Source: an uncultured Rhodospirillales bacterium (GTDB lineage: Bacteria > Pseudomonadota > Alphaproteobacteria > Azospirillales > Azospirillaceae). From it: 63,945 nt of DNA. Shown here one piece after another: positions 1-63,945 of the stretch. A program made the translations under genes and the position numbers. Under the pieces are notes generated by a model. It ran no database searches and was not told the DNA's origin. It worked only from the letters and a program-made list of their open reading frames with translations. Position 1 is the stretch's first letter, and the number at the start of each line of letters is the position of its first letter. Location: contig CAIOBP010000160.1 in the NCBI GenBank assembly GCA_903856295.1, forward strand, positions 1 through 63,945, in the 5' to 3' direction.

Positions 1-24
1 GCGCCCCCCCCCCCTCGCCGAAGG

Positions 25-70
25 CCAGGGGCGCTGCCCCTGGACCCCGCCGAAGGCCGTGGGCCTTTGG
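25..70 (-). terminator. Two GC-rich hairpins downstream of lpxC
   Basis: Just past the lpxC stop, on its strand, lies the hairpin CCAAAGGCC-cac-GGCCTTCGG (70-52), followed by a second hairpin CCAGGGGC/GCCCCTGG (43-25). Neither has a long T-tract, so this is a weak or Rho-assisted terminator, or part of a dispersed palindromic repeat. The first stem is almost the same as the one after mobA at 31907-31927, which suggests a repeat family used as a 3' end signal. Confidence 0.4.
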
Positions 71-80
71 AAACCGTGAC

Positions 81-1028
81 TTAAGCGTTGGCGACCAGGC
101 GCGGCTGGAAGTTCCAGCTCTCGGGCTCGATGTCGTCTTCAGTGATCTCGCCGAGTTCGAACGACGAGGTGTCGGCGAACATGGCGTGCAGCAGCTTGTT
201 GTTCAGCATGTGCCCCGAACGCCAGCCGTGGAAGTGGCCGATGATCCGGTGACCGGCGAGGAACAGGTCGCCGACGCTGTCGAGAATCTTGTGCCGGACG
301 AACTCGTCCTCGTAGCGCAAGCCTTCCTCGTTGAGGATGGTGTCGCCGCTGATCACGACGGCGTTCTCGAGCGAGCCGCCCCGGGCCAGACCCAGCTTGC
401 GCAGTTCTTCAACCTCGTGGAGGAAGCCGAAGGTGCGGGCACGGGAAATCTCGGTTTTGAAGGCGTCGCCGTCCATCTCCAGGCTGCCGGTGTTGTGCTT
501 CATCATCGGATGATCGAAGGCGATCTCGAAGCTGTAGCTCGACCCGAAGCCCGGGGTCAGGGTGGCGCGCCGCTGGGCATCACCGACCGCGATCTGCTTG
601 CGCACCCGCAGCACCTTGCGCAGCACGCTCTGCTCTTCAAGGCCCGCGCACTCGGCGAGGAAAACGAAGGGAGCGGCGCTGCCGTCCATGATCGGCACTT
701 CCGGACCGTCGATCTCGATCACGGCGTTATCGACCCCGGCGCCCGCGAGACCGGCGAGCAGATGCTCGACGGTGCCGACATTGACGCCGCGACCATTGCC
801 GATCACCGTGCACATCCGGGTATCGATCACCCGATCCCAGAGCGCCGGAATTTCAGCCTGGCCGCCGCGCGGATCGGTCCGCACGAAGACGATACCGCTG
901 TCCGGATCGGCGGGCTTGATTTTCATCGACACCTTGGCGCCGGAATGAAGCCCGACGCCGGTGCAGTGAATGGACCTCTTCAGCGTCCGCTGATTCAATC
1001 CAGTGCTGATTTCGTCGCTGTGGGTCAA
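81..1028 (-). CDS. lpxC: UDP-3-O-acyl-N-acetylglucosamine deacetylase LpxC
   Basis: LpxC is the zinc-dependent committed step of lipid A synthesis, removing acetate from UDP-3-O-acyl-GlcNAc in the cytoplasm. The 315-residue length fits the family. The metal-binding residues are visible: H89 in GTVEHLLAGL, and H246 with D250 in HKILD; the catalytic His of SGHMLNNKLL is H273. Residues 109-121 carry the conserved GPEVPIMDGSAAP loop. It is the last gene of the dcw cluster, separated from ftsZ by about 350 bp holding a terminator and a CtrA-type site, so it probably has its own promoter. Confidence 0.97.
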   Translation of the reverse strand: MTHSDEISTGLNQRTLKRSIHCTGVGLHSGAKVSMKIKPADPDSGIVFVRTDPRGGQAEIPALWDRVIDTRMCTVIGNGRGVNVGTVEHLLAGLAGAGVDNAVIEIDGPEVPIMDGSAAPFVFLAECAGLEEQSVLRKVLRVRKQIAVGDAQRRATLTPGFGSSYSFEIAFDHPMMKHNTGSLEMDGDAFKTEISRARTFGFLHEVEELRKLGLARGGSLENAVVISGDTILNEEGLRYEDEFVRHKILDSVGDLFLAGHRIIGHFHGWRSGHMLNNKLLHAMFADTSSFELGEITEDDIEPESWNFQPRLVANA

Positions 1029-1072
1029 GGTCTTATTCCGTCTTGCTCGGGTTGCCCCAGAATCGGACCAAA

Positions 1073-1089
1073 GTTAACAGATGATTAAC
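1073..1089. promoter_or_regulatory. CtrA-type binding site upstream of lpxC
   Basis: The sequence G-TTAA-cagatga-TTAA-C matches the full CtrA consensus TTAA-N7-TTAAC on both strands. It lies 45-61 nt upstream of the lpxC start, so a bound regulator would touch the lpxC promoter. TTAA is rare in this GC-rich window and this is the only full-spacing match I found, which argues against chance. Control by CtrA is inferred from alphaproteobacterial cell-cycle knowledge. Confidence 0.55.
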
Positions 1090-1248
1090 GTTGTGCCGGT
1101 CAGGTCAGACCCAAGAGTTGAAGTGCGGCTTCAGTTTCGACCTCACTGGCTTAGCGCCCCGCCGCGACAGAACCAAATCAAACTTTGTTTCCGATTGTTA
1201 CGTTGCTCCCGGGTAACACCTTGAACGTCCCGACGGCGAATTTATTCC

Positions 1249-1289
1249 AAAAAAAGGCCCTCCGACTGCTCGAAAGCTGCCGGAAGGCC
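1249..1289 (-). terminator. Rho-independent terminator after ftsZ
   Basis: On the minus strand a stem GGCCTTCCG/CGGAGGGCC with a 16-nt loop is followed directly by seven T residues. It lies about 90 nt beyond the ftsZ stop and probably ends the main dcw transcript before lpxC. Confidence 0.85.
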
Positions 1290-1377
1290 AATAATTTTGG
1301 AAAAACGGAAGACGGAAGCGATCAGCCGGGCGCGACGGACGATCCGAAGACCGTCCCACCGGCCGTCAAATACCGAC

Positions 1378-3096
1378 TCAGTTGGCCTGACGGCGCAAGA
1401 AAGCCGGAATGTCGAGCACATCCTCCTCGCTACGATTCGACTTGCCGCGCTCGACACCTTCGGGCTGCCGGCCGCCGGGAACCGGCTTCAGCGGCGCCTG
1501 CAGGGTCGGCTGAGCCCGATTCTGCGCCGCCGGCGCCTCCTCGACCTCGCCTTCGACATCGTCGCGGCCACGCCAGCCCAGACCGGTGACCCGCTCGAAC
1601 AGCGACATGCTGCGCTTGCGCGGCCGGTCGCCGCCCACCGCCTCGGGAACCTGCGTCGGCTGACGCGGACCCGGATCGACCGGGCGGGGCGCGATGAACG
1701 AACCGTCGCGGCGTTCGCCGCGCAACGGACCACCCGTGCGCGCCTGAGGCTGCTCGGCACCGCCCCCGAGCGCCGCCCGAACCGCCGCCGCGGCATTGGC
1801 CGCCGCCTTGGGATCGGCCGGCGCCGGCTCCGCCACCATCTCCGGCTCCGGAGCATAGGCGCGGGCGGTCGCGGTGCTGGTCACCGGTTGATTGATCATG
1901 GCTGCGGTCGCCGCACCGGCGCCGGAGGCAACCGCCGCCAGCGGCTGCGGCGCGATCGGCGCTTCCACCAGAGTACCGTGATAGCCGACCGGCCGGGAGG
2001 CCCCGGAATTGGCCGGCGCCGCCGGGCGCTTGATGCCGGGCAGACCGAAGGCCGGGGCCGGATTCGGCGCCTGGGCCGCCGCCGCCGGAGGCGCGACATG
2101 CTGGCCGCGCCCGGCCGAAATGGCCATGGAAGCGGCGTCGATGCCGGTGGCGACCACGGAAACCCGCATCACCCCTTCCATCGACGGGTCGAAGGTCGAG
2201 CCGAAGATGATGTTGGCGTCGGGGTCGACTTCGTCGCGAATGCGATTCGCCGCCTCGTCGACCTCGAACAGGGTCATGTCGTAACCGCCGGTGATGTTGA
2301 TCAACACCCCGCGCGCGCCCTTCATGGAAACATCGTCGAGCAGCGGGTTGGAGATCGCGGCCTCGGAGGCGTTGATCGACCGGCGCTCGCCGGTCGCCTC
2401 GCCGGTGCCCATCATCGCCTTGCCCATCTCGGTCATCACCGAGCGGATATCGGCGAAATCGAGGTTGATCAGGCCGGGCATGACCATCAGGTCGGTAACG
2501 CCGCGCACGCCCGAATGAAGCACGTCGTCGGCCATTTTGAAGGCGTCGGCGAAGGTGGTCTTCTCGTTGGCGATGCGGAACAGGTTCTGGTTCGGAATGA
2601 TGATCAGCGTGTCAACATACTGCTGAAGCTCGGCGATGCCCGACTCCGCCAGCCGCATGCGGTGCGCGCCCTCGAAATGGAAGGGCTTGGTCACGACGCC
2701 GACGGTGAGGATGCCGCGTTCCCGGGCAATGCGCGCGATGACCGGCGCCGCGCCGGTACCGGTGCCGCCGCCCATGCCGCCGGTGATGAACACCATGTTG
2801 GTGCCATCGAGGTGCGAGGCGATCTCGTCGAGTTGCTCCTCGGCCGCCGCCCGACCGACATCCGGCCGCGAGCCGGCGCCCAGGCCGCGCGTGATGGTGG
2901 TGCCGAGCTGGATGCGCCGCTGGGCCAAACTGCCCTTCAGCGCCTGCGCGTCGGTATTGCCGACGACGAACTCAACGCCTTCCAGATTGGACTTGATCAT
3001 ATTATTGACCGCATTGCCCCCGGCGCCCCCGACGCCAAAGACAGTGATGCGCGGCTTCAATTCGGTATCGATACCCGGCATGCTCAAGTTGATCAT
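1378..3096 (-). CDS. ftsZ: Cell division GTPase FtsZ
   Basis: FtsZ is the tubulin-like GTPase that forms the Z ring. The tubulin signature GGGTGTG is at residues 109-115 and the N-terminal nucleotide-binding motif [10 protein letters not shown] at 20-29. The globular domain ends near residue 320. A long Pro/Ala/Gly-rich linker of about 240 residues leads to the conserved C-terminal peptide DIPAFLRRQ (562-570), which binds FtsA and other partners. At 572 aa it is much longer than E. coli FtsZ, as in many alphaproteobacteria. I chose the ATG at 3096 (MINLSMPG) because a GGAG lies 8 nt upstream; an in-frame ATG 51 nt earlier lacks this. Confidence 0.97.
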
Positions 3097-3251
3097 CGCG
3101 CCCTCCAAATCCTTTCCGTCAATCCCGTTACCCGTTTTCCGCGTCATTGCCGCCCCGGATTTCCGGGATTGGCCGCCGGATTACCCGGCTGGTCATTGCC
3201 GTCCGCACGGGACGGGTGCTCTCGCGATTAATGCCCGCCGGCCCTCAAACC

Positions 3252-4520
3252 CTACAAATGCTCTCTCAACCACATCCCGACCCGGCCCATCAGGCTGCCC
3301 GGAACCGCCACCGACGGACTGCTGATCGTCAGCTCGGTGTGCTGCCGCGTCGCCTGGGTCAGCAGGCCGGCGACGGTGGCGAAGGCCGGGCCGCTGGCGG
3401 CGTCGGGCAACCCCGAAACCCGCGACGGCCGGCCGATTCTGACCTGCTTGTCGAGCACCTGCTGCGCCAGCTCGCGAATGCCCGGAAGCTGGGCGCCGCC
3501 ACCGGTCAGCACCACCCGCCGCCCCGACAGGGCATCGGCTCCGGACTCTTCGAGGCGGGAGCGGACCAGCTCGAAAATCTCCTCGAGCCGGGGCCGGATG
3601 ATCCGGACCAGTTGCGACTTCGGCACCAGATTGGTCTGAGTGCGCTCGTCCTCGCCGACCAGCGGCACGGTGATCATCTCGCGATCGTCGGCACTGCTCG
3701 ACATGGCGTTGCCATGGAGAATCTTCATCCGTTCGGCGTGGCCGAGCGGGGTGGCCAGACCGCGCGCGATGTCGCTGGTGACATGGGAGCCGCCGACCGG
3801 CACGCAATCGGTGAACACCAGATTGCCTTCCGAGAACACCGCCAGCGAGGTGGTGCCGCCGCCGAGATCGATGCAGGTGCACCCCAGATCCAGCTCATCC
3901 TCGACCAGACTGGCCAAGCCGGAGGCATAGGGGCTGACCGCCGAGCCCTCGATGTCGAGATGGCAGCGGCCGATGCAGGTGGCGAGATTGCGCAGCGAGC
4001 CGGAGCCGGCGGTGACCATGTGCAGTTGCACGCCCAGCCGGTCGCCGAACATGCCGCGCGGATCGCGGATCCCCCGGTTGCCATCGAGCGAATAGCTGAC
4101 CGGAATGGCGTGAATCACCTCGTTCTCGGGAATACGGTACTGGGCGCGGCCCTGGGCCAGCGCCCGCCGCAGATCGACATCGGTGACTTCCTGGTCGAGA
4201 ATCGCGACTTCCACCCCGAGCGTCAGCGAGGTCGGACGCCCGCCCGAAACATTGACGAAGACATCGTGCGCGGTGACGCCCGCCATCTGCTCGGCGGCGT
4301 GAACGGCGTTGGCGATCGCCGCCTCGGCGTCTTCCATATTGACGATGGTGCCGGCGCGCACGCCCTGGGAACTGGTGTGGCCGAACCCGATCACCTTGAT
4401 CGCCGCCGGGTCCTCGGCACGGGCGATCAGGCAGCAAATCTTACTCGAGCCGATGTCCAGCGCGGCGATCACACCGCCATGTGATCCTTTTTTCGGTTTT
4501 TTTCCAGGAATATAGGTCAT
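3252..4520 (-). CDS. ftsA: Cell division protein FtsA
   Basis: FtsA is the actin-fold ATPase that tethers FtsZ to the inner membrane. The phosphate-1 motif DIGSSK is at residues 22-27, the DLGGGTTS phosphate-2 motif lies in the middle, and the protein ends in an amphipathic tail (MWLREHL) typical of the membrane-targeting helix. At 422 aa it is of normal family length. It sits between ftsQ and ftsZ with gaps of about 150 bp on either side, room for internal promoters. Confidence 0.96.
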   Translation of the reverse strand: MTYIPGKKPKKGSHGGVIAALDIGSSKICCLIARAEDPAAIKVIGFGHTSSQGVRAGTIVNMEDAEAAIANAVHAAEQMAGVTAHDVFVNVSGGRPTSLTLGVEVAILDQEVTDVDLRRALAQGRAQYRIPENEVIHAIPVSYSLDGNRGIRDPRGMFGDRLGVQLHMVTAGSGSLRNLATCIGRCHLDIEGSAVSPYASGLASLVEDELDLGCTCIDLGGGTTSLAVFSEGNLVFTDCVPVGGSHVTSDIARGLATPLGHAERMKILHGNAMSSSADDREMITVPLVGEDERTQTNLVPKSQLVRIIRPRLEEIFELVRSRLEESGADALSGRRVVLTGGGAQLPGIRELAQQVLDKQVRIGRPSRVSGLPDAASGPAFATVAGLLTQATRQHTELTISSPSVAVPGSLMGRVGMWLREHL

Positions 4521-4668
4521 GACTCAAACCCGCTGCTCAGTACCAACCGTAGCGCGCTCTTATAGGGTGTGCGCGATAACAACATGATGTGTGCGTTCCC
4601 GTCAAGAACCATCAAGATTTGGATCGGCGTGCCGACTCGTTTCGGTGGCGCACCCAACTCCGGAGCCA

Positions 4669-5556
4669 TCATATCTTTTCCCCCGACGCCTTCTTGTGGG
4701 GAATGCCGCTCTCGGCGGTCTGAACGATCAAGCGGTCCGGCAAGCGCAGATCGATGGCCACGATGTCGCGATCGAACAGGGACTCCCGCGACACCAGATC
4801 GCTCAGCCGCCGCAAGGCGCCGGCATAGTCGTATTCCGGCAACCGGACGTTGATGCCGTTGTCGAGCCGAAGGTCCCAGCGCCGGCTGCCCACCCACACC
4901 GCCGCCGCCAGATGCGGCGACAGGATCGGCTCGCCGGCCAAGCGCGACAGCAGTTCCGGCGCGTGCTCGGGCGCGCCCTTGCCGACGATGATCGGCAGCT
5001 TGACGAAACGCTCGACGCCCTGGTCGGCCAGGATGGTGCCGGCCTTGTCGATCAGCACCAGCTTGCGGTCGTACTGCCAGAGCGCCATCGGCACCCGCTC
5101 GGTGACCTTGATGAAGACCAGATTGGGCAGGCGCCGCTCGACGGTGGCCGAGGCGATCCAGGGCAGGCGCTGCAATTCGGCCTGGGCCTGGCTGATGCTG
5201 AAGCCGAGGATCGGGTCGCCGCGCTGCAACTTGATGGCGTTGAGCAGGTCCTGCTTTTCGGCGCCGTTGCGCCCGACCACCAGCACCTCGTCGACCCGGA
5301 AGCCGGCCAGCACCGTCGCCCGCACCAGCACGCCGGTGAAGCCCTCGGTGAAGTGCTGGACTGCGCCCAGCCGCCACAGGAAAACCCCGCCGCCGCACAC
5401 GCCGCCGACCAGCGCCAGCACCATGGCGACGCGCAGGGCGGGCTGAATCCAGCGCGGCCAGGCACGGCGACGGTTGGCACGCTCGGCATCCCGATAGAAT
5501 TGCCGGCGCGCGGCCGACTCACTCTGCTGGGCTATGACCTGACTCAGCTTTGCCAT
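4669..5556 (-). CDS. ftsQ: Cell division protein FtsQ
   Basis: FtsQ is a bitopic inner-membrane divisome protein linking FtsL/FtsB to early components. A basic cytoplasmic tail is followed by a transmembrane segment at about residues 42-62, then a POTRA domain (about 75-150) and the FtsQ beta domain. The start at 5556 (MAKLSQ) is preferred over an ATG seven codons upstream because a GGAG lies about 8 nt before it. It then overlaps the ddl stop by 13 nt, consistent with coupling. The product has 295 aa. Confidence 0.93.
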   Translation of the reverse strand: MAKLSQVIAQQSESAARRQFYRDAERANRRRAWPRWIQPALRVAMVLALVGGVCGGGVFLWRLGAVQHFTEGFTGVLVRATVLAGFRVDEVLVVGRNGAEKQDLLNAIKLQRGDPILGFSISQAQAELQRLPWIASATVERRLPNLVFIKVTERVPMALWQYDRKLVLIDKAGTILADQGVERFVKLPIIVGKGAPEHAPELLSRLAGEPILSPHLAAAVWVGSRRWDLRLDNGINVRLPEYDYAGALRRLSDLVSRESLFDRDIVAIDLRLPDRLIVQTAESGIPHKKASGEKI

Positions 5557-6458
5557 GACGCGGTCTCCACCATCCACGAAACGAAGTCGCGATAGGAGAT
5601 GCCGGTGTACGCCGCCTGCTCGGGAACCAGAGACAGCGGCGTCATACCCGGCTGATTGTTGACCTCCAGGAAGTACAGGCCCTCGGTGCCCGGCTTGGAG
5701 GAATCATAACGGAAGTCGGAGCGGGTGGCGCCCCGGCACCCCAAGGTCTGATGCACCACCAGCGCCAGACGCAGCGCCTCGGCGTACACCTCCGGCGGCA
5801 GATCGGCCGGAATCACGTGCTTGGCGTGCCCGGCGACGTACTTGGCGGTAAAGTCGAAAATCTCGCCACTGAAGGTGATCTCGGTCACCGCCAACGGCTT
5901 GTCGCCCATGACGCCGGCGGTGAGTTCGCGGCCGGGAATGTACTCCTCGACCAGCAGCCGGTTGCCGGCCGCCCAGATCTCTTCGCCCGGCGGCGGATCG
6001 CCGACCCGCACGAAGGTCAGGCCCACCGTCGAGCCTTCGTCCACCGGCTTCATGACGTAGGGCGGCGCCATCGGATGACCACCCGTGAAGCTGCCGCGCT
6101 CGATGACGATGCCCTTGGGCGAACGCACCCCGGCGGTGCTGAGCACGCGCTTGGTCATGTCCTTGTCCATGGCCACCGCCGAGGCCATCACCCCGGAATG
6201 GGTGTAGGGAATGCCCAGGAACTCCAGCACGCCCTGGACGATGCCATCCTCGCCGCCGCGCCCGTGCAGGGCGTTGAACACCACGTCGGGACGCGGCGTC
6301 AGCAGCTTGAGGAAGGCCTCGAGATCGCGCGGCACATCGATGCGGGTGACGCGGTAGCCCGCCTCCTCCAGCGCCGCCGCCACCCCGGCGCCGCTCTTCA
6401 GCGACACCTCGCGCTCGGCCGACCAGCCCCCCATCAACACCGCCACATGCCGGCTCAT
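5544..6458 (-). CDS. ddl: D-alanine--D-alanine ligase
   Basis: This ATP-grasp enzyme makes the D-Ala-D-Ala dipeptide for the peptidoglycan stem. The start [20 protein letters not shown] carries the family N-terminal motif; GRGGEDG, VKPVDEGSTVG-like ATP-binding and EVNNQPGMTP metal/ATP-binding motifs follow in order. Length is 304 aa. The ATG at 6458 overlaps the murB stop as ATGA, so the extra 50 codons open upstream are not coding. Confidence 0.95.
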   Translation of the reverse strand: MSRHVAVLMGGWSAEREVSLKSGAGVAAALEEAGYRVTRIDVPRDLEAFLKLLTPRPDVVFNALHGRGGEDGIVQGVLEFLGIPYTHSGVMASAVAMDKDMTKRVLSTAGVRSPKGIVIERGSFTGGHPMAPPYVMKPVDEGSTVGLTFVRVGDPPPGEEIWAAGNRLLVEEYIPGRELTAGVMGDKPLAVTEITFSGEIFDFTAKYVAGHAKHVIPADLPPEVYAEALRLALVVHQTLGCRGATRSDFRYDSSKPGTEGLYFLEVNNQPGMTPLSLVPEQAAYTGISYRDFVSWMVETASWQS

Positions 6459-7408
6459 CTGCTCATCTCCCCGGCCGCGACGCCGATCCGCTTGATTTCC
6501 CAGCTCAATTCGACGCCGGAGCTTGCCAGCACCCGCCGCCGCACCTCCTCGCCCAGCGCCTCCAGCTCCGCCGCCGTGGCGGTGCCGAGATTGAGCATGA
6601 AGTTGCAATGCTTTTCCGACATTTGCGCGCCGCCGATGGTCAGGCCCCGGCAGCCGGCGCGGTCGATCAGCTCCCAGGCCTTGTGGCCGGGCGGGTTGGC
6701 GAAGGTCGAACCGCCGGTCCGCGCCCGCACCGGCTGGGTCTCGGCGCGCTTGCGGGCGATATCGTCGATGCGGGCGGTGATCTCGGCCGGTTCGCCCGGC
6801 TCGCCCTCAAGGGTGGCGCCAACGAAAATCCAGTCGGCCGGCGCGGCGCAACGGCGATAGCCGAGCCCCAAGTCGACCGCCGGCACCGTGAAGGTCCGAC
6901 CCGAGCGATCGACCACCTCGGCCGACACCAGCACGTCGGACACCTCGCGACCGAAGGCGCCGGCATTCATGCGCAAGGCGCCGCCGATGGTGCCGGGAAT
7001 GCCCGAGAGAAACTCCAGCCCGGCGACCCCGGCCATCCGCGCCGCCAGCGCGATGTTGAGATCCAGCGCCCCGGCCCCGACCGTGACCGTGCAGCCCTCG
7101 ATGCGCAGCGAGGCGAAGGCGCCGCCGAGCCGGATCACCACCCCGGGAACGCCGCCGTCGCGGATCAGCAGGTTGGAGGCGACGCCGACCACGGTGATCG
7201 GCACGTCTTCGGGGCAACCGGTCAGGAACTCGGCCAGATCGTAAGCGTCGGCGGGACGGAACAGCACTTCGGCCGGACCACCGACCCGAAACCAGGTGAC
7301 CCCGGCCAGCGGCGCGCCCACGGACAGCCGGCCGCGCACCGACGGCAAACGGTCGATCAGGTGGCCATCGCCAAGGGACTCGTGGACCATCGCCGCCTTC
7401 CCGCTCAT
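6455..7408 (-). CDS. murB: UDP-N-acetylenolpyruvoylglucosamine reductase MurB
   Basis: MurB is the FAD- and NADPH-dependent enzyme that reduces the enolpyruvyl group to give UDP-MurNAc. The FAD-binding half includes [17 protein letters not shown]; the catalytic serine lies in [10 protein letters not shown] and the general-acid glutamate in [10 protein letters not shown] near the C terminus. The 317-aa length and motif set indicate a type II (short) MurB. It overlaps murC and ddl by 4 nt each (ATGA). Its presence inside the dcw cluster is typical of alphaproteobacteria and absent from E. coli. Confidence 0.96.
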
Positions 7409-8838
7409 GCCGCCGCGCCTCCGGCACTCTGGGCAAAGACCCGCTCCAGCTCGGCCGGCAGGGCATTGGCCCAGCCGCTGATCGTCCCCGCCCCCAGACA
7501 GACCACCAGATCGCCGGGATGGGCGATGCCGGCAATGGTCACGGCCAGGGCCTCGGCGTTTTCCAGCGCCACGACGTTGCGGTGACCGCGCAGGCGCAGC
7601 CCCTCGATCATATGATCGCGGTCGACACCCTCGATCGGCGCCTCGCCGGCCGGGTAGACATCGGCGACCACCACGGTGTCGGCATCATTGAAGCAGGTGC
7701 AGAATTCCTCGAACAGGCTCTGAAGCCGGCTGTAGCGGTGGGGCTGGACCACCGCCACCACCTTGCCCCGGCTGGCAGTGCGCGCGGCCTTGAGCACGGC
7801 GCCGATCTCCACCGGATGATGGGCGTAATCGTCGATCACCGTGACGCCGCCACCGACCCCGGTGCGGGTGAAGCGACGCTTGACCCCCGAGAAGCCGGCC
7901 AGCGCCCGGCGCATCACCGCCGGCGACAGTTCCATCTCGTGGGCGACCGCGATGGCGGCCAGGGCGTTTTGCACATTGTGCTTGCCGAACATCGGCAGGG
8001 TCACGCCCTCCATGGTGAAGGAGGTGCCGCCCTGGCGGTCGTTGAGCACGACGTCGAACTTGGCGCCCTCGGGGCTGAGTTCGACATTGCGCGCCTGGAC
8101 ATGGGCCTGGGGGCTGAAACCATAGGTGACGATCCGGCGGTCCGAGACGCGCGGGATCATCGCCTGAACCTCGGGATGATCGAGGCACAGCACCGCGAAG
8201 CCGTAGAACGGCACGTTCTGGATGAAGCTCTCGAAACCGTCCTTGACCTTGTCGAAGGTGCCGTAATGGTCGAGATGCTCGGGATCGATGTTGGTGACCA
8301 CGGCGATGGTCGCCGGCAGCTTGACGAAGGTACCGTCCGATTCGTCGGCTTCGACCACCATCCACTCGCCGGCGCCGAGCCGGGAGTTGGTGCCGTAGGC
8401 GTTGATGATGCCGCCGTTGATCACGGTCGGATCCTTGCCCGCCGCCTCCAAAATCGCCGCTACCAGGGATGTGGTCGTCGTCTTGCCATGGGTACCACCG
8501 ATAGCAACCGACCATTTCAGCCGCATCAGCTCGGCCAGCATCTCGGCGCGGCGGACCACCGGCAGCTGGGCCATGCGCGCCGCCACCACTTCGGGATTGT
8601 CACGCTTGACCGCCGATGATATGACGACAACCCTGGAGGAGCCTATGTTCTCGGCGCGGTGGCCGATAAAAACCTCGATGCCCTGGGCGCGCAGGCGCTT
8701 GACGTTGGCGTTCTCGGAAATGTCCGAGCCCTGCACCCGGTAGCCGAGATTCTTCAACACCTCGGCAATTCCGCTCATGCCGATGCCGCCGATGCCGACG
8801 AAGTGAATCAACCCGATATTGAGCGGCAACGCCCTCAT
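7405..8838 (-). CDS. murC: UDP-N-acetylmuramate--L-alanine ligase MurC
   Basis: MurC adds L-Ala to UDP-MurNAc, the first residue of the stem peptide. The N-terminal Rossmann motif [12 protein letters not shown] (12-23) and the Mur-ligase P-loop GTHGKTTTT (115-123) are clear, and the C-terminal domain contains [10 protein letters not shown]. The ATG at 8838 (MRALPLN) overlaps the murG stop by 4 nt and gives 477 aa; open frame further upstream is shadow of murG. Confidence 0.96.
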
Positions 8839-9983
8839 TCCGCAGCCTCCAGAGCATTTAGGGGGTGAGCGCAGGCGCAACCGCCGGAGCAGGCGTGAGC
8901 GACCTCGATCACGGTTTCGGCCAGCCGCGCCGCGGCATCGACCACGCACCAGCCGCGCGACACCGCCGCCGCCAGTGACAGATCACCCGGCTGCGCCAGC
9001 AGCGCTTCCAAACGCGCGGCCAGAGCGGCGGGAGTGAAATCGGGCTGGGCCATCAGCCACGCGCCGCCGGCCTGGGCCAGCGAGCGGGCGTTGGCGGTCT
9101 GATGATCGTCGGTGGCGAAGGGATAGGGCACCAGAATCCCCGGCCGCCCCACCGCCGTCAGTTCGGCCATGGTCGAAGCGCCGGCCCGGCAGATCACCAG
9201 ATGGGCGGCGGCCAGACGCGCCGGCACATCGGTGAAGAAACTCGACAACTCGACGCCGCCAACCCCCAGCCCCTCGTAAGCGGCGCGCACGCCGTCGAGA
9301 TCCTCGGGCCGGCATTGCTGGGCGATCACCAGCCGCTCCCGCAGCGGCGCGGACACCTGGGCCAGCGCGGCCGGAACCACCTCGCTGAACACCCGCGCGC
9401 CCTGGCTGCCGCCCATCACCAGCAGCCGGATCGGCCCCGAGCCGTTGGGCGCGGTGTAAAAGGCATCGCGTGCCGCCGCCACCCCGGAGCGCACCGGATT
9501 GCCGGTCTGCACCACATTGTCCCGGCAGCCTTCGGGCACCCCCGACACCGCCGGAAACGACACCGCCAGCTTGGCCGCGCCGCGCACCATCAGCCGGTTG
9601 GCCCGGCCGAGCACGGCGTTCTGTTCGTGCAGCACCAGCGGCACCCCGGCCAGCCGCGCCGCGATCACCGCCGGCAGCGACGGATAGCCGCCGAAGCCGA
9701 CCACCGCCAGCGGCTTGACCTCGCGGATCACCCGCCGCGCCTCGATGGTGCCGAGGACGATCAGCCCCAGGGTGCGCAGCTTGCCGATGAGCCCCGGAAA
9801 CAGGGTCGCGGCGTGAACCCGGTAGACCGGCACCGCCGGCAGGGTGTCGCCGAACGCCTTGCCCCGAATGTCGGTGACCAGCGCCACCGACTGGCCGCGC
9901 GCCAGCAATTCACGGGCCAGCGCCTCGGCCGGAAACATATGACCGCCGGTGCCGCCAGCGGTGAGCAGAACCGGCGCGGTCAT
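8835..9983 (-). CDS. murG: Lipid II synthase MurG (GlcNAc transferase)
   Basis: MurG transfers GlcNAc from UDP-GlcNAc to lipid I on the inner face of the membrane. The glycine-rich GGTGGH motif is at residues 10-15, a second G loop is VVGFGGYPS, and the donor-binding region includes [15 protein letters not shown]. The start at 9983 overlaps the ftsW stop as ATGA. The product is 382 aa, slightly longer than E. coli MurG because of a Cys/Ala-rich tail. Confidence 0.96.
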
Positions 9984-11104
9984 GGCCGGTCTCCCAGGCC
10001 GAAATGACGGCGGGTCAGCGCCAGCACCATGCCCATGCCGAAGCCGAGCGCGATCAGCGACGAGCCGCCATAGCTGACGAACGGCAGGGTCATGCCCTTG
10101 GTCGGCATCATGTGCAGCGACGAGGCCATGTTGATGAAGGCCTGCATGCCGAACTGCACCAGCAGCCCGGCCGCGGCCAGCAGCACAAAGAGGTTGGAAT
10201 CCTTCAGCAGCCGCGAGAAGCCGCGCAGCACGATGAAACCGAACAGCGCGACCAGCGCCAGCGTCCACAGCAGCCCCAACTCCTCCCCCGCCACCGCGAA
10301 GATGAAGTCGGCGTGGGCGTCGGGCAGTTGCATCTTGACCGTGCCCTGCCCCGGCCCGGTGCCGAGCAGCCCGCCATTGCCGAAGGCCTCAAGGGAGCGC
10401 GTCACCTGATACTGATCGCCGGCGGCGGGATCGAGAAAGCGGTCGATGCGGCTATGAACGTGGGGCAGCAGATAATAGGCCCCGACCAGCCCGCCACAAC
10501 CCAGCGCCCCCAGAATGACCACGAACCAGATATTGAGGCCGGCCAGGAAGAACTGGCAGAACCACACCACCGAGACCACGAAGGCCATGCCCAGGTCCGG
10601 CTGCTTGAGCAGCAGCGCCACCACCACCAGATAAGCCAGGATCGAGACGAAGTTGCCGGGAAAACCGGGGCTGGTGCGCTGAAGCGAAAACAACCACGCC
10701 GCCACCACCGCGAAGGCCGGCTTGAGGAACTCCGAGGGCTGGATCGAGATGCCGGGAAAGTGGATCCAGCGCCGCGCGCCCTTGATTTCCACCCCGACCA
10801 CCATGGTCGCCGCCGTCAGCGCCACCGCGATGCCGAACACGATCAGCGCCGCCCGCCGGACACCGCGCGGTGACAGCAGTGAAATCGCGATCATCAGCAG
10901 CAGCGCCGGGATCAGCATCACCACGTGATGCTCGACGAAATGGTAGGAGTCGAGCCCGATGCGCGCCGCCACCGCCGGACTGGCCGCCATGATCAGGATC
11001 GTGCCATACCCGACCAACACCGCCAGCGCCGCCAGCATCCAGCGGTCGACGGTCCACCACCATCTGCCCAAGATCGACTGGTCGGTGCGGTCGAAGGCCA
11101 TCAT
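9980..11104 (-). CDS. ftsW: SEDS peptidoglycan polymerase FtsW
   Basis: FtsW is the septal SEDS glycosyltransferase that polymerises lipid II with FtsI. About ten hydrophobic helices are predicted across 374 residues. The conserved motif GARRWIHFPGISIQPSEFLK lies after helix 4, and the loop near the C terminus reads LPFVSYGGSSLIA. Two adjacent ATGs (11104, 11101) are possible starts, with GGGGAG about 10 nt upstream. It lies between murD and murG in the usual order. Confidence 0.96.
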   Translation of the reverse strand: MMAFDRTDQSILGRWWWTVDRWMLAALAVLVGYGTILIMAASPAVAARIGLDSYHFVEHHVVMLIPALLLMIAISLLSPRGVRRAALIVFGIAVALTAATMVVGVEIKGARRWIHFPGISIQPSEFLKPAFAVVAAWLFSLQRTSPGFPGNFVSILAYLVVVALLLKQPDLGMAFVVSVVWFCQFFLAGLNIWFVVILGALGCGGLVGAYYLLPHVHSRIDRFLDPAAGDQYQVTRSLEAFGNGGLLGTGPGQGTVKMQLPDAHADFIFAVAGEELGLLWTLALVALFGFIVLRGFSRLLKDSNLFVLLAAAGLLVQFGMQAFINMASSLHMMPTKGMTLPFVSYGGSSLIALGFGMGMVLALTRRHFGLGDRP

Positions 11105-11131
11105 GGCCGAGTCTCCCCATTTACCCGAGCA

Positions 11132-12535
11132 TTAACCAGAATAGGTCCCGACAAACTCCGCGACATGGGCGGCGAAAGCGGCGCCGCGCGCCTCGAAATC
11201 CGTGAACTGATCGAACGATGCGCATGCCGGTGAAAGCAGAACGCAAGCCCCGGGCCGGCGTTCCGCCAGCGCCATCTCGGCAGCTTTGCGTACCGCGACA
11301 TCGAGCGTACCACATGTTGTATACTGAACTTGGCCCTCAAGCCAAGCGGCAAACGACTCGGAAGCGGCCCCGATCAAAAATGCGTGGCGAACGTGCCCCA
11401 TCAAGGGCTCCAACCCTGACAAACCGCCATCTTTTGCCTTGCCACCGAGGATCCAATAGATATCGTGGTAGCAGTCCAGAGCCTTGCCCGCGGCGTCGGC
11501 GTTGGTCGCTTTGCTGTCATTGATGAAGATTACGCCCTCGAGTTGCCCGACCCGCTGCTGCCGGTGCGCGAGGCCGGGAAAACTGGTGATCGACCGCGCG
11601 ATCAGGTCGGGATGCACCCCCACCGCCCGCGCCGTGGCATAGGACGCGCAGGCGTTTTGCCAGTTGTGGCGGCCGGGCAGCGCCGGCAGAGTGCGCAAAT
11701 CGAGGATTTCCACCGACTTGCTTTCGGTGTCGTCGATCAGCACGCCGTGGCGGGTGTAGACGCCGCCGGCCACCCGGTGCTCGACTGCGATCGGGATGAC
11801 GGTCAGATCGTCGCGCCGTTCCAGCGCCCGGAAGATTTCCCGGCTCGGCTCGTCGTCGACACCGATCACCGCGGTCGGCACGCGGTCGGACGCCGCCACC
11901 GGCTTCTGTTCGAACATCAGGGTCTTGGCGCGGATGTAGCCATCGAGACCGCCATGGCGGTCGAGATGATCGGGGGTGATGTTGAGCATCACCGCCACCG
12001 AGAACGGCGCCGCGAAGGTCAGTTCCAACTGATAGGACGACAGCTCGAGGACATAGGTGCCGCTGGCGCCCATCGGCGGCAGGCTCAGGACCGGCGTGCC
12101 GAGATTGCCCCCGACCGCCACCGGCCGCCCGGTCAGCTTCAGGATGTGGCCGATCAGCGAGGTGGTGGTCGACTTGCCGTTGGTGCCGGTGATGCCGATC
12201 CAGGTGGCGTCGTGCTCGGAGCGCGCCAGCAATTCGATGTCGCCGATGATCTCGGTCCCCGCCGCCCGCGCCCGCGCCGCCACCGGATTGGCCTCGGGAA
12301 AGCTGTGGGGAATGCCCGGGGCCAGCACCAGCGCCGCCGCGCCGGCCAGGTCCGCCTGGTACAGATCGACCAGCGGCACCCCCGCCGCTTCGGCCTCGGC
12401 CCGGCGCACCGGGCTGTCGTCCCAGGCCCAAACCGTGGCGCCGCTGGCCTTGAGCGCCACCGCGCTGGCCAGACCCGAGCGGGCGAGCCCCATCACCGCC
12501 ACCGGGTAGCCCTTAAAGAAGAAGAGGTCGATCAT
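11132..12535 (-). CDS. murD: UDP-N-acetylmuramoylalanine--D-glutamate ligase MurD
   Basis: MurD adds D-Glu to UDP-MurNAc-L-Ala. The P-loop GTNGKSTTT begins at residue 117 and LNITPDHLDRHG marks the central domain. A GTG at 12541 is in frame two codons earlier, but the ATG at 12535 (MIDLFFFKGY) lies 10 nt after GAGG, a better spacing, so I use it. It follows mraY by only 7 nt. The product is 467 aa. Confidence 0.95.
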   Translation of the reverse strand: MIDLFFFKGYPVAVMGLARSGLASAVALKASGATVWAWDDSPVRRAEAEAAGVPLVDLYQADLAGAAALVLAPGIPHSFPEANPVAARARAAGTEIIGDIELLARSEHDATWIGITGTNGKSTTTSLIGHILKLTGRPVAVGGNLGTPVLSLPPMGASGTYVLELSSYQLELTFAAPFSVAVMLNITPDHLDRHGGLDGYIRAKTLMFEQKPVAASDRVPTAVIGVDDEPSREIFRALERRDDLTVIPIAVEHRVAGGVYTRHGVLIDDTESKSVEILDLRTLPALPGRHNWQNACASYATARAVGVHPDLIARSITSFPGLAHRQQRVGQLEGVIFINDSKATNADAAGKALDCYHDIYWILGGKAKDGGLSGLEPLMGHVRHAFLIGAASESFAAWLEGQVQYTTCGTLDVAVRKAAEMALAERRPGACVLLSPACASFDQFTDFEARGAAFAAHVAEFVGTYSG

Positions 12536-12542
12536 GCGCACG

Positions 12543-13628
12543 TCACCTCAGCTTCAGAGTTGAAAGTCCGATCAGGGCCAGGATGGTGGCGATGATCCAG
12601 AAGCGGATCACCACCGTGGGCTCGGCCCAGCCCTTTTTCTCGAAATGATGATGCAGCGGCGCCATCCGGAACACCCGCTTGCCCGTGAGCTTGAACGACG
12701 CGACCTGGACGATCACCGACACCGTTTCCAGCACGAACAAACCGCCGATGATGGCCAGCACGATCTCGTGCTTGGTCACGACGCTGATCGCGCCCAGCGC
12801 CCCGCCCACCGAGAGCGAGCCGGTGTCGCCCATGAACACCATGGCCGGCGGCGCGTTGAACCACAAAAAGCCCAGGCTGGCCCCGACCAGGGCACCGCAG
12901 AACACCGTGAGTTCACCCGCGCGCGGCACGTAATGGAGTTGCAGGTAGTTGGCGAAGATCGAGTTGCCGACCAGATAGGCGATCAGCCCGAAACAGCCGG
13001 CGGCGATCATCACCGGCACGATGGCCAGACCGTCGAGGCCGTCGGTGAGATTGACCGCGTTGGAGGCGCCAACCGTCACGAACACCGAGAGGACGATGAA
13101 GAACCAGCCCAACTGCACCAGCACTTCCTTGAAGAACGGAATCGACAGCCCCTGGGCCAGCGGCTCGGGCGTTACCATCACGATCAGCACCGAGGCGACC
13201 AGCGACACCCCGACCTGGGCGATCAGCTTCAGCTTGCCCGGCAACCCCTTGGGGTTGCGCTTGGTCAGCTTGAGATAATCGTCGCCGAAGCCGACCAGAC
13301 CGAAGCCGACCGTGACCAGCAGCACGATCCAGGTATAGGCGTTGGACAGGTCGACCCACAGCAGGGTGCTGACGATCACCGCGATCAGGATCATCAGGCC
13401 GCCCATGGTCGGCGTGCCCTTTTTCTTGAGATGGGTTTCCGGTCCGTCGGCGCGGATCGGCTGGCCCTCGCCCTGCTTCTTCTTCAGCCAGCGGATCAGC
13501 GCCGGCCCGATCACGAAGCTGATCACCAGCGCCGTCAGCACCGCGCCGCCGGTACGGAAGGTGATGTAGCGGAACAGGTTGAACGGACCGAATTCGGCCG
13601 CCAGCGGAAAGAGCAAATGATACAGCAT
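12543..13628 (-). CDS. mraY: Phospho-N-acetylmuramoyl-pentapeptide transferase MraY
   Basis: MraY attaches phospho-MurNAc-pentapeptide to undecaprenyl phosphate to form lipid I. The protein has 361 aa and about ten membrane segments. The conserved cytoplasmic loops [20 protein letters not shown] (catalytic aspartates) and FMGDTGSL are all present, together with [11 protein letters not shown] near the end. It is tightly packed between murF and murD. Confidence 0.97.
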
Positions 13629-13648
13629 GGTCTATAGCCCTCGTCCGC

Positions 13649-15091
13649 TTACGAAATCGCCGCGGCCGCCGCCGCCGGCTGAGAAACATCCAGCGCCACC
13701 AGCGACGCCACCACTCCGTTCATCCGGCTGCCCGCCGAGCCCTTGACCAGCACGACGTCGCCGTCCCGCACCGCCCACGCCACCGACGGCGCCAGCGCCT
13801 CGGCATCGGCAGCGTACGCGCCACGTACACCGGCCGGCAGCTCCGCGTACAGCGCCTTCATGTGCGGACAGCAGCAGAAGGCGAGGTCGAAACCGGCGCC
13901 GACCAGCGGCCCGGCCAACCCGGCATGGAGAGCCTCGGAGGCCGCGCCCAGTTCGCGCATGTCGCCGAGCACCGCGATCCGCCGGCCACCGGCGCCGGGC
14001 TCGACCGTGCCCGCGACCTGGAACGACGCCTCCATCGCCGCCGGGCTGGCGTTGTAGCTTTCATCGATCAGGGTGAAGGCGCCGCCATCCTTGAGGGCGA
14101 TGCGCCGCCGCACCCCCCGGCCCTTGACCGGGGGCAAGGTGCCCAGCGTCCGCGCCGCCGCCGCGAGATCCGCCCCGGCGGCCCGAACCGCCAGCAGCAC
14201 GCCGAGACTGTTCATCACCAGATGCCGGCCGGGCAGCGACAGAGTGTACGTGAGACGTACACCGCCGATCTCGACCTCGACCTCACTGGCGTCGTCGCGG
14301 CAGGCGCAGCTGATCAACCGGGCGTCAACCCCGGCGGCCTCGCCAAAACTCTGAACGTTTTCAAGCCCAGCTGCCCGCGCCGCCGCCGCCAGCCGCCCGT
14401 ACTGGCCGTTGTCGCGATTGAGAATGGCCACCCCGCCCGCCGTCATGCCCTCGAACAGCTCGGCCTTGGCGTCGGCGATGGCGTCGACCGAGGCGAAGAA
14501 TTCCAGATGCGCCGGGGCGATGGTGGTGATCAGCCCGACATCGGGCCGGACCATCCGCGACAGCGGCCCGATCTCGCCGGCATGGTTCATGCCCAGCTCG
14601 AACACCCCGAACCGGCAATCGGCGGGCAGCCGCGCCAGACTGAGCGGCACCCCCCAGTGATTGTTGAGGCTGCCCTGGGTGGCGTAGCTCGGCGCCTGAT
14701 CGGCCAGGCAGCGGATCAGCGCCTCCTTGGTCCCGGTCTTGCCGACCGAGCCAGTGACCGCGATGATCTTCGCCGCCGCCCGCACCCGCCCGGCCCGGCC
14801 GAGCTGTTCGAGAGCGGTGAAGGTATCGGCGCACACCAGCAGCGGCGCGTCCGCCGCCACGCCCTCCGGCCGCTCGCTGACCAGCGCCGCCGCCGCCCCG
14901 GCCGCCAGCGCCTTGGCCACGAAGCCGTGGCCATCGAAATTCGGCCCTTTGAGCGCGACGAACACATCACCCGGCGCCACGGTGCGGCTGTCGATCGACA
15001 CCCCGCTCGCCCGCCACGCGACGGCACCGGTCCCGCCGGTTGCGGCCGCCGCGTCTTCCGAACGCCAGAGGGGAGAGGCGCCGACGCTCAT
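13649..15091 (-). CDS. murF: UDP-MurNAc-tripeptide--D-alanyl-D-alanine ligase MurF
   Basis: MurF adds the D-Ala-D-Ala dipeptide to complete the pentapeptide. The substrate-binding SIDSRTVAPGDVF motif is at about 32-44 and the P-loop GSVGKTGTKE at 114-123; DESYNASP lies in the C-terminal half. The 480-aa product is of normal length. Its start overlaps the murE stop by 4 nt. Confidence 0.95.
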   Translation of the reverse strand: MSVGASPLWRSEDAAAATGGTGAVAWRASGVSIDSRTVAPGDVFVALKGPNFDGHGFVAKALAAGAAAALVSERPEGVAADAPLLVCADTFTALEQLGRAGRVRAAAKIIAVTGSVGKTGTKEALIRCLADQAPSYATQGSLNNHWGVPLSLARLPADCRFGVFELGMNHAGEIGPLSRMVRPDVGLITTIAPAHLEFFASVDAIADAKAELFEGMTAGGVAILNRDNGQYGRLAAAARAAGLENVQSFGEAAGVDARLISCACRDDASEVEVEIGGVRLTYTLSLPGRHLVMNSLGVLLAVRAAGADLAAAARTLGTLPPVKGRGVRRRIALKDGGAFTLIDESYNASPAAMEASFQVAGTVEPGAGGRRIAVLGDMRELGAASEALHAGLAGPLVGAGFDLAFCCCPHMKALYAELPAGVRGAYAADAEALAPSVAWAVRDGDVVLVKGSAGSRMNGVVASLVALDVSQPAAAAAAIS

Positions 15092-16551
15092 GCTCCCAGC
15101 TCCGCCACCGCCGCCCGCGCTTCCGTCGCATCGTCGAAGGTTATGGTTTCCGCGCCCACGATCTTCCCCTGTTCATGGCCCTTGCCGGCGATCACCAGCA
15201 GGTCGCCCGCCGCCAAATCCTTCACCGCCGCCCGGATCGCCGCGTGCCGGTCGCCGATTTCCACCGCGCCGGGCGCGGCGGCCAATATTTCCGCCCGGAT
15301 CGCCGCCGCAACCTCGCTGCGCGGGTTGTCGTCGGTGACGATCACCCGGTCGGCGAGGCGAACCGCGATCTCGCCCATCACCGGCCGCTTGCCCCGGTCG
15401 CGGTCGCCGCCGCAGCCGAACACCACCACCAGCCGCCGGTCCGCATGGGGACGCAACGCGGTGAGCACGGTTTCCAGCGCGTCGGGGGTGTGGGCGTAAT
15501 CGACGATCACCGGCGCCCCGGCCGGATGATGGGCCACCCGTTGCAGCCGCCCCGGCACGCCTTCGAGACTTTCCAGCGCCTCGACCGCCGGCCCAACCTC
15601 GCCGGCCGGGTTGGCGGCCAGCACCAGCCCGAGGGCGCACAGGGCGTTCCAGGCCTGAAAGCGGCCGATCAAACCCAACTCGATCTCCACCGGCCGGCCG
15701 AGAAACTCCAGGGCCAGCCGCTGGCCATGGGGCAGCGGCGTCACGCCCCGCACCTTGATCTCCCGGCCGGCATGACCGTAGCCCAGCACCCGGATGCCGC
15801 GAATCTGGCAGAGCAGCGCCAGTTCGGGAAACTCCGGCGCGTCGGCATTAAGCACCGCCATGCCCTGATCGGCCAGCACCCGCGCGAACAGCGCGCCCTT
15901 GGCCGCCAGATAACTGGTCATATCGCCGTGATAATCGAGATGATCGCGGGTCAGGTTGGTGAAGCCCGCCGCCTTCAGCCGCACGCCATCGAGCCGGAAC
16001 TGGTCGAGCCCGTGGCTGGAGGCTTCCATGGCCAGATGATCGACCCCGGCCCCGGCCAGCGCCGCCAGTCCGGCATGGAGCGCCACCGGGTCCGGCGTGG
16101 TCATGCCCGGCCCGGCCCATTCGACCCCGGCGGGCGCCGACAGGCCGAGCGTGCCCAGGCAGGCCGCCCGCCGGCCCAGCCGCTCCCAGATCTGGCGGAC
16201 GAACTGCACGGTCGAAGTCTTGCCGTTGGTGCCGGTGACCGCGACCACGGTTTCGGGCTGACGGCCGTAGAACGCCGCCGCCAACAACGCAAAAGCCCGG
16301 CGCGGGGCCGGGTCCTCGATCAGGCGGATGCCGGGCGCCTCGATCCGGGTGCCGGGAGGCGCCAGAATGGCCACCGCCCCCTTCGCCACCGCATCGGCGA
16401 TAAAGGCCCGGCCATCGCTGCGGCTGCCCGGCAGCGCCGCGAAGAGAAAGCCCGGCCGCACCGCCCGCGAGTCGGCGGTCAGGCCGGCGATCTCGAGATC
16501 GGCGCCGTCGAGCCCGGCCACGGTGGTCTGGCCGGCGCTAATGGTCGTCAT
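15088..16551 (-). CDS. murE: UDP-MurNAc-L-Ala-D-Glu--meso-diaminopimelate ligase MurE
   Basis: MurE adds the third stem residue. The P-loop GTNGKTST is at 107-114 and NLTRDHLDYHG marks the central domain. The DNPR tetrad in VTDDNPRSE is the specificity motif for meso-diaminopimelate, as expected for a Gram-negative. I prefer the ATG at 16551 (MTTISAG, 487 aa), which overlaps the ftsI stop by 14 nt, because family alignment starts there. ATGs further upstream would lie deep inside ftsI. Confidence 0.94.
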   Translation of the reverse strand: MTTISAGQTTVAGLDGADLEIAGLTADSRAVRPGFLFAALPGSRSDGRAFIADAVAKGAVAILAPPGTRIEAPGIRLIEDPAPRRAFALLAAAFYGRQPETVVAVTGTNGKTSTVQFVRQIWERLGRRAACLGTLGLSAPAGVEWAGPGMTTPDPVALHAGLAALAGAGVDHLAMEASSHGLDQFRLDGVRLKAAGFTNLTRDHLDYHGDMTSYLAAKGALFARVLADQGMAVLNADAPEFPELALLCQIRGIRVLGYGHAGREIKVRGVTPLPHGQRLALEFLGRPVEIELGLIGRFQAWNALCALGLVLAANPAGEVGPAVEALESLEGVPGRLQRVAHHPAGAPVIVDYAHTPDALETVLTALRPHADRRLVVVFGCGGDRDRGKRPVMGEIAVRLADRVIVTDDNPRSEVAAAIRAEILAAAPGAVEIGDRHAAIRAAVKDLAAGDLLVIAGKGHEQGKIVGAETITFDDATEARAAVAELGA

Positions 16552-18304
16552 CAGGCGAGTAAGCCGCAAGGTTGGTGCCTTTCGCGCTGGTACCGATATC
16601 GAGAGCATCCCGAATTTCCGGCCGGGTTTCGTCGACCGGCTGCACACCAAGTAGCGGCCCGATCTGCTTGATCACCCGTCCGACCGCCGGAGCCGCGGTC
16701 CAGCCGGCGGTGGCGAAGCCATGGGTCGACGCCGACGGCCGCGGCTCGTCGAACATCACCATCACCAGATATTTCGGGTCGTTGATCGGGAAGACGCCGA
16801 TGAATGAGGTCAGGTTGGCGTTGGTGGCGTAATGACGACCGCGCTGCTTGTCGGCGGTGCCGGTCTTGCCGCCGACCAGATAGCCGGGCACGTCGGCGAG
16901 CTTCGCCGTTCCTTCCGCGACCACGATCCGGAACAGCTTGCGCATTTCCTGGGAGGTCCGCTCGGAAACCAGACGCTCGCCCTTCACCTCCTGGCCCGGC
17001 TGAACCTTCAGCAGGGTCGGCTTGTGCAGGATGCCGCCATTGATCACCGCCGACGCCCCCATCACCACATGCAGCGGACTGACCGACATGCCGTGACCGA
17101 AGGCGATGGTCATGGCGTTGATCTCGCGCCACGGATGGGGAATCAGCGGCCGCCCCAGTTCCGGCAATTCGATCGGCACCGCTTTCGTGAAGCCGATCTT
17201 GCTCATGAAGGCCTGCTGAGTCGGCACGCCGGCGGTCAGGTCCATGTGCACCGAACCGAGATTGGACGAATACTCGAAGATTTCCGAGACGCTCAGCATC
17301 CGGTGCTTGCCGTGATAGTCGCTGATCGTGAAGCGTCCGATATGAATCGGATTGATGGCGTCGAAGCTGTCGTTGAAGCGCACCTTGCCGCTGTCCAGCG
17401 ACATCGCTGAATTGAAGATTTTGAAGGTCGACCCCATCTCGTAGACGCCGAGGGTGTTGCGGTCGAACTTCTGCTCGTCTTCGATTTCGCCCGGCTCGTG
17501 GGGATCGAAGTCGGGCAGCGAGGTCATGGCCAGCACCTCGCCGGTCCGGACATCCATGATGATGCCGTTGCCGCCGATCGCCTTGAATTCCTCGACCCCG
17601 GCCGCGATCTCGCGGCGCAGGATATGCTGAAGCCGCAAATCCAGCGAGGTCTGCAACGGCTTCAGCGCCTCGGCCTTCAGCGGCTTGTCGAAGGAGCGCT
17701 CAAGGCCGGCGAGACCGACATTATCGACGCCGGTGTAGCCGACGACATGGGCGGTCAGGCTGGCCGGCGGATAAAACCGGCGCTCCTCGCGCTCGAACAG
17801 AATGCCCGGCAGGCCCAACACGTGAACCGCCTGATGCTGGCGCGGCGTCAGGTTGCGCTTCAGCCAGACGAAACGCTTGTTGCTGGAGAGCTTGGCGTAG
17901 GTCTCTTTATAATCGAGCCCCGGCAGCGCCTCGGCCAGCTTGGCGGCGGCTTCGTGGGCGTCGAGCACCAGCTTCGGATCGGCGTAGAGCGAGGCGGTGG
18001 CCAGCGAGGTGGCCAGCTGCTGGCCGTTGCGATCGAGAATATCGGCCCGGGTCAGCAGGGCATCGGGCTCGGCGGCGTGCCCGATATGCACCTCCTCCCG
18101 GTCGGTGAAGCAGGTCGCCCCGACCAGCCGCACCGAAACCGCGGTAAAGGCGAGCACGATCAGCAGTCCGGTGACCACCAGGCGGTCGCGCCCCCGTTCG
18201 AGGGCTTTGTTGGCGCCGATGATGGCGCGGGCATGAAAGCGACTTTCCGCCGAATATCGCGCCTCGCCGCCATCGTCCCGGGGGGAACCCTGCTCTGTAT
18301 TCAT
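16538..18304 (-). CDS. ftsI: Peptidoglycan D,D-transpeptidase FtsI (PBP3)
   Basis: FtsI is the septal class B penicillin-binding protein working with FtsW. A cytoplasmic tail of about 42 residues is followed by a transmembrane helix (43-60), a dimerisation/pedestal domain and the transpeptidase domain. The three active-site motifs are complete: S292-x-x-K295, S346-x-N348 and K480-T-G. Length is 588 aa. The ATG overlaps the ftsL stop by 4 nt. Confidence 0.97.
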   Translation of the reverse strand: MNTEQGSPRDDGGEARYSAESRFHARAIIGANKALERGRDRLVVTGLLIVLAFTAVSVRLVGATCFTDREEVHIGHAAEPDALLTRADILDRNGQQLATSLATASLYADPKLVLDAHEAAAKLAEALPGLDYKETYAKLSSNKRFVWLKRNLTPRQHQAVHVLGLPGILFEREERRFYPPASLTAHVVGYTGVDNVGLAGLERSFDKPLKAEALKPLQTSLDLRLQHILRREIAAGVEEFKAIGGNGIIMDVRTGEVLAMTSLPDFDPHEPGEIEDEQKFDRNTLGVYEMGSTFKIFNSAMSLDSGKVRFNDSFDAINPIHIGRFTISDYHGKHRMLSVSEIFEYSSNLGSVHMDLTAGVPTQQAFMSKIGFTKAVPIELPELGRPLIPHPWREINAMTIAFGHGMSVSPLHVVMGASAVINGGILHKPTLLKVQPGQEVKGERLVSERTSQEMRKLFRIVVAEGTAKLADVPGYLVGGKTGTADKQRGRHYATNANLTSFIGVFPINDPKYLVMVMFDEPRPSASTHGFATAGWTAAPAVGRVIKQIGPLLGVQPVDETRPEIRDALDIGTSAKGTNLAAYSPDDDH

Positions 18305-18903
18305 TGGACACGCCCCATCCGGGTCAGGAGAGCGCCGATGTCATCCCGCGCCGAGGCCCGCGCCGGGATCGCCCGGGTCGACACATGAGCCACCGCGAAG
18401 GCCGGCCCCGGCGCCGAGGCCGAACGCACGGTCCGGATCGGCCGGCGCTGCTGGGACTGACCCTGATGCTGAGGCAGCAACTGGACCGGCGCCTGCGCCG
18501 CCGCCAGCGTCGCGATCGGCGCCTGACGCTGCCCCATCGGCTGCCCCTTGCCCTCGATCCTGGATGGCTGGGCCGGCGCCGGATCGCGCGGCGCCAGCGT
18601 GTCGTTCAGGCTGGCGGGCACCGTGACCGGCCGAGGCGGCAGCACATCGAACCCCGCGATCTGCGTCGCGACGATCGGCTTCAGCGCCAGATAATTGGAC
18701 GCCAGCTGCTCCAGCCGCGCCGGATCGTTGAGAAAGCTCCACTCGGCCTTCAGCACCTGAATGCCGTCATGCTCGGTGACGATCTGACGCTCCAGGGCGA
18801 TCTTCTCGTCCTTCAAGCTCTGGACACGGTAGCTGGTGGAAAACAGCGAAACACCAGCAAACGCGGCAAGACCGAGCCAGAGAAAATCAGACTTGTGGAG
18901 CAT
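18301..18903 (-). CDS. ftsL: Cell division protein FtsL, long form
   Basis: This is a bitopic divisome protein. The start MLHKSDFLWLGLAAF has a strong Shine-Dalgarno (GAGGAGG) and places a transmembrane helix at about residues 7-22. A coiled-coil segment follows to about residue 90, with the DPARLEQLASNYLALKP motif typical of FtsL. The last 100 residues are an unusual Pro/Gln/Ala-rich extension not needed by FtsL from other groups. The product is 200 aa. Identification rests on position between rsmH and ftsI plus the coiled-coil motif. Confidence 0.88.
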   Translation of the reverse strand: MLHKSDFLWLGLAAFAGVSLFSTSYRVQSLKDEKIALERQIVTEHDGIQVLKAEWSFLNDPARLEQLASNYLALKPIVATQIAGFDVLPPRPVTVPASLNDTLAPRDPAPAQPSRIEGKGQPMGQRQAPIATLAAAQAPVQLLPQHQGQSQQRRPIRTVRSASAPGPAFAVAHVSTRAIPARASARDDIGALLTRMGRVQ

Positions 18904-18929
18904 AGGGGGCCTCCTCGGAGCGCTCAGAG

Positions 18930-19946
18930 TCAATCAGATGACGGGCAGATAACGGGCGAACCGGTTCGCTCGGCCACCCGCAACCGGGCGGAGCGCGAAC
19001 GCGGATTGGCCGCTACCTCGGCGGCCGACGGAATCAGAGGACGGCGCTCAATCAAGCGGAAGCTCGGCTCGCGCCGCTCCGCTCCGGTGATCGCCAGCGG
19101 CTGATGACGGGAAGGACCAGGGAGAACTCCCGCGCGCTGGCGCAAAAAGTCCTTGACCACCCGGTCCTCGAAAGAGTGAAATGCAACGATGCCGAGGCGT
19201 CCGCCCGGCGCCAGCAGGCGCTCTGAAGCCGCGAGGCCGCGTGCCAGTTCGCCCGGTTCGTCATTGACCGCCATCCGCAGCGCCTGGAAGGTCCGGGTGG
19301 CGGGATCGATGCCGTCCCGACTCATCGGCACCGCCCGGCGCACGATCGAAGCCAACCGGCCGGTGCGCGTGATCGGCTCGACCGTGCGCGCCTCGGCGAT
19401 GAACGTGGCCACCCGGCGGGCGCGCCGCTCGTCGCCATATTCGAAGATGATGCGCGCCAGCTCGTGCTCGGGCAGGCTGTTGACCAGATCGGCAGCAGTG
19501 GTGCCGCCGGACCCCATGCGCATGTCGAGCGGCCCGTCGAAGCGGAACGAGAAGCCGCGCTCGGCCTCGTCGAGATGGGCCGAGGAGACGCCGAGATCGA
19601 ACACCACGCCATCGACCGCGCCGACACCGTGCGCGGCCAGCAAAGCCTCAAGATCGCCGAAGCAGCCCTCAAGCACCGTGAGCCGGCCGTCGCTGCGGGC
19701 GGCCAGGGCCTGGGCGAGCGCGATGGCGCGGGGGTCGCGGTCCACCGCGAACACCCGGCAGCCGGCGGCGGCCAGCAGCGCCTCGGTATAACCACCCTCG
19801 CCGAAGGTGCAGTCGACATACACACCGCCGTCGCGCAGCGCCAGCGCCTGCACCACCTCATCGCGCATCACCGGGATATGGCCCCCGGCGGCGGGGCGGC
19901 GGCACGGCGCGGCATCCTCTGCGGTGAGCGCGGCGGCGGCGGTCAT
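18930..19946 (-). CDS. rsmH: 16S rRNA m4C1402 methyltransferase RsmH (MraW)
   Basis: RsmH uses S-adenosylmethionine to methylate N4 of C1402 in the ribosomal decoding centre. The SAM-binding stretch VDCTFGEGGYTEALL is at about 43-57, followed by AVDRDPRAIA, FDLGVSSAHLD and SFRFDGPLDMRM. The 338-aa length fits. The start overlaps the mraZ stop by 4 nt, keeping the mraZ-rsmH pair conserved in most bacteria. Confidence 0.97.
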   Translation of the reverse strand: MTAAAALTAEDAAPCRRPAAGGHIPVMRDEVVQALALRDGGVYVDCTFGEGGYTEALLAAAGCRVFAVDRDPRAIALAQALAARSDGRLTVLEGCFGDLEALLAAHGVGAVDGVVFDLGVSSAHLDEAERGFSFRFDGPLDMRMGSGGTTAADLVNSLPEHELARIIFEYGDERRARRVATFIAEARTVEPITRTGRLASIVRRAVPMSRDGIDPATRTFQALRMAVNDEPGELARGLAASERLLAPGGRLGIVAFHSFEDRVVKDFLRQRAGVLPGPSRHQPLAITGAERREPSFRLIERRPLIPSAAEVAANPRSRSARLRVAERTGSPVICPSSD

Positions 19947-20425
19947 GACTGCCCCCCGCGCAGCTGGGAGGCCTTGGCGATGATCTTGCTGAGCGAGACG
20001 TCGCGCGAGCGCGCCTTGTCGCGCATGGCGTCCTCATGGGCGGCCAGCGCCTGGGGCTCCCAAATCTGGAAGGTCTTGCGCCGGCCGACAAACGCCGCTT
20101 CCTCGGCGATATTGGCGAAACGCGCCAGATGTTCGGGCAGCACGATCCGGCCTTCGCCGTCGAACGGCACCTGCACCGACCCGCCAAAGATCGTCGTTTC
20201 GTACAGCTCGTAATCCTCGTTGGACAGATCCAGCGCTTCCAGGCTGTCGCTCAGCTGCTCCATGTGCTCGGCGCTGCACGCCTCGAGAGCGGGATACTGG
20301 AGCGACTTGAAGACCACCACACCCTGGTACGACTGGCCAGACAGCACCTTGCGAAACTCGGCCGGAACCGAGACCCGCCCCTTCTTGTCAACCTTGTTGA
20401 CGTATGTCGACAGGTAGACAGCCAT
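19943..20425 (-). CDS. mraZ: Transcriptional regulator MraZ
   Basis: MraZ is a DNA-binding protein with two AbrB-like domains that forms a ring and represses its own dcw promoter in studied bacteria. The first domain starts STYVNKVDKKGRVSVPAEFR (residues 6-25); the second carries the matching DGEGRIVLPEHLA motif near residue 90. It is 160 aa and the first gene of the cluster. Four TGGG-type repeats with 10-bp spacing lie about 100 nt upstream. Confidence 0.96.
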   Translation of the reverse strand: MAVYLSTYVNKVDKKGRVSVPAEFRKVLSGQSYQGVVVFKSLQYPALEACSAEHMEQLSDSLEALDLSNEDYELYETTIFGGSVQVPFDGEGRIVLPEHLARFANIAEEAAFVGRRKTFQIWEPQALAAHEDAMRDKARSRDVSLSKIIAKASQLRGGQS

Positions 20426-20528
20426 TGGTGCCGTTGTCCTCAGGGCTGGTGGTGCACGACCACGCTGATCTTGAACTTGCGCCCCCGCCCCGGCATCCGG
20501 TCGAGATGGGAAACACCCCCGTATCGGT

Positions 20529-20562
20529 TGGGTCCGGATGGACTATCATGGGATTTTATGGG
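20529..20562. promoter_or_regulatory. MraZ operator: four 10-bp-spaced TGGG repeats
   Basis: On the plus strand TGGG occurs at 20529, 20549 and 20559, with TGGA at 20539, so four units are in exact 10-bp register. This matches the TGGGA-N5 direct repeats bound by MraZ rings. A further TGGG at 20507 is out of register. The repeats overlap the predicted mraZ promoter, which fits autorepression. Confidence 0.7.
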
Positions 20563-20569
20563 TCGTCAA
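20542..20569 (-). promoter_or_regulatory. Likely mraZ (dcw) promoter
   Basis: On the minus strand TTGACG (20569-20564) is followed after 16 nt by GATAGT (20547-20542), a reasonable sigma-70 -35/-10 pair upstream of mraZ. Its spacer and -10 lie within the MraZ repeat array. The leader would be about 110 nt. Confidence 0.5.
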
Positions 20570-21075
20570 CCACCACAGGCAAATTTTGTGAAATTGTGGA
20601 AGGTTTGCTGGACACTGTCTCAAACCAGCCCCACCCCCAGGCGAGCATCACCAAAATGTAGTGGTGGCCAATACTAGATATATGCTCTCCACCGAGTCGA
20701 AGCTCGAGATTTGGACAGGTTCTTTCTCTGTTCCGACCCCTGAATGCAGCGCAGCACAGCCCCGGAATCGCCCTGATCCGCGACTCGGTTTATAAAGTTT
20801 TAACCGCTTTTTTTGGCGCTGTTTCGGGCATCATTCATGGGATGAGATGGGCAGCACACCAGATCTTCGGCATCACTCGGAACGGCCGGGAATTGCCGCT
20901 CGGAACCGCTCGTAATGGCGCGTTGTTGTTCGAAGACCGAATCCTGATCCAGGCGATCGCATCGGGATTTGGGAGCGGCGGCGACCGCCGCCACTCCGCG
21001 CGTGCGGGCGGAGCCAGGCCGTCGGAGACGGCGCCGGAAAGCGGTGGCGGCGACCGCTTCGTCGAAAGGAAAAGT

Positions 21076-21486
<411 letters not shown>

Positions 21487-21546
21487 GTGCGCACCCTAGA
21501 GCATATGAACAGGAAACGGAACCGGTTCGTGGCCCGGCCGATCCGA

Positions 21547-22440
21547 TCACGCCCTCTCGTAGCGAATGCGGTTGCGGCCGGCCTGCTTGGCCCGATAGAG
21601 ACCGATGTCGGCACGCTTGAGAGCGGGCGCGATGTCGCCCTCCCCCTGCGCCAGGGCGCCGATGCCGATACTGACGGTGAAGCCGAGAGCCTCATCGTCC
21701 CGGAGTGGCAAGGACAAGGCCGCCACGGCGCGCCGCACCTTTTCCGCCAGCGTCAAAGCCGCGCCCGGAAAAACTCCCGGCAGCAAAACGGCAAACTCCT
21801 CACCGCCCAACCGGCCCAGAACCCCAACCTCACCGACGACGCCACGGCATGCGGACACGAATGCGACAAGCGCGCGGTCGCCGACGTCGTGGCCATGGCT
21901 GTCGTTGATCCGTTTGAATTTGTCGATGTCCAGCATGAGCACGGTCAGCGGCATATCATGACTGCCGGATCGCGCCACCGCCTCGGCGGCCAGGCAGAGA
22001 AAATGACGACGGTTCAGCGTCCCGGTCAGACCATCGGTGGTGGCCAGCCGCACGAGTTCGCGCTGCATGCCGAGAAACCGCTCGCCGGCCCGCAACCGCG
22101 CCCACAACATGGCGCGGGACAATGGCTTGCGCAGCAAATCGTCGGCCCCGGAATCCAGTGCCTCGGTGTATTTCTCGACCTGCTCACTGGCCGTGATGAC
22201 CAGAATGTAGGGATAGTGGCTGTCGCCCCGCGCGCGGATCGCCCAGCACAATTCCGGACCGGTGACCTTGGGCATTTCCCAATCCGCGATCACCATATCG
22301 AACGGCTGGGACTGGGTGTTGACCACCTCCAGCCCCTCAGCGCCATCGCAGGCCAGCACGATTTGATGCCCGAACGCCGTGAGCCACTCGACCAGAATCG
22401 AGCGCATCAACTGGGTATCGTCAACCACCAGAATCCGCAT
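21547..22440 (-). CDS. Response regulator with GGDEF output (diguanylate cyclase, PleD-like)
   Basis: The N-terminal receiver domain (1-120) has the acidic pair D7/D8, phosphoacceptor D53 in IADWEMP and K105. A GGDEF domain follows, with GGEEF at 212-216, so phosphorylation probably controls synthesis of cyclic di-GMP. The RxxD inhibitory site expected five residues before GGEEF is absent (GEVG), suggesting no product feedback. Length is 297 aa. No cognate kinase is adjacent; rnpB lies just downstream. Confidence 0.93.
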   Translation of the reverse strand: MRILVVDDTQLMRSILVEWLTAFGHQIVLACDGAEGLEVVNTQSQPFDMVIADWEMPKVTGPELCWAIRARGDSHYPYILVITASEQVEKYTEALDSGADDLLRKPLSRAMLWARLRAGERFLGMQRELVRLATTDGLTGTLNRRHFLCLAAEAVARSGSHDMPLTVLMLDIDKFKRINDSHGHDVGDRALVAFVSACRGVVGEVGVLGRLGGEEFAVLLPGVFPGAALTLAEKVRRAVAALSLPLRDDEALGFTVSIGIGALAQGEGDIAPALKRADIGLYRAKQAGRNRIRYERA

Positions 22441-22519
22441 CGATCAGCAGACCACATCCAGAAGGCGGAAAAACAGCCGCCATGAAGAGCCGGACCGGCT
22501 TATACAAGCAAATCAATTC

Positions 22520-22572
22520 AAAGAAAACTAGAAAGCGGCCGGCCGGAAGAGGCGGCAACCTCTTCCGGCCGG
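22520..22572 (-). terminator. Strong terminator after prpE
   Basis: A perfect 14-bp stem CCGGCCGGAAGAGG/CCTCTTCCGGCCGG with a 6-nt loop (22539-22572) is followed on the minus strand by a T-rich run. It lies 17 nt past the prpE stop and insulates the REC-GGDEF gene downstream. Confidence 0.9.
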
Positions 22573-22588
22573 CGGTAACGCACCCAGC

Positions 22589-24490
22589 TTACGCCGACTT
22601 GGCGTAGCCCAGGCTCTTCAGGGCCTCGGCGATTTCCGGCAGAATCGCCGGATCGTCGATGGTCGCCGGACACTTGTATTCAACGCTGTCGGCGATCTTC
22701 TGCATGGTTCCGCGCAGGATTTTGCCCGAGCGGGTCTTGGGCAGACGCTCGACGACCACGGCGCGCTTGAAGTCGGCGACCGGGCCGATCTTTTCACGCA
22801 CCAGCGCCACCACTTCCTTGACGATTTCGTCATGGGACTTCTTGACGCCGGCCTTGAGCACCAGGAAGCCGAGCGGCACTTGGCCCTTGAGCTGATCGGC
22901 GACGCCGATCACGGCGCACTCGGCGACGCTCTGGTGACCCGACAGCACTTCTTCCATGCCGCCGGTGGAGAGGCGATGGCCGGCGACATTGATGATGTCG
23001 TCGGTGCGGGCCATGATCGAGATGTAGCCGTCTTCATCAATGAAGCCGGCGTCGCCGGTCTGATAATAGCCCGGATAGTCGGCCATGTACGACTTGAGGA
23101 AGCGGTCGTCGGCGTTCCACAGGGTCGGCAGCGAGCCCGGGGGCATCGGCAGCTTGACCACGATGGCGCCGATGTCGCCGTCCGGCACCTGCTGCTGCTC
23201 GGCGTTGAGCACACGCACGTCCCAGCCCGGCAGCGGCTTGGTCGCCGAGCCGTACTTGACCTTGAACTTGCAGATGCCCAGCGGATTGCCGGAAATCGCC
23301 CAGCCGGTCTCGGTCTGCCACCAGTGATCGATCACCGGCACGTTGAGCTTGGTCTCGGCCCACATCAGGGTATCGGGGTCCGAGCGCTCGCCGGCCAGGA
23401 ACAGGGCGCGGAAGCCGCCAAGATCGTACTTCTTGAGGAACTCGCCGTCCGGGTCCTCGCGCTTGATGGCGCGGAAGGCGGTCGGCGCGGTGAACAGGGT
23501 CGCGATCTTGTGCTGGCTGATCATGCGCCAGAACGCGCCCGGGTCCGGCGTGCCCACCGGCTTGCCTTCAAACATCACGGTGGTGCAGCCGTAGAGCAGC
23601 GGCCCGTAGCAGATGTAGGAGTGGCCGACCACCCAACCCACGTCGGACGCCGCCCAGAAGCGCTCACCCGGCTGCATGTTGTACATGTACTTCATGGTCC
23701 AGGTCAGGGCCACGGCATGACCGCCATTGTCGCGGACGATGCCCTTGGGCTGACCGGTGGTGCCCGAAGTGTAGAGGATGTACAGCGGATCGGTGGCATC
23801 GACCGGCACGCACTCGGCCGGAGCGGCGGCGGCGGCACCCTCGACCCAATCGACGTCGCGGCCGGCGACCATGCTCGCCTCGGCCTGGGGACGCTGATAA
23901 ATGACGGTGTGACCCGGCTTGTGAATCGAAAGATCGATCGCCTGGTCGAGCATCGGCTTGTAGGGCAGCACCTTCTTGCCTTCGATGCCGCAGGAGGCCG
24001 AGACGATGACCTTGGGCTTGGCGTCGTTGATGCGGGTCGACAACTCGCTGGGGGCGAAACCGCCGAACACCACCGAGTGGACCGCGCCGATGCGGGCGCA
24101 GGACAGCATCGCGATCACGGCTTCCGGAATCATCGGCATATAAATGATGACCCGGTCACCCTTGCCGACTCCGAGCTTGCGCAGCAGGCCGCCGAACTGC
24201 GCCACCTGCCCCTGAAGTTCACGGTAAGTAATCGTACGGACAACGCCGGTAACCGGGCTGTCATAAATAATCGCCGCCTGATCGGCCCGGCCGCGCTCGA
24301 CGTGACGATCCACGGCATTATAGCAGGTATTGAGCACGCCACCCCGGAACCAGCGATAAAACGGCGGATTGCTGCTATCGAGCACCTGCGTCGGGGTCTT
24401 GACCCAATCGATGGCTTTGGCAGCTTCACCCCAGAAGGCTTCCGGATCGTTGACGGACTGCGAGAACATCTGTTCGTAAAGACTGGTCAT
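22589..24490 (-). CDS. prpE: Propionyl-CoA synthetase (PrpE/ACSS3 type acyl-CoA ligase)
   Basis: The enzyme activates propionate (and acetate less well) with ATP and CoA through an acyl-adenylate. The AMP-binding core YTSGTTGQPKG and the A10 motif PKTRSGKILRGT with its acetylatable lysine are present. The stretch GFAPSELSTRINDAKPKVIV is characteristic of the PrpE branch rather than Acs. The start at 24490 (MTSLYEQMF, 633 aa) has AAGGA 7 nt upstream; the longer open frame upstream has no family match. It is monocistronic between a 490-bp promoter region and a strong terminator. Acetate specificity cannot be excluded. Confidence 0.9.
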   Translation of the reverse strand: MTSLYEQMFSQSVNDPEAFWGEAAKAIDWVKTPTQVLDSSNPPFYRWFRGGVLNTCYNAVDRHVERGRADQAAIIYDSPVTGVVRTITYRELQGQVAQFGGLLRKLGVGKGDRVIIYMPMIPEAVIAMLSCARIGAVHSVVFGGFAPSELSTRINDAKPKVIVSASCGIEGKKVLPYKPMLDQAIDLSIHKPGHTVIYQRPQAEASMVAGRDVDWVEGAAAAAPAECVPVDATDPLYILYTSGTTGQPKGIVRDNGGHAVALTWTMKYMYNMQPGERFWAASDVGWVVGHSYICYGPLLYGCTTVMFEGKPVGTPDPGAFWRMISQHKIATLFTAPTAFRAIKREDPDGEFLKKYDLGGFRALFLAGERSDPDTLMWAETKLNVPVIDHWWQTETGWAISGNPLGICKFKVKYGSATKPLPGWDVRVLNAEQQQVPDGDIGAIVVKLPMPPGSLPTLWNADDRFLKSYMADYPGYYQTGDAGFIDEDGYISIMARTDDIINVAGHRLSTGGMEEVLSGHQSVAECAVIGVADQLKGQVPLGFLVLKAGVKKSHDEIVKEVVALVREKIGPVADFKRAVVVERLPKTRSGKILRGTMQKIADSVEYKCPATIDDPAILPEIAEALKSLGYAKSA

Positions 24491-24980
24491 GTTGTATCCT
24501 TCTTGAGCTCCCCGGAGCAATTTTGTTAACGGGCCACGGACCTTTGAGCCGCGAACCGAAAGTGTGCGACAAAACCATCCCCAATTGCAAATCCTGATTG
24601 ATCTGTTGCACTGCGAGAGTTTTGGTCTTGACCAAGTCTCCGCAGCCGCGTTCGCGACTGCAAAAAGACCTGGGCGGCAGCCCAGCCATCGCAAATCTGA
24701 CATCAACATTTGACAAGAAGAAATTTTAAATCCCGCATTTGCCGAGTTGGCGCCATGATCATGCTTCTTCAGGAAACATCCTTCGGCAACGCGCGTTTCG
24801 GCGCAGCGTCGTCTTAAAAGGTTCGAGAGGACAGGAACGCACCGGCGCCCGCCGACGCCGGCCATGCGAACCGGGGTGTGTCAAGGCCGGCGCCGGACGG
24901 ACAGCGAGACTCGGCACCACGGCTGCCTGGACGTGCAGCGGCTCAAACCACGCTTCGGCGCACGGGAAACCCCGAACCCC
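24491..24980. other. Intergenic region upstream of prpE
   Basis: This 490-bp gap separates the STAS-like gene from prpE, both on the minus strand. It is relatively AT-rich near 24580-24730, as expected for a promoter, and contains several TTTGCAA/TTTGCGA-like words that could be operators. No gene is supported; frames here lack a start or family features. Confidence 0.5.
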
Positions 24981-25460
24981 TCATCCGTGTTTGGGGGCCG
25001 CAGCGGCGGTGGCGCCGGTGGCGGCAGCGGCGGCGGCGGCCTGTTTTATGCCGGCGGCGGCGGCAAGCGCGAAGGTATGCGGCGAGTGGTACACCTTCAG
25101 CGTCCCGTCGAGGCTGGCCCGCTTGCAGGCGGCGGTGATCTTGTTAGCCTGATTCTCCGCGCAAACAACCGCAATCGTCACCTGTTTCTCGACAGAGATA
25201 CCCTTGATCAGCAAAATAAGCCCCAGAGCGCCATCATCAATCGACAGAGTATTCCTGAGATCGAATGCGACATATTTTTGATCAATTCCGCAAAACCAGT
25301 TGATGATATCATGAGCCGTCTTGGCCGCAACCACCTCGAAATTACCAAAGAATACGACCATCAAACCCCACGGCTCGACGTTTGCGACAATTTTCGCTAA
25401 TTTTGTCTCGTACACCGTTCTTGACTCGGCTTCTGCCTTGACCGGAGCTTCCTTGCTCAT
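24981..25460 (-). CDS. STAS-like domain protein with Ala-rich tail
   Basis: The central 110 residues resemble a STAS (anti-sigma-antagonist) fold: a beta strand FDLRNT, then SIDDGALGLILLIKGI where antagonists have a D-S-S-G-L phosphorylation loop. Here the phosphorylatable serine position is Asp (DD), so the protein may be locked or regulated otherwise. A low-complexity Ala/Thr tail ends in PKHG. I chose the ATG at 25460 (159 aa), preceded by GGGGG; an ATG four codons earlier is possible. Base composition of the first two thirds is lower in GC than the neighbours. The fold call is inferred. Confidence 0.55.
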   Translation of the reverse strand: MSKEAPVKAEAESRTVYETKLAKIVANVEPWGLMVVFFGNFEVVAAKTAHDIINWFCGIDQKYVAFDLRNTLSIDDGALGLILLIKGISVEKQVTIAVVCAENQANKITAACKRASLDGTLKVYHSPHTFALAAAAGIKQAAAAAAATGATAAAAPKHG

Positions 25461-25593
25461 GGTATCCCCCATCTTTACCAGGACAGTGCCGTGGCATCGA
25501 CCCGATGTCCCTGATGAATACCAGAGAACGGCAAGCCTGGGATCATAATAACTCAAACGACCTTTCCTGAGAATACCGAAAGACAGGAGGCAC

Positions 25594-26739
25594 TTATACC
25601 CTTATGTCGCCGCAGGCCGCGGCCGATACCGCCGGGCGCCGGCAGTGCTCCCCCCAAACCGCCAGAAACCGCTCGACCTCGCCCCGGCCGCTGCCCCGGC
25701 CGAGACTGACGCGAATGGCGCAAGCGGCCAGATCGGCGGCGATGCCCATGGCGCTGAGCGTGGCCGAGGCGCGGGCCTTGCCGCTGGAACAGGCGGCGCC
25801 GGCACTGACCGCGATCCCGGCCAGATCCAGGGCCATGACCTGGGTTTCCGCGGCCTTGCCGGGCAGAATCAGGCAGGAGATGCCGGCAACTCGGGCGGCG
25901 GCGGCACCGGGAATGCGCAGTTCGGGAGCCAGCGCCCGCGCCCCGCGTTCGAGATCAGCGCGCAACGCCGCGAGCCGGGGGGCATCGGCGATCTCCCCAC
26001 CGGCCAGCGCGGCGGCGGCCCCGAAGCCGGCGATGCCGATCAGGTTCTCGGTCCCGCCCCGGCGCCGGCGCTCTTGGCCGCCGCCGGCGATCAGCGGCGC
26101 GAGGGTCAGGCGCTCATCGAGCACCAGGGCGCCCACCCCCATCGGTCCACCAAGCTTGTGGGCCGACAGCGTCAGCAGATCGGCGCCCAGCGCCGCCCGG
26201 TCGAGAGGCAGGCGGCCGGCGGCCTGAACCGCGTCGCAATGGAGCAAACCGCCGGCCCGGTGAACCAGCGCCGCCGCCTCGGCCACCGGCTGAATCACCC
26301 CGGTCTCATTGTTGACCAGCATCAGCGACAGCAGCGCCGGGGCCGGCAGTCCGGCCAGCAACGCCTCAAGGGCCACGAGATCGGCAACGCCGGAGCCATC
26401 CACCGGCAGCCGCGCCGCCGTGGGCGCCGCCGCCGACACCGACTCATGCTCGACCGCCGAGACGATCCGCGCGGCGACGGCCAGACCGGTCAGGGCGAGG
26501 CTGTTGGCCTCGCTGCCACCGCTGGTGAAGACCACTCCGGCCGGGCTCGCCCCGGCCAGCGCCGCGACCTGCCGCCGGGACGCTTCGAGCAGCGCCCGCG
26601 CGGCGCGGCCGAAGCGATGCACCGAAGAGGGATTGCCGGTCAGCGCCATCGCCCCGAGCATCGCCGCCCGCGCCTCGGCACACAGGGGCGCCGAAGCGGC
26701 GTGATCGAGATAGCAGGGCGGAAGGCTATTCGCCGTCAA
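25594..26739 (-). CDS. Cysteine desulfurase (NifS/IscS family)
   Basis: This PLP enzyme moves sulfur from cysteine to a persulfide for Fe-S cluster or thio-cofactor assembly. Seen are the PLP-stacking H98 (VEHES), PLP lysine K195 in SAHKLGGP, and active-site C317 in SAGAACSSGKA. The length of 381 aa with a long catalytic loop indicates class I. No ATG fits; the best start is TTG at 26739, which overlaps the iscR stop by 14 nt with GGAGG upstream. It is the third gene of a cysE-iscR-desulfurase operon. No iscU or sufBCD follows in the window. Confidence 0.9.
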   Translation of the reverse strand: MTANSLPPCYLDHAASAPLCAEARAAMLGAMALTGNPSSVHRFGRAARALLEASRRQVAALAGASPAGVVFTSGGSEANSLALTGLAVAARIVSAVEHESVSAAAPTAARLPVDGSGVADLVALEALLAGLPAPALLSLMLVNNETGVIQPVAEAAALVHRAGGLLHCDAVQAAGRLPLDRAALGADLLTLSAHKLGGPMGVGALVLDERLTLAPLIAGGGQERRRRGGTENLIGIAGFGAAAALAGGEIADAPRLAALRADLERGARALAPELRIPGAAAARVAGISCLILPGKAAETQVMALDLAGIAVSAGAACSSGKARASATLSAMGIAADLAACAIRVSLGRGSGRGEVERFLAVWGEHCRRPAVSAAACGDIRV

Positions 26740-27208
26740 GGCCGGGTTCGTCCTCCAGATCGGCCGGCGAGACGAAGACCGGCGGCCCGGCGCCCGGCAC
26801 CCGCCGGTTGATCACATCGGCCACCGTCACCGCGCTCAGATAGCCGTAAATCTGATTGCCCAGCCCCTCCCAAAGATCATGGGTCTCGCAGCGGCTCTTG
26901 TTGGCATGACACCCGGCGGGCGTGCCCAGAAAACAGCGGGTGGTGCGGATCGGCTCGTCGACCGAAAGAATGATGTCGGCGATCCGGGTGCCCTCGGCGG
27001 GAAAGGCCAGCAGATAACCGCCGCCCGGCCCGCGCACGCTCTTGACCAGCCCGCCCTTGCGCAACCGCGCGAACAACTGCTCAAGGTACGACAGCGAAAT
27101 ATCCTGCCGGTCGGCGATGTCGGCGAGCGACACCGGCTGGCCGGCGCTGTTGGCCGCCAGATCGATCATGGCCATCACGGCATAGCGCCCCTTGGTGCTC
27201 AGCCTCAT
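26726..27208 (-). CDS. iscR: Rrf2-family Fe-S regulator, IscR-like
   Basis: Rrf2 proteins sense Fe-S status through a winged helix and a Cys-ligated cluster. The winged helix covers about 1-70 ([18 protein letters not shown], then [20 protein letters not shown]). Potential cluster ligands are C92, C100, C107 and H110. Spacing is C-x7-C-x6-C-x2-H, wider than E. coli IscR (x5, x5, x2), so a RirA-like assignment is an alternative. The 160-aa product overlaps cysE by 4 nt and the desulfurase by 14 nt, implying one operon and probable feedback from the desulfurase. Confidence 0.82.
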
Positions 27209-27855
27209 TTCTGCCCCTCCCCGATCCGACGGTTCAACTCTGCAACCTTTTTGTTCAGCTCGGCGATGGCGCAGCTCACCGGGTCCGGGCTGCCATCGCA
27301 CGGCGTGCCATAGGCGAGAAACCGCGGCGCCCCCGCCCCCTCGCGCCCGCCCACCGGCTTGGCCGGACTCCCGAGCACGGTCGCTCCCGGCGCGACCGCC
27401 GACACCACCACGGCATTGGCGCCGACCCGCGCGCCCTCGCCGATCTCGATCGCCCCCAGCACCTTGGCGCCGGCGCCGATGATCACCCGGTCGCGCACCG
27501 TCGGATGGCGCTTGCCCCGCGCCAGCGACGTCCCGCCCAGGGTGACGCCATGATAAATCAGCACGTCGTCGCCGATCTCGGCGGTCTCGCCGACCACCAC
27601 CCCCATGCCGTGATCGAAAAACACCCGCCGGCCGATCACCGCCCCCGGATGAATCTCGATGCCGGTCAGAAACCGGCCAAATTGCGAGATCACCCGCGCC
27701 AGCAGCCACAACCGCCGCCGCCAGGCGCAATGGGCCAACCGGTGCAGCAACAGCGCGTGCAGGCCGGGATAGCAAACCAGCACCTCCAGCCGGGACCGGG
27801 CGGCCGGATCCCGGGCGATGATACCGTCGATGTCGTCGATCAGGCGCCTGAACAC
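27205..27855 (-). CDS. cysE: Serine O-acetyltransferase CysE (short EpsC type)
   Basis: CysE acetylates serine to give O-acetylserine for cysteine synthesis. The left-handed beta-helix hexapeptide repeats run from about residue 66 ([11 protein letters not shown]) to 165 (GSPAKPV), including the catalytic [17 protein letters not shown] region. At 216 aa it is the short form. The start is GTG at 27855. It is the first gene of an operon with iscR and a cysteine desulfurase, joining cysteine supply to sulfur mobilisation. Confidence 0.93.
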
Positions 27856-27971
27856 CGGAGCCCCGCTCCGCTAGCCAATCAAGGGACGATGGGTTGCCCA
27901 GCGCCTGGAAGCATATATAATTGCCCCAGTGGAACGGTCAATGAAGTTCCCGGGAGATCAGGCTCCCGAAT

Positions 27972-27998
27972 CAACTTTAAACCTGACCCAACTTTAAA
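27972..27998. repeat. Direct repeat CAACTTTAAA x2 upstream of hydrolase gene
   Basis: CAACTTTAAA occurs at 27972-27981 and again at 27989-27998, a 17-bp period, in the divergent promoter region between cysE and the hydrolase gene. An inverted repeat GGGAG/CTCCC lies just before it. It could be a regulator site; no factor is assigned. Confidence 0.4.
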
Positions 27999-28015
27999 GC
28001 GGAGAGCCGGGTACG

Positions 28016-28645
28016 GTGTCTGAAACCATGATCGAGGGCCCGGCCGGCCGGCTGGAGGCCAAATTCTGCCGGGCCGCGCTGTTCGAGGCGCCGCTGGCGC
28101 TGATCCTCCACCCCCACCCGCTTTATGGCGGCACCATGACCAACAAGGTGGTGTTCGCCCTGCACCGGACCTTCCATCGCCACGGCTTCGCCACCCTGCG
28201 CATCAATTTCCGGGGCGTCGGCCGCAGCCAGGGCGGCCACGATGACGGCGAGGGCGAAACCGGGGATGCGCTGGCCGCCCTCGACTGGCTGCGCGCCGGC
28301 CATCCGGCATCGAAACGCTGCTGGATCGCCGGATTTTCCTTCGGTGCCTGGATCGCCCTCCGCGCCCTGATGGAGCGTCCGGACATCGATCGCTTCGTGG
28401 CGGTGGCGCCGCCGGTCAATCTGTTCGATTTCAGCTTTCTCGCCCCCTGTCCGGCCCCCGGCCTGATTCTCCAGGGCGGCCGGGACGATCTGGTGCCCGA
28501 GGCGATGGTCGCCCGCCTCGCCCACACCCATGGCCCCGCCGTCAGCTACCATCGGCTCGACGGCGCCGATCACTTCTTCGAGCACCACATGGATGAGTTG
28601 GACCGGCAGGTGGGCGGCTATCTCGAACGGCACGGCCCCGGATAG
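28016..28645 (+). CDS. Alpha/beta hydrolase, COG2945-like
   Basis: This is a 209-aa single-domain serine hydrolase. HPHPLYGGTMTNKV is near the N terminus, the nucleophile elbow is GFSFGA, and the probable acid and base lie in GGRDDLVP and GADHFFEHH. These are features of a small conserved proteobacterial hydrolase family of unknown substrate. The start is GTG at 28016 with GGAG 11 nt upstream; an ATG four codons later is possible. It is divergent from the cysE operon. Confidence 0.8.
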   Translation: MSETMIEGPAGRLEAKFCRAALFEAPLALILHPHPLYGGTMTNKVVFALHRTFHRHGFATLRINFRGVGRSQGGHDDGEGETGDALAALDWLRAGHPASKRCWIAGFSFGAWIALRALMERPDIDRFVAVAPPVNLFDFSFLAPCPAPGLILQGGRDDLVPEAMVARLAHTHGPAVSYHRLDGADHFFEHHMDELDRQVGGYLERHGPG

Positions 28646-28716
28646 CCGCACCGAATGACGGCTGGACTCCCCGCACGCCGTGAGCCATTCTCGGCCGGCG
28701 ACACGGCAGGTTTTCC

Positions 28717-29796
28717 ATGCGCTTTCTCAATCCCAAGACCGACTACGCCTTCAGAAAGATTTTCGGCTCCGAGACCAGCCGGGACATTCTGATCAGCTTC
28801 CTCAATGCCATCCTCGACCTCAGCGGCGCGGACGTGATCATTGATGTCGCCGTCCTGGATCCTCGTCTGGCGCCCAAGATCGAGGGTATGAAGGACACCT
28901 ATCTCGATGTCCGGGTCAAAGACCAACGCGAACGCTCCTACATCGTCGAAATGCAGGTGCTGAACGTCGAGGGCTTCGAAAAGCGTATTCTGTACAATGC
29001 CTGCAAAACTTATGTGAATCAGCTCGGCAGGGGCGATCCCTATCACATCCTGACCGAGGTGGTGGCCGTGACCATCACCGATTTCACCATGTTTCCCGAT
29101 CTCACCCGCGTGATCAGCCGCTTCCGCCTGCGCGCCGACGAGAATCCGCTGATCTGCCACCGCGATCTGGAACTGGTCTTCGCCGAACTGCCAAAATTCA
29201 CCCGCGCCGAAGCCGAGCTGACCACCACCCTCGATCGCTGGCTCTATTTCCTCAAGACCGCCCGCGACCTGACCGCCATTCCGGAGTCGCTGGCCCTCGA
29301 GCCGGCGATCGTCCACGCCTTCGAGATCGCCAACCGCGCCGGCTGGACCGAGGCGGAACTGGACGAACTGGAAAAGCGCGAAATGTGGGTCGGCGAACAG
29401 CGCCATATTCTCGAACTGGCGCGGAAAGCCGAGCAAAAAGCGCGAAAGGCCGAGGAGAAAGCGCAGGAGGCAGAGGAGAAAGCGCAGGAGGCAGAGGAGA
29501 AAGCGCAGGAGGCAGAGGAGAAAGCGCAGGAGGCTGTGCAAAAGGCCGAAGAGAAAGCTGAAGAGAAAGCCCGAGAGGCCGCACGGATGGGCGAGGCGAA
29601 GGGCGAGGCAAAGGGCAAGGCAAAAGGCAAGGCAGAGACCTTGCTCCGTCTGCTGCGTCGGCGCGAGAAGACGCTGCCGGCAGGTGTCGAGGATCGCGTC
29701 CGGGCCGCCGACACCGACCAATTGGATGACTGGAGCGATCGCCTCTTCGACGGCGGCTCCTTGGCTGAACTCTTCGGCATCGATCATAACCACTGA
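28717..29796 (+). CDS. Rpn/PD-(D/E)XK nuclease family (transposase-like) protein
   Basis: The N-terminal 250 residues match the Rpn/YhgA-like nuclease family: NPKTDYAFRKIFG opening, LDVRVKDQRERSYIVEMQV carrying the D-(x)n-ExQ catalytic signature, and FEKRILYNACKTYVNQL. These proteins promote RecA-independent recombination in E. coli. The C-terminal third is a long Lys/Glu/Ala helix built on an AEEKAQE heptad repeat, then a tail ending DWSDRLFDGGSLAELFG as in family members. At 359 aa it is complete, and it stands alone between unrelated genes, as expected for a mobile-associated gene. Confidence 0.85.
   Translation: MRFLNPKTDYAFRKIFGSETSRDILISFLNAILDLSGADVIIDVAVLDPRLAPKIEGMKDTYLDVRVKDQRERSYIVEMQVLNVEGFEKRILYNACKTYVNQLGRGDPYHILTEVVAVTITDFTMFPDLTRVISRFRLRADENPLICHRDLELVFAELPKFTRAEAELTTTLDRWLYFLKTARDLTAIPESLALEPAIVHAFEIANRAGWTEAELDELEKREMWVGEQRHILELARKAEQKARKAEEKAQEAEEKAQEAEEKAQEAEEKAQEAVQKAEEKAEEKAREAARMGEAKGEAKGKAKGKAETLLRLLRRREKTLPAGVEDRVRAADTDQLDDWSDRLFDGGSLAELFGIDHNH
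29449..29535 (+). repeat. 21-bp tandem repeat within the Rpn-family gene
   Basis: About four copies of a 21-bp unit (gaggagaaagcgcaggaggc plus one base) encode the repeated heptad AEEKAQE. Units are nearly identical in DNA. Copy-number change would lengthen or shorten the coiled coil by seven residues without a frameshift. Confidence 0.85.
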
Positions 29797-29900
29797 CGGT
29801 CCCGCGGCGCCGAACTGTCTCTGCCGACACCGCCACCGCCGATTGGCACCCGGCGCGCCCCCGTGTACCATGGCGCTTCCGCCGCTCCAGGACCCGAGCC

Positions 29901-31277
29901 ATGACCACCGAAACCGCCCGCCGCGATCAGGCCTGCCTGTTCCACCCCTACACCAATCTTGCCCGCCATCAGGTCGACGGACCGCTGGTGATCGTGCGCG
30001 GCCAGGGGGTGCGGGTGTTCGACGAAGCGGGCCGGGACTATCTCGAGGGCATGGCCGGGCTGTGGTGCGCGGCGCTCGGCTTCAGCGAGCCCCGGCTGGC
30101 GGCGGCGGCGGCGCGGCAGATGAACACGCTGTCATTCTACCATGTGTTCGGCTCCAAGTCGCACCCGCCGGCGATCGATCTCGCCGAGCGGCTGGTGGCG
30201 CTGGCACCGAAAAACCGCGCCAAGCCGCCGCTGAGCCGGGTGCTGTTCGCCAATTCCGGCTCCGAGGCCAACGACACCGCGCTCAAGCTGATCCGTTATC
30301 ACAACAACGCCCTTGGCCGCCCAGCCAAGAAGAAGATCATCGCGCGCCAGCGCGCCTATCACGGCGTCACCATCGCCACCGCCAGCCTGACCGGCCTGCC
30401 CAGCAACCACCGGGATTTCGATCTGCCGATGGCCGGCATCCTGCACACCGACTGCCCTCATTCCTACCGGGGCGCCAAGACCGGCGAGAGTGAGGACGCC
30501 TATTCGACTCGGCTCGCCGACAGCCTGGAGGCACTGATTCTGGCCGAGGGACCGGAAACGGTGGCGGCGTTCTTCGCCGAGCCGGTGATGGGCGCCGGAG
30601 GCGTGGTGGTGCCGCCGGCCGGCTATTTCGAGAAAATCCAGGCCGTGCTGCGCCGTCATGATGTGCTGCTGGTCGCCGACGAGGTGATTTGCGGTTTCGG
30701 CCGCACCGGCAATCTCTGGGGCAGCGAGACTTACGGCCTTGAGCCCGACATCCTGACCTGCGCCAAGGCGCTGTCTTCGGGGGCGGCACCGATCAGCGCC
30801 ACCCTGATTTCCGAGACGATCTGGCAGAGTTGCGTCGCCCAGTCGGAGAAGATCGGTGTCTTCGGTCACGGCTTCACCTATTCCGCCCACCCGGTCGCCG
30901 CCGCCGTCGCCCTCGAAGCCTTGAGCATCTACCAGGAGCGCGATCTGCTCGGTCATGTCCGCCGGGTGGCGCCGCGCTTCCAGGAGGGGCTGCGCCGCTG
31001 CGCCGATCATCCGCTGGTCGGCGAGGTCCGCGGCGTCGGCTTGGTCGCGGGCGTCGAGCTGGTGGCCGACAAAGTCACCAAGACGCCGTTCGCCCCCGCC
31101 CTGGCCATGGGCGCGCGACTGGCCGGGTTGGCGCAAAAGCACGGGCTGATCATCCGCGCCATGGGTGACACCCTGGCCTTTTCGCCGCCCTTGATCATCA
31201 CCGAGTCGGAAATCGACGAGATGCTGGAGCGCTTCGGCCGGGCGCTCGACGAAGCCGGGGCTGTGCAGCCGGCATGA
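29901..31277 (+). CDS. Class III PLP aminotransferase (omega-amino acid/polyamine type)
   Basis: This is a fold-type I aminotransferase of the beta-alanine/putrescine--pyruvate group. Visible are NSGSEANDTALKL (118-130), RAYHGVT (151-157), the PLP-pairing aspartate in VADEVICGFGRTG and the Schiff-base K289 in CAKALSSG. The 458-aa length fits. Its stop overlaps the mobA start by 4 nt (ATGA), but the pairing has no obvious pathway meaning. Substrate cannot be assigned from sequence alone. Confidence 0.9.
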   Translation: MTTETARRDQACLFHPYTNLARHQVDGPLVIVRGQGVRVFDEAGRDYLEGMAGLWCAALGFSEPRLAAAAARQMNTLSFYHVFGSKSHPPAIDLAERLVALAPKNRAKPPLSRVLFANSGSEANDTALKLIRYHNNALGRPAKKKIIARQRAYHGVTIATASLTGLPSNHRDFDLPMAGILHTDCPHSYRGAKTGESEDAYSTRLADSLEALILAEGPETVAAFFAEPVMGAGGVVVPPAGYFEKIQAVLRRHDVLLVADEVICGFGRTGNLWGSETYGLEPDILTCAKALSSGAAPISATLISETIWQSCVAQSEKIGVFGHGFTYSAHPVAAAVALEALSIYQERDLLGHVRRVAPRFQEGLRRCADHPLVGEVRGVGLVAGVELVADKVTKTPFAPALAMGARLAGLAQKHGLIIRAMGDTLAFSPPLIITESEIDEMLERFGRALDEAGAVQPA

Positions 31278-31894
31278 CCGCCCGCCGCACCGACATCGCC
31301 GGAGTCGTGCTGGCCGGCGGCCGCTCGCGCCGCATGGGCGGCGGCGACAAGGCCTTGCTCCAGGCCGGCGGCCAGACGCTGCTGGCACGGACCATCGCGG
31401 CGCTGCGTCCCCAGGTCGGGCCGCTGGTGCTCAGCAGCGGCAGCGAGGCGATTCGCCGGGCGGCGGCGGCGTTGCCCGCGGTCGCCGACCCGTTGCCCGA
31501 TTGCGCCGGGCCGCTGGCCGGCATCCTCGCCGCCCTCGAATGGCTGCGCGAAAGCGCGCCCGCATGCCGCTGGCTGGTTTCGGTGCCGGTGGACGCCCCG
31601 TTGTTTCCCGGGGATTTAGTGACCCGGTTGACAGCGGCGGCCGAGGAAGGCGGCTACGACCTCGCCTGCGCACGATCCGGGGGCCGGCATCACCCGGTGT
31701 TCGCGCTCTGGCCGCTTTCCCTGACCGACGCGCTGCGCCGCGCCGTGCTCGAAGACGGGGTGCGCAGAGTCGACCGCTGGACCGCGGGTTACCGGCTGGT
31801 CGCCGTCGAGTGGAGCGCCCACCCCCAGGACCCGTTCCACAACGTCAACACCCCGGAAGAACTGGCACACCTGACCGCCATCCTCGCGGACTGA
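31274..31894 (+). CDS. mobA: Molybdenum cofactor guanylyltransferase MobA
   Basis: MobA transfers GMP from GTP to molybdopterin to form the bis-MGD cofactor of DMSO-reductase-family enzymes. The nucleotidyltransferase signature LAGGRSRRMGGGDK is at 13-26, and the metal-binding VDAPLF and the FHNVNTPEEL tail motif are present. The 206-aa length fits. It is translationally coupled to the upstream aminotransferase gene. Confidence 0.93.
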   Translation: MTARRTDIAGVVLAGGRSRRMGGGDKALLQAGGQTLLARTIAALRPQVGPLVLSSGSEAIRRAAAALPAVADPLPDCAGPLAGILAALEWLRESAPACRWLVSVPVDAPLFPGDLVTRLTAAAEEGGYDLACARSGGRHHPVFALWPLSLTDALRRAVLEDGVRRVDRWTAGYRLVAVEWSAHPQDPFHNVNTPEELAHLTAILAD

Positions 31895-31906
31895 ACGAGC
31901 CGGTTG

Positions 31907-31927
31907 CCAAAGGCCCCCGGCCTTTGG
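31907..31927 (+). terminator. Hairpin after mobA
   Basis: CCAAAGGCC-ccc-GGCCTTTGG lies 13 nt past the mobA stop. It has no T-tract, but the stem is the same as the hairpin following lpxC at 52-70, suggesting a shared 3' end element. Confidence 0.4.
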
Positions 31928-31967
31928 TCGGGCACAAGGGCAAAGCCCCTGATCTGAGACGACGCCC

Positions 31968-32012
31968 AAAACGAAACCGCCCGGCCCCATGATAAACGGG
32001 AGCCGGGCGGTT
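31968..32012 (-). terminator. Terminator after phasin 1
   Basis: On the minus strand AACCGCCCGG pairs with CCGGGCGGTT around an 18-nt loop and is followed by TCGTTTT. It lies about 50 nt past the phasin stop. Confidence 0.75.
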
Positions 32013-32059
32013 CTCAGCGGTACGGGCCGGGATGGCGGCCCTCCGACGACCCAGTGGGA

Positions 32060-32536
32060 TCAGGCGGCCTTCGGGCGCGACATGATCTCGACAGCGGCGT
32101 TGACGCGCTCATTGAGCGGCGCCAGGGCGGCGCGGGCGGTGCCGGACACCAGCCCCTGCAGACGCTCGGTCTCGGCGACCAGGGCGCTGACGCTCTCCTT
32201 GGCATAGGCCTGCTGAATCTCGGCGGCCTCGGCAACGGTCTTGGCGGTGGACAGCTTGCGCAGAGAGGCGAGCGACGCTTCCGCGCTCTTCTGGGAATAG
32301 CTGGCGACGGCCTTGCTGGCTTCTTCGATGCCCCGGGCGAACAGGCGGGTGGCCTCGATCACCGCTTCGACGTTCTTGCGGCTGACGTCGCTGGCTTCCG
32401 TCATATTCGCCTGCATGGTCTGGCTCGCCTTTTCGGCCTGATCCTTGCTGGCCTTCACGATGTCTTCAAGCGCCTTTTGGCTGCGGGCGACGACATCTTC
32501 AACGATCTTGGTGGCGGCGGCGAACTGGTCGGTCAT
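32060..32536 (-). CDS. phaP: Phasin, PHA granule-associated protein
   Basis: Phasins coat polyhydroxyalkanoate granules and control their size. The 158-residue protein is almost entirely amphipathic helix rich in Ala, Glu, Lys and Ser, with the phasin pattern KNVEAVIEATRLFARGIEEA and a region that repeatedly places Ala/Ser every third or fourth residue. No signal peptide is seen. The start at 32536 has GGAG upstream. A strong promoter and two PhaR-like sites lie upstream, and a second phasin gene follows on the same strand. Confidence 0.88.
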   Translation of the reverse strand: MTDQFAAATKIVEDVVARSQKALEDIVKASKDQAEKASQTMQANMTEASDVSRKNVEAVIEATRLFARGIEEASKAVASYSQKSAEASLASLRKLSTAKTVAEAAEIQQAYAKESVSALVAETERLQGLVSGTARAALAPLNERVNAAVEIMSRPKAA

Positions 32537-32571
32537 GACGGGCTCCTTCGGTTGATCTCTTGCTTGCTTTG

Positions 32572-32640
32572 CTGCACTGCAACATGGCCTCACTATAGCC
32601 GCCCTTAAGAAACTGTCAACAGTTTTTTGCTGCGCCGCAC
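32572..32640 (-). promoter_or_regulatory. Phasin promoter flanked by two PhaR-like sites
   Basis: On the minus strand TTGACA (32619-32614) and TATAGT (32597-32592) with a 16-bp spacer form a near-consensus sigma-70 promoter. CTGC-N3-GCAA at 32572-32582 and CTGC-N3-GCAC at 32630-32640 are near matches to the CTGC-N3-GCAG motif of PhaR, placed just after and just before the promoter. Repression relieved by PHA is inferred from related bacteria. Confidence 0.6.
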
Positions 32641-32690
32641 AAAACTTCCAGGTTGATTTTATCAAACAAAAAATCGCGTAAAGATAGCAC

Positions 32691-32727
32691 CCAGACCACC
32701 GGGAGACGGCGCCTCCCGGTGGTCTGG
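32691..32727 (-). terminator. Hairpin after phasin 2
   Basis: A perfect 15-bp stem (CCAGACCACCGGGAG with its complement) around a 7-nt loop lies 27 nt past the second phasin stop. The T-rich run is 15 nt further, so termination is likely but not canonical. Confidence 0.55.
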
Positions 32728-32753
32728 GCAATTGTCGGCCTGGGCAACTGCGC

Positions 32754-33224
32754 TCAAGCGGCCATCGCCCGCTTCGGCGGCGTCGCCATGTTGGCCGGGC
32801 TGTCGCCGAGGGTGGCTTTGAAGAACCCGGTTTGAATCGCGATCAACTCTTCGGGACTCCGTATCTCCAGCAACCGCAAGCCGCTTTCGAGTCCCTTGTC
32901 GAGCGCGGTCTGACCGAACCCGGCCATCTCGCGCCAATAGGCGACCGCGCCCGTGATCATCACCTGATTGAAGGTGAGCGCGCTGTCGAGGTTGGCGCGT
33001 CCGAGTCCGGTCAAGGCGTCGAAGGTCGCGGTCATCATCCGGGCGGTCGCTTCGCTCATCTCGGCATTCAGGGCCACCGTGCGATCGGACTGTTCGATCG
33101 CCAACTCATGACCGGCGCGCAGCAGGGAAAACACGGCCTCGGTGGCCTGACTGGCGAAGGGTTCGATGGTGCTGGACGGGGAGATCGAGGCGTTGGACGG
33201 GGAGGTCGACTTGGAGTTGGTCAT
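32754..33224 (-). CDS. Second phasin family protein
   Basis: This 156-aa, mostly helical cytoplasmic protein has a Ser/Pro-rich N terminus (about 20 residues). Its core ATEAVFSLLRAGHELAIEQS and FDALTGLGRANLDSALTFNQ and its LEIRSPEELIAIQTGFFKA segment match the phasin 2 family pattern (helix, then SPEEL-like turn, then helix). It lies directly upstream of phaP on the same strand but has its own promoter (33307-33334), so the two phasins can be expressed separately. Confidence 0.82.
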   Translation of the reverse strand: MTNSKSTSPSNASISPSSTIEPFASQATEAVFSLLRAGHELAIEQSDRTVALNAEMSEATARMMTATFDALTGLGRANLDSALTFNQVMITGAVAYWREMAGFGQTALDKGLESGLRLLEIRSPEELIAIQTGFFKATLGDSPANMATPPKRAMAA

Positions 33225-33648
33225 AGCGGGCGCTCCATGCGGTGTGGGAAGAAGGGCTGTGTGGTGAGGGGGCGGCACGGACGGGTATCGCACCGCAACG
33301 AGATTGACTATACAAGAGCAGATTTCCAAGACAACCGCACAAACGTATTACGCCCACTGTGCACACAAGATTTCCGGCCACACACTAAAGTATCAGACCG
33401 AAAATAGCCCAAAGTATCCAGATTAAATATTTCGCGCCACCACACGACACCACGTGAACATCCCATTGACCAACCAGCGCATTCGCCGACACGGCGACAG
33501 CAACCCTTCCATGATTCACGATTGACCGCGCCAACCGTCATTGATGACCGGAACGAACGCAACGCCGCCGGAAAGGCGTCGGGAAGGCTTGCGCTGGAAC
33601 GGCCGGAACGGCACAGTGGCCGCCTTTCGAGCCTGGGGAGCCGCACGC
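33225..33648. other. Divergent intergenic region, phasin 2 and Anbu peptidase
   Basis: This 424-bp region holds the phasin 2 promoter. The segment 33360-33480 is comparatively AT-rich, compatible with plus-strand promoter elements for the peptidase gene. The open frame upstream of the peptidase ATG (from 33541) lacks family similarity and I treat it as leader. Confidence 0.5.
33307..33334 (-). promoter_or_regulatory. Likely promoter of phasin 2
   Basis: On the minus strand TTGTCT (33334-33329) and TATAGT (33312-33307) are separated by 16 bp. The -10 is identical to that of phaP, and the leader would be about 75 nt. Confidence 0.5.
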
Positions 33649-34398
33649 ATGACCTATTGTTTGGGTATCAAGATCAAGGACGGGCTGATCGCGCTCGCCG
33701 ATGGCCGGATCACCAGCGGCACCCAGCTTTCGGCGGCCCAGAAGCTGATCATGATGGAAAGCCAGGGCCGGCGCTTCTTCATCATGACCTCGGGGCTACG
33801 CAGCGTCCGCGACAAGACGCTGGCCTACCTGCGCCGCACCCTCACCCAGGAGCGGGCGGAGGGCTTTCCGACCATGCTGGAGGCGGTGACCTGCTTTTCC
33901 CAGCGCCTGCGCCAGGTGGCCAAGGAGGACCGCGAGGCTCTGGAAGCCTCGAAGCTGACCTTCAACCTGCACGCCATCATCGGCGGCCAACTGCCGGGCG
34001 ACTCCGAGCCTTACATGTATCTGGTTTACCCCGAGGGCAACTGGATCGAGGTCGACGAACGCACCCCCTATCTGAGCATCGGCGCCACCGGTTACGGCAA
34101 GCCGATCCTGGACCGCGGCTTGCGCTTCGACACCTCGATGCAGACGGCGCTGAAGATCGCCTATCTCTCATTCGACTCGACTCGCTTCAGCACCTCGGAT
34201 GTCGGCTATCCCTTCGACCTCACGACCTACACCAATGCCGAGCGTCAATGGCGGCTGACCACCTTCGACTATGACGATCTGGTCGAACAGCGGCAGTGGT
34301 GGAACCGCAACATCACGACCCTGCTTCAGGGCCTGCCCGATTCGCCGTGGGTCACGCGCCTCGTCCCGCCAGCGCTCCAGGGAAGCGGCGGAAACTGA
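33649..34398 (+). CDS. Anbu, ancestral beta-type proteasome-like peptidase
   Basis: Anbu proteins are bacterial Ntn-hydrolases related to HslV/proteasome beta subunits that assemble as open rings or spirals. The start MTYCLGIKIKDGLIALADGR places Thr2, the expected N-terminal nucleophile after Met removal; the DGLIALADGRI segment corresponds to the Asp17/Lys33-type active site. Length is 249 aa. Anbu genes often neighbour alpha-E, ATP-grasp and transglutaminase genes; none is here, so this copy is an orphan. The start at 33649 is chosen because the nucleophile must be at position 2. Its last 47 nt overlap the convergent lipoprotein gene. Confidence 0.88.
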   Translation: MTYCLGIKIKDGLIALADGRITSGTQLSAAQKLIMMESQGRRFFIMTSGLRSVRDKTLAYLRRTLTQERAEGFPTMLEAVTCFSQRLRQVAKEDREALEASKLTFNLHAIIGGQLPGDSEPYMYLVYPEGNWIEVDERTPYLSIGATGYGKPILDRGLRFDTSMQTALKIAYLSFDSTRFSTSDVGYPFDLTTYTNAERQWRLTTFDYDDLVEQRQWWNRNITTLLQGLPDSPWVTRLVPPALQGSGGN

Positions 34399-34921
34399 CC
34401 CGCGGCTCGCCATCCTTGCCGCCGGCAGCGGGAAGGTGCACGCCGAGACTCCAGGTGCCATCCAGGCAACTGGCGATCAGCCACTCCAGCCCGGCACCCG
34501 GTTCGCCGGGCGTGCCCGGCACCGGCGCGAACATCCCAAGCCGGCCGAACCAGTAGACCAGCCCGGCAAAGCCGTCGGGCGAAAGCGGATGGCGCTGGCG
34601 CGCTTCGGGCAGCGTGGTCGGCGGCGCGCCGTCGGCCATCTCGGCCGGACTGAAGGAACGGTGAAGCATCAGGGCGCCACCGGCCTCGTTGCCGATCACC
34701 TCCAAGACCCGGAACTCGCCATCGGCGCGCCGCCAGACCAGCCGGAAGGCATCGGAAACGGTGGCGCCGCACTGCAGGCGCAAATCCTCGCCGCCGAGAA
34801 AGCCGAGCCACGCCGCAGTGCGGCTGGCCTCGCCGGACTCACTCGAGCCGTGGATCACCCCATGAATCTGGGCACAGCCGCCCAGCCACAGCGCCAGCCC
34901 GAGGCCAAGCGCGCGGATCAT
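34352..34921 (-). CDS. Predicted lipoprotein, unknown function
   Basis: The product is 189 aa with a clear lipoprotein signal: MIRALGLGLALWLGGC with the lipobox Cys at residue 16. The mature part has no family I recognise; it contains two short cysteine positions and a C-terminal SFRRFPGALAGRG. The start at 34921 puts the signal peptide in place, while an ATG 12 codons upstream would add a basic extension. It converges on the Anbu gene, overlapping it by 47 nt at the 3' ends. Confidence 0.65.
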   Translation of the reverse strand: MIRALGLGLALWLGGCAQIHGVIHGSSESGEASRTAAWLGFLGGEDLRLQCGATVSDAFRLVWRRADGEFRVLEVIGNEAGGALMLHRSFSPAEMADGAPPTTLPEARQRHPLSPDGFAGLVYWFGRLGMFAPVPGTPGEPGAGLEWLIASCLDGTWSLGVHLPAAGGKDGEPRVSFRRFPGALAGRGA

Positions 34922-35259
34922 CGCGTTCCGCCGCAACCGAGTTTGCCACCACGCCATCATCGGCGATGATATGGCACGTTTTCGCGGGCTTGACGAGGGA
35001 TGACGACCACCCAAAGCCCGATCTTGAGGGATCGCCGCAGCTGTCAACCGGTTCGGCCGGCTCGGCATCCGTTTCCCGTGCGACATATCGCCACAATCAG
35101 AATGGCACAAAATCTGGGAATCCAACCACCGCCACCCCCATCCGGTGCGATAAAATCCTCCGACTAAACACCTCCCCCCTAGACACTGATTCCGTTTGTG
35201 TTTAGGATTCGAATCGCTAGTCGGGGGGCCGTCTGGCCCGAGCAGGGAGTGCCAAAATC
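34922..35259. other. Divergent intergenic region, lipoprotein and dacC
   Basis: This 338-bp region includes an inverted repeat CTAAACAC (35164-35171) and GTGTTTAG (35198-35205) about 55 nt before the carboxypeptidase start, a possible operator or leader hairpin. No gene is supported here. Confidence 0.45.
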
Positions 35260-36582
35260 GTGTCACCGTCGATCTCCATCGCCTCAAAACTGTCTGGCGC
35301 CTCAAAACTGTCTGGTCGGAAACCGGCTGGCCGGCTCATGCTCGCCGTGGCGTTCGCGGGCCTGACCCTTGCCGCCACGCCGGCCACGGCCCTCCAGTAC
35401 AGCTCGATCGTGATCGATGCCGATAGCGGCAGGGTGCTGGAAGCGGACCGCGCCGACGCCCGCAACTACCCGGCGTCCCTGACCAAGATGATGACGCTCT
35501 ACCTGACCTTCGAGGCGCTGGATGCCAAGCGTCTGCGGCTGGACCAGGAACTGACCGTCTCCGCTCACGCCGAAAAGCAGCGCCCGTCCAAGCTCGGCCT
35601 TGGCGTCGGCGAGACCATCAAGGTCGAGCACGCGATTCTGTCGGTGGCCACCAAGTCGGCCAATGACATGGCGGTGGTGCTGGCCGAGGCGCTGGCCGGC
35701 AGCGAAAGCGCCTTCGCCGCCCAGATGACCCAGAAAGCGCGCAGCCTGGGCATGAGCCGGACCACCTTCCGCAACGCCTCCGGCCTGCCCGACGACCATC
35801 AGGTCAGCACCCCGCGCGACCTCGCCCTGCTCGGGCTGGCGCTGATCAACGACTGGCCGCAATATTATCATTATTTCAGCCGGACCTCGTTCACCTATAA
35901 CGGCCAGACCATGGCCAACCACAATCACCTGATGTCCCGCTATCCGGGCATGGACGGCATCAAGACCGGCTTCATCAACAAGTCGGGCTTCAATCTCGTC
36001 GCCTCGGCGGTGCGCAATGGTCACCGCTTGGTCGGCGTGGTCATGGGCGGCCCCTCGTTCCGCGCCCGCGACACCTACATGGCCTCGCTGCTCGACGCCG
36101 CCTTCCAGCGCGTCGCGTCCGGCAAGGAGGAGCCGGCGGCGATGGTCCGCAACAGCCCGCCCGCCAGCGAGGACACCGCCGACGCCGATGCCGACGCCAA
36201 GAGCGAGATCGGCAAGCTGGCCAGCGAGGCGGCCGGCGACCAGGACGACGAACCGGAACAGGCGAAGGCCAAGCCGCAGAAGCCCGCCGCGCAGAGCCGG
36301 GCGGCGACCGCCCGGGCAGCGCACGGCGGCACCTGGATGGTGCAGCTCGGCCGCTTCCCGAACCAGACCAAGGCCCGCGCCGCCCTCGACAAGGCCAGCC
36401 GTCATCTGCCCGCCGGGGTCGGTCACTTCTCCACCCGCCTGCAAAAGGTCGGCAACCGCCACCACAAGGCCTTCCAGGCGATGCTGACCGGCTTCAGGGA
36501 TGAGCGGATGGCGACCCTGGCCTGCTCCAAGATCAAGGTGAAGGGTCATTCATGCAGAGTCTCTGCGGCATCCAGAGGATGA
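35260..36582 (+). CDS. D-alanyl-D-alanine carboxypeptidase with C-terminal SPOR domain
   Basis: This is a penicillin-binding protein 5-type enzyme that trims terminal D-Ala from peptidoglycan stems. A signal peptide spans about 1-45 (AFAGLTLAATPATA-LQ). The active-site motifs are S73-LT-K76, S133-A-N and K235-T-G. After an acidic linker (about 300-345) a SPOR domain (GTWMVQLGRFPNQTKARAAL, about 353-432) should bind denuded septal glycan, directing the enzyme to division sites. The start is GTG at 35260 with GGGAG upstream. A 17-bp sequence is duplicated in the signal region (35281-35297, 35299-35315), giving SKLSG twice. Confidence 0.93.
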   Translation: MSPSISIASKLSGASKLSGRKPAGRLMLAVAFAGLTLAATPATALQYSSIVIDADSGRVLEADRADARNYPASLTKMMTLYLTFEALDAKRLRLDQELTVSAHAEKQRPSKLGLGVGETIKVEHAILSVATKSANDMAVVLAEALAGSESAFAAQMTQKARSLGMSRTTFRNASGLPDDHQVSTPRDLALLGLALINDWPQYYHYFSRTSFTYNGQTMANHNHLMSRYPGMDGIKTGFINKSGFNLVASAVRNGHRLVGVVMGGPSFRARDTYMASLLDAAFQRVASGKEEPAAMVRNSPPASEDTADADADAKSEIGKLASEAAGDQDDEPEQAKAKPQKPAAQSRAATARAAHGGTWMVQLGRFPNQTKARAALDKASRHLPAGVGHFSTRLQKVGNRHHKAFQAMLTGFRDERMATLACSKIKVKGHSCRVSAASRG

Positions 36583-37397
36583 TGCCGGTTCGTACGGGGC
36601 TCGCCGCCGGCTTGCTCGGACTGTCGCTGACGGTTCCGGCGGCGGCGGCGACGACCGAGTTATCCTACGTCGTTTATTTCGGCTATGTGCCGGCCCTCGA
36701 CGTCACCACCAGCATCGAGACCGGTGACGGCCGCTACCGGGTCCAGGCGCGGGTCGAACCGCAGGCCTGGATTTCCTGGGCACTGCCCTGGATCGCCGTC
36801 TCCGAAGCCAGCGGCCGGTTGGCCGCCGACGGCGCGGTCACTCCCGAACACTACCATTCCGAGGGCACCTGGGGCACGCGCAAGCGCGAGACCAGCCTGG
36901 ACTTCGCCGCCGACGGCACGCTGAAGACCCCGCCCGAGCCGCTCAAACCGGAAGAAGGCCGGGAGCCGGTGCCCCCGGAGTTGCTCAAGGCCATCCTTGA
37001 TCCGGTCAGCGCGGTCATGGCCATGCTGGAGCCCGCGCGCCCCGGGCGGGCGGGATGCGCGCCGTCGGTTCCGGTGTTCGACAGCCGGCGCCGCTTCGAC
37101 ATCCACGCCGAGCGCCAGCCCGACGCCACCCTGGAACCAGCCTATTACAGCGCCTACGCCGGCTCGGCGGTGGTCTGCCAGTTGCGCTTCAAGTCCCTGG
37201 CCGGCGGCTATCGCGATGGTGAACGCTCACGCTTCTGGCAGACCGACAAGCCGGGAGAAGAGCGCCCGCCGATCGAACTCTGGCTGGCGCCGTTGCAGGA
37301 AGGCGCGCAGCCGGTCCCGGTCTACGTCGCCGGCAAAAGCATCCTCGGCTGGGTCACCGCCTACATCTCGAGCTACACCCTGCCGCCGAAGACCTGA
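36552..37397 (+). CDS. DUF3108 family periplasmic protein
   Basis: The 281-aa product has a signal peptide (about 1-33, SLTVPAAAA-T) and then a beta-rich domain starting TELSYVVYFGYVPALDV, the typical opening of DUF3108. The function of this family is unknown. It overlaps the carboxypeptidase gene by 31 nt, so the two are co-transcribed and may both act in the envelope. AAGGG 8 nt upstream supports the first ATG. Confidence 0.82.
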   Translation: MQSLCGIQRMMPVRTGLAAGLLGLSLTVPAAAATTELSYVVYFGYVPALDVTTSIETGDGRYRVQARVEPQAWISWALPWIAVSEASGRLAADGAVTPEHYHSEGTWGTRKRETSLDFAADGTLKTPPEPLKPEEGREPVPPELLKAILDPVSAVMAMLEPARPGRAGCAPSVPVFDSRRRFDIHAERQPDATLEPAYYSAYAGSAVVCQLRFKSLAGGYRDGERSRFWQTDKPGEERPPIELWLAPLQEGAQPVPVYVAGKSILGWVTAYISSYTLPPKT

Positions 37398-37425
37398 CCC
37401 CGGCGCTTCGGCGACGGCCGCCTTA

Positions 37426-37582
37426 GGCGACGCTCAAAAATAACCGCGTCAGATGACGCCGGATTTTTGGTTCTCCGCAAGGCGCGGAAAGGGGCGCCTA
37501 CCCAGCGTAGGCAACCCTTTCCGCAACGCAGCGGAGGGCCAAAAAGACAAGTCAAATGGCGCGGTTATTTCTGAGCGTCGCC
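37426..37582. repeat. 157-bp near-palindromic, MITE-like element
   Basis: The left arm (starting GGCGACGCTCAAAAATAACC) and the right arm (ending GGTTATTTCTGAGCGTCGCC) are inverted copies that continue inward, with mismatches, to GCCTAC/GTAGGC at the centre. The whole can fold into one stem of about 75 bp. Both ends are flanked by the same triplet TTA (37423-37425 and 37583-37585), compatible with a target duplication. It lies between convergent genes and could also act as a bidirectional terminator. There is no coding capacity. Confidence 0.75.
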
Positions 37583-38122
37583 TTACATCTTGGGCGCGGC
37601 CGGGCTGGTGTGCGTGGCCGCGGCGGCGGGGGCCGGAGCGGGCGCCGGCGGGGTATCCTGGCCGTTCTGCTGCTTGCCGACGTTCTGGAGGCTGAAGATC
37701 ACCTGCCCGAGCAATTGCTCGAATCCCGGCGTCGACTGGGTATATTCGATGCGCGCGCCAGGCTTGAGCATATCGACGTCGCCGCCCGGTTCCAGCGACA
37801 GGTACTTGCCGCCGAGCAGGCTTTCGCTCGCCACCAGCGCGATGGTGTCGCGCGGCAGCTTGATCGAGTGATCGATCGAGAGATGCACCTCGGCGAGATA
37901 CGTCGCCGGATCAAGCGACAAGCCCGCGACGCTGCCGACCTTGACGCCGCTGATGCGGACGTCGGCGCCGTTCTGCAAGCCACCGATGCTGTTGAAACGG
38001 GCGGTCAGGGCATATCCCTCGACCTTGCGCAGATCCGCGCTTTTGTAGGCGAAGGCGAGGAAGAAGCCGGCCACCAACAGAACGACGGCGCCGAGCACGG
38101 TCTCGATCACATTTCTACGCAT
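37583..38122 (-). CDS. mlaD: MlaD, MCE-domain phospholipid transport protein
   Basis: MlaD is the membrane-anchored, periplasmic lipid-binding subunit of the Mla transport system that keeps outer-membrane lipid asymmetry. An N-terminal transmembrane helix (about 7-26) is followed by the MCE domain (about 38-115) with FNSIGGLQNGADVRISGVKVG and the ESLLGGKYLSLEPGG loop. The tail is Pro/Ala-rich. The 179-aa size is typical. The stop codon coincides with the TTA triplet bordering the 157-bp palindrome. The rest of the mla operon is not in the window. Confidence 0.92.
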   Translation of the reverse strand: MRRNVIETVLGAVVLLVAGFFLAFAYKSADLRKVEGYALTARFNSIGGLQNGADVRISGVKVGSVAGLSLDPATYLAEVHLSIDHSIKLPRDTIALVASESLLGGKYLSLEPGGDVDMLKPGARIEYTQSTPGFEQLLGQVIFSLQNVGKQQNGQDTPPAPAPAPAAAATHTSPAAPKM

Positions 38123-38170
38123 GGCTTTTGGACGACTCCGAAGGTCTCGCCGGTTTCACTCTCTCGACTC

Positions 38171-38560
38171 TCAGACCGGCTGCCAGGGCTCGTAATCGGC
38201 GCTGACCGCGGGGCGCTGCCCGCCCGCGAGCGGGTGTCCCGGCTGACGGTAGGCGGCGGCGGTCCCGGTCAGGTTCGGATGATGGGGCTTGATCCACGGC
38301 TTGTGGAAGGCGCTGTCGGCCGGCAAAACCTCGTTGGTGGTATAATGCAGCCAGCCGAACCACTCGGGCGGCACCTTGCTGGGCTCGAACGCGCCCTTGT
38401 AGATCACCCAGCGCCGCTCCTTACGGCCGCGCTGAATCTTGCGCGACTTGTAGTAACGGTTGCCATGGGCATCGGCGCCCACGAACACGCCCTTCCGCCA
38501 CGTGAAAACGCGGATCTGGATCGTATCGAACATCGTGAGAAGAGAACCGATTTCGAACAT
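38171..38560 (-). CDS. NADH:ubiquinone oxidoreductase NDUFA12-type subunit
   Basis: NDUFA12 (B17.2) is an accessory complex I subunit found in alphaproteobacteria and mitochondria. The 129-aa protein shows VGADAHGNRYYKSRK, RRWVIYKGAFEPSKVPPEW and WLHYTTNEVLPADS-type motifs of the family and ends YEPWQP. The ATG at 38560 has GAGAG upstream; a second ATG nine codons later lacks a Shine-Dalgarno. It is paired with mlaD, a pairing common in this class. Confidence 0.92.
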   Translation of the reverse strand: MFEIGSLLTMFDTIQIRVFTWRKGVFVGADAHGNRYYKSRKIQRGRKERRWVIYKGAFEPSKVPPEWFGWLHYTTNEVLPADSAFHKPWIKPHHPNLTGTAAAYRQPGHPLAGGQRPAVSADYEPWQPV

Positions 38561-38930
38561 GACCACTCTCAAGGTAAGGGGATTGACCCCGCCAGGTTGC
38601 CGGTTGGCCTGCACTATGACATCGCGCGAATGGTGCGTCCAGCGTCGAACATGACGAAAATCGTCGCCACCGCCATGGCTGGCGTCACCGGACGACATTG
38701 CTCCCAAAACATCAAGCCGGGCTCCCAAAACGCCAAGCCGGGCCGCCAAACCATCAAGCCGGGGCCTGCCGCCAGATGCTGAGACATTTCGTCGCTTTGA
38801 CGGCGGGCGTTGTTGCCGAAAGCCTGCCGGACACTATAGTCCAGGATGGCGTCGCTCTGCGGAGAGACGCCCTGCCGTGACCAGGAGAGGGCGCCGGGCC
38901 CGGGGACTTCGACCGGAAGGAGAGATGGCG

Positions 38931-39389
38931 ATGCAAAACCAGGGACCAGTCGTGGATACTCTGCCCGACCTGGATGCCCATTGGGATGTGGTGACCTGGA
39001 GCCGCGACTACGAAACCGGTCATACCGGGATCGATAGCGACCACCAGAGGCTGCTCGTGCTGTTCAACGAGTTCTCCCAGGCGGTCAATAGCGGAAAAGG
39101 TCCGGTTGTGATTCGGGAAGTCCTGGATGAATTGACGGACTACACCCACTATCATTTCGCCCGCGAAGAGCTGATCATGCAGGAGTGCGACTTCCCAGAC
39201 TATGGGCGCCACAAGAGAATGCACGAGACTTTCATCCGGCAGGTCGAGGATGTCTCCAAGCACTACATGAATGGCGGCGATCTCAGCGCGTTTCTGTTGA
39301 GCTTCCTGGCCAAATGGCTGAGCGGCCACATTCTCAGCGCCGACCGCCAACTGGGCCGCTATCTCGGGGAGAACGCGGCCGAGCACTGA
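38931..39389 (+). CDS. Bacteriohemerythrin
   Basis: This is a single-domain, 152-aa oxygen-binding diiron protein of the cytoplasm. The full ligand set is visible: H38, H75 with E79, H94, H98, H133 and D138, with the usual H-x3-E, H-x3-H and H-x4-D spacing. Suggested roles are oxygen delivery or sensing in microaerophiles. AGGAG is 8 nt before the ATG at 38931 but only 2 nt before the ATG at 38925, so I prefer the former. The gene is monocistronic. Confidence 0.92.
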   Translation: MQNQGPVVDTLPDLDAHWDVVTWSRDYETGHTGIDSDHQRLLVLFNEFSQAVNSGKGPVVIREVLDELTDYTHYHFAREELIMQECDFPDYGRHKRMHETFIRQVEDVSKHYMNGGDLSAFLLSFLAKWLSGHILSADRQLGRYLGENAAEH

Positions 39390-39408
39390 GGCCGGCGCGC
39401 CACGCGCT

Positions 39409-40314
39409 TCACGCCCCCCGCGCGATCCGGCTTTCCCGCCGCCAGACATAAAGGCCGCTGACGATGATCACCGCGCCGCCGCCCACGGTCTGCATGTCGG
39501 GCAGGGTCCCGAACCAGACCAGCCCGATCGCCGTCGACCACACGATCTGGCTGTACTGAAACGGCGCCAGCACCGAGGCGTGGGTGCGAAGAAACGCCTT
39601 GAGCAGCAAATACTGGCCGAGGGCATACAGCACACCGGCCGCCGCCAGCAGCAGCCAGTCCGCCGAATCGGGGGCATGCCAGAGCGCCGGCACCGTCAGC
39701 GACGACAGGACCAGGCCCGACAGGCAGGTGTAGAACAGCGTGGTCAGCGGCAATTCGGTGTCGGCCAGACGCCGGGTGACGATCAGGGACAGCGCCCAGC
39801 AGCCGGCCGAGGCCACCGGCAGCAGCGACACCGCCTCGAAGCCGGCCCCGCCCGGACGCACCACCAGCAGCACCCCGGCGAAACCGGTCAGCACCGCCAG
39901 CCAGCGCCCCGACTCGACGCGCTCGCCCAGCAGCGGAATCGACAGCGCCGTGACGATCAGCGGCGCCACGAATCCGATCGCCGAGGCATCGGCCAGGGGC
40001 AGGCGGCGCAGCGCGGTGATGAAGAGCACACCCGAGGCGAACAGCAAGGCGCCGCGCACGAGCTGGGGCAGCGCCCGGCGGGTGACCAGCAGGCGCGACC
40101 CGCCCTGCCTCAGCAGCAACGGCAGCATGAACAGCAGATTGAAGAGGTAGCGCGCCCAACTGACTTCGACGGGATGGAGGTGCTGCGTCAGCCCCTTGGA
40201 CACGCCATCCATCACCGAGAAGACCGCCATCGCGGTCAGCATGAGCAAAATCGCCCCGGTCGAGCCCTGATTTTGGCTCGCCGGAGCGGCGGTATCAAAC
40301 GGTGTCGCGGCCAA
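39409..40314 (-). CDS. EamA/DMT-family transporter
   Basis: This is a ten-helix inner-membrane permease made of two EamA repeats of five helices each (about 20-150 and 160-295). ARYLFNLLFMLPLLL and ALRRLPLADASAIGFVAPL in the first repeat and KAFLRTHASVLAPFQYSQIV in the second are typical of the drug/metabolite superfamily. The start appears to be TTG at 40314, with AGGAG 11 nt upstream; the next ATG would remove the first helix. Substrate is unknown. It converges with the bacteriohemerythrin gene. Confidence 0.88.
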   Translation of the reverse strand: MAATPFDTAAPASQNQGSTGAILLMLTAMAVFSVMDGVSKGLTQHLHPVEVSWARYLFNLLFMLPLLLRQGGSRLLVTRRALPQLVRGALLFASGVLFITALRRLPLADASAIGFVAPLIVTALSIPLLGERVESGRWLAVLTGFAGVLLVVRPGGAGFEAVSLLPVASAGCWALSLIVTRRLADTELPLTTLFYTCLSGLVLSSLTVPALWHAPDSADWLLLAAAGVLYALGQYLLLKAFLRTHASVLAPFQYSQIVWSTAIGLVWFGTLPDMQTVGGGAVIIVSGLYVWRRESRIARGA

Positions 40315-40360
40315 GTCTCAGGTTTCTCCTGACAAAGCCCGCGGAGGGCGGCGCAGCATG

Positions 40361-40621
40361 TCAGTGGAGGAACTGTCCCGGCGGCGGCGTTAAAAAGCCG
40401 TCCTCCGCATCCTCCGTATCGTAGATCGGGTCATCATAGTCGTTGGGCATCCGCGAGTTCAATCGCTCGATGCCGGTGACCACCGCTTTCAGCAGGCCCC
40501 GGAGTTCCGAGGCGTCGTCCTCGAGCCCGCGCAGGCGCTGATCGAGCATCGAGAAGCGGTTGACCACCAATTCGGTGAGTTCGTGAATCTGGTCTGTGAG
40601 GAGAGAGGTTTTGTCGCTCAT
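40361..40621 (-). CDS. Small coiled-coil protein, unknown
   Basis: The 86-aa protein has a strong heptad pattern over residues 5-55 (TDQIHELTELVVNRFSMLDQ, then LRGLEDDASELRGLL) followed by an acidic tail and TPPPGQFLH. A good promoter lies 37 nt upstream. I do not recognise the family. It may be a scaffold or partner protein. Confidence 0.65.
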   Translation of the reverse strand: MSDKTSLLTDQIHELTELVVNRFSMLDQRLRGLEDDASELRGLLKAVVTGIERLNSRMPNDYDDPIYDTEDAEDGFLTPPPGQFLH

Positions 40622-40924
40622 GGAAGCCGCCCTTGGCCGTACCGTTCAGGTGATAGAACAATACGCCAGCCCAAACGGATGTAAACGTGATTTCTCAATA
40701 GTTTGCAGGTCGGTCTTAATGTACGGGCTGAGTGTGGCACCACAGAGACACAGTCGCGCGCCAGCGCACGGCCCGACCAGGGGCATTGCGGGCAATATCG
40801 TTTAATAACAGAGCAGTATCTGAATATGCTGAGATGCGGCTTTATCAGCCACGACGGGCACGGGCCAGCCAAAGGCGCGGCGGCGACGGCGAATCGCGAT
40901 CAGGCTTGCGGCCGGCCCCCGGGC
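40622..40924. other. Intergenic region, fur-like gene to coiled-coil gene
   Basis: This 303-bp gap holds the promoter at 40658-40685. The rest, on the fur side, shows no terminator with a T-tract and no recognisable gene. Confidence 0.5.
40658..40685 (-). promoter_or_regulatory. Promoter of small coiled-coil gene
   Basis: On the minus strand TTTACA (40685-40680) and TATTGT (40663-40658) with a 16-bp spacer each match consensus at five of six positions. The start codon is 37 nt downstream of the -10. Confidence 0.6.
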
Positions 40925-41383
40925 TCAGGCCCGGCGGACACGCACGCCATAAAGCTCCAGACGGTGGCCGATCAGCTCGTAGCCCATTTCCCGCGCGATC
41001 TTCTCCTTGAGGACTTCCATCTCCGGGCTTTGGAACTCGATGACCTCGCCGGACTGCAAATCGATCAGGTGATGATGATGCGAATCGCGCTTCTCCTCGA
41101 AGCGCGCCCGGCCGTCGCCGAAATCGAGCTTGGCGATGACGTTGGCATCCTCGAACAGGCGCATGGTGCGGTAAACGGTGGCGATGCTGATGTGCGGGTC
41201 GATTTCGACGGCGCGGCGAAACACCTGCTCGACGTCGGGATGATCGCAGGCCTCCGAGAGCACGCGGGTGATCACCCGCCGCTGCTCGGTCATCTTCAAC
41301 CCCTTCTCCTGGCACAGCAGCTCGAGACGGGTCGGGCCGCCGTCGGCCGGAGCGGCCGGAGACACGTTCTCAGGGTTCAACAT
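40925..41383 (-). CDS. fur: Fur-family metalloregulator (alphaproteobacterial Fur/Mur type)
   Basis: Fur-family proteins repress metal uptake genes when loaded with Fe(II) or Mn(II). The winged helix spans about 20-95 with ISIATVYRTMRLFEDANVI as recognition region. The metal and dimerisation segment has the run DSHHHHLIDLQSGEVIEF. The structural CxxC pairs of E. coli Fur are absent, as usual for alphaproteobacterial Fur/Mur. Length is 152 aa. It follows prfB on the same strand after a 180-bp gap containing an inverted repeat. Mn versus Fe specificity cannot be told. Confidence 0.9.
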   Translation of the reverse strand: MLNPENVSPAAPADGGPTRLELLCQEKGLKMTEQRRVITRVLSEACDHPDVEQVFRRAVEIDPHISIATVYRTMRLFEDANVIAKLDFGDGRARFEEKRDSHHHHLIDLQSGEVIEFQSPEMEVLKEKIAREMGYELIGHRLELYGVRVRRA

Positions 41384-41511
41384 GGGCGATACCTCCCGGC
41401 TTCCTCGGATGCCACTGTGCCGTCACAGCCGCCGCTTGGCCAGCGGCCAGAGCGAGTCACGCAGGGGCGGGCCCACCCCGAAGCGTGAGCCCGCTCCAGA
41501 AACATCAGGTC

Positions 41512-41549
41512 AGAGCATGATGCCGCCCCACATGATTGCATCGTGCTCT
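41512..41549. repeat. Inverted repeat between prfB and fur
   Basis: AGAGCATGATGC and GCATCGTGCTCT form a 12-bp stem with one mismatch and a 14-nt loop, in the gap between the prfB stop and the fur start. No T-tract follows, so it is either a processing or attenuation hairpin or a dispersed REP-like repeat. Confidence 0.55.
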
Positions 41550-41564
41550 AAGTAGCGCCCCGGA

Positions 41565-42687
41565 TCAACCTTCCATATTTTCCGCCTGCCCCTTGATGCG
41601 CGAGGCCAGGGCGGCTTCGAGAAAGCGGTCGATATCGCCGTCGAGCACGGCGCCCGACTGGGAGGTTTCGACCCCGGTACGCAGATCTTTCACCATCTGA
41701 TAGGGCTGGAGCACGTAACTGCGAATCTGGTGGCCCCAGCCGATATCGGTCTTGGTCGCCTCCAGCGCCGCCGAGGCCTCCTCGCGCTTCTTGAGTTCGG
41801 CTTCATACAAGCGGGCGCGCAGCATGTCCCAGGCCTTGGAGCGGTTCTTGTGCTGAGAACGCTCCTGCTGGCACTGCACGACGATGTTGGTCGGCAAATG
41901 GGTGATGCGCACCGCGCTGTCGGTCTTGTTGATGTGCTGACCGCCGGCACCCGAGGCGCGGTAGGTGTCGATCCGGCAGTCCTTCTCGTTGATCTCGACC
42001 ACGATCTTGTCGTCGATCACCGGACTGACCGAAACGCTGGCGAAACTGGTGTGGCGCCGCGCCTGGCTGTCGAACGGACTGATGCGCACCAGCCGGTGCA
42101 CCCCGGCCTCGGTCTTCAGCCAACCGTAAGCATTGGTGCCCTTGATCTGCACCGTCGCCGATTTCAGCCCGGCCTCTTCGCCGCCGGATTCTTCCAGCCA
42201 CTCGGTCTTGCAGCCATGCTGCTCGGCCCAGCGCAGATACATGCGCAGCAGCATCTCGGCCCAGTCCTGGGCCTCGGTGCCGCCGGCGCCGGCGTTGACT
42301 TCGAGATAGCAGTCGTTGCCGTCGGCCTCGCCCGAGAGCAGGCTCTCCAGCTCCAGCTTGGCGGCGCGGGCCTTGAGCGAATAGAGGGTCTTCTCGGCAT
42401 CGGCGACCACGCTGGCGTCGCCCTCCTCCTCGCCCATCTCGATCAGGTCGAGACTGTCGGCCAACTCGCGCTCAAGGGCGCGGTAGCCGGTGATCGCGGT
42501 TTCCAGGTGGGTGCGCTCGCGCATCACCGTCTGGGCGCGGGCGGAATCGTCCCACAGCTTGGGGTCTTCGGAGAGGGCGTTTACCTCTTCGAAGCGGCGC
42601 AGGGCGTTATCCCAGTCAAAGATGCCTCCTCAGCAGGGTCAGCGAGTCTCTGATCTCGCTGGCCGCCGCCTCGATCTCCGCACGCAT
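41565..42687 (-). CDS. prfB: Peptide chain release factor RF2, programmed +1 frameshift
   Basis: RF2 releases the peptide at UGA and UAA codons. The gene has two parts. A 23-codon leader from the ATG at 42687 ends in CTT TGA (42621-42616), preceded by an internal Shine-Dalgarno-like AGGAGG (42630-42625) with the E. coli spacing. A +1 shift on CTTTGAC enters the main frame ([15 protein letters not shown] onward). The body carries the SPF tripeptide in [13 protein letters not shown] and the GGQ motif in [16 protein letters not shown]. The spliced protein is 373 aa. Low RF2 slows decoding of the UGA and favours the shift, giving autoregulation. Confidence 0.95.
42616..42630 (-). promoter_or_regulatory. 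RF2 +1 recoding site
   Basis: AGGAGG-CAT-CTT-TGA-C has the same layout as the E. coli prfB site AGGGGG-TAT-CTT-TGA-C: internal Shine-Dalgarno, slippery CTT and in-frame TGA followed by C. Confidence 0.95.
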
Positions 42688-43062
42688 GGCGTCCTCGCAG
42701 CTCGGGGAAAAAATAAGTCGCGATACTTAGCGCGAGCCGCGCCCGGAGAAAAGCGATTATCGCGGGCGCCGGGGTAATCGGGTGAGTGGGGGCGAGGCCG
42801 GTAGCGGGGGAGCGCCGCTCCCCCGCGCCCCCTTGCCAGGGACCGCAGGTCCCTGGACCCTGAGACTTTTTTCTGTCCCCCCAGCCCGACCGCGCCAGCG
42901 GCATCTCTGGGGATGGGGGGACAGAAAAAAACCTGTGGGGTCCGGGGAGCCCTTCGGGTTCCCCGGGCAGGGGCTCGGGGGCGGCTGCCCCCGACATCGG
43001 CACCGTCCTCCGCTCACCCGATTACCCCGGCGCCCGCGTTGACAGTCGGTGCGGCACCGACC
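42688..43062. other. Divergent intergenic region, prfB and ygiQ
   Basis: This 375-bp gap is mostly occupied by the palindromic element at 42761-43038. Only about 70 bp next to prfB and 24 bp next to the radical SAM gene lie outside it. Frames read across the element on both strands give similar peptides because of the palindrome, so I do not call genes. Confidence 0.7.
42761..43038. mobile_element. 278-bp palindromic element with perfect 26-bp terminal inverted repeats
   Basis: The left end 42761-42786 (CGCGGGCGCCGGGGTAATCG and six more bases) is the exact reverse complement of 43013-43038. Nested inside are further inverted pairs: TTTTTTCTGTCCCCCCA (near 42868) with TGGGGGGACAGAAAAAA (near 42915), and short GC hairpins such as CCAGGGACC/GGTCCCTGG. 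There is no coding capacity. It resembles a MITE or structured intergenic repeat. It lies between the divergent prfB and ygiQ genes and probably separates their promoters. Confidence 0.7.
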
Positions 43063-45108
43063 ATGTTTGCCATTGCTCTTGCCAGCCCCGGACCCTGCCC
43101 CGTGCCCGACGCCAAGCCGCTTTTTTCCTATCGCAAATTCTGGGCGCAGCGCTTCGGCACCGCGCCTTTCCTGCCCATGAGCCGGGCCGAGATGGAGGAA
43201 CGCGGCTGGGACAGTTGCGACATCATCCTGGTCACCGGCGATGCCTATATCGACCACCCGAGCTTCGGCATGGCCATTATCGGGCGCCTGCTCGAGGCCC
43301 AGGGCTTCCGGGTCGGGATCATCGCCCAGCCGGGGTGGAGCGACTCGCAGCCCTTCACGGTGCTGGGTCAGCCGAACCTGTTTTTCGGCGTCACCGGCGG
43401 CAACATGGATTCGATGGTCAACCGCTACACCGCCGACCGCCGGCTGCGCAGCAACGACAGCTACACCCCCAACGACGAGGGCGGCAAGCGCCCCGACCGG
43501 GCGGTGATCGTCTACAGCCAGCGCTGCCGCGAGGCCTATAAGGACACCCCGATCGTGATCGGCGGTATCGAGGCGTCGCTGCGCCGGATCGCCCATTATG
43601 ATTACTGGTCGGACAAGGTGCGCCGCTCGGTGCTGATCGACAGCCGGGCCGACATCCTGGTTTACGGCAACGCCGAACGCGCCATCATCGAGATTGCCCA
43701 CCGCGCCGCCCGCCGCGAGGCCCCGGCCGCCATGGCCGATATTCGCGGCACCGCGCTGTTGCTCGACGCCGCGCCCGAGGGCTGGGAGATTCTCGACCAC
43801 CGCGACCCCGAGGCGACGCCGAAGCCGAGCAAGGCCGACCGTCAGGCGGTGCGGCTGCCTTCCTTCGAACAGGTGCTGGGCGATCCGGTGCTCTATGCCC
43901 ACGCCTCGCGGCTCAGCCACCTGGAGAGCAACCCCGGCAACGCAAGGCCGCTGATCCAGCGCCATGGCGACAAGGAGCTGTGGCTCAACCCGCCGCCGCT
44001 GCCCCTGACCACGCCCGAGATGGACGGCGTCTACGGCCTGCCCTTCGCCCGCGCGCCGCACCCGGCCTATCAGGGGGCGCGAATTCCGGCCTGGGAGATG
44101 ATCCGCCATTCGGTGACCATCCTGCGCGGCTGCTTCGGCGGCTGCTCGTTCTGCTCGATCACCGAGCATGAGGGGCGGATCATCCAGAACCGTTCGGAAG
44201 CCTCGATTCTGGCGGAAATCGAGGCGGTGCGCGACAAGACCGCCGGCTTCACCGGCATCATCTCCGACATCGGCGGCGCCACCGCCAACATGTACCGGCT
44301 GGCCTGCACCGACCCGCGCGCCGAGCGGCTGTGCCGGCGCCTCTCTTGCGTCTTTCCGGAGATCTGCAAGAATCTCGGCACCGACCACGGGCCGCTGATC
44401 GAGCTGTACCGCAAGGCCCGCGCCGTGCCGGGGATCAAGAAGGTGCTGATCGGCTCGGGGGTGCGCTACGATCTGGCGGTGCGCAGCCCGGCCTATATCA
44501 AGGAGCTGGTCAGCCACCATGTCGGCGGCTACCTCAAGATCGCCCCCGAGCACACCGAGCCCGGCCCGCTCTCTTTGATGATGAAGCCGGGAATCGGCAG
44601 CTATGACCGCTTCAAGGCCCTCTTCGACCGCGCGGTGAAGGAAGCCGGCAAGGAATTCTACCTGATTCCCTATTTCATCGCCGCCCACCCCGGCACCAGC
44701 GACACCGACATGCTCAACCTCGCGCTCTGGCTGAAGCGCAACCAGTTCCGCCTCGATCAGGTTCAGACCTTCCTGCCCTCCCCCATGGCTTTGGCCACCA
44801 CCATGTATCACAGCGGCCGCAACCCGCTGCGTCCGGTCCGCCGGGCCGACCCGGACACCATCGTCACCGCCAGAGGGCTGAAGCAACGGCGCCTGCATAA
44901 AGCCTTTCTGCGTTACCACGACGCCGAAAACTGGCCGACCCTGCGCGAGGCCCTGAAGGCCATGGGCCGCGCCGACCTGATCGGCCCGGGCAAGCACCAG
45001 CTGGTCCCCGGCTGGCAGCCGGCGGGAACCGGCCGCACAACCGCCGCCACCCCGCCCCGCCCCTCCAGCCGCAGCATCGGCGGCCGCAAAAGCAGGGGCA
45101 AGCCATGA
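43063..45108 (+). CDS. YgiQ-family radical SAM protein
   Basis: This is a large (681 aa) radical S-adenosylmethionine protein. Domain order is the UPF0313/YgiQ N-terminal region ([40 protein letters not shown]), then the [4Fe-4S]-binding C357-x3-C361-x2-C364 in [20 protein letters not shown], then the radical SAM barrel and a DUF3362-type tail with [20 protein letters not shown]. Function is unknown. The start at 43063 (MFAIALAS) lies just after the palindromic element and lacks a clear Shine-Dalgarno; GTG or ATG options further upstream would read into the element. Confidence 0.92.
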
Positions 45109-45254
45109 GGCCGCAGACCTGAAAGGATTGCCTCTCGGCGACATCTTGCCGCACGAGGTGCTGTCACGAAAACCGCCCCATATAACAATAAGGCAGATGA
45201 CAGCTTAGTGAATTTCAGATACCAAGGAGCTGTTCGACGGTCGGAGCTTAGAAA

Positions 45255-46112
45255 GTGTCTAACTTACCCAATTCGGATGATGGCCTTGACCAGCCCCTGG
45301 AAATCGCCAAAGGGATTTATTGGGTCGGGTTTGCCGATCTCCGGGGCCGCCTGCAGTGCAATCCTTATTTAATTGTTGATGGCGACGAGGCCATCCTGAT
45401 TGATGGCGGCAGCCGGCCGGATTTCAGTACGATCATGCGGAAAGTACTGCAAACCGGGACCAAGCCGCACCAGATCAGCCACCTGATTTACCAACACTAT
45501 GACCCCGATCTTTGTGGATCGATCCCGAATATTGAAGCACTGATCGACAGCCCTACCCTAAAAGTCTTGTCGAAACATGAAAACAACCATTTCATCCACC
45601 ACTATTCCGTACAATCTCCAATTTTATGTATCGACGATCTCGGCCGCACACTGACCATGCGCTCGGGCCGGACGCTGCGCTTCTTCCCGACCCCCTATTC
45701 CCACGCCGCCGGCAGCTTTGTGACCTTCGACGAAGCAACCGGCGTGCTGTTTTCCAGCGATTTGTTTGGCGCGACCGGCGCCCAGTCGAGTTGGCGGCTG
45801 TTCGCCGATCTGGACGAGCTGTGCTGCGCCTGCGATAGCACCCCGCCCGATGACCTTGAGGCCGAGTGCGGCCCGGTCGGCGTCCCCTGCCCCTGGACGC
45901 TGCTGTACAATTTCCATCGCGAGGTCATGCCCTGCAACACGGCGCTGCGCCACGCCCTGACGGTCATCGAAAAGATCGCGCCGCGGATGATCGCCCCTCA
46001 GCACGGCTCCATCCTGCGCAGTCCGCGCGACATCGCCGAGGCAATCCGGCGGCTCGGCGCCCTTGACGTCGGCATCGACAGCTTGATGAGCCGCTCCGCG
46101 CTTACCCTTTGA
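45255..46112 (+). CDS. Metallo-beta-lactamase-fold ODP-like protein with altered metal ligands
   Basis: The 285-aa protein matches the beta-lactamase domain of flavodiiron proteins and the oxygen-binding ODP sensors: NPYLIVDGDEAILIDGG, a metal loop QHYDPDLCGSIPNIE, PYSHAAGSF (H150), SSDLFGA (D169) and APQHGS. The usual H-x-E-x-D-H loop reads H81-x-D83-x-D85-L86, so one acidic ligand is shortened and the last His is lost. It lacks a flavodoxin domain. The start is GTG at 45255 with GGAG 8 nt upstream. A diguanylate cyclase gene follows after 13 nt, suggesting an oxygen or redox sensor feeding c-di-GMP. The first half is less GC-rich than its neighbours. Confidence 0.85.
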   Translation: MSNLPNSDDGLDQPLEIAKGIYWVGFADLRGRLQCNPYLIVDGDEAILIDGGSRPDFSTIMRKVLQTGTKPHQISHLIYQHYDPDLCGSIPNIEALIDSPTLKVLSKHENNHFIHHYSVQSPILCIDDLGRTLTMRSGRTLRFFPTPYSHAAGSFVTFDEATGVLFSSDLFGATGAQSSWRLFADLDELCCACDSTPPDDLEAECGPVGVPCPWTLLYNFHREVMPCNTALRHALTVIEKIAPRMIAPQHGSILRSPRDIAEAIRRLGALDVGIDSLMSRSALTL

Positions 46113-46125
46113 GTGTGATCTCACG

Positions 46126-46821
46126 ATGACCGGCCGGAACATCCCCAGTTTCATCGATGGAGAGTTCACTGTCGCCTCCCTGATTTCCGAGGCGCTGGAA
46201 TACCGGGCGGCGATGACGGATCATGATGTCAATCAAGGTCTGCTCAAGGAAATCGTGACGCAATTCGTCGAAACCGAACGAAAACTGGCGGCGGCCCATG
46301 CCGAAGTGCTGGCGCTGTCGAGGGCCGATGGCCTGACCGGCATTGCCAATCGACGCTGTTTCGATGAGAGACTGGGTCTCGACTTTGCCCGGGCCTTGAG
46401 AACCAAGTCACATCTTGGCCTGCTGTTGATCGATATCGACTGCTTTAAACTATACAATGACAATTATGGCCATTCCGCTGGTGACGATTGCCTCCGGCTC
46501 GTCGCTCAGGTGATCAAGCACAATGTCAGACGCTTGCCGGATCTCGCCGCCCGCTACGGCGGCGAGGAAATCGTCTGCCTGTTTCCGGACACCGGCATCG
46601 AAGGCGTGGCCAGTGTCGGCAACGCCATTCTTGAAGAACTGCGCACCAAAGCCGTCCCCCACGCCCATTCGGTGGCGGCCAAGATCGTGACCGTGAGCAT
46701 CGGCGGGGTGTCGATCATCCCCACCGACGGCATGACCCCGACCGACATCGTCATCGCCGCCGACAAGCAACTGTATGCCGCCAAGAAAAATGGCCGGAAC
46801 CGTCTGGTGCTCGGCGAGTAG
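46126..46821 (+). CDS. GGDEF diguanylate cyclase
   Basis: This 231-aa protein synthesises cyclic di-GMP from GTP. A short N-terminal helix and coiled coil (about 38-65) leads into a GGDEF domain (about 66-231) with DIDCFKLYNDNYGHSAGD and the active motif YGGEEIV. The product-inhibition site RxxD is present as RLPD, five residues before GGEEI, unlike the REC-GGDEF protein at 21547-22440. It is co-transcribed with the ODP-like gene and probably receives its signal. Confidence 0.93.
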   Translation: MTGRNIPSFIDGEFTVASLISEALEYRAAMTDHDVNQGLLKEIVTQFVETERKLAAAHAEVLALSRADGLTGIANRRCFDERLGLDFARALRTKSHLGLLLIDIDCFKLYNDNYGHSAGDDCLRLVAQVIKHNVRRLPDLAARYGGEEIVCLFPDTGIEGVASVGNAILEELRTKAVPHAHSVAAKIVTVSIGGVSIIPTDGMTPTDIVIAADKQLYAAKKNGRNRLVLGE

Positions 46822-46860
46822 CAGCGGAGGCACGGCGACGGCGACGGCGGAGCCCCTGCC

Positions 46861-48249
46861 CTAGCCGCCGGCCTTGGTCTTGAGGGCGGAGCCGGCCAGG
46901 GATTTGGCGAGTTCCCACACCGAGCCCGGCACCTTGTGGCAATCGGCGATCACATCCTCGAAGGCGGCGCGGATCCACACCCGGTCCTCCTCTCCGAGGC
47001 AGAGCGGCGGGATCAGCTTGACGACGTGAAGCCCGTGGCCCGCGACCTGACAGATGATGCGATGGCGCTGATAGAGCGGAATCGTGATCATCTGGCAGAA
47101 CAGCCCCTTGTTGGCGGCCTCCAGCAGCGACCAGGCGGTGCGCAGGGTAAAGCTCTTGGCTTGGCCGAACTCCACCCCGATCATCAGCCCCTTGCCGCGA
47201 ACCTCTTTCACGAACTCGTAGCGGCCGACGAAGTGCTGGAGATCGGACAGAATCTGCGCGCCCACGGTGGCGGCGCGCTCGACCAGCTTTTCCTCATCGA
47301 GCACCGCGAGGGTGGCCAGCCCGGCGACCATCGCGAGATCGTTCTTGCCGAAGGTCGAGCCGTGGACGACCGAGCGGTCCATGCGGTCGAAGACCTTGTC
47401 GAACACCCACTTGCGGCAGGCCACGGCGCCCACCGGCACATAGCCGCCGGACAGCGCCTTGGCCAGCAGCACCATGTCGGGCTCGACGCCCCAGTGCTCG
47501 AGCGCCAGGAACCGGCCGGTGCGGCCGATGCCGGTCTGGATTTCATCGGCGACGAACAGGGTGCCATACTTGCGGCACAGCCGCGCCGCCTCGGGCAGAT
47601 ACTCGTCGTCGGGGATGTTGACCCCCTTGCCCTGAATCGGTTCGACGATGAAGGCGGCAACCGTGCCGCCGCGCAGGGCCGCTTCCAGAGCGCCGAGATC
47701 GTTGAACGGCACGGCCGCGCAGTCGGGCAGCAGCGGACCGAAGCCCTTGCGGAAGATTTCGTCGCCATTGAGCGACAGCGAGCCCAGGGTCAGGCCATGG
47801 AAGGAGTGCGAGCAATGGACGATCTTGTCCCGGCCGGTGGCGTTGCGGGCGAATTTAATCGCCGCCTCCACCGCCTCGGTGCCGGAATTGCAGAAAAACA
47901 TCTTCTCCATTCCGGGCAGCCGGGGCAGCAGGCGCTCGGCCAGCACCCCGGCGAGCAGCGACACGTCCATCTGCACCAGATTGGGCAGGCGCAAATCCAG
48001 GGCCTGACGAAGCGCGTCGGCGATCACCGGATGATTGCGACCCAGAGCAAAAACCCCAAAGCCACTCAGAAGATCGAGATAGCGGGAGCCATCCTCTCCG
48101 TAAAGATAGGAACCCTCGGCGTGGGAATAGTTGTTACGAAAGCCGATAATCGACAGGACATTAACAAACTGACTATTGAGGTGCTTGCTGTTCAGCGTGA
48201 ACTTTTCGCCTTTATTCTCGGCAATCAGTTTGGCAAGATCAAAAGCCAT
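46861..48249 (-). CDS. Class III aminotransferase, HpnO-like
   Basis: This is a 462-aa fold-type I PLP enzyme. The N-terminal LLSGFGVFALGRNHPVI and LPNLVQMDVSLLAGVLAERL segments, the FFCNSGTEAVEAAIKFAR motif, VADEIQTGIGRTG and the PLP lysine in LLAKALSGGYVPVGA are visible. The LLSGFGVFALGRNHP block is reminiscent of HpnO, which makes aminobacteriohopanetriol, but no hopanoid genes are nearby, so the substrate is open. Of two adjacent ATGs, that at 48249 has the better spacing (7 nt) to GGAG. Confidence 0.8.
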   Translation of the reverse strand: MAFDLAKLIAENKGEKFTLNSKHLNSQFVNVLSIIGFRNNYSHAEGSYLYGEDGSRYLDLLSGFGVFALGRNHPVIADALRQALDLRLPNLVQMDVSLLAGVLAERLLPRLPGMEKMFFCNSGTEAVEAAIKFARNATGRDKIVHCSHSFHGLTLGSLSLNGDEIFRKGFGPLLPDCAAVPFNDLGALEAALRGGTVAAFIVEPIQGKGVNIPDDEYLPEAARLCRKYGTLFVADEIQTGIGRTGRFLALEHWGVEPDMVLLAKALSGGYVPVGAVACRKWVFDKVFDRMDRSVVHGSTFGKNDLAMVAGLATLAVLDEEKLVERAATVGAQILSDLQHFVGRYEFVKEVRGKGLMIGVEFGQAKSFTLRTAWSLLEAANKGLFCQMITIPLYQRHRIICQVAGHGLHVVKLIPPLCLGEEDRVWIRAAFEDVIADCHKVPGSVWELAKSLAGSALKTKAGG

Positions 48250-48346
48250 CATCTCTCTCCGGCGTTCGGGCGGCCCCGGACTGTAGCCGATTCCCCTCCG
48301 TGACACAATGCAGCATTTCCGGGGCACTCCCGCCCGCCCGCAACGG

Positions 48347-48374
48347 CAAAAGCCCCGCCGTCACCGGCGGGGCT
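48347..48374 (-). terminator. Terminator of cassette B
   Basis: AGCCCCGCCG-tcac-CGGCGGGGCT (48351-48374) is a perfect 10-bp stem, followed on the minus strand by TTTTGCC. It ends the curlin-like/micro-ORF cassette B. Confidence 0.9.
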
Positions 48375-48424
48375 CTGCTGGACCTGACGGGGATGACGGA
48401 CGAAACGCCGTCATCGACCGATCA

Positions 48425-48493
48425 TCAGGAGCGGGTCTTGCCGGCGCGAACCGGGGTGGAAACCGGGAAACCGGGGGAGATCGACTTGGTCAT
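48425..48493 (-). CDS. 22-residue micro-ORF B
   Basis: ATG at 48493 to TGA at 48425 encodes MTKSISPGFPVSTPVRAGKT followed by RS. GAGGA lies 7 nt upstream within GAGGATACTGTC, a leader identical to that of copy A. Seventeen of 22 residues are identical to copy A, and five codons differ only synonymously, evidence that the peptide itself is selected. No family is known to me. It is rich in Pro, Thr, Ser and basic residues and has no signal peptide or membrane segment. It is the last gene before terminator B. Confidence 0.65.
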   Translation of the reverse strand: MTKSISPGFPVSTPVRAGKTRS

Positions 48494-48541
48494 GACAGTA
48501 TCCTCATGGATCGGAGTGGGGAAAAACCCTGAGGCCGCGCG

Positions 48542-48886
48542 CTACCGCGACAGCACCAGGACGGGGCGAGAACCGAAGCTCCCGGAGAAGCCGCTGTACG
48601 AACCCCTGATTTGTTCGGTGCGTCCCAGCAAGTAACTGACATTGCTCTGGCTGGATCGCAGGCTGCTCCGAGTGAGCGGACTGGAACCGCCGGACCAACT
48701 CCACATCGCGTCCGCCGGGGGAAGGAGGAGCATGACCGAGGCCGAACTCAGGTAACCGCCATGAACGATCAGCGGCACCTGGGCGGCCTCGCTGGCGCTC
48801 ACGATGATCTCGGCCCGGGCGGCGCCCCCGGCAAGCCCGGCCCACAGGGCCAAGGCGACAGACAGAAGACGCGACGCTTTCAACAT
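48542..48886 (-). CDS. Secreted 114-aa protein, unknown
   Basis: A clear signal peptide (MLKASRLLSVALALWAGLAG, cleavage near ARA-EII) is followed by about 90 residues rich in Ser, Gly, Leu and Val. The end, YSGFSGSFGSRPVLVLSR, is glycine/aromatic-rich. No family is recognised. GGGGGGC precedes the ATG. It sits between the curlin-like gene B and micro-ORF B and is absent from cassette A, so it may be an assembly or partner factor for the repeat protein. That role is inference from position only. Confidence 0.65.
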   Translation of the reverse strand: MLKASRLLSVALALWAGLAGGAARAEIIVSASEAAQVPLIVHGGYLSSASVMLLLPPADAMWSWSGGSSPLTRSSLRSSQSNVSYLLGRTEQIRGSYSGFSGSFGSRPVLVLSR

Positions 48887-48958
48887 GGTACGCCCCCCTG
48901 CGGTTTGGACAGCCCGGCCGCGAGGGCCGGGCGATCCATCACAACAGTCGGACCAGGA

Positions 48959-49297
48959 TCAATGGCCGCCGCCGATGCCGCCGACGGTGGTCTTGGCCGC
49001 ATTGCCCTGACCGATCGCGGTGGTGTTGACGTCATGGGCATTGGCATTGATGCTGGTGTTGCCCTGGATCTGGGTGCCGCCGGCGATGCCGCCAACCATG
49101 GTGTCGGCGGTGTTGCCGGTGCCGATCGCGGTGGTGTTGACGTTCTTGGCATTGGCGTTGATGCTGGTGTTGCCCTGGATCTGCACGCCGTTCGGGTTGC
49201 TGCTCTGCTGAACCTTGACGCCGCCGGCCGACTGGGCGAACGCGGCGCCCGAAACGGCGATGAGAGCGGCGGCGGTCAGGATGGTGAGCTTACGCAT
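48959..49297 (-). CDS. Curlin-like secreted repeat protein B
   Basis: The 112-aa protein has a signal peptide (about 1-21, AAFA-Q). The mature part holds two repeats of about 37 residues (38-74 and 75-112). Each has QIQGNTSINANA, then VNTTAIGxGN and a GG-rich turn. Regularly spaced Asn, Gln, Gly and Ile within short strands are the hallmark of curlin-type amyloid subunits (compare CsgA/CsgB), though no Pfam-grade match can be claimed. About 93 percent identical to copy A. GGAG precedes the ATG. No csgG or csgE-like secretion gene is adjacent. Confidence 0.72.
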   Translation of the reverse strand: MRKLTILTAAALIAVSGAAFAQSAGGVKVQQSSNPNGVQIQGNTSINANAKNVNTTAIGTGNTADTMVGGIAGGTQIQGNTSINANAHDVNTTAIGQGNAAKTTVGGIGGGH

Positions 49298-49437
49298 GGA
49301 AAATCTCCGAATTGGATGTTTGTTTCTCTAAGGTCTCTCCGGAATACTGCCCTTTTCCTCTCTGGAAAGATCGGCATCTTTTCCCGGAACCTTGTGACAC
49401 CATGAAGGTCTCACTTTTTCGCCGCGCGTTCAATCCA

Positions 49438-49480
49438 GCTCTTGGTCGTATGTCCTGGTTATAGGCCGAAAGGCATATCC
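49438..49480 (-). promoter_or_regulatory. Shared upstream element of cassette B
   Basis: This block (minus strand core CTTTCGGCCTATAAC) is nearly the same as 50204-50245 upstream of copy A. Both lie about 140-180 nt before the ATG of their curlin-like gene. TATAAC could be a -10 element; the flanking near-palindromic words could bind the neighbouring NarL-type regulator. Confidence 0.5.
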
Positions 49481-49513
49481 ACCCCACCGCTCCCTGCCGC
49501 CGCACGCCAAACG

Positions 49514-49547
49514 ACAACGGCCCCGCCAGTGCTGGCGGGGCCGTTGT
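49514..49547 (-). terminator. Terminator of cassette A
   Basis: A perfect 16-bp stem ACAACGGCCCCGCCAG with its complement and a 2-nt (tg) apex is followed on the minus strand by CGTTTGG. It separates cassette A from the promoter of cassette B. Confidence 0.85.
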
Positions 49548-49588
49548 TTCACTCCGGGACCCGATAAAGGGCCGTCATGACCCGAACA

Positions 49589-49657
49589 TTAGAAGCGGGT
49601 CTTGCCAGCGCGAACGGGAGTGGCAACCGGAAGTCCAGGATTGATGGTCTTGGTCAT
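49589..49657 (-). CDS. 22-residue micro-ORF A
   Basis: ATG at 49657 to TAA at 49589 encodes MTKTINPGLPVATPVRAGKT followed by RF. It has the same upstream leader (GAGGATACTGTC) as copy B. Substitutions relative to copy B are conservative (S4T, S6N, F9L, S12A) except for the last residue, while codons for P7, G8, T13, P14 and A17 differ silently. It lies 66 nt after the curlin-like gene A and 42 nt before the terminator stem. Confidence 0.65.
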   Translation of the reverse strand: MTKTINPGLPVATPVRAGKTRF

Positions 49658-49723
49658 GACAGTATCCTCACGGAACAGGGGTGGAGAGACAACCTCAGAA
49701 ACGCTGCGGTATGCCGCAGTGGA

Positions 49724-50062
49724 TCAATGGCCGCCGCCGATGCCGCCGACAGTGGTCTTGGCCTTGTTGCCCTGACCGATCGCGGTGGTGTTGACGTCAT
49801 GGGCATTGGCGTTGATGCTGGTGTTGCCCTGAATCTGGGTGCCGCCGGCGATGCCGCCGATCATGGTGTCGGCGGTGTTGCCGGTGCCGATCGCGGTGGT
49901 GTTGACGTTCTTGGCATTGGCGTTGATGCTGGTGTTGCCCTGAATCTGCACGCCGTTCGGGTTGGTGCTCGACTGCATGCTGACACCGCCAGCCGACTGG
50001 GCGAAAGCGGCGCCCGAAACGGCGATCAGAGCGGCGGCGGTCAGGAAGGTAAGCTTACGCAT
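49724..50062 (-). CDS. Curlin-like secreted repeat protein A
   Basis: This is the paralogue of the gene at 48959-49297, also 112 aa with the same signal peptide and two repeats of about 37 residues. Changes cluster in residues 28-33 just before the repeats, plus I6F, V68I-type and A101K-type substitutions. The conserved start context GGAGATTTTCCATGCG is identical. It is the first gene of cassette A and is divergent from the NarL-type response regulator. Confidence 0.72.
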   Translation of the reverse strand: MRKLTFLTAAALIAVSGAAFAQSAGGVSMQSSTNPNGVQIQGNTSINANAKNVNTTAIGTGNTADTMIGGIAGGTQIQGNTSINANAHDVNTTAIGQGNKAKTTVGGIGGGH

Positions 50063-50436
50063 GGAAAATCTCCAAAATCTGATAAGGGTTTCTTCGAGAG
50101 TTCTCCGAGCTGTGGCTCTCCTGGTCTTTCAACGACCTTGCCGAGGCTCCCGGAACTTCGTGACAAGCTGAAGGTCTCACCATTCTGCCTGCGGATCAAT
50201 CAGGCTCTTGGTCATATGCCTAGGTTATAGGCCGAAAGACATACCTTCCCCGATCGCAGAGGGACGCGCGCAACCAGCATCCAAAAGAGCGCCAGCTAAG
50301 GTTTTCAGGAAAATCACTGGCGCGCCCGGCCGGTTTTCCCGATACTCAGCCGGACCGTAGCCACTGAAACTCCGGCCCGCTCCATCGGGAGCCGCTCGCC
50401 ATCGGAACCGCCGTTTCGCTGATCGGGGAAAGCACC
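50063..50436. other. Divergent region, curlin-like A and response regulator
   Basis: This 374-bp region carries the shared element at 50204-50245 and further stretches similar to the region before copy B (for example CCCGGAAC and TGAAGGTCTCAC), showing that the promoter was duplicated with the genes. The plus-strand promoter of the regulator must also be here. No extra gene is seen. Confidence 0.6.
50204..50245 (-). promoter_or_regulatory. Shared upstream element of cassette A
   Basis: Minus-strand core CTTTCGGCCTATAACCTAGG, matching 49438-49480. It contains the inverted words GCCTA and TAGGC. It lies between the curlin-like gene and the response regulator gene and is a candidate operator. 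Confidence 0.5.
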
Positions 50437-51072
50437 ATGAAGATTCTGATTGCCGACGACCATGCGTTGTTCCGGGGCGGACTGAAGCTTCAGTTGCAGC
50501 AGTTCAAGGCCGGCGGCGAAATCGTCGATGTCGATAATTTCGAGAAACTGCTGCCCGCCGTGGCCGAGCACCGCCCGGATATGGTGATCGTTGACCTGGG
50601 CATGCCCGGAATGCCCTGGCGCGAGGCGATCGGGCAGCTGCGCGCCACCTTTTCCGAGACCAGGCTGGTGGTGCTCTCGGCCAACGATGACGACAACAAC
50701 GTGCGCGACGCCTTGCGTCTGGGCGCCAATGGCTTCATCTCGAAAAGCGATCCGCCCGAAGTGGTGATGGCGGCGCTGCAACTGGTCTGCTGCGGCGGCA
50801 CCTGCGTGCCCTCGAACTTCACCCAGCACGCGACTCCGGTGCCGGAAACCACCGCCGCCGGCTCGCCGGTCACCCACCGGCAGCGCGAAGTGCTGGAACT
50901 GATGGCCGAAGGCTGCTCCAACAAGCTGATCGCCTACAAGCTGCAATTGACGGAAGGCACGGTCAAACAGCACGTCGCCGCCGTGCTGAAAACCCTCGGC
51001 GCCACCAACCGCACCCAGGCCGTCGCGGCCGCCCGCTCGGCCGGCGTGCTCTGCGACCGCCCCCATCCCTGA
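50437..51072 (+). CDS. NarL/LuxR-type response regulator
   Basis: This 211-aa transcription factor has a receiver domain (1-120) with acidic pair D7/D8, phosphoacceptor D53 in VDLGMPG and K103-type lysine in FISKSD. A LuxR helix-turn-helix (about 143-205) includes THRQREVLELMAEGCSNKLI and LTEGTVKQHVAAVLKTLGA. It is divergent from curlin-like gene A and convergent with the hybrid kinase gene, so it probably forms a pair with that kinase and may control the cassette. Confidence 0.92.
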   Translation: MKILIADDHALFRGGLKLQLQQFKAGGEIVDVDNFEKLLPAVAEHRPDMVIVDLGMPGMPWREAIGQLRATFSETRLVVLSANDDDNNVRDALRLGANGFISKSDPPEVVMAALQLVCCGGTCVPSNFTQHATPVPETTAAGSPVTHRQREVLELMAEGCSNKLIAYKLQLTEGTVKQHVAAVLKTLGATNRTQAVAAARSAGVLCDRPHP

Positions 51073-51132
51073 TCTCCGGACCGGTTCACCGATCTCCGGC
51101 CGCCGCCTCGGACCGGCCGCGCCACGCGGCGC

Positions 51133-53664
51133 TCACAGCCGGGTCACAGGGTCCCTGAATTCCTCGGCCAGCACCGCCCACAGGGCATCGGGCCGAACCG
51201 GCTTGTGCAGAACCCGGAAGGCGAAGCCCGCGCCCTCGGGCTGAGGCGCGGTCTCGCCGGTCAGCAGAATCACCCGGGGCCAGAAGCCGATGGCGCCAGC
51301 GATCGCAGCGATCGCGGCCTCGCCGGTTTCACCATCGTCCAGGCAATAGTCGCACAGGATCAGCCGCGGCCGCCGCCGCTCCGCCAACTCCACCGCCTGC
51401 TCGATGCGCGAGGCCGCCATGACCTCGAGTCCCCAGTCGAGGAGTTGCAGCCGCAGGCTTTCGCGCACCCGGTCGTCATTGTCGATGACCAGCACGACGC
51501 AATTGGGGAAAGACGCCTGGGTCACCGCCACCCCCGCGGGCTCGGACAGCGGCACCTCGGCCCGGACCCGGGCCAACTCAACCGCGAAGGTCGAGCCATG
51601 GTCGACCCGGCTCCTGACCGCCAGCGGATGGCCAAGCAGGCGGCACAGGCGATGGACGATGGACAGCCCCAGCCCGAACCCCGGAATCGTGCCCCTGGAA
51701 CCGCCCGAGCGGCCGATCCGGAAGAACTCGTCGAACACCCGGGACAGCAGCTTTTCCGAAATGCCCTCGCCGGTATCGATGACCTGAAGCACCACCCGCG
51801 CCCCGGCGCGCCGGCAGCCGACCAGCACCTTGCCGCCCGAGGGCGTGTAGCGGATGGCGTTGGTGACCAGATTGTTCAGCACGCGCTCGAGCAGCACCGG
51901 GTCCGACCGCACATGCAGATGGCAGGGCACCACCGTCAGCGACACCCCCTGCTGCTCGGCCAGCGGGCAGTAGAGGCTCCAGAGCCGCTCCAGGAGATCG
52001 CCCAGCAGGACCGGACGGATCTCGGGCTTGACCACCCCGGCGTCGAGCCGGGAAACATCCATCAGCGAATCGAGCAGCGCCGACAGCGAGGTGGTGCACT
52101 CGACCACCCGCCGCAGGATCTCCTCGGGCTCGCCCTCGGGAATGTGTTTCGACAGCACATTGACGTAGAACGCCAGGGCCTGCACCGGCTGGCGCAAATC
52201 GTGGCTGGCCACGGCGAGGAACCGGGACTTCAGATCGTTGGCCGACTCCGCCGCTTCCTTGGCCTCGGCCAGCTGGTTCTGCCAGAGCTTGCCGACGGTG
52301 ATGTTGACGAAAGCCGCCTGAATCGCCGGACTGCCATCCCACTCGACCGGCCGGATCGAGTTCAGGCACCACAGCGGTTCGCCGTCGCAGTCCCGGCTGG
52401 CGAACTCTATGCTGGCGGGTTGGCGGCTGCGCTCGACCTCCCTGGTCGCCTCGATCACCGCGCCGCGGAACTCCGCCCCGACCAGATCGAGAAAACTCGG
52501 CAAGGCCAGAACCCCGCTAACGTCATCGAGCCCGAACAGCCGCGCGAAGGCGTGGTTGACCAGCAGCGGCTTGAAATCGCGATGGATCAGAATGCCCTCG
52601 ATCGCGCCGTCGAACAAATTCTGGTAGGCCTTCCGCGCCTGATCCAGCGCCTTGGTCCGCTCGTCGACGCGGTTTTCCAGCTGCTCGTTGAGATGCGCCA
52701 GCGCCTCGGTGGCGCGGCGGCGCTGCTGCTCGCGCCGGTCGAATTGCAGGCCCAGATTGACCGTCACCAGCCCGACGAACAGCAGCACCGCGCCGCTGGT
52801 GACGATGCCGCTCCACCAGGTCTTCTTGACCGTCGACACCGGCACGCCGGCAATCACCGCCAGCGGATAGGACGGCACCTCGCGATAGACGCTGATTTCG
52901 TCCTCGCCATCGAGCGAGCCGCCGGTTCTGAACGACTTGCTCCGCTCGCCGCCGGGCGAAATATCGGCCAGCGCCTCCGGGCTCAGCGAGGAGCCGATCC
53001 ATTTGTCGCCATAGGGAAAGCGGCCGAAGACGATGCCGTTGACGTTGATCAGCAGCACATTGCCCCGGCCGTGCATGCCGGTGGATTGCAGCGGATCGGC
53101 GAAGAAATTGGACTTCAGCACCGCCGCGACCACGCCGCGAAACCCGCCATCGGGGCCGCGCAACGGCCGCGACAGGGTGATCTGCCATTCGCCAGTTTCC
53201 GGATCGCGCAGGGGGCCGTCGATCACCACGTGGTTGTCGGGGAACATCTCGCGCTGGAGCAGGAAGAAGTCCCGGAGCGAGGCGTCGCGCGTCCCCGGCT
53301 GTCCGATCGAGCGCGCCCGGCCGAGACGGTCGGTCACCACCAGCTCGGCCATTTCGGGAAAGCTGCGCGACTGGATGTTCAGGCTTTCAAGCACCTCCGG
53401 CCCGGTTTCGCCGTCATTGGCCAGGACATATTGGCCGACATGCTGAATCAGCAAATCGATGGTCCGCAGACTGCCGCCGATCTGCTCGGCCGCCGCGGTC
53501 GCCAGCACACGGGCGAAGTCGTCGGTCTTGGCGACTTCGACCTGCCACTGATTCCAATAAGACAATCCCGACAGGGAAAACATGCCGCATAAGAAGATCG
53601 TCGCCAAAACCGCGGCGCTGCTGACCCGGCTGAAGCGATAGGTATCGATCTCGTCTGGCTTCAC
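51133..53664 (-). CDS. Hybrid sensor histidine kinase (Cache-PAS-HisKA-HATPase-REC)
   Basis: The 843-aa membrane kinase has a transmembrane helix at about 17-37, a periplasmic dCache-like sensor (about 50-280), a second helix (about 285-305), a coiled coil, a PAS domain (LFDGAIEGILIHRDF), a HisKA box with H in VASHDLRQPVQAL, and ATPase motifs NLVTNAIRY, DTGEGIS and GFGLGLSIV. A C-terminal receiver has its phosphoacceptor in LCDYCLDDG. The HDLRQP box is typical of kinases paired with NarL-type regulators. The neighbouring regulator at 50437 is the likely partner. Confidence 0.93.
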   Translation of the reverse strand: MKPDEIDTYRFSRVSSAAVLATIFLCGMFSLSGLSYWNQWQVEVAKTDDFARVLATAAAEQIGGSLRTIDLLIQHVGQYVLANDGETGPEVLESLNIQSRSFPEMAELVVTDRLGRARSIGQPGTRDASLRDFFLLQREMFPDNHVVIDGPLRDPETGEWQITLSRPLRGPDGGFRGVVAAVLKSNFFADPLQSTGMHGRGNVLLINVNGIVFGRFPYGDKWIGSSLSPEALADISPGGERSKSFRTGGSLDGEDEISVYREVPSYPLAVIAGVPVSTVKKTWWSGIVTSGAVLLFVGLVTVNLGLQFDRREQQRRRATEALAHLNEQLENRVDERTKALDQARKAYQNLFDGAIEGILIHRDFKPLLVNHAFARLFGLDDVSGVLALPSFLDLVGAEFRGAVIEATREVERSRQPASIEFASRDCDGEPLWCLNSIRPVEWDGSPAIQAAFVNITVGKLWQNQLAEAKEAAESANDLKSRFLAVASHDLRQPVQALAFYVNVLSKHIPEGEPEEILRRVVECTTSLSALLDSLMDVSRLDAGVVKPEIRPVLLGDLLERLWSLYCPLAEQQGVSLTVVPCHLHVRSDPVLLERVLNNLVTNAIRYTPSGGKVLVGCRRAGARVVLQVIDTGEGISEKLLSRVFDEFFRIGRSGGSRGTIPGFGLGLSIVHRLCRLLGHPLAVRSRVDHGSTFAVELARVRAEVPLSEPAGVAVTQASFPNCVVLVIDNDDRVRESLRLQLLDWGLEVMAASRIEQAVELAERRRPRLILCDYCLDDGETGEAAIAAIAGAIGFWPRVILLTGETAPQPEGAGFAFRVLHKPVRPDALWAVLAEEFRDPVTRL

Positions 53665-53682
53665 GGCAAAAACTCCGCTCGA

Positions 53683-54384
53683 TCAATGGCGGATATGGTG
53701 TTCAAGCAGCACGACCCCCAGAAACCCGATGAAGAACAACGCCGTGATCGCCGGGGAATCATACTGGGGATGGGCATGGGCCTCGATCAGCAACTCCTCC
53801 GTGACCAGATAGAGCAGCGCGATCAAGCCGAAGGCATAACCCGCGGTGATCACCGCATGGGGCAGCCCCGCCGCCATCAGGCCGAGCGAGGCCCCGATCG
53901 GCAGCATGGCGCCGATGAAGACGCTGATGCCGATGATCGCGGCCCCTGAATAAAAGCGCGACAAGGATGAGGTCAGCGCCAGACCGAGAAACAGGACTTC
54001 GAGGGACAACGCGAAGGTCAGCAAAAATCCCTGGGCGGCGCCGGCGACAAACCCCAGACCGATGATCATGCCGTCGATCAGGGTGTCGCAGGCGACCGAG
54101 ACGATGAACGAGGAGGACTCGCCGTAATAGTCGTCCAGCACCTTGACGAGATAGGTGAAGACAATCCCCAAAACGCCGCCGATCAGAATCGGCAGCGACT
54201 GTTCCTGCTCCAGCAGTTCGGGAAGCAGCTCCCCCGCGGCCGCGGCAAACACGACGCCCGCCGCCAAATGCTGAAACGCGCTGACCGCCCGCGGCGAGGG
54301 ACTGTAAAACACCGCGATCACGGCGCCCAGGACCGCCGCGACCATCGGAATGAACGTGTAGACAACCATGGCAGCCGTTCCCAT
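53683..54384 (-). CDS. ZIP-like metal permease, divergent
   Basis: This 233-aa inner-membrane protein has about eight hydrophobic helices and ZIP-like spacing. The helix 4 motif reads ACDTLIDGMIIGLGF where ZIP transporters usually have H-N-x-x-E-G, and helix 5 reads ALSLEVLFLGLAL where a His is expected. The canonical metal-binding His residues are thus replaced, and a HAHPQYD segment occurs before the last helix. Function as a metal transporter is uncertain. A second ATG five codons in is possible. It lies 18 nt upstream of the hybrid kinase gene on the same strand. Confidence 0.75.
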   Translation of the reverse strand: MGTAAMVVYTFIPMVAAVLGAVIAVFYSPSPRAVSAFQHLAAGVVFAAAAGELLPELLEQEQSLPILIGGVLGIVFTYLVKVLDDYYGESSSFIVSVACDTLIDGMIIGLGFVAGAAQGFLLTFALSLEVLFLGLALTSSLSRFYSGAAIIGISVFIGAMLPIGASLGLMAAGLPHAVITAGYAFGLIALLYLVTEELLIEAHAHPQYDSPAITALFFIGFLGVVLLEHHIRH

Positions 54385-54686
54385 CGGTTTTCAGCACAGG
54401 CTTCGCCTGCCCCGTATCCGCGTCACCCGCGCCTCGATGCCCCATCCGGTACCCTGGCACGCGGTAACCTGGCACGATCCGGCCACGCCACGCCGAACCT
54501 CCCGTATACTCTCGAATGGCATGGCAAACAACACGCACAGGAACAGTTTACCGATAATGACGGCGCTCCGCCGAGGGCCATGGTTGCAACGGCCCGGTGA
54601 GAGGGATAAACTCCGGCCCGTACGGTGGATCCGGCGCCTCGTTCCCAGGCATCGGGCCTCCAGGCAACCAGAGCGGATGTAAGCCC
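54385..54686. other. Divergent region, ZIP-like gene and small membrane gene
   Basis: This 302-bp gap has a short direct repeat (CCTGGCACG at about 54450 and 54470) but no gene or terminator that I can support. Confidence 0.4.
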
Positions 54687-54878
54687 GTGTTTCGAGTGAG
54701 AAGTCGTACCCTGAGCGCTCCGTCGTCGATGCGGCCGTCGCGGCGCCTGACCTCGGCGCTGGCGCTGCTGATCGTGTTGCTGGTGGGCGGCGGCATCGCG
54801 TTTCTGGCCACCACCGACCTGTCGCCACCGCTGAAAACGCTGGAGAAGGTTCTGCCCGATGAGCGCTTTCCGCGCTGA
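54687..54878 (+). CDS. Small single-span membrane protein upstream of xerD
   Basis: A hydrophobic helix SALALLIVLLVGGGIAFLAT is followed by a short periplasmic tail with TLEKVLPDERFPR. Similar short proteins with a LATxDxxPP and EKVxPxxRxPR tail precede xerD in other Rhodospirillales, as far as I recall. The start is uncertain: GTG at 54687 (63 aa) or ATG at 54729 (49 aa). Function is unknown. Confidence 0.5.
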   Translation: MFRVRSRTLSAPSSMRPSRRLTSALALLIVLLVGGGIAFLATTDLSPPLKTLEKVLPDERFPR

Positions 54879-54974
54879 CCGGGTTCGTCCGGGCGGTGCC
54901 GGACTGGCGGACACGGCCGTTGGCGCCGGCCGGGCACAAGCGGTGATGTTCGGTTTTCTGGCTTGGCGCGCCTG

Positions 54975-55925
54975 ATGGCCGCGCGCAAACGGGTCTTGCT
55001 GCCGCCCGATCTCGACGCGTTTCTCGATATGCTGGTCGCCGAGCGCAATGCCGCCGCCAACACCCGCGACGCCTACCGCCGTGACCTGGAAGACGCCGGA
55101 CGCTGGCTCGGCGAGCACGGGCCGGGGCTGAGCGAGGCCAACGACGACGAACTCAGGAGCTATCTCCGGCACCTCGGCGAGGCCGGCGCCGCGCCGCGCA
55201 CGGTGGCCCGGCGACTGTCGGCCTTGCGCCAGTTTTACCGCTTCCTGTGTTCCGAAGGCCGGCGCGCCGACGATCCGGCCTCGGCGCTCGACAGTCCGGC
55301 CCAGGGGCGGCCCCTGCCCAAATTGGTGGACGAGCCCGGCGTTTCCGCCCTGATCGCCGCCGCCACCCGGCTCCAGGGCGCCGAGGGCGTCCGGCTGGTG
55401 ACGCTGCTGGAGGTGCTGTACGCCACCGGCCTGCGGGTTTCGGAGCTGGTCGGGCTGCCGCTGACCGCGATGTCCCGCGATACCCGCTGCCTGATCGTGC
55501 GCGGCAAGGGCGGCAAGGAGCGCATGGTGCCGCTGTCGCCGCCGGCCCGCGAGGCGCTGGCCCGATGGCTGCCGCTGCGGGGCGGCTTCCTGCCGCCGGG
55601 AGGCGGCAAGGCCGAGCGCTACCTGTTTCCCTCGCCCAACGCCGCCGACGGCCACCTCACCCGCCAGGGCTTCGGCCTGATGCTGAAGGAGGTGGCGCTG
55701 GCCGCCGGCCTGGACCCGGCCAAGCTCAGCCCCCACGTGCTGCGCCACGCCTTCGCCACCCACCTGCTCGACCATGGCGCGGATCTGCGCAGCGTCCAGA
55801 TGATGCTCGGTCATTCCGACATCGCGACCACCCAGATCTACACCCACGTCACCAGCGAGCGCCTGAAACAAGCGGTCGTCGAGCACCACCCGTTGGCCGG
55901 CCGGCGCAAGAAAACCGATGAATAG
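54975..55925 (+). CDS. xerD: Site-specific tyrosine recombinase XerD
   Basis: XerD with XerC resolves chromosome dimers at dif under FtsK control. The N-terminal SAM-like domain (1-105) precedes the catalytic domain with the full set of residues: R154 (ATGLRVSEL), K178, H254 and R257 (SPHVLRHAF), H280 (MLGHSDI) and nucleophile Y289. The length of 316 aa suits XerD. The ATG at 54975 is used; an in-frame TTG four codons earlier is possible. Confidence 0.93.
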   Translation: MAARKRVLLPPDLDAFLDMLVAERNAAANTRDAYRRDLEDAGRWLGEHGPGLSEANDDELRSYLRHLGEAGAAPRTVARRLSALRQFYRFLCSEGRRADDPASALDSPAQGRPLPKLVDEPGVSALIAAATRLQGAEGVRLVTLLEVLYATGLRVSELVGLPLTAMSRDTRCLIVRGKGGKERMVPLSPPAREALARWLPLRGGFLPPGGGKAERYLFPSPNAADGHLTRQGFGLMLKEVALAAGLDPAKLSPHVLRHAFATHLLDHGADLRSVQMMLGHSDIATTQIYTHVTSERLKQAVVEHHPLAGRRKKTDE

Positions 55926-55927
55926 GC

Positions 55928-55943
55928 CCGGGCGTCTGCCCGG
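55928..55943. terminator. Hairpin between convergent xerD and lipoprotein gene
   Basis: CCGGGC-gtct-GCCCGG followed by AATTTG lies just after the xerD stop. It is a short, weak terminator that may serve both genes. Confidence 0.4.
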
Positions 55944-55953
55944 AATTTGACGC

Positions 55954-56352
55954 CTACTCCTCGCCCTTGAGAACGGTCACGGCATCAACGACATCGTCTT
56001 TATCATAACGAACCTCGTAGGCCATATCCTTGCCATCCAGCGCGCTTTCCATCGGGGTCGCCACGATCTCCCACAAGCACAGCGTAAAAATATCGAAGAC
56101 GGCATGCATGACCGCCCGGCCGATTTTTCCGCCGTGACTATAGCCCCTGACAAATTTAAAAAGCTCGTGCTTCTTACCGTCTCGCTCATCGTGAGATATT
56201 GGCCCACCAAATTCAGCGATCAGTGTCGACCTGGAGACACCAACCCTGAACAGCGACACATCCTTGGTGTCCGGCTGATTCGCCGCCATGTAGACGCCGC
56301 AGCCTGACAACACCGAGCAGCAGGCCGCCGCAACCAGCATCTTCCGGATCAT
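55954..56352 (-). CDS. Predicted lipoprotein, BamE/SmpA-like fold possible
   Basis: The signal MIRKMLVAAACCSVLSGC ends in the lipobox LSGC, giving a mature lipoprotein of about 115 residues. The segment SLFRVGVSRSTLIAEFGGPI resembles the start of BamE/SmpA-type domains, in which a helix is followed by GxP. The rest is unfamiliar. Length is 132 aa. BamE function would be speculative. Confidence 0.6.
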   Translation of the reverse strand: MIRKMLVAAACCSVLSGCGVYMAANQPDTKDVSLFRVGVSRSTLIAEFGGPISHDERDGKKHELFKFVRGYSHGGKIGRAVMHAVFDIFTLCLWEIVATPMESALDGKDMAYEVRYDKDDVVDAVTVLKGEE

Positions 56353-56366
56353 ATCCACCGCACACC

Positions 56367-56795
56367 TCAATCCGCGCCGGTCTCGTGCCGGGGGGTGGCC
56401 TCGGCGGGCCAGGGTTCGCCGATATCTTCGATCAGGCAACGCCAGCGCGGGGCGGTGAGGTGAATCGCGCCCTCCCCGGCGAAGATCAGGTCGATCCCCT
56501 CGGGGCCGGGGGTGATGGCCAGCAAATCGAGCAGCAGGGCGCGGTTGGCGAGATCGATGGCGCGGCGTTTGACGGCGGTGACGCCGCGCACGGTGACCGC
56601 GCAGTTGGTGCGGGTCAGGGCCGGGCCGGCGGCCTCCCAGCGGAAGCGGTTGACCACCATCACGAAACTTTGAGACTCAGGCAGCCAGCCGATCTCGGTG
56701 ATCGGCACGATGGCGTCCTGGAGGCAAGCCGAGACGATCTTCAGGTCTTCGGCATCCTCGGCGCGCAGGCGGATCGGGGAGAACTCTTCGGTCAT
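56367..56795 (-). CDS. DUF2948 family protein
   Basis: This 142-aa cytoplasmic protein opens with LRAEDAEDLKIVSACLQDAI and contains VNRFRWE and a closing IHLTAPRWRCLIEDIGEPWP, the usual features of DUF2948. The family is conserved next to murA in alphaproteobacteria, as here (about 95 bp downstream of murA). Function is unknown. Confidence 0.88.
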   Translation of the reverse strand: MTEEFSPIRLRAEDAEDLKIVSACLQDAIVPITEIGWLPESQSFVMVVNRFRWEAAGPALTRTNCAVTVRGVTAVKRRAIDLANRALLLDLLAITPGPEGIDLIFAGEGAIHLTAPRWRCLIEDIGEPWPAEATPRHETGAD

Positions 56796-56889
56796 CCTCT
56801 GTCCTCATTACTTGCCTTCGGCGACCGGACTTGCCTTCGGCGACCGGGCCGGCCTTCAAGCGACCAAGAGGCGCCGCCCCGGCCCCCGG

Positions 56890-58182
<1,293 letters not shown>

Positions 58183-58230
58183 GGCCGCGAGCTTCCTGGC
58201 GCTGTCGAGAAGGGAACCGGAACCGAGCTT

Positions 58231-58395
58231 TTAGCCGGGCGGCGGGTCGGGAGCAAGGGGCGTCTCCACCGCCGGCTCCGGCGCCTCCCGGCGGGCGCGG
58301 AGCTGAGCCTTGCGCCGGAGCAGATTGTCGCGCAGCGCCGCCGCCTGCCGGGCCGCGCGCTCATCCTTGGCCGGGCCGGGCCGGTCGCCGGTCAT
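58231..58395 (-). CDS. Small basic protein upstream of murA
   Basis: The 54-aa product has a helical basic core AARQAAALRDNLLRRKAQLR and a Pro-rich tail. Its ATG overlaps the stop of the upstream gene as ATGA, and murA starts 48 nt after its stop. Short proteins with this RxAALRxNLxRRKAQ pattern occur near murA in other alphaproteobacteria, as I recall. Function is unknown. Confidence 0.6.
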   Translation of the reverse strand: MTGDRPGPAKDERAARQAAALRDNLLRRKAQLRARREAPEPAVETPLAPDPPPG

Positions 58396-58742
58396 CAGTG
58401 ATCCGAGCCGTGGAGAATTTCGCCGGCCAGCCCGGTATCGTAGGCCAGACCGGCGGGGCGAATCACCACACCGCCGATGCCGTCGCCCCGGGTCAGGCCC
58501 TTGCGCTCCAGCGCCGCCCACACGCCGGCGACGAACAGCCCCGAGGCATCCTTGGTCGCCACCACGGCGCTGCCGAGATGGAAGTGATTGCCGTGGGGAT
58601 GCGGAAAGTGCTCGATCCGGATCGCGCCCGCTTCCTGCTCGTCGGGACTGGCGACGTTGGGCAGCCGCGCCAGCGCCTGGGCCAGCGTCAGGGTCTTGAG
58701 TTGCAGGGCGTTGAGGTTCAGCGGATTTTTCTTGGGGGGCAT
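58395..58742 (-). CDS. Conserved hypothetical protein, 115 aa
   Basis: The product starts MPPKKNPLNLNALQLKTLTL and carries a His-rich core EHFPHPHGNHFHLGSAVV and a Gly-rich segment that could bind a ligand or metal. I do not recognise a named family. It is translationally coupled to the 54-aa gene and so belongs to the murA operon. Confidence 0.65.
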   Translation of the reverse strand: MPPKKNPLNLNALQLKTLTLAQALARLPNVASPDEQEAGAIRIEHFPHPHGNHFHLGSAVVATKDASGLFVAGVWAALERKGLTRGDGIGGVVIRPAGLAYDTGLAGEILHGSDH

Positions 58743-58945
58743 GGCGCCGGCCTTGTGGGATGGCCCGTGACGGGCGATCCGGAGGATGACGGCGGCCCCA
58801 GATCCGGGCAACAAAAAAATGCTCGGTCTCCCCTCCGGACGGCAGGCGACCTCCGGGTGCGACAGCATGGACGCCGCCCCCGTATTGAAAGTTTGCACGA
58901 GTGAGCATACTCTGCGCCCACCAGTTTCGTAAGAAAGGTAAAGTC

Positions 58946-59413
58946 ATGTCTCTCATTCGCAAATTCGTTGCCGTCGCCGCCATCGCGCTGGTCGCCGCCC
59001 TGACCGGACAGGCCATGGCCCAGGTCAAGACGGACCCGGAAGTGGCCAAGGCACTGACTCTCAAGGCCGCCGCCCTGGTCAAGGAACAGGGCGTCGATGT
59101 GGTCAAACCGATTTTTCACGCCCAGGGGGAGTGGAGACATGACGACATTTACGTGAGCGTCATGGACCTGACCGGCACCTGGCTGGTCTACCCGGTCAAG
59201 CCTGAAGGCGAAGGCAAGTCGGTGATCAACGTCAAGGACGCCGACGGCAAGCTGCTGGTCCAGGATCTGGTCAACACCGCCAAGGACAAGGGCGAAGGCT
59301 GGGTCGAATATCGCTGGCTCAACCCGGTCAGCAACAAGATCGAGCCCAAGATGTCGTACGTCAAGATGGTCCCGGAACGGAACGTCTTTGTTTATGTCGG
59401 CGTTTACAAGTAA
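58946..59413 (+). CDS. Secreted single Cache-domain protein
   Basis: A signal peptide (about 1-26, GQAMA-Q) precedes a domain of about 128 residues typical of single Cache sensors: AKALTLKAAALVKEQG helix, DIYVSVMDLTGTWLVYPVKP strands, and EYRWLNPVSNKIEPKMSYVK ending in VYVGVYK. It lacks a membrane helix or output domain, so it may be a soluble periplasmic ligand-binding partner. A chemoreceptor gene follows 69 nt downstream. AAAGG precedes the ATG at 58946. Length is 155 aa. Confidence 0.85.
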   Translation: MSLIRKFVAVAAIALVAALTGQAMAQVKTDPEVAKALTLKAAALVKEQGVDVVKPIFHAQGEWRHDDIYVSVMDLTGTWLVYPVKPEGEGKSVINVKDADGKLLVQDLVNTAKDKGEGWVEYRWLNPVSNKIEPKMSYVKMVPERNVFVYVGVYK

Positions 59414-59482
59414 CCAACGAATACCAGTAACCGACGAAAGGGGCGCCCGCTCTCAATTCGAGGCGGGCGCCGGCTCCCGGCC

Positions 59483-61183
59483 ATGAAGTTTCTCCGCAGC
59501 ATCGCCACTGAAATCGTCCTCATTCCGATCGCCCTCATGCTCGGCGCCGGCATCGCCATGGCGCTGTTCGACGCGGCGATGAGCCGGAGCGCCACCGACA
59601 TGCTGGCGGCCGAGCAGGAGCAGGCCAATGTCCGGGAAACGCTGGCGACCATCGAGGTCATCGCCGACCGGGCGCGCGGCGAGGGCTTGCTCTATCTGGC
59701 GCTGATCGGCTCGGGCTTCGAGGATTCCAAGCTGGAGGAGGTCAAGGTCCGCGCGGAAAAGGGCCTGACCGAGGCCGTCGCCCAGGTCCGCCGGCTCTCG
59801 GAAGAAGCCGGCAAGCTCGACTGGATGAGTAGCGCCAACCGTGGTCCGGCGGTGCTCGGGCTGATCAAGGCCTATCGCGACGCGCTCGACGAACTCAACC
59901 AGATGGCCGCCATCGACCGCATGATCGGCATTCCGATGGTTGGCAATGTCGAGGAGAAGTTCACCCATCTTCACACCGGATTGCTCGGCTGGCGCAGCGT
60001 GGTCAACGAAGCCGCCGAGAAGCATCGCGCCGAGAGCGCCGCCGAGGCCGCCCGCGCCCGTTTGAGCATTCTGGGCGCGATGGCGCTGGCCATGGCCCTG
60101 CTGCTCGGCGTCTGCCTGCTGGTCGTGCGCAAACTGGTGCGCTCGATCAAGAGCATGTGCCACCGGATGTCGACCCTGTCCCAGGGCGACACCGGCTCGC
60201 CGATTCCCGGAGTCGGGCGGCTCGACGAAATCGGCGAGATGGCCACGGCGGTGGAAATCTTCCGCGACAACGCCCTCGAGGTCGAGCGGATGCGCGAGGC
60301 CCAGGAGCAGCAGCGCCGGCAGGCCGAGCTGGATAAGCGCCGCTCCATGAACCAACTGGCCGACGCCTTCGACGCCAGCGTCCGCAACGTCGTGTCGTCG
60401 GTGTCCTCGGCGGCGCGGCAGTTGCAGAGCAACGCCGAGTCCATGTCCTCCAACGCCGACGACACCACCCGCCAGTGCACGGCGGTGGCGGCGGCGGCGG
60501 AACAGGCTTCGGTCAATGTCCAGACCGTGGCCTCAGCCACCGAGGAACTCAGCAGCTCGATCAGCGAAATTTCCCGTCAGGTCTCGGAGTCGGGCCGGAT
60601 CGGCGCCCTGGCGGTCGAGGAGGCCAACCGCGCCAACGCCACCGTCAACGGCCTGACCGAAGCCGCCCAGCGCATCGGCGAGGTGGTGCAACTGATCAAC
60701 GACATCGCCAGCCAGACCAATCTGCTGGCGCTCAACGCCACCATCGAGGCGGCACGGGCCGGCGAGGCGGGAAAAGGCTTCGCGGTGGTCGCAGGCGAAG
60801 TGAAGAACCTGGCCAACCAGACCGCCAAGGCCACCGAGGACATTCAGGCCCAGGTCGGCCAGATGCAGACCGTGACCGGGACCACCGTCGACGCCATCAA
60901 GACCATCACCGGCACCATCCGGCGCATGAGCGACATTTCCCTGACCATCGCCACCGCCGTGGAAGAGCAGGGCTCGGCAACCCGCGAAATCGCCCGCAAT
61001 ATCAACGAGGCCTCCACGGGAACCCAGGAAGTCTCCACCCACATCGTCTGCGTGTCCCAGGCGGCCAGCGAAACCGGCACCGCCGCCACCGAAACGCTCT
61101 CGGCGGCGACCGAACTCGGCTCCCAGGCCGACACCCTGGCCAGGGAGGTCGAGCGCTTCATCTCCCAGGTCAGGCGAGCATAA
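59483..61183 (+). CDS. Methyl-accepting chemotaxis protein
   Basis: The 566-aa chemoreceptor has a helix at about 9-30, a periplasmic helical-bundle sensor (about 31-193), a second helix (about 194-214), a HAMP domain (VRSIKSMCHRMSTLSQGDTG onward) and the signalling domain. The highly conserved tip includes IASQTNLLALNATIEAARAG and GFAVVAGEVKNLANQT, which binds CheA/CheW. The adjacent secreted Cache protein may supply ligand input. Confidence 0.93.
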   Translation: MKFLRSIATEIVLIPIALMLGAGIAMALFDAAMSRSATDMLAAEQEQANVRETLATIEVIADRARGEGLLYLALIGSGFEDSKLEEVKVRAEKGLTEAVAQVRRLSEEAGKLDWMSSANRGPAVLGLIKAYRDALDELNQMAAIDRMIGIPMVGNVEEKFTHLHTGLLGWRSVVNEAAEKHRAESAAEAARARLSILGAMALAMALLLGVCLLVVRKLVRSIKSMCHRMSTLSQGDTGSPIPGVGRLDEIGEMATAVEIFRDNALEVERMREAQEQQRRQAELDKRRSMNQLADAFDASVRNVVSSVSSAARQLQSNAESMSSNADDTTRQCTAVAAAAEQASVNVQTVASATEELSSSISEISRQVSESGRIGALAVEEANRANATVNGLTEAAQRIGEVVQLINDIASQTNLLALNATIEAARAGEAGKGFAVVAGEVKNLANQTAKATEDIQAQVGQMQTVTGTTVDAIKTITGTIRRMSDISLTIATAVEEQGSATREIARNINEASTGTQEVSTHIVCVSQAASETGTAATETLSAATELGSQADTLAREVERFISQVRRA

Positions 61184-61369
61184 CCACCGGGGCCAAGGGC
61201 TGTTGCCAGGGCAGCGGATCGGACGTAGTTTATCTGCAAGGGTCGTCGTGGCCGGGCTCGCCCCGGTCGGCGGCGTCTTGCCACCGGCGCAGGCGCTTGC
61301 CACCAGCACAGGTGCTGCGGCCCCCGCTCTTCGCGTCTGATTTGAAACACTGTTCCTGGGAGGGCACTG

Positions 61370-61585
61370 GTGAGCAAGCTGATAACCCTGCTGCTGCTGA
61401 TCGGCGCCGTGTACATGCTCTGGCAGTGGCAAAGGCGGGCCGAACGGGCGCGGGTCGACGCCGCGCGCGCCGCCGAGCCGCGCATCCCCACCGAAACCAT
61501 GGTCAAGTGCCGGAGCTGCGGCGTTTACGTGCCCGCCAAGGGCGCCCACGATTGCGGCTATGCCGACTGCCCCTATCGGCGCTGA
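61370..61585 (+). CDS. Small membrane-anchored zinc-ribbon-like protein (PP0621-like)
   Basis: The 71-aa protein has an N-terminal transmembrane helix (about 3-18) and a cytoplasmic tail with C-R-S-C and DCGYADC, a four-cysteine zinc-ribbon-like arrangement ending YRR. This layout matches the PP0621 family of unknown function. The start is GTG at 61370 with GGAGG about 8 nt upstream. Confidence 0.75.
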   Translation: MSKLITLLLLIGAVYMLWQWQRRAERARVDAARAAEPRIPTETMVKCRSCGVYVPAKGAHDCGYADCPYRR

Positions 61586-61696
61586 GAGCCTGCCCGAACC
61601 ACACATCACAAAACCACACATCACAAAGCGACTGGAGACGGGCCGGGCGTTGCTGTAGATTGGCGGGCATTCAACCGATTGAGCCGGGGCTTGGTC

Positions 61697-62569
61697 ATGG
61701 ACATTTTCTCGCCGCTGGACTGGCGCAACACCGCGCTGGACCACTTCTTCTATGATGTCGGCGCCCTCAGCGCCGAGGAACAGCGGCAGGTCGCCGCCTG
61801 TCCCCACCGCGAGGGCGCGGCGCTGCTGGTCGCGCCCGCCGCCAGGGGCGAGGCGATCCGCTACATTCCCCGGCGCGGCTTCGCGGAGCTGGATCGGGCC
61901 GATTTCGCCGGCATCACCGTCGCCGGAGTCGGCAGTTCGGCGCTGGGCACGGCGGCGCTGGCCCGCCAGCTCGCCGACGCGCTGGACGCGCCGGTGCTGG
62001 GCGTGATCACCGGACGCGGCATGGAAACCCTGATTTCCGAGGCTCTCGGCGGCTGGTTCCTGTTTCGCACCGAGAATGTGGTCGGTGAGGTGTTCGACCT
62101 GTGGCGCCGGATGAGCGGCACCCTGCCGAGCTTCCGCGGCCCCGGCCGTCCCGCGGCTTCCGGCGGTATCTTCCAGGGTTTTTGGAGCGCCGGCGACGAA
62201 ACCAGCAGCCTGCTGGCCCTGCTCAGCCGCTTTCCCGACAAGATTCGCTTCCTGGTCGGACACAGCCGGGGCTGCCTGCTGATCGCCAACGCCCTGCGCG
62301 GCCTGCTGCTGAAGCGGCCCGAGGAGGCGGCCCGGCTGTCGGAGGTCGAGATTCTGACCCTCGGCGCCGCCGTCGGCTTCCCGGCCGGCTACGACAAGCT
62401 GATCCAGGTGCTGGGCGGTGCCGACGGGTTCGGCGCCATGAACAGCGACGCCCCCGCCGACATGGTGGTGCCCGGCGCCGCCCATCACCTCAATCCGGCC
62501 TTTCCCTGCTGCCTGCCGCTGGCGACGGCGCTGGCGGCGGTGCCCGCTGGCTGGTCGCTCCACCGCTGA
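61697..62569 (+). CDS. Alpha/beta hydrolase-like protein
   Basis: The 290-aa protein has a classical nucleophile elbow GHSRG in [16 protein letters not shown]. An earlier [14 protein letters not shown] segment, followed by [12 protein letters not shown], may form a second nucleotide- or substrate-binding part. No signal peptide is seen. The start at ATG 61697 (MDIFSPLDW) is preferred over TTG 61679. It precedes glyQ on the same strand with an 86-bp gap. Substrate is unknown. Confidence 0.72.
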
Positions 62570-62655
62570 ACGTCCGGCTCCGCCGCCACGGGATCGGGCG
62601 AAGCTTGATTCCGCGGAGACGGGCTTGTATCGTTCGCCCTCGCGAAAAAACTGTC

Positions 62656-63558
62656 ATGGAAACGGCCATGGCGCCGACTGGGACCAACAGACGTACGCAG
62701 GCGCTGAGCTTTCAAGCGCTGATCCTCAAGCTTCAGAATTTCTGGGCCGAGCAGGGCTGTGTCATTCTTCAGCCCTACGACATGGAAGTCGGGGCCGGGA
62801 CCTTCCATCCGGCGACGACGCTGCGCGCGCTCGGGCCGGAGCCGTGGAAGGCCGCCTACGTCCAGCCTTCGCGCCGGCCCAAGGACGGCCGCTATGGCGA
62901 AAATCCCAACCGGCTTCAGCATTATTACCAGTATCAGGTGATCCTGAAGCCCTCGCCGGCCAACGCCCAGGAGCTGTACCTGGACAGCCTGCGCATGCTC
63001 GGCATCGACCCCAAGCGCCACGACATCCGCTTCGTCGAGGATGACTGGGAGAGCCCGACTCTGGGCGCCTGGGGCCTGGGCTGGGAAGTCTGGTGCGATG
63101 GCATGGAGGTGACCCAGTTCACCTATTTCCAGCAGGTCGGCGGCATTGAGTGCGACCCGGTGGCGGTCGAGCTGACCTATGGGCTGGAGCGCCTGGCCAT
63201 GTACGTCCAGGGCGTCGAGAACGTCTACAACCTCGACTTCAACGGCGAGGGCGTGACGTACGGCGACGTCTTCCTCAGGGCGGAGAAGGAGTACTCGGCC
63301 TTCAACTTCGAGTACGCCAACACCGACCTGCTGCTCCAGCACTTCAAGGACGCCGAAGGCGAGTGCCGGCAGCTGATCGAGCGCAAGCTGGCGCTGCCCG
63401 CCTATGACCAGTGCATCAAGGCCAGCCATCTCTTCAATCTCCTGGATGCCCGGGGCGTGATCAGCGTCGTCGAGCGCGCGGCCTATATCGGCCGGGTGCG
63501 CGGGTTGGCCAAGGCGTGCTGCGAGGGCTGGCTGGCTGGAGGAGGAACCCGCTCCTGA
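62656..63558 (+). CDS. glyQ: Glycyl-tRNA synthetase alpha subunit
   Basis: GlyQ is the catalytic half of the alpha2beta2 bacterial glycyl-tRNA synthetase. The class II core shows [39 protein letters not shown], then FTYFQQVGG and [11 protein letters not shown]. Length is 300 aa. An ATG four codons later is an alternative start. The stop overlaps the start region of a small gene that precedes glyS. Confidence 0.97.
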
Positions 63559-63875
63559 CCCCCGCAACCCCCGATCGTCCGCCTCTCGAAGACGAACGCA
63601 AGCGCCTCGCCGACTGGTACATCGAGCGGCGGGCCGAGCTTTCAGCGTTTCTGGACGATCTCTCGTGGGAGCTGATCGTGGCCACCTCGTCCGCGGCCGA
63701 GGAATACTACCGGCAAAACGACAGCAGCCAGTTCCAGGACCATGCCGATCGCCTGGAAGCTCTGATGGTGATGAAACGATCCGCCGAGATGTCCCTGGAA
63801 GCAATCAACCGCTCCATGGAAAACCTCAGCCGCATGGAAGAAATGAACCGGCTGCGCGCGCGGCGCGGCAAATAA
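63555..63875 (+). CDS. Small coiled-coil protein between glyQ and glyS
   Basis: The coding part, from [20 protein letters not shown] to the end, is a helical protein of about 100 residues with an [14 protein letters not shown] turn and a long final helix [20 protein letters not shown]. No ATG exists before residue 70. The best start by context is CTG at 63555, 9-10 nt after GGAGGAGGAAC and overlapping the glyQ TGA as CTGA; a GTG at 63516 inside glyQ is the alternative. Function is unknown. Confidence 0.65.
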
Positions 63876-63900
63876 CCGGTCTGGTTGGCAGGACAGTCCA

Positions 63901-63945
63901 ATGCCCGAGCTTTTCGTCGAACTTTTCTCCGAAGACATTCCCGCC
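63901..63945 (+). CDS. glyS: Glycyl-tRNA synthetase beta subunit, 5' end only
   Basis: Only the first 15 codons are inside the window: MPELFVELFSEDIPA, the conserved opening of GlyS, which binds tRNA in the alpha2beta2 enzyme. AGGACAG precedes the ATG. The gene runs off the right edge. Confidence 0.9.
   Translation, partial: MPELFVELFSEDIPA

Follow-up and report, generated by a model that had tools for sequence, protein, structure and literature searches.

Tandemly duplicated genes for two-repeat secreted proteins in an Azospirillaceae genome: candidate subunits of a curli-type fibre system, accompanied by a multi-copy micro-ORF

In the window, by which we mean the whole 63,945-nt stretch of contig CAIOBP010000160.1 from an uncultured Rhodospirillales bacterium, we found two adjacent minus-strand units, A and B. 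Each has an upstream block, a gene for a small repeat protein, a micro-ORF that lies some distance downstream of its repeat gene as a separate tiny gene, and a hairpin. Listed in the direction of their transcription, with the neighboring regulator gene first, the features are:

50437..51072, plus strand: LuxR/GerE-type response regulator, divergent from the units
50148..50251, minus strand: upstream block of unit A (leader/promoter region), 104 nt, found as a direct repeat
49724..50062, minus strand: repeat protein A gene, 112 aa (ORF; signal peptide judged by eye)
49589..49657, minus strand: micro-ORF A, 22 aa, MTKTINPGLPVATPVRAGKTRF
49514..49547, minus strand: terminator-like hairpin after unit A, stem ~15 bp, from folding
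49382..49485, minus strand: upstream block of unit B, 104 nt, direct repeat 77% identical to that of A
48959..49297, minus strand: repeat protein B gene, 112 aa (ORF; 94% identical to A)
48542..48886, minus strand: P0005, a predicted 114-aa secreted accessory protein (signal peptide by eye; homologs on contig C224 of the same genome and on contig C192 of genome G003)
48425..48493, minus strand: micro-ORF B, 22 aa, MTKSISPGFPVSTPVRAGKTRS
48347..48376, minus strand: terminator-like hairpin after unit B, stem ~12 bp, with TTTT, from folding

All parts of the duplicated units described in the initial annotation were present, the repeat proteins being identical at 105 of 112 residues (93.5% nucleotide identity between the genes) and the micro-ORF products at 17 of 22 (77%). 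Since the pair contains direct repeats of 300, 104 and 104 nt, it did not arise by chance; the units are not alike, however, because only B has, between its repeat gene and its micro-ORF, the 114-residue ORF that the initial annotation overlooked. The upstream blocks share the 15-mer TTTCGGCCTATAACC, which occurs without mismatch at only two places in the genome, both within the units. The next best match, with one mismatch on contig C141, was seen by eye to lie inside a phosphoesterase-like gene and was rejected. Both hairpins 3' of the micro-ORFs are strong (-45.8 kcal/mol over 84 nt, z -4.0, for A; -53.9 kcal/mol over 95 nt, z -3.9, for B), with none of 200 dinucleotide shuffles folding equally well in either case. 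That they are terminators, as had been claimed, we infer, because a consensus terminator scan listed neither of them and their T tracts are short. An Rfam scan over the window gave RNase P as its sole match. The response regulator is a possible regulator of the units, judging by its position; as a part of the cassette it was ruled out, since it is on the opposite strand.

Repeat protein A has an apparent Sec signal peptide (by eye) followed by two 37-residue repeats that are identical at 28 of 37 positions. The expectation that it and its twin would fit a curlin profile was not borne out: neither window protein (P0001, P0002) matched PF07012 up to E = 1 in hmmscan, within HMMER's filters, and neither contains the Q.G..N motif of the minimal curlin repeat, given in PMC3521004 as x6-Q-x-G-x2-N-x10. 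AIGTGN and AIGQGN stand instead, in both repeats. Among nine family members the motif was found in one, the paralog on C224, where its two matches are out of register with the repeats, whereas the same script found five matches each in E. coli CsgA and CsgB. A comparison of the repeat profile with E. coli CsgA/B gave an E-value of 0.25 (probability 0.2%), and a search of PDB sequences with this profile returned nothing up to E = 1. An AlphaFold2 model made from a 9-row alignment (mean pLDDT 70, pTM 0.54) predicts a beta-only two-repeat body, with pLDDT 80-89 at residues 41-110. With this model Foldseek found nothing at E ≤ 0.001; of its nine sub-threshold matches five were to functional amyloids, FapC structures among them, and the CsgA structure 8enq was listed at an E-value of 3.7 only. 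A second structural comparison gave matches to HET-s only (Z 3.0 and 2.7). The earlier description of a secreted, plausibly amyloidogenic repeat protein is supported, although none of the fold matches is significant.

Homologs of the repeat protein were found in 19 of 386 genomes at E ≤ 0.001 (its own included) and at E < 1e-8 in 10; its own genome has two further paralogs outside the window, one of them on C224. A lipoprotein of ~500 residues was present at E ≤ 1e-198 in all 10 genomes with a clear repeat protein (again including its own), as against 42 of the 376 others (Fisher P = 9e-10, ignoring relatedness), and in each of the 10 at least one repeat copy is within 2 kb of the lipoprotein gene; the lipoprotein profile was, however, built from seven of them, picked beside repeat genes, and in those seven the link holds by construction because they supplied the profile. 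The other three genomes (G019, G030 and G034) supplied nothing to the profile, though they are of the same genus as two of its contributors, and half of the 10 genomes carrying both proteins belong to one genus. Same-genus genomes G001, G002 and G004 lack the repeat protein and lack the lipoprotein as well. The 42 genomes that have the lipoprotein and no clear repeat protein are mostly of one genus, with the C-terminal part alone in five, and of nine genomes with weak repeat matches (E 1e-5 to 1e-3) four have the lipoprotein.

The C224 locus encodes this lipoprotein, the repeat paralog, a paralog of the 114-residue protein and an OmpA-family protein. The earlier statement that no secretion genes are adjacent is therefore true of the window, where no export gene lies alongside the pair, but not of C224 and other genera, where the repeat protein is accompanied by a weakly CsgG-like lipoprotein; with this, the claim that the layout matches no system also lapsed. 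Plasmid AZO_p4 of Azospirillum lipoferum 4B has a DUF4384 lipoprotein gene with an OmpA-family gene behind it, and 1.7 kb upstream of the lipoprotein gene it encodes a protein that likewise consists of two repeats, similar in pattern when judged by eye. Our plasmid search with a G010 repeat protein gave no match, and we regard that search as insensitive because the A. lipoferum plasmid, with its similar two-repeat protein, was in the collection searched. Two named records annotate the lipoprotein merely as 'DUF4384 domain-containing protein'.

Whether the lipoprotein resembles CsgG is a matter of sub-threshold signals, while its PG_binding_1 and DUF4384 domains are clear. Four of seven lipoproteins touched PF03783 (CsgG), with a best E-value of 0.0058 and none above the gathering score (that of G010 scored 15.6 bits against a cut-off of 20.8), and the C224 lipoprotein had no CsgG match up to E = 1. 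The comparison with E. coli CsgG was not significant (E-value 0.012, probability 3.5%). An alphaproteobacterial parallel is the holdfast anchor HfaA/HfaB/HfaD of Caulobacter, where, according to PMC6707917, the amyloid-like surface protein HfaA is found with the CsgG-similar HfaB. The pairing is alike; unlike there, the PF03783 search at E ≤ 0.001, which does pick up a CsgG-family protein of Caulobacter vibrioides, found none in our genome or in G003. The structural model of the lipoprotein had a mean pLDDT of 57, with residues 119-243 below 50 and the CsgG-like half poorly modeled, and the best 50 rows of its fold search held mainly Ig-like folds and no CsgG; because the model is poor and Ig-like matches dominate, this search tests nothing about CsgG. 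In the literature we found no work joining DUF4384 with CsgG.

We lean, with modest confidence, towards a curli-type surface fibre system that has its export machinery elsewhere in the genome and to which the window pair adds further subunit genes, duplicated in tandem. From their sequence, the 112-residue proteins would reach the periplasm by the Sec signal peptide; gene neighborhood and co-occurrence suggest that they would leave through the CsgG-like outer-membrane lipoprotein of C224; and outside the cell the two beta-repeats may stack into a fibre. Both amyloid formation and export are predictions. P0005, which has no Pfam match, lies beside a repeat gene in all three of its clear occurrences (the window, C224 and C192 of G003, which is another species), and would be a subunit-linked accessory such as a chaperone, a nucleator or a minor subunit. 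The micro-ORF would play no part.

Like curli (csgBAC/csgDEFG, the type VIII secretion system of E. coli), the proposed system has several copies of a small, secreted subunit built of repeats, a link with a weakly CsgG-like lipoprotein, a G-x-G-N turn motif and, in the window, subunit genes that diverge from the gene of a LuxR-type regulator. Unlike curli, the window proteins lack the QxGxxN glutamines and a PF07012 match, they have two 37-residue repeats where CsgA has five motifs, and the lipoprotein is ~500 residues long with peptidoglycan-binding and DUF4384 domains. By description, the subunits also resemble those of the Pseudomonas Fap system in having Asn/Gly-rich repeats and in being a secreted, here putative, functional amyloid; according to PMC5557850, that system has a FapF-type channel and a periplasmic C39 protease, FapD.

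A less probable reading, and one that we consider unlikely, is that the repeat protein forms no amyloid and serves in the periplasm or on the surface, perhaps as a small adhesin or as a structural beta-solenoid, while the lipoprotein anchors it to peptidoglycan with no role in export. The lack of a significant match to curlins or solved folds would fit this, as would a lipoprotein with clear PG_binding_1 and DUF4384 domains and a CsgG signal that stays below threshold. Against it we count the repeated adjacency to a weakly CsgG-like lipoprotein, the replacement of curlin QxGxxN by AIGxGN in both repeats, and the five functional amyloids among the nine sub-threshold fold matches. If the fibre reading is true, a curli-like system missed by the curlin profile and the standard CsgG profile exists in Azospirillaceae and in some further Alphaproteobacteria, composed of two-repeat subunits without the curlin glutamines and a lipoprotein with peptidoglycan-binding and DUF4384 domains. 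In many Alphaproteobacteria only curlin subunits could be identified, as stated in PMC3521004, and where this is so a divergent lipoprotein of the C224 kind would be a testable candidate.

A smaller question of its own is posed by the micro-ORF, which is apparently translated and present in four copies in one genome, with no confident relative among the genomes searched. The copies are on three contigs, two in the window, one after an HdeA-like gene and one before a peptidase-C39 ABC-exporter operon on contig C79. Variable columns across the four copies number 5, 7 and 14 at codon positions 1, 2 and 3 (of 21 each; permutation P = 0.0046), and dN is below dS in all six pairs. Identity within the ORF is 42-49 of 63 nt across pairs and, in all pairs except A-B, falls to 7-11 of 20 nt upstream and 4-8 of 20 downstream, such that homology begins at the ATG and stops at the stop codon. 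This codon pattern and the sharp borders indicate that the micro-ORF is translated, and we see it as an apparently translated, independent multi-copy micro-gene that sits before hairpins (z -4.0, -3.9, -2.8 and -2.2 for those after the four copies) and outside the fibre machine.

Searches for relatives elsewhere gave no convincing one. Of 194 genomes, 151 had matches to a profile of the four copies at E ≤ 1, the best E-value outside its own genome being 6.8e-4 (G003); by eye, the G003 match and those at ~19 other loci inspected by reading frame, G013 excepted, looked like short chance matches. The pattern PVxTPVxxAG gave 16 matches in 12 of the 386 genomes, against 25 for its reversed control; four of the matches, apparently in Azospirillum, were rejected since they share surroundings (by eye) with position C114:29067 of our own genome, antisense to the rplA-rplJ leader. 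The four-copy alignment gave 77 and 32 pattern stretches in genome contigs and viral contigs, none of them confirmed. A stricter pattern found 25 stretches in 84,980 named genomes, one of which (L097, Azospirillaceae bacterium PL23b_bin.89, which is G013) has the shape of the micro-ORF: it encodes MTNREMPSRGLPVRTPVKAGDLPMF and is followed by a hairpin. Since it was selected out of many, and since its profile score (17.9 bits) is in the range of chance matches, we consider it only a possible relative.

The position of the C79 copy, with its end 156 nt ahead of the presumed start of an operon of three genes (a small membrane protein, a C39-ABC transporter and a second ABC protein), raises the idea, in our view improbable, that the micro-ORF encodes a pheromone- or bacteriocin-like secreted peptide that is exported and cut by this transporter, with the other copies feeding the same exporter. 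As in PCAT systems with small peptide substrates, the micro-ORF thus precedes a C39-ABC transporter, one in which the C39 domain aligns with solved PCAT domains and keeps the Cys, His and Asp positions (phmmer). In the four apparently translated peptides a conserved stretch runs up to AG, after which a cut would free a four-residue tail, an unusual product; the K and R of this tail are invariant too, which counts against the idea. In double-glycine peptides the cleavage site is preceded by GG, sometimes by GA and also by GS. The micro-ORF peptides have none of these, all four having RAG, and their proline-rich leader is unlike the double-glycine leaders known to us. In addition, just one copy of the four (that on C79) is near the exporter, the exporter scores below the NHLM cut-off, and no micro-ORF of this kind precedes its G011 ortholog, to which it is 60% identical in the N-terminal part. 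A secreted peptide is a possible, unproven product. The larger proposal, that this is a new species-restricted family of ribosomally made signaling or antimicrobial peptides of a Gram-negative bacterium, exported via one dedicated C39-ABC system, with two copies in fibre-subunit transcripts that couple fibre production with peptide release, strikes us as more doubtful still.

The initial annotation had the parts of each unit probably working together; the micro-peptide would then act with the repeat protein, for example as a chaperone, nucleator or regulator of the fibre. Units A and B do have both genes in the same order on the same strand, and the flanks of their micro-ORFs are alike (17 of 20 nt identical upstream, 14 of 20 downstream). 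However, we found no micro-ORF near any of the 19 clear repeat copies outside this genome or near the repeat gene on C224, in flanks of ~1.4 kb or more per side except at contig or locus ends (best score 8.9 bits, where true copies reach 55-60 bits). Repeat homologs therefore occur without the micro-ORF, the finding that had been named beforehand as refuting the pairing, and two of the four micro-ORFs are not near any repeat gene. Divergence is also unequal, with a dS of 0.65 between micro-ORFs A and B against 0.15 between the repeat genes; A and B are no closer to each other at synonymous sites than either is to the C79 copy (0.68 and 0.73). We give joint action very little credence. Equally hard to credit is the view that the micro-ORF yields no gene product and is an RNA element conserved where transcripts end; the hairpin after every copy and the shortness of the micro-ORF would suit this view, but against it stand the third-position excess of variation, the low dN throughout and the homology that extends from ATG to stop.

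The two minus-strand units that the initial annotation had described between positions 48345 and 50250 of the window were soundly observed, and we located all of their parts, along with a secreted ORF of 114 residues in unit B that had been missed. The window is contig C160 of an assembly of 4.02 Mb (255 contigs); the units, here called A and B, are arranged as follows:

50148-50251, minus strand: upstream block of unit A
49724-50062, minus strand: repeat protein A
49589-49657, minus strand: micro-ORF A, separated from repeat gene A by a 66-nt gap
about 49514-49547, minus strand: hairpin of unit A
49382-49485, minus strand: upstream block of unit B
48959-49297, minus strand: repeat protein B
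48542-48886, minus strand: 114-residue secreted ORF of unit B
48425-48493, minus strand: micro-ORF B, separated from the 114-residue ORF by a 48-nt gap
about 48347-48376, minus strand: hairpin of unit B

The repeat proteins are identical at 105 of 112 residues and each carries two 37-residue repeats (28 of 37 positions identical in A), and at the DNA level the units repeat each other over 300 nt (94%), over 104 nt around the micro-ORF (81%) and over 104 nt in the upstream block (77%). We infer that the repeat genes and micro-ORFs of the units may share transcripts.

The initial annotation went further and proposed, from the unit having been kept whole after duplication, that its parts probably work together; this did not hold in the wider family. 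A search of 386 genomes with a profile built from nine members found the repeat protein in 19 genomes (the window's own included) at E<=0.001, 10 of these at E<1e-8, and these ten hold 23 clear copies, four in the own genome (the window pair plus paralogues on contigs C1 and C224) and 19 outside. A six-frame scan with a micro-ORF profile, covering about 1.4 kb or more on each side, found no micro-ORF around any of the 19 outside copies or the C224 copy, the best score being 8.9 bits (E 0.22) vs 55-60 for true copies; the C1 stretch ends at the contig end and is outside this count. What the window presents looks like two separate things side by side: duplicated genes for a putative fibre subunit, and a micro-gene with several copies in the genome. 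The reading frame of the C1 paralogue (L003, C1:1-1106, minus strand) continues into an extended Pro/Ala/Thr tandem-repeat tail and leaves the contig there, so this subunit may carry a fused tail that spans the wall or serves as an anchor; a relative in another genome (L139:5593-6060, G312) has three repeats instead of two, so repeat number varies within the family.

As far as sequence can tell, the micro-ORF is translated. Four clear copies are present in the own genome: A, B, one 120 nt after an HdeA/HdeB-family gene on contig C114, and one standing alone on contig C79. Variable columns at codon positions 1, 2 and 3 number 5, 7 and 14 of 21 each (permutation P 0.0046), all six pairs have a lower dN than dS, and outside the ORF identity falls to 7-11 of 20 nt upstream and 4-8 of 20 downstream in every pair except A-B. 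A GC-rich hairpin comes after every copy, with z against shuffles of -4.0 (A), -3.9 (B), -2.8 (C79) and -2.2 (C114, where 4 of 200 shuffles were as good). Since A and B have 17 of 20 upstream nt in common, these two micro-ORFs probably arose in the same duplication. Yet their dS of 0.65 is similar to their values against the C79 copy (0.68 and 0.73), while the repeat genes differ by a dS of 0.15; either the repeat genes were homogenised later or the parts of the unit have different histories. Beyond the own genome we found only one possible relative of the micro-ORF (G013), its score alone not separable from chance.

The boldest reading compatible with the data is that the micro-ORF product would be a secreted peptide. 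The C79 copy stops 156 nt short of the presumed start of a three-gene exporter operon (L046:2433-8128) encoding a 180-residue membrane protein with no Pfam match, a 903-residue peptidase-C39 ABC transporter and a 726-residue ABC protein. In the C39 domain the Cys, His and Asp positions seen in solved PCATs are conserved, and only 1 of 193 other genomes was found to encode an orthologue of its C39 part, at 60%. No micro-ORF was found upstream of the orthologous exporter in G011, which weakens the link between the two. Separately, a site antisense to the rplA-rplJ intergenic region (L015, C114:29067-29111) reads PGNPVATPVSAGQTF, like the micro-ORF core; by eye, its surrounding sequence is common to sites in G082, G085, G101 and G103, and we rejected such sites as micro-ORF peptides because with this common surrounding sequence they resemble a conserved leader RNA instead.

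A better candidate than the micro-ORF for the true partner of the repeat protein is the 114-residue protein, which is a lineage-specific accessory of it. Among 318 genomes, clear matches (38% and 36% identity) occurred only on the own C224 and on contig C192 of G003, both adjoining repeat genes, with two further weak matches (E 5e-4 and 9e-4).

The repeat genes also stand near a lipoprotein of about 500 residues. In G010 the second repeat gene is followed, after about 1 kb, by a 531-residue lipoprotein in which Pfam detects PG_binding_1, DUF4384 and, below threshold, CsgG. A tblastn search with this lipoprotein against the retrieved loci found homologues in G026, G312, G176, G003, G028 and the own C224, plus partial matches where the loci of G019, G030 and G034 end. 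Every one of the ten genomes that encode a clear repeat protein has the lipoprotein at E<=1e-198 with a repeat gene within 2 kb, a link that is partly by construction for seven of them, whose lipoproteins made the profile; same-genus G001, G002 and G004 have neither protein. At E<=1e-20 this seven-member profile detected the lipoprotein in 52 of the 386 genomes (in five, the C-terminal part only), 42 of them with no clear repeat protein. Azospirillum lipoferum 4B, the same kind of genome as these 42, has a DUF4384 lipoprotein with an OmpA-family gene after it; a small protein with, by eye, the two-repeat pattern is encoded 1.7 kb upstream of the lipoprotein. Some of the 42 may therefore encode subunits that have diverged beyond the reach of the profile. 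Contig C224 carries, one after another, the accessory protein, the repeat protein, an OmpA-family protein, a 308-residue ORF and the lipoprotein. By eye, the surroundings of this putative export locus (L049, C224, 14000-27509; ORFs at L049 positions 2604-3062, 3430-3984, 5553-6479, 8078-10084 and 9406-11157) also have further small Asn/Gly-rich secreted ORFs, a HEISH motif (HExxH-like) in the 308-residue ORF, a serpin-like ORF and an ORF for a papain-like peptidase.

Several features speak for a curli-like system: small repeat subunits in several copies, their position beside a weakly CsgG-like lipoprotein, AIGxGN at the place of curlin's QxGxxN, and a predicted repeat-protein structure that is all-beta with two repeats. 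Five of nine Foldseek matches at E<=10 were functional amyloids (HET-s twice, CsgA, FapC twice), none significant (probability at most 0.02). Against it, Pfam gave no match to the curlin repeat PF07012, nor did the repeat-protein profile match E. coli CsgA/B. CsgG homology was sub-threshold in four of seven lipoproteins (best E 0.0058), the C224 lipoprotein being absent among the CsgG matches listed for the seven; hhalign against E. coli CsgG gave E 0.012 (probability 3.5%), a PF03783 search of the own genome and G003 had no match at E<=0.001, and the lipoprotein structure model was poor. Our best guess is that the repeat protein works like curli; that it is a curlin is not shown, two defining tests having failed, and its amyloid formation and export are candidate rather than demonstrated properties.

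Curli is regulated by CsgD and c-di-GMP, and the window offers a similar regulatory setting by position only: a LuxR-type response regulator (50437-51072, plus strand) divergent from both units, a hybrid histidine kinase (51133-53664, minus strand) convergent with it, and a nearby GGDEF protein (46126-46821, plus strand). About 4.7 kb past the units lies a tyrosine recombinase with Phage_integrase domains (54963-55925, plus strand).
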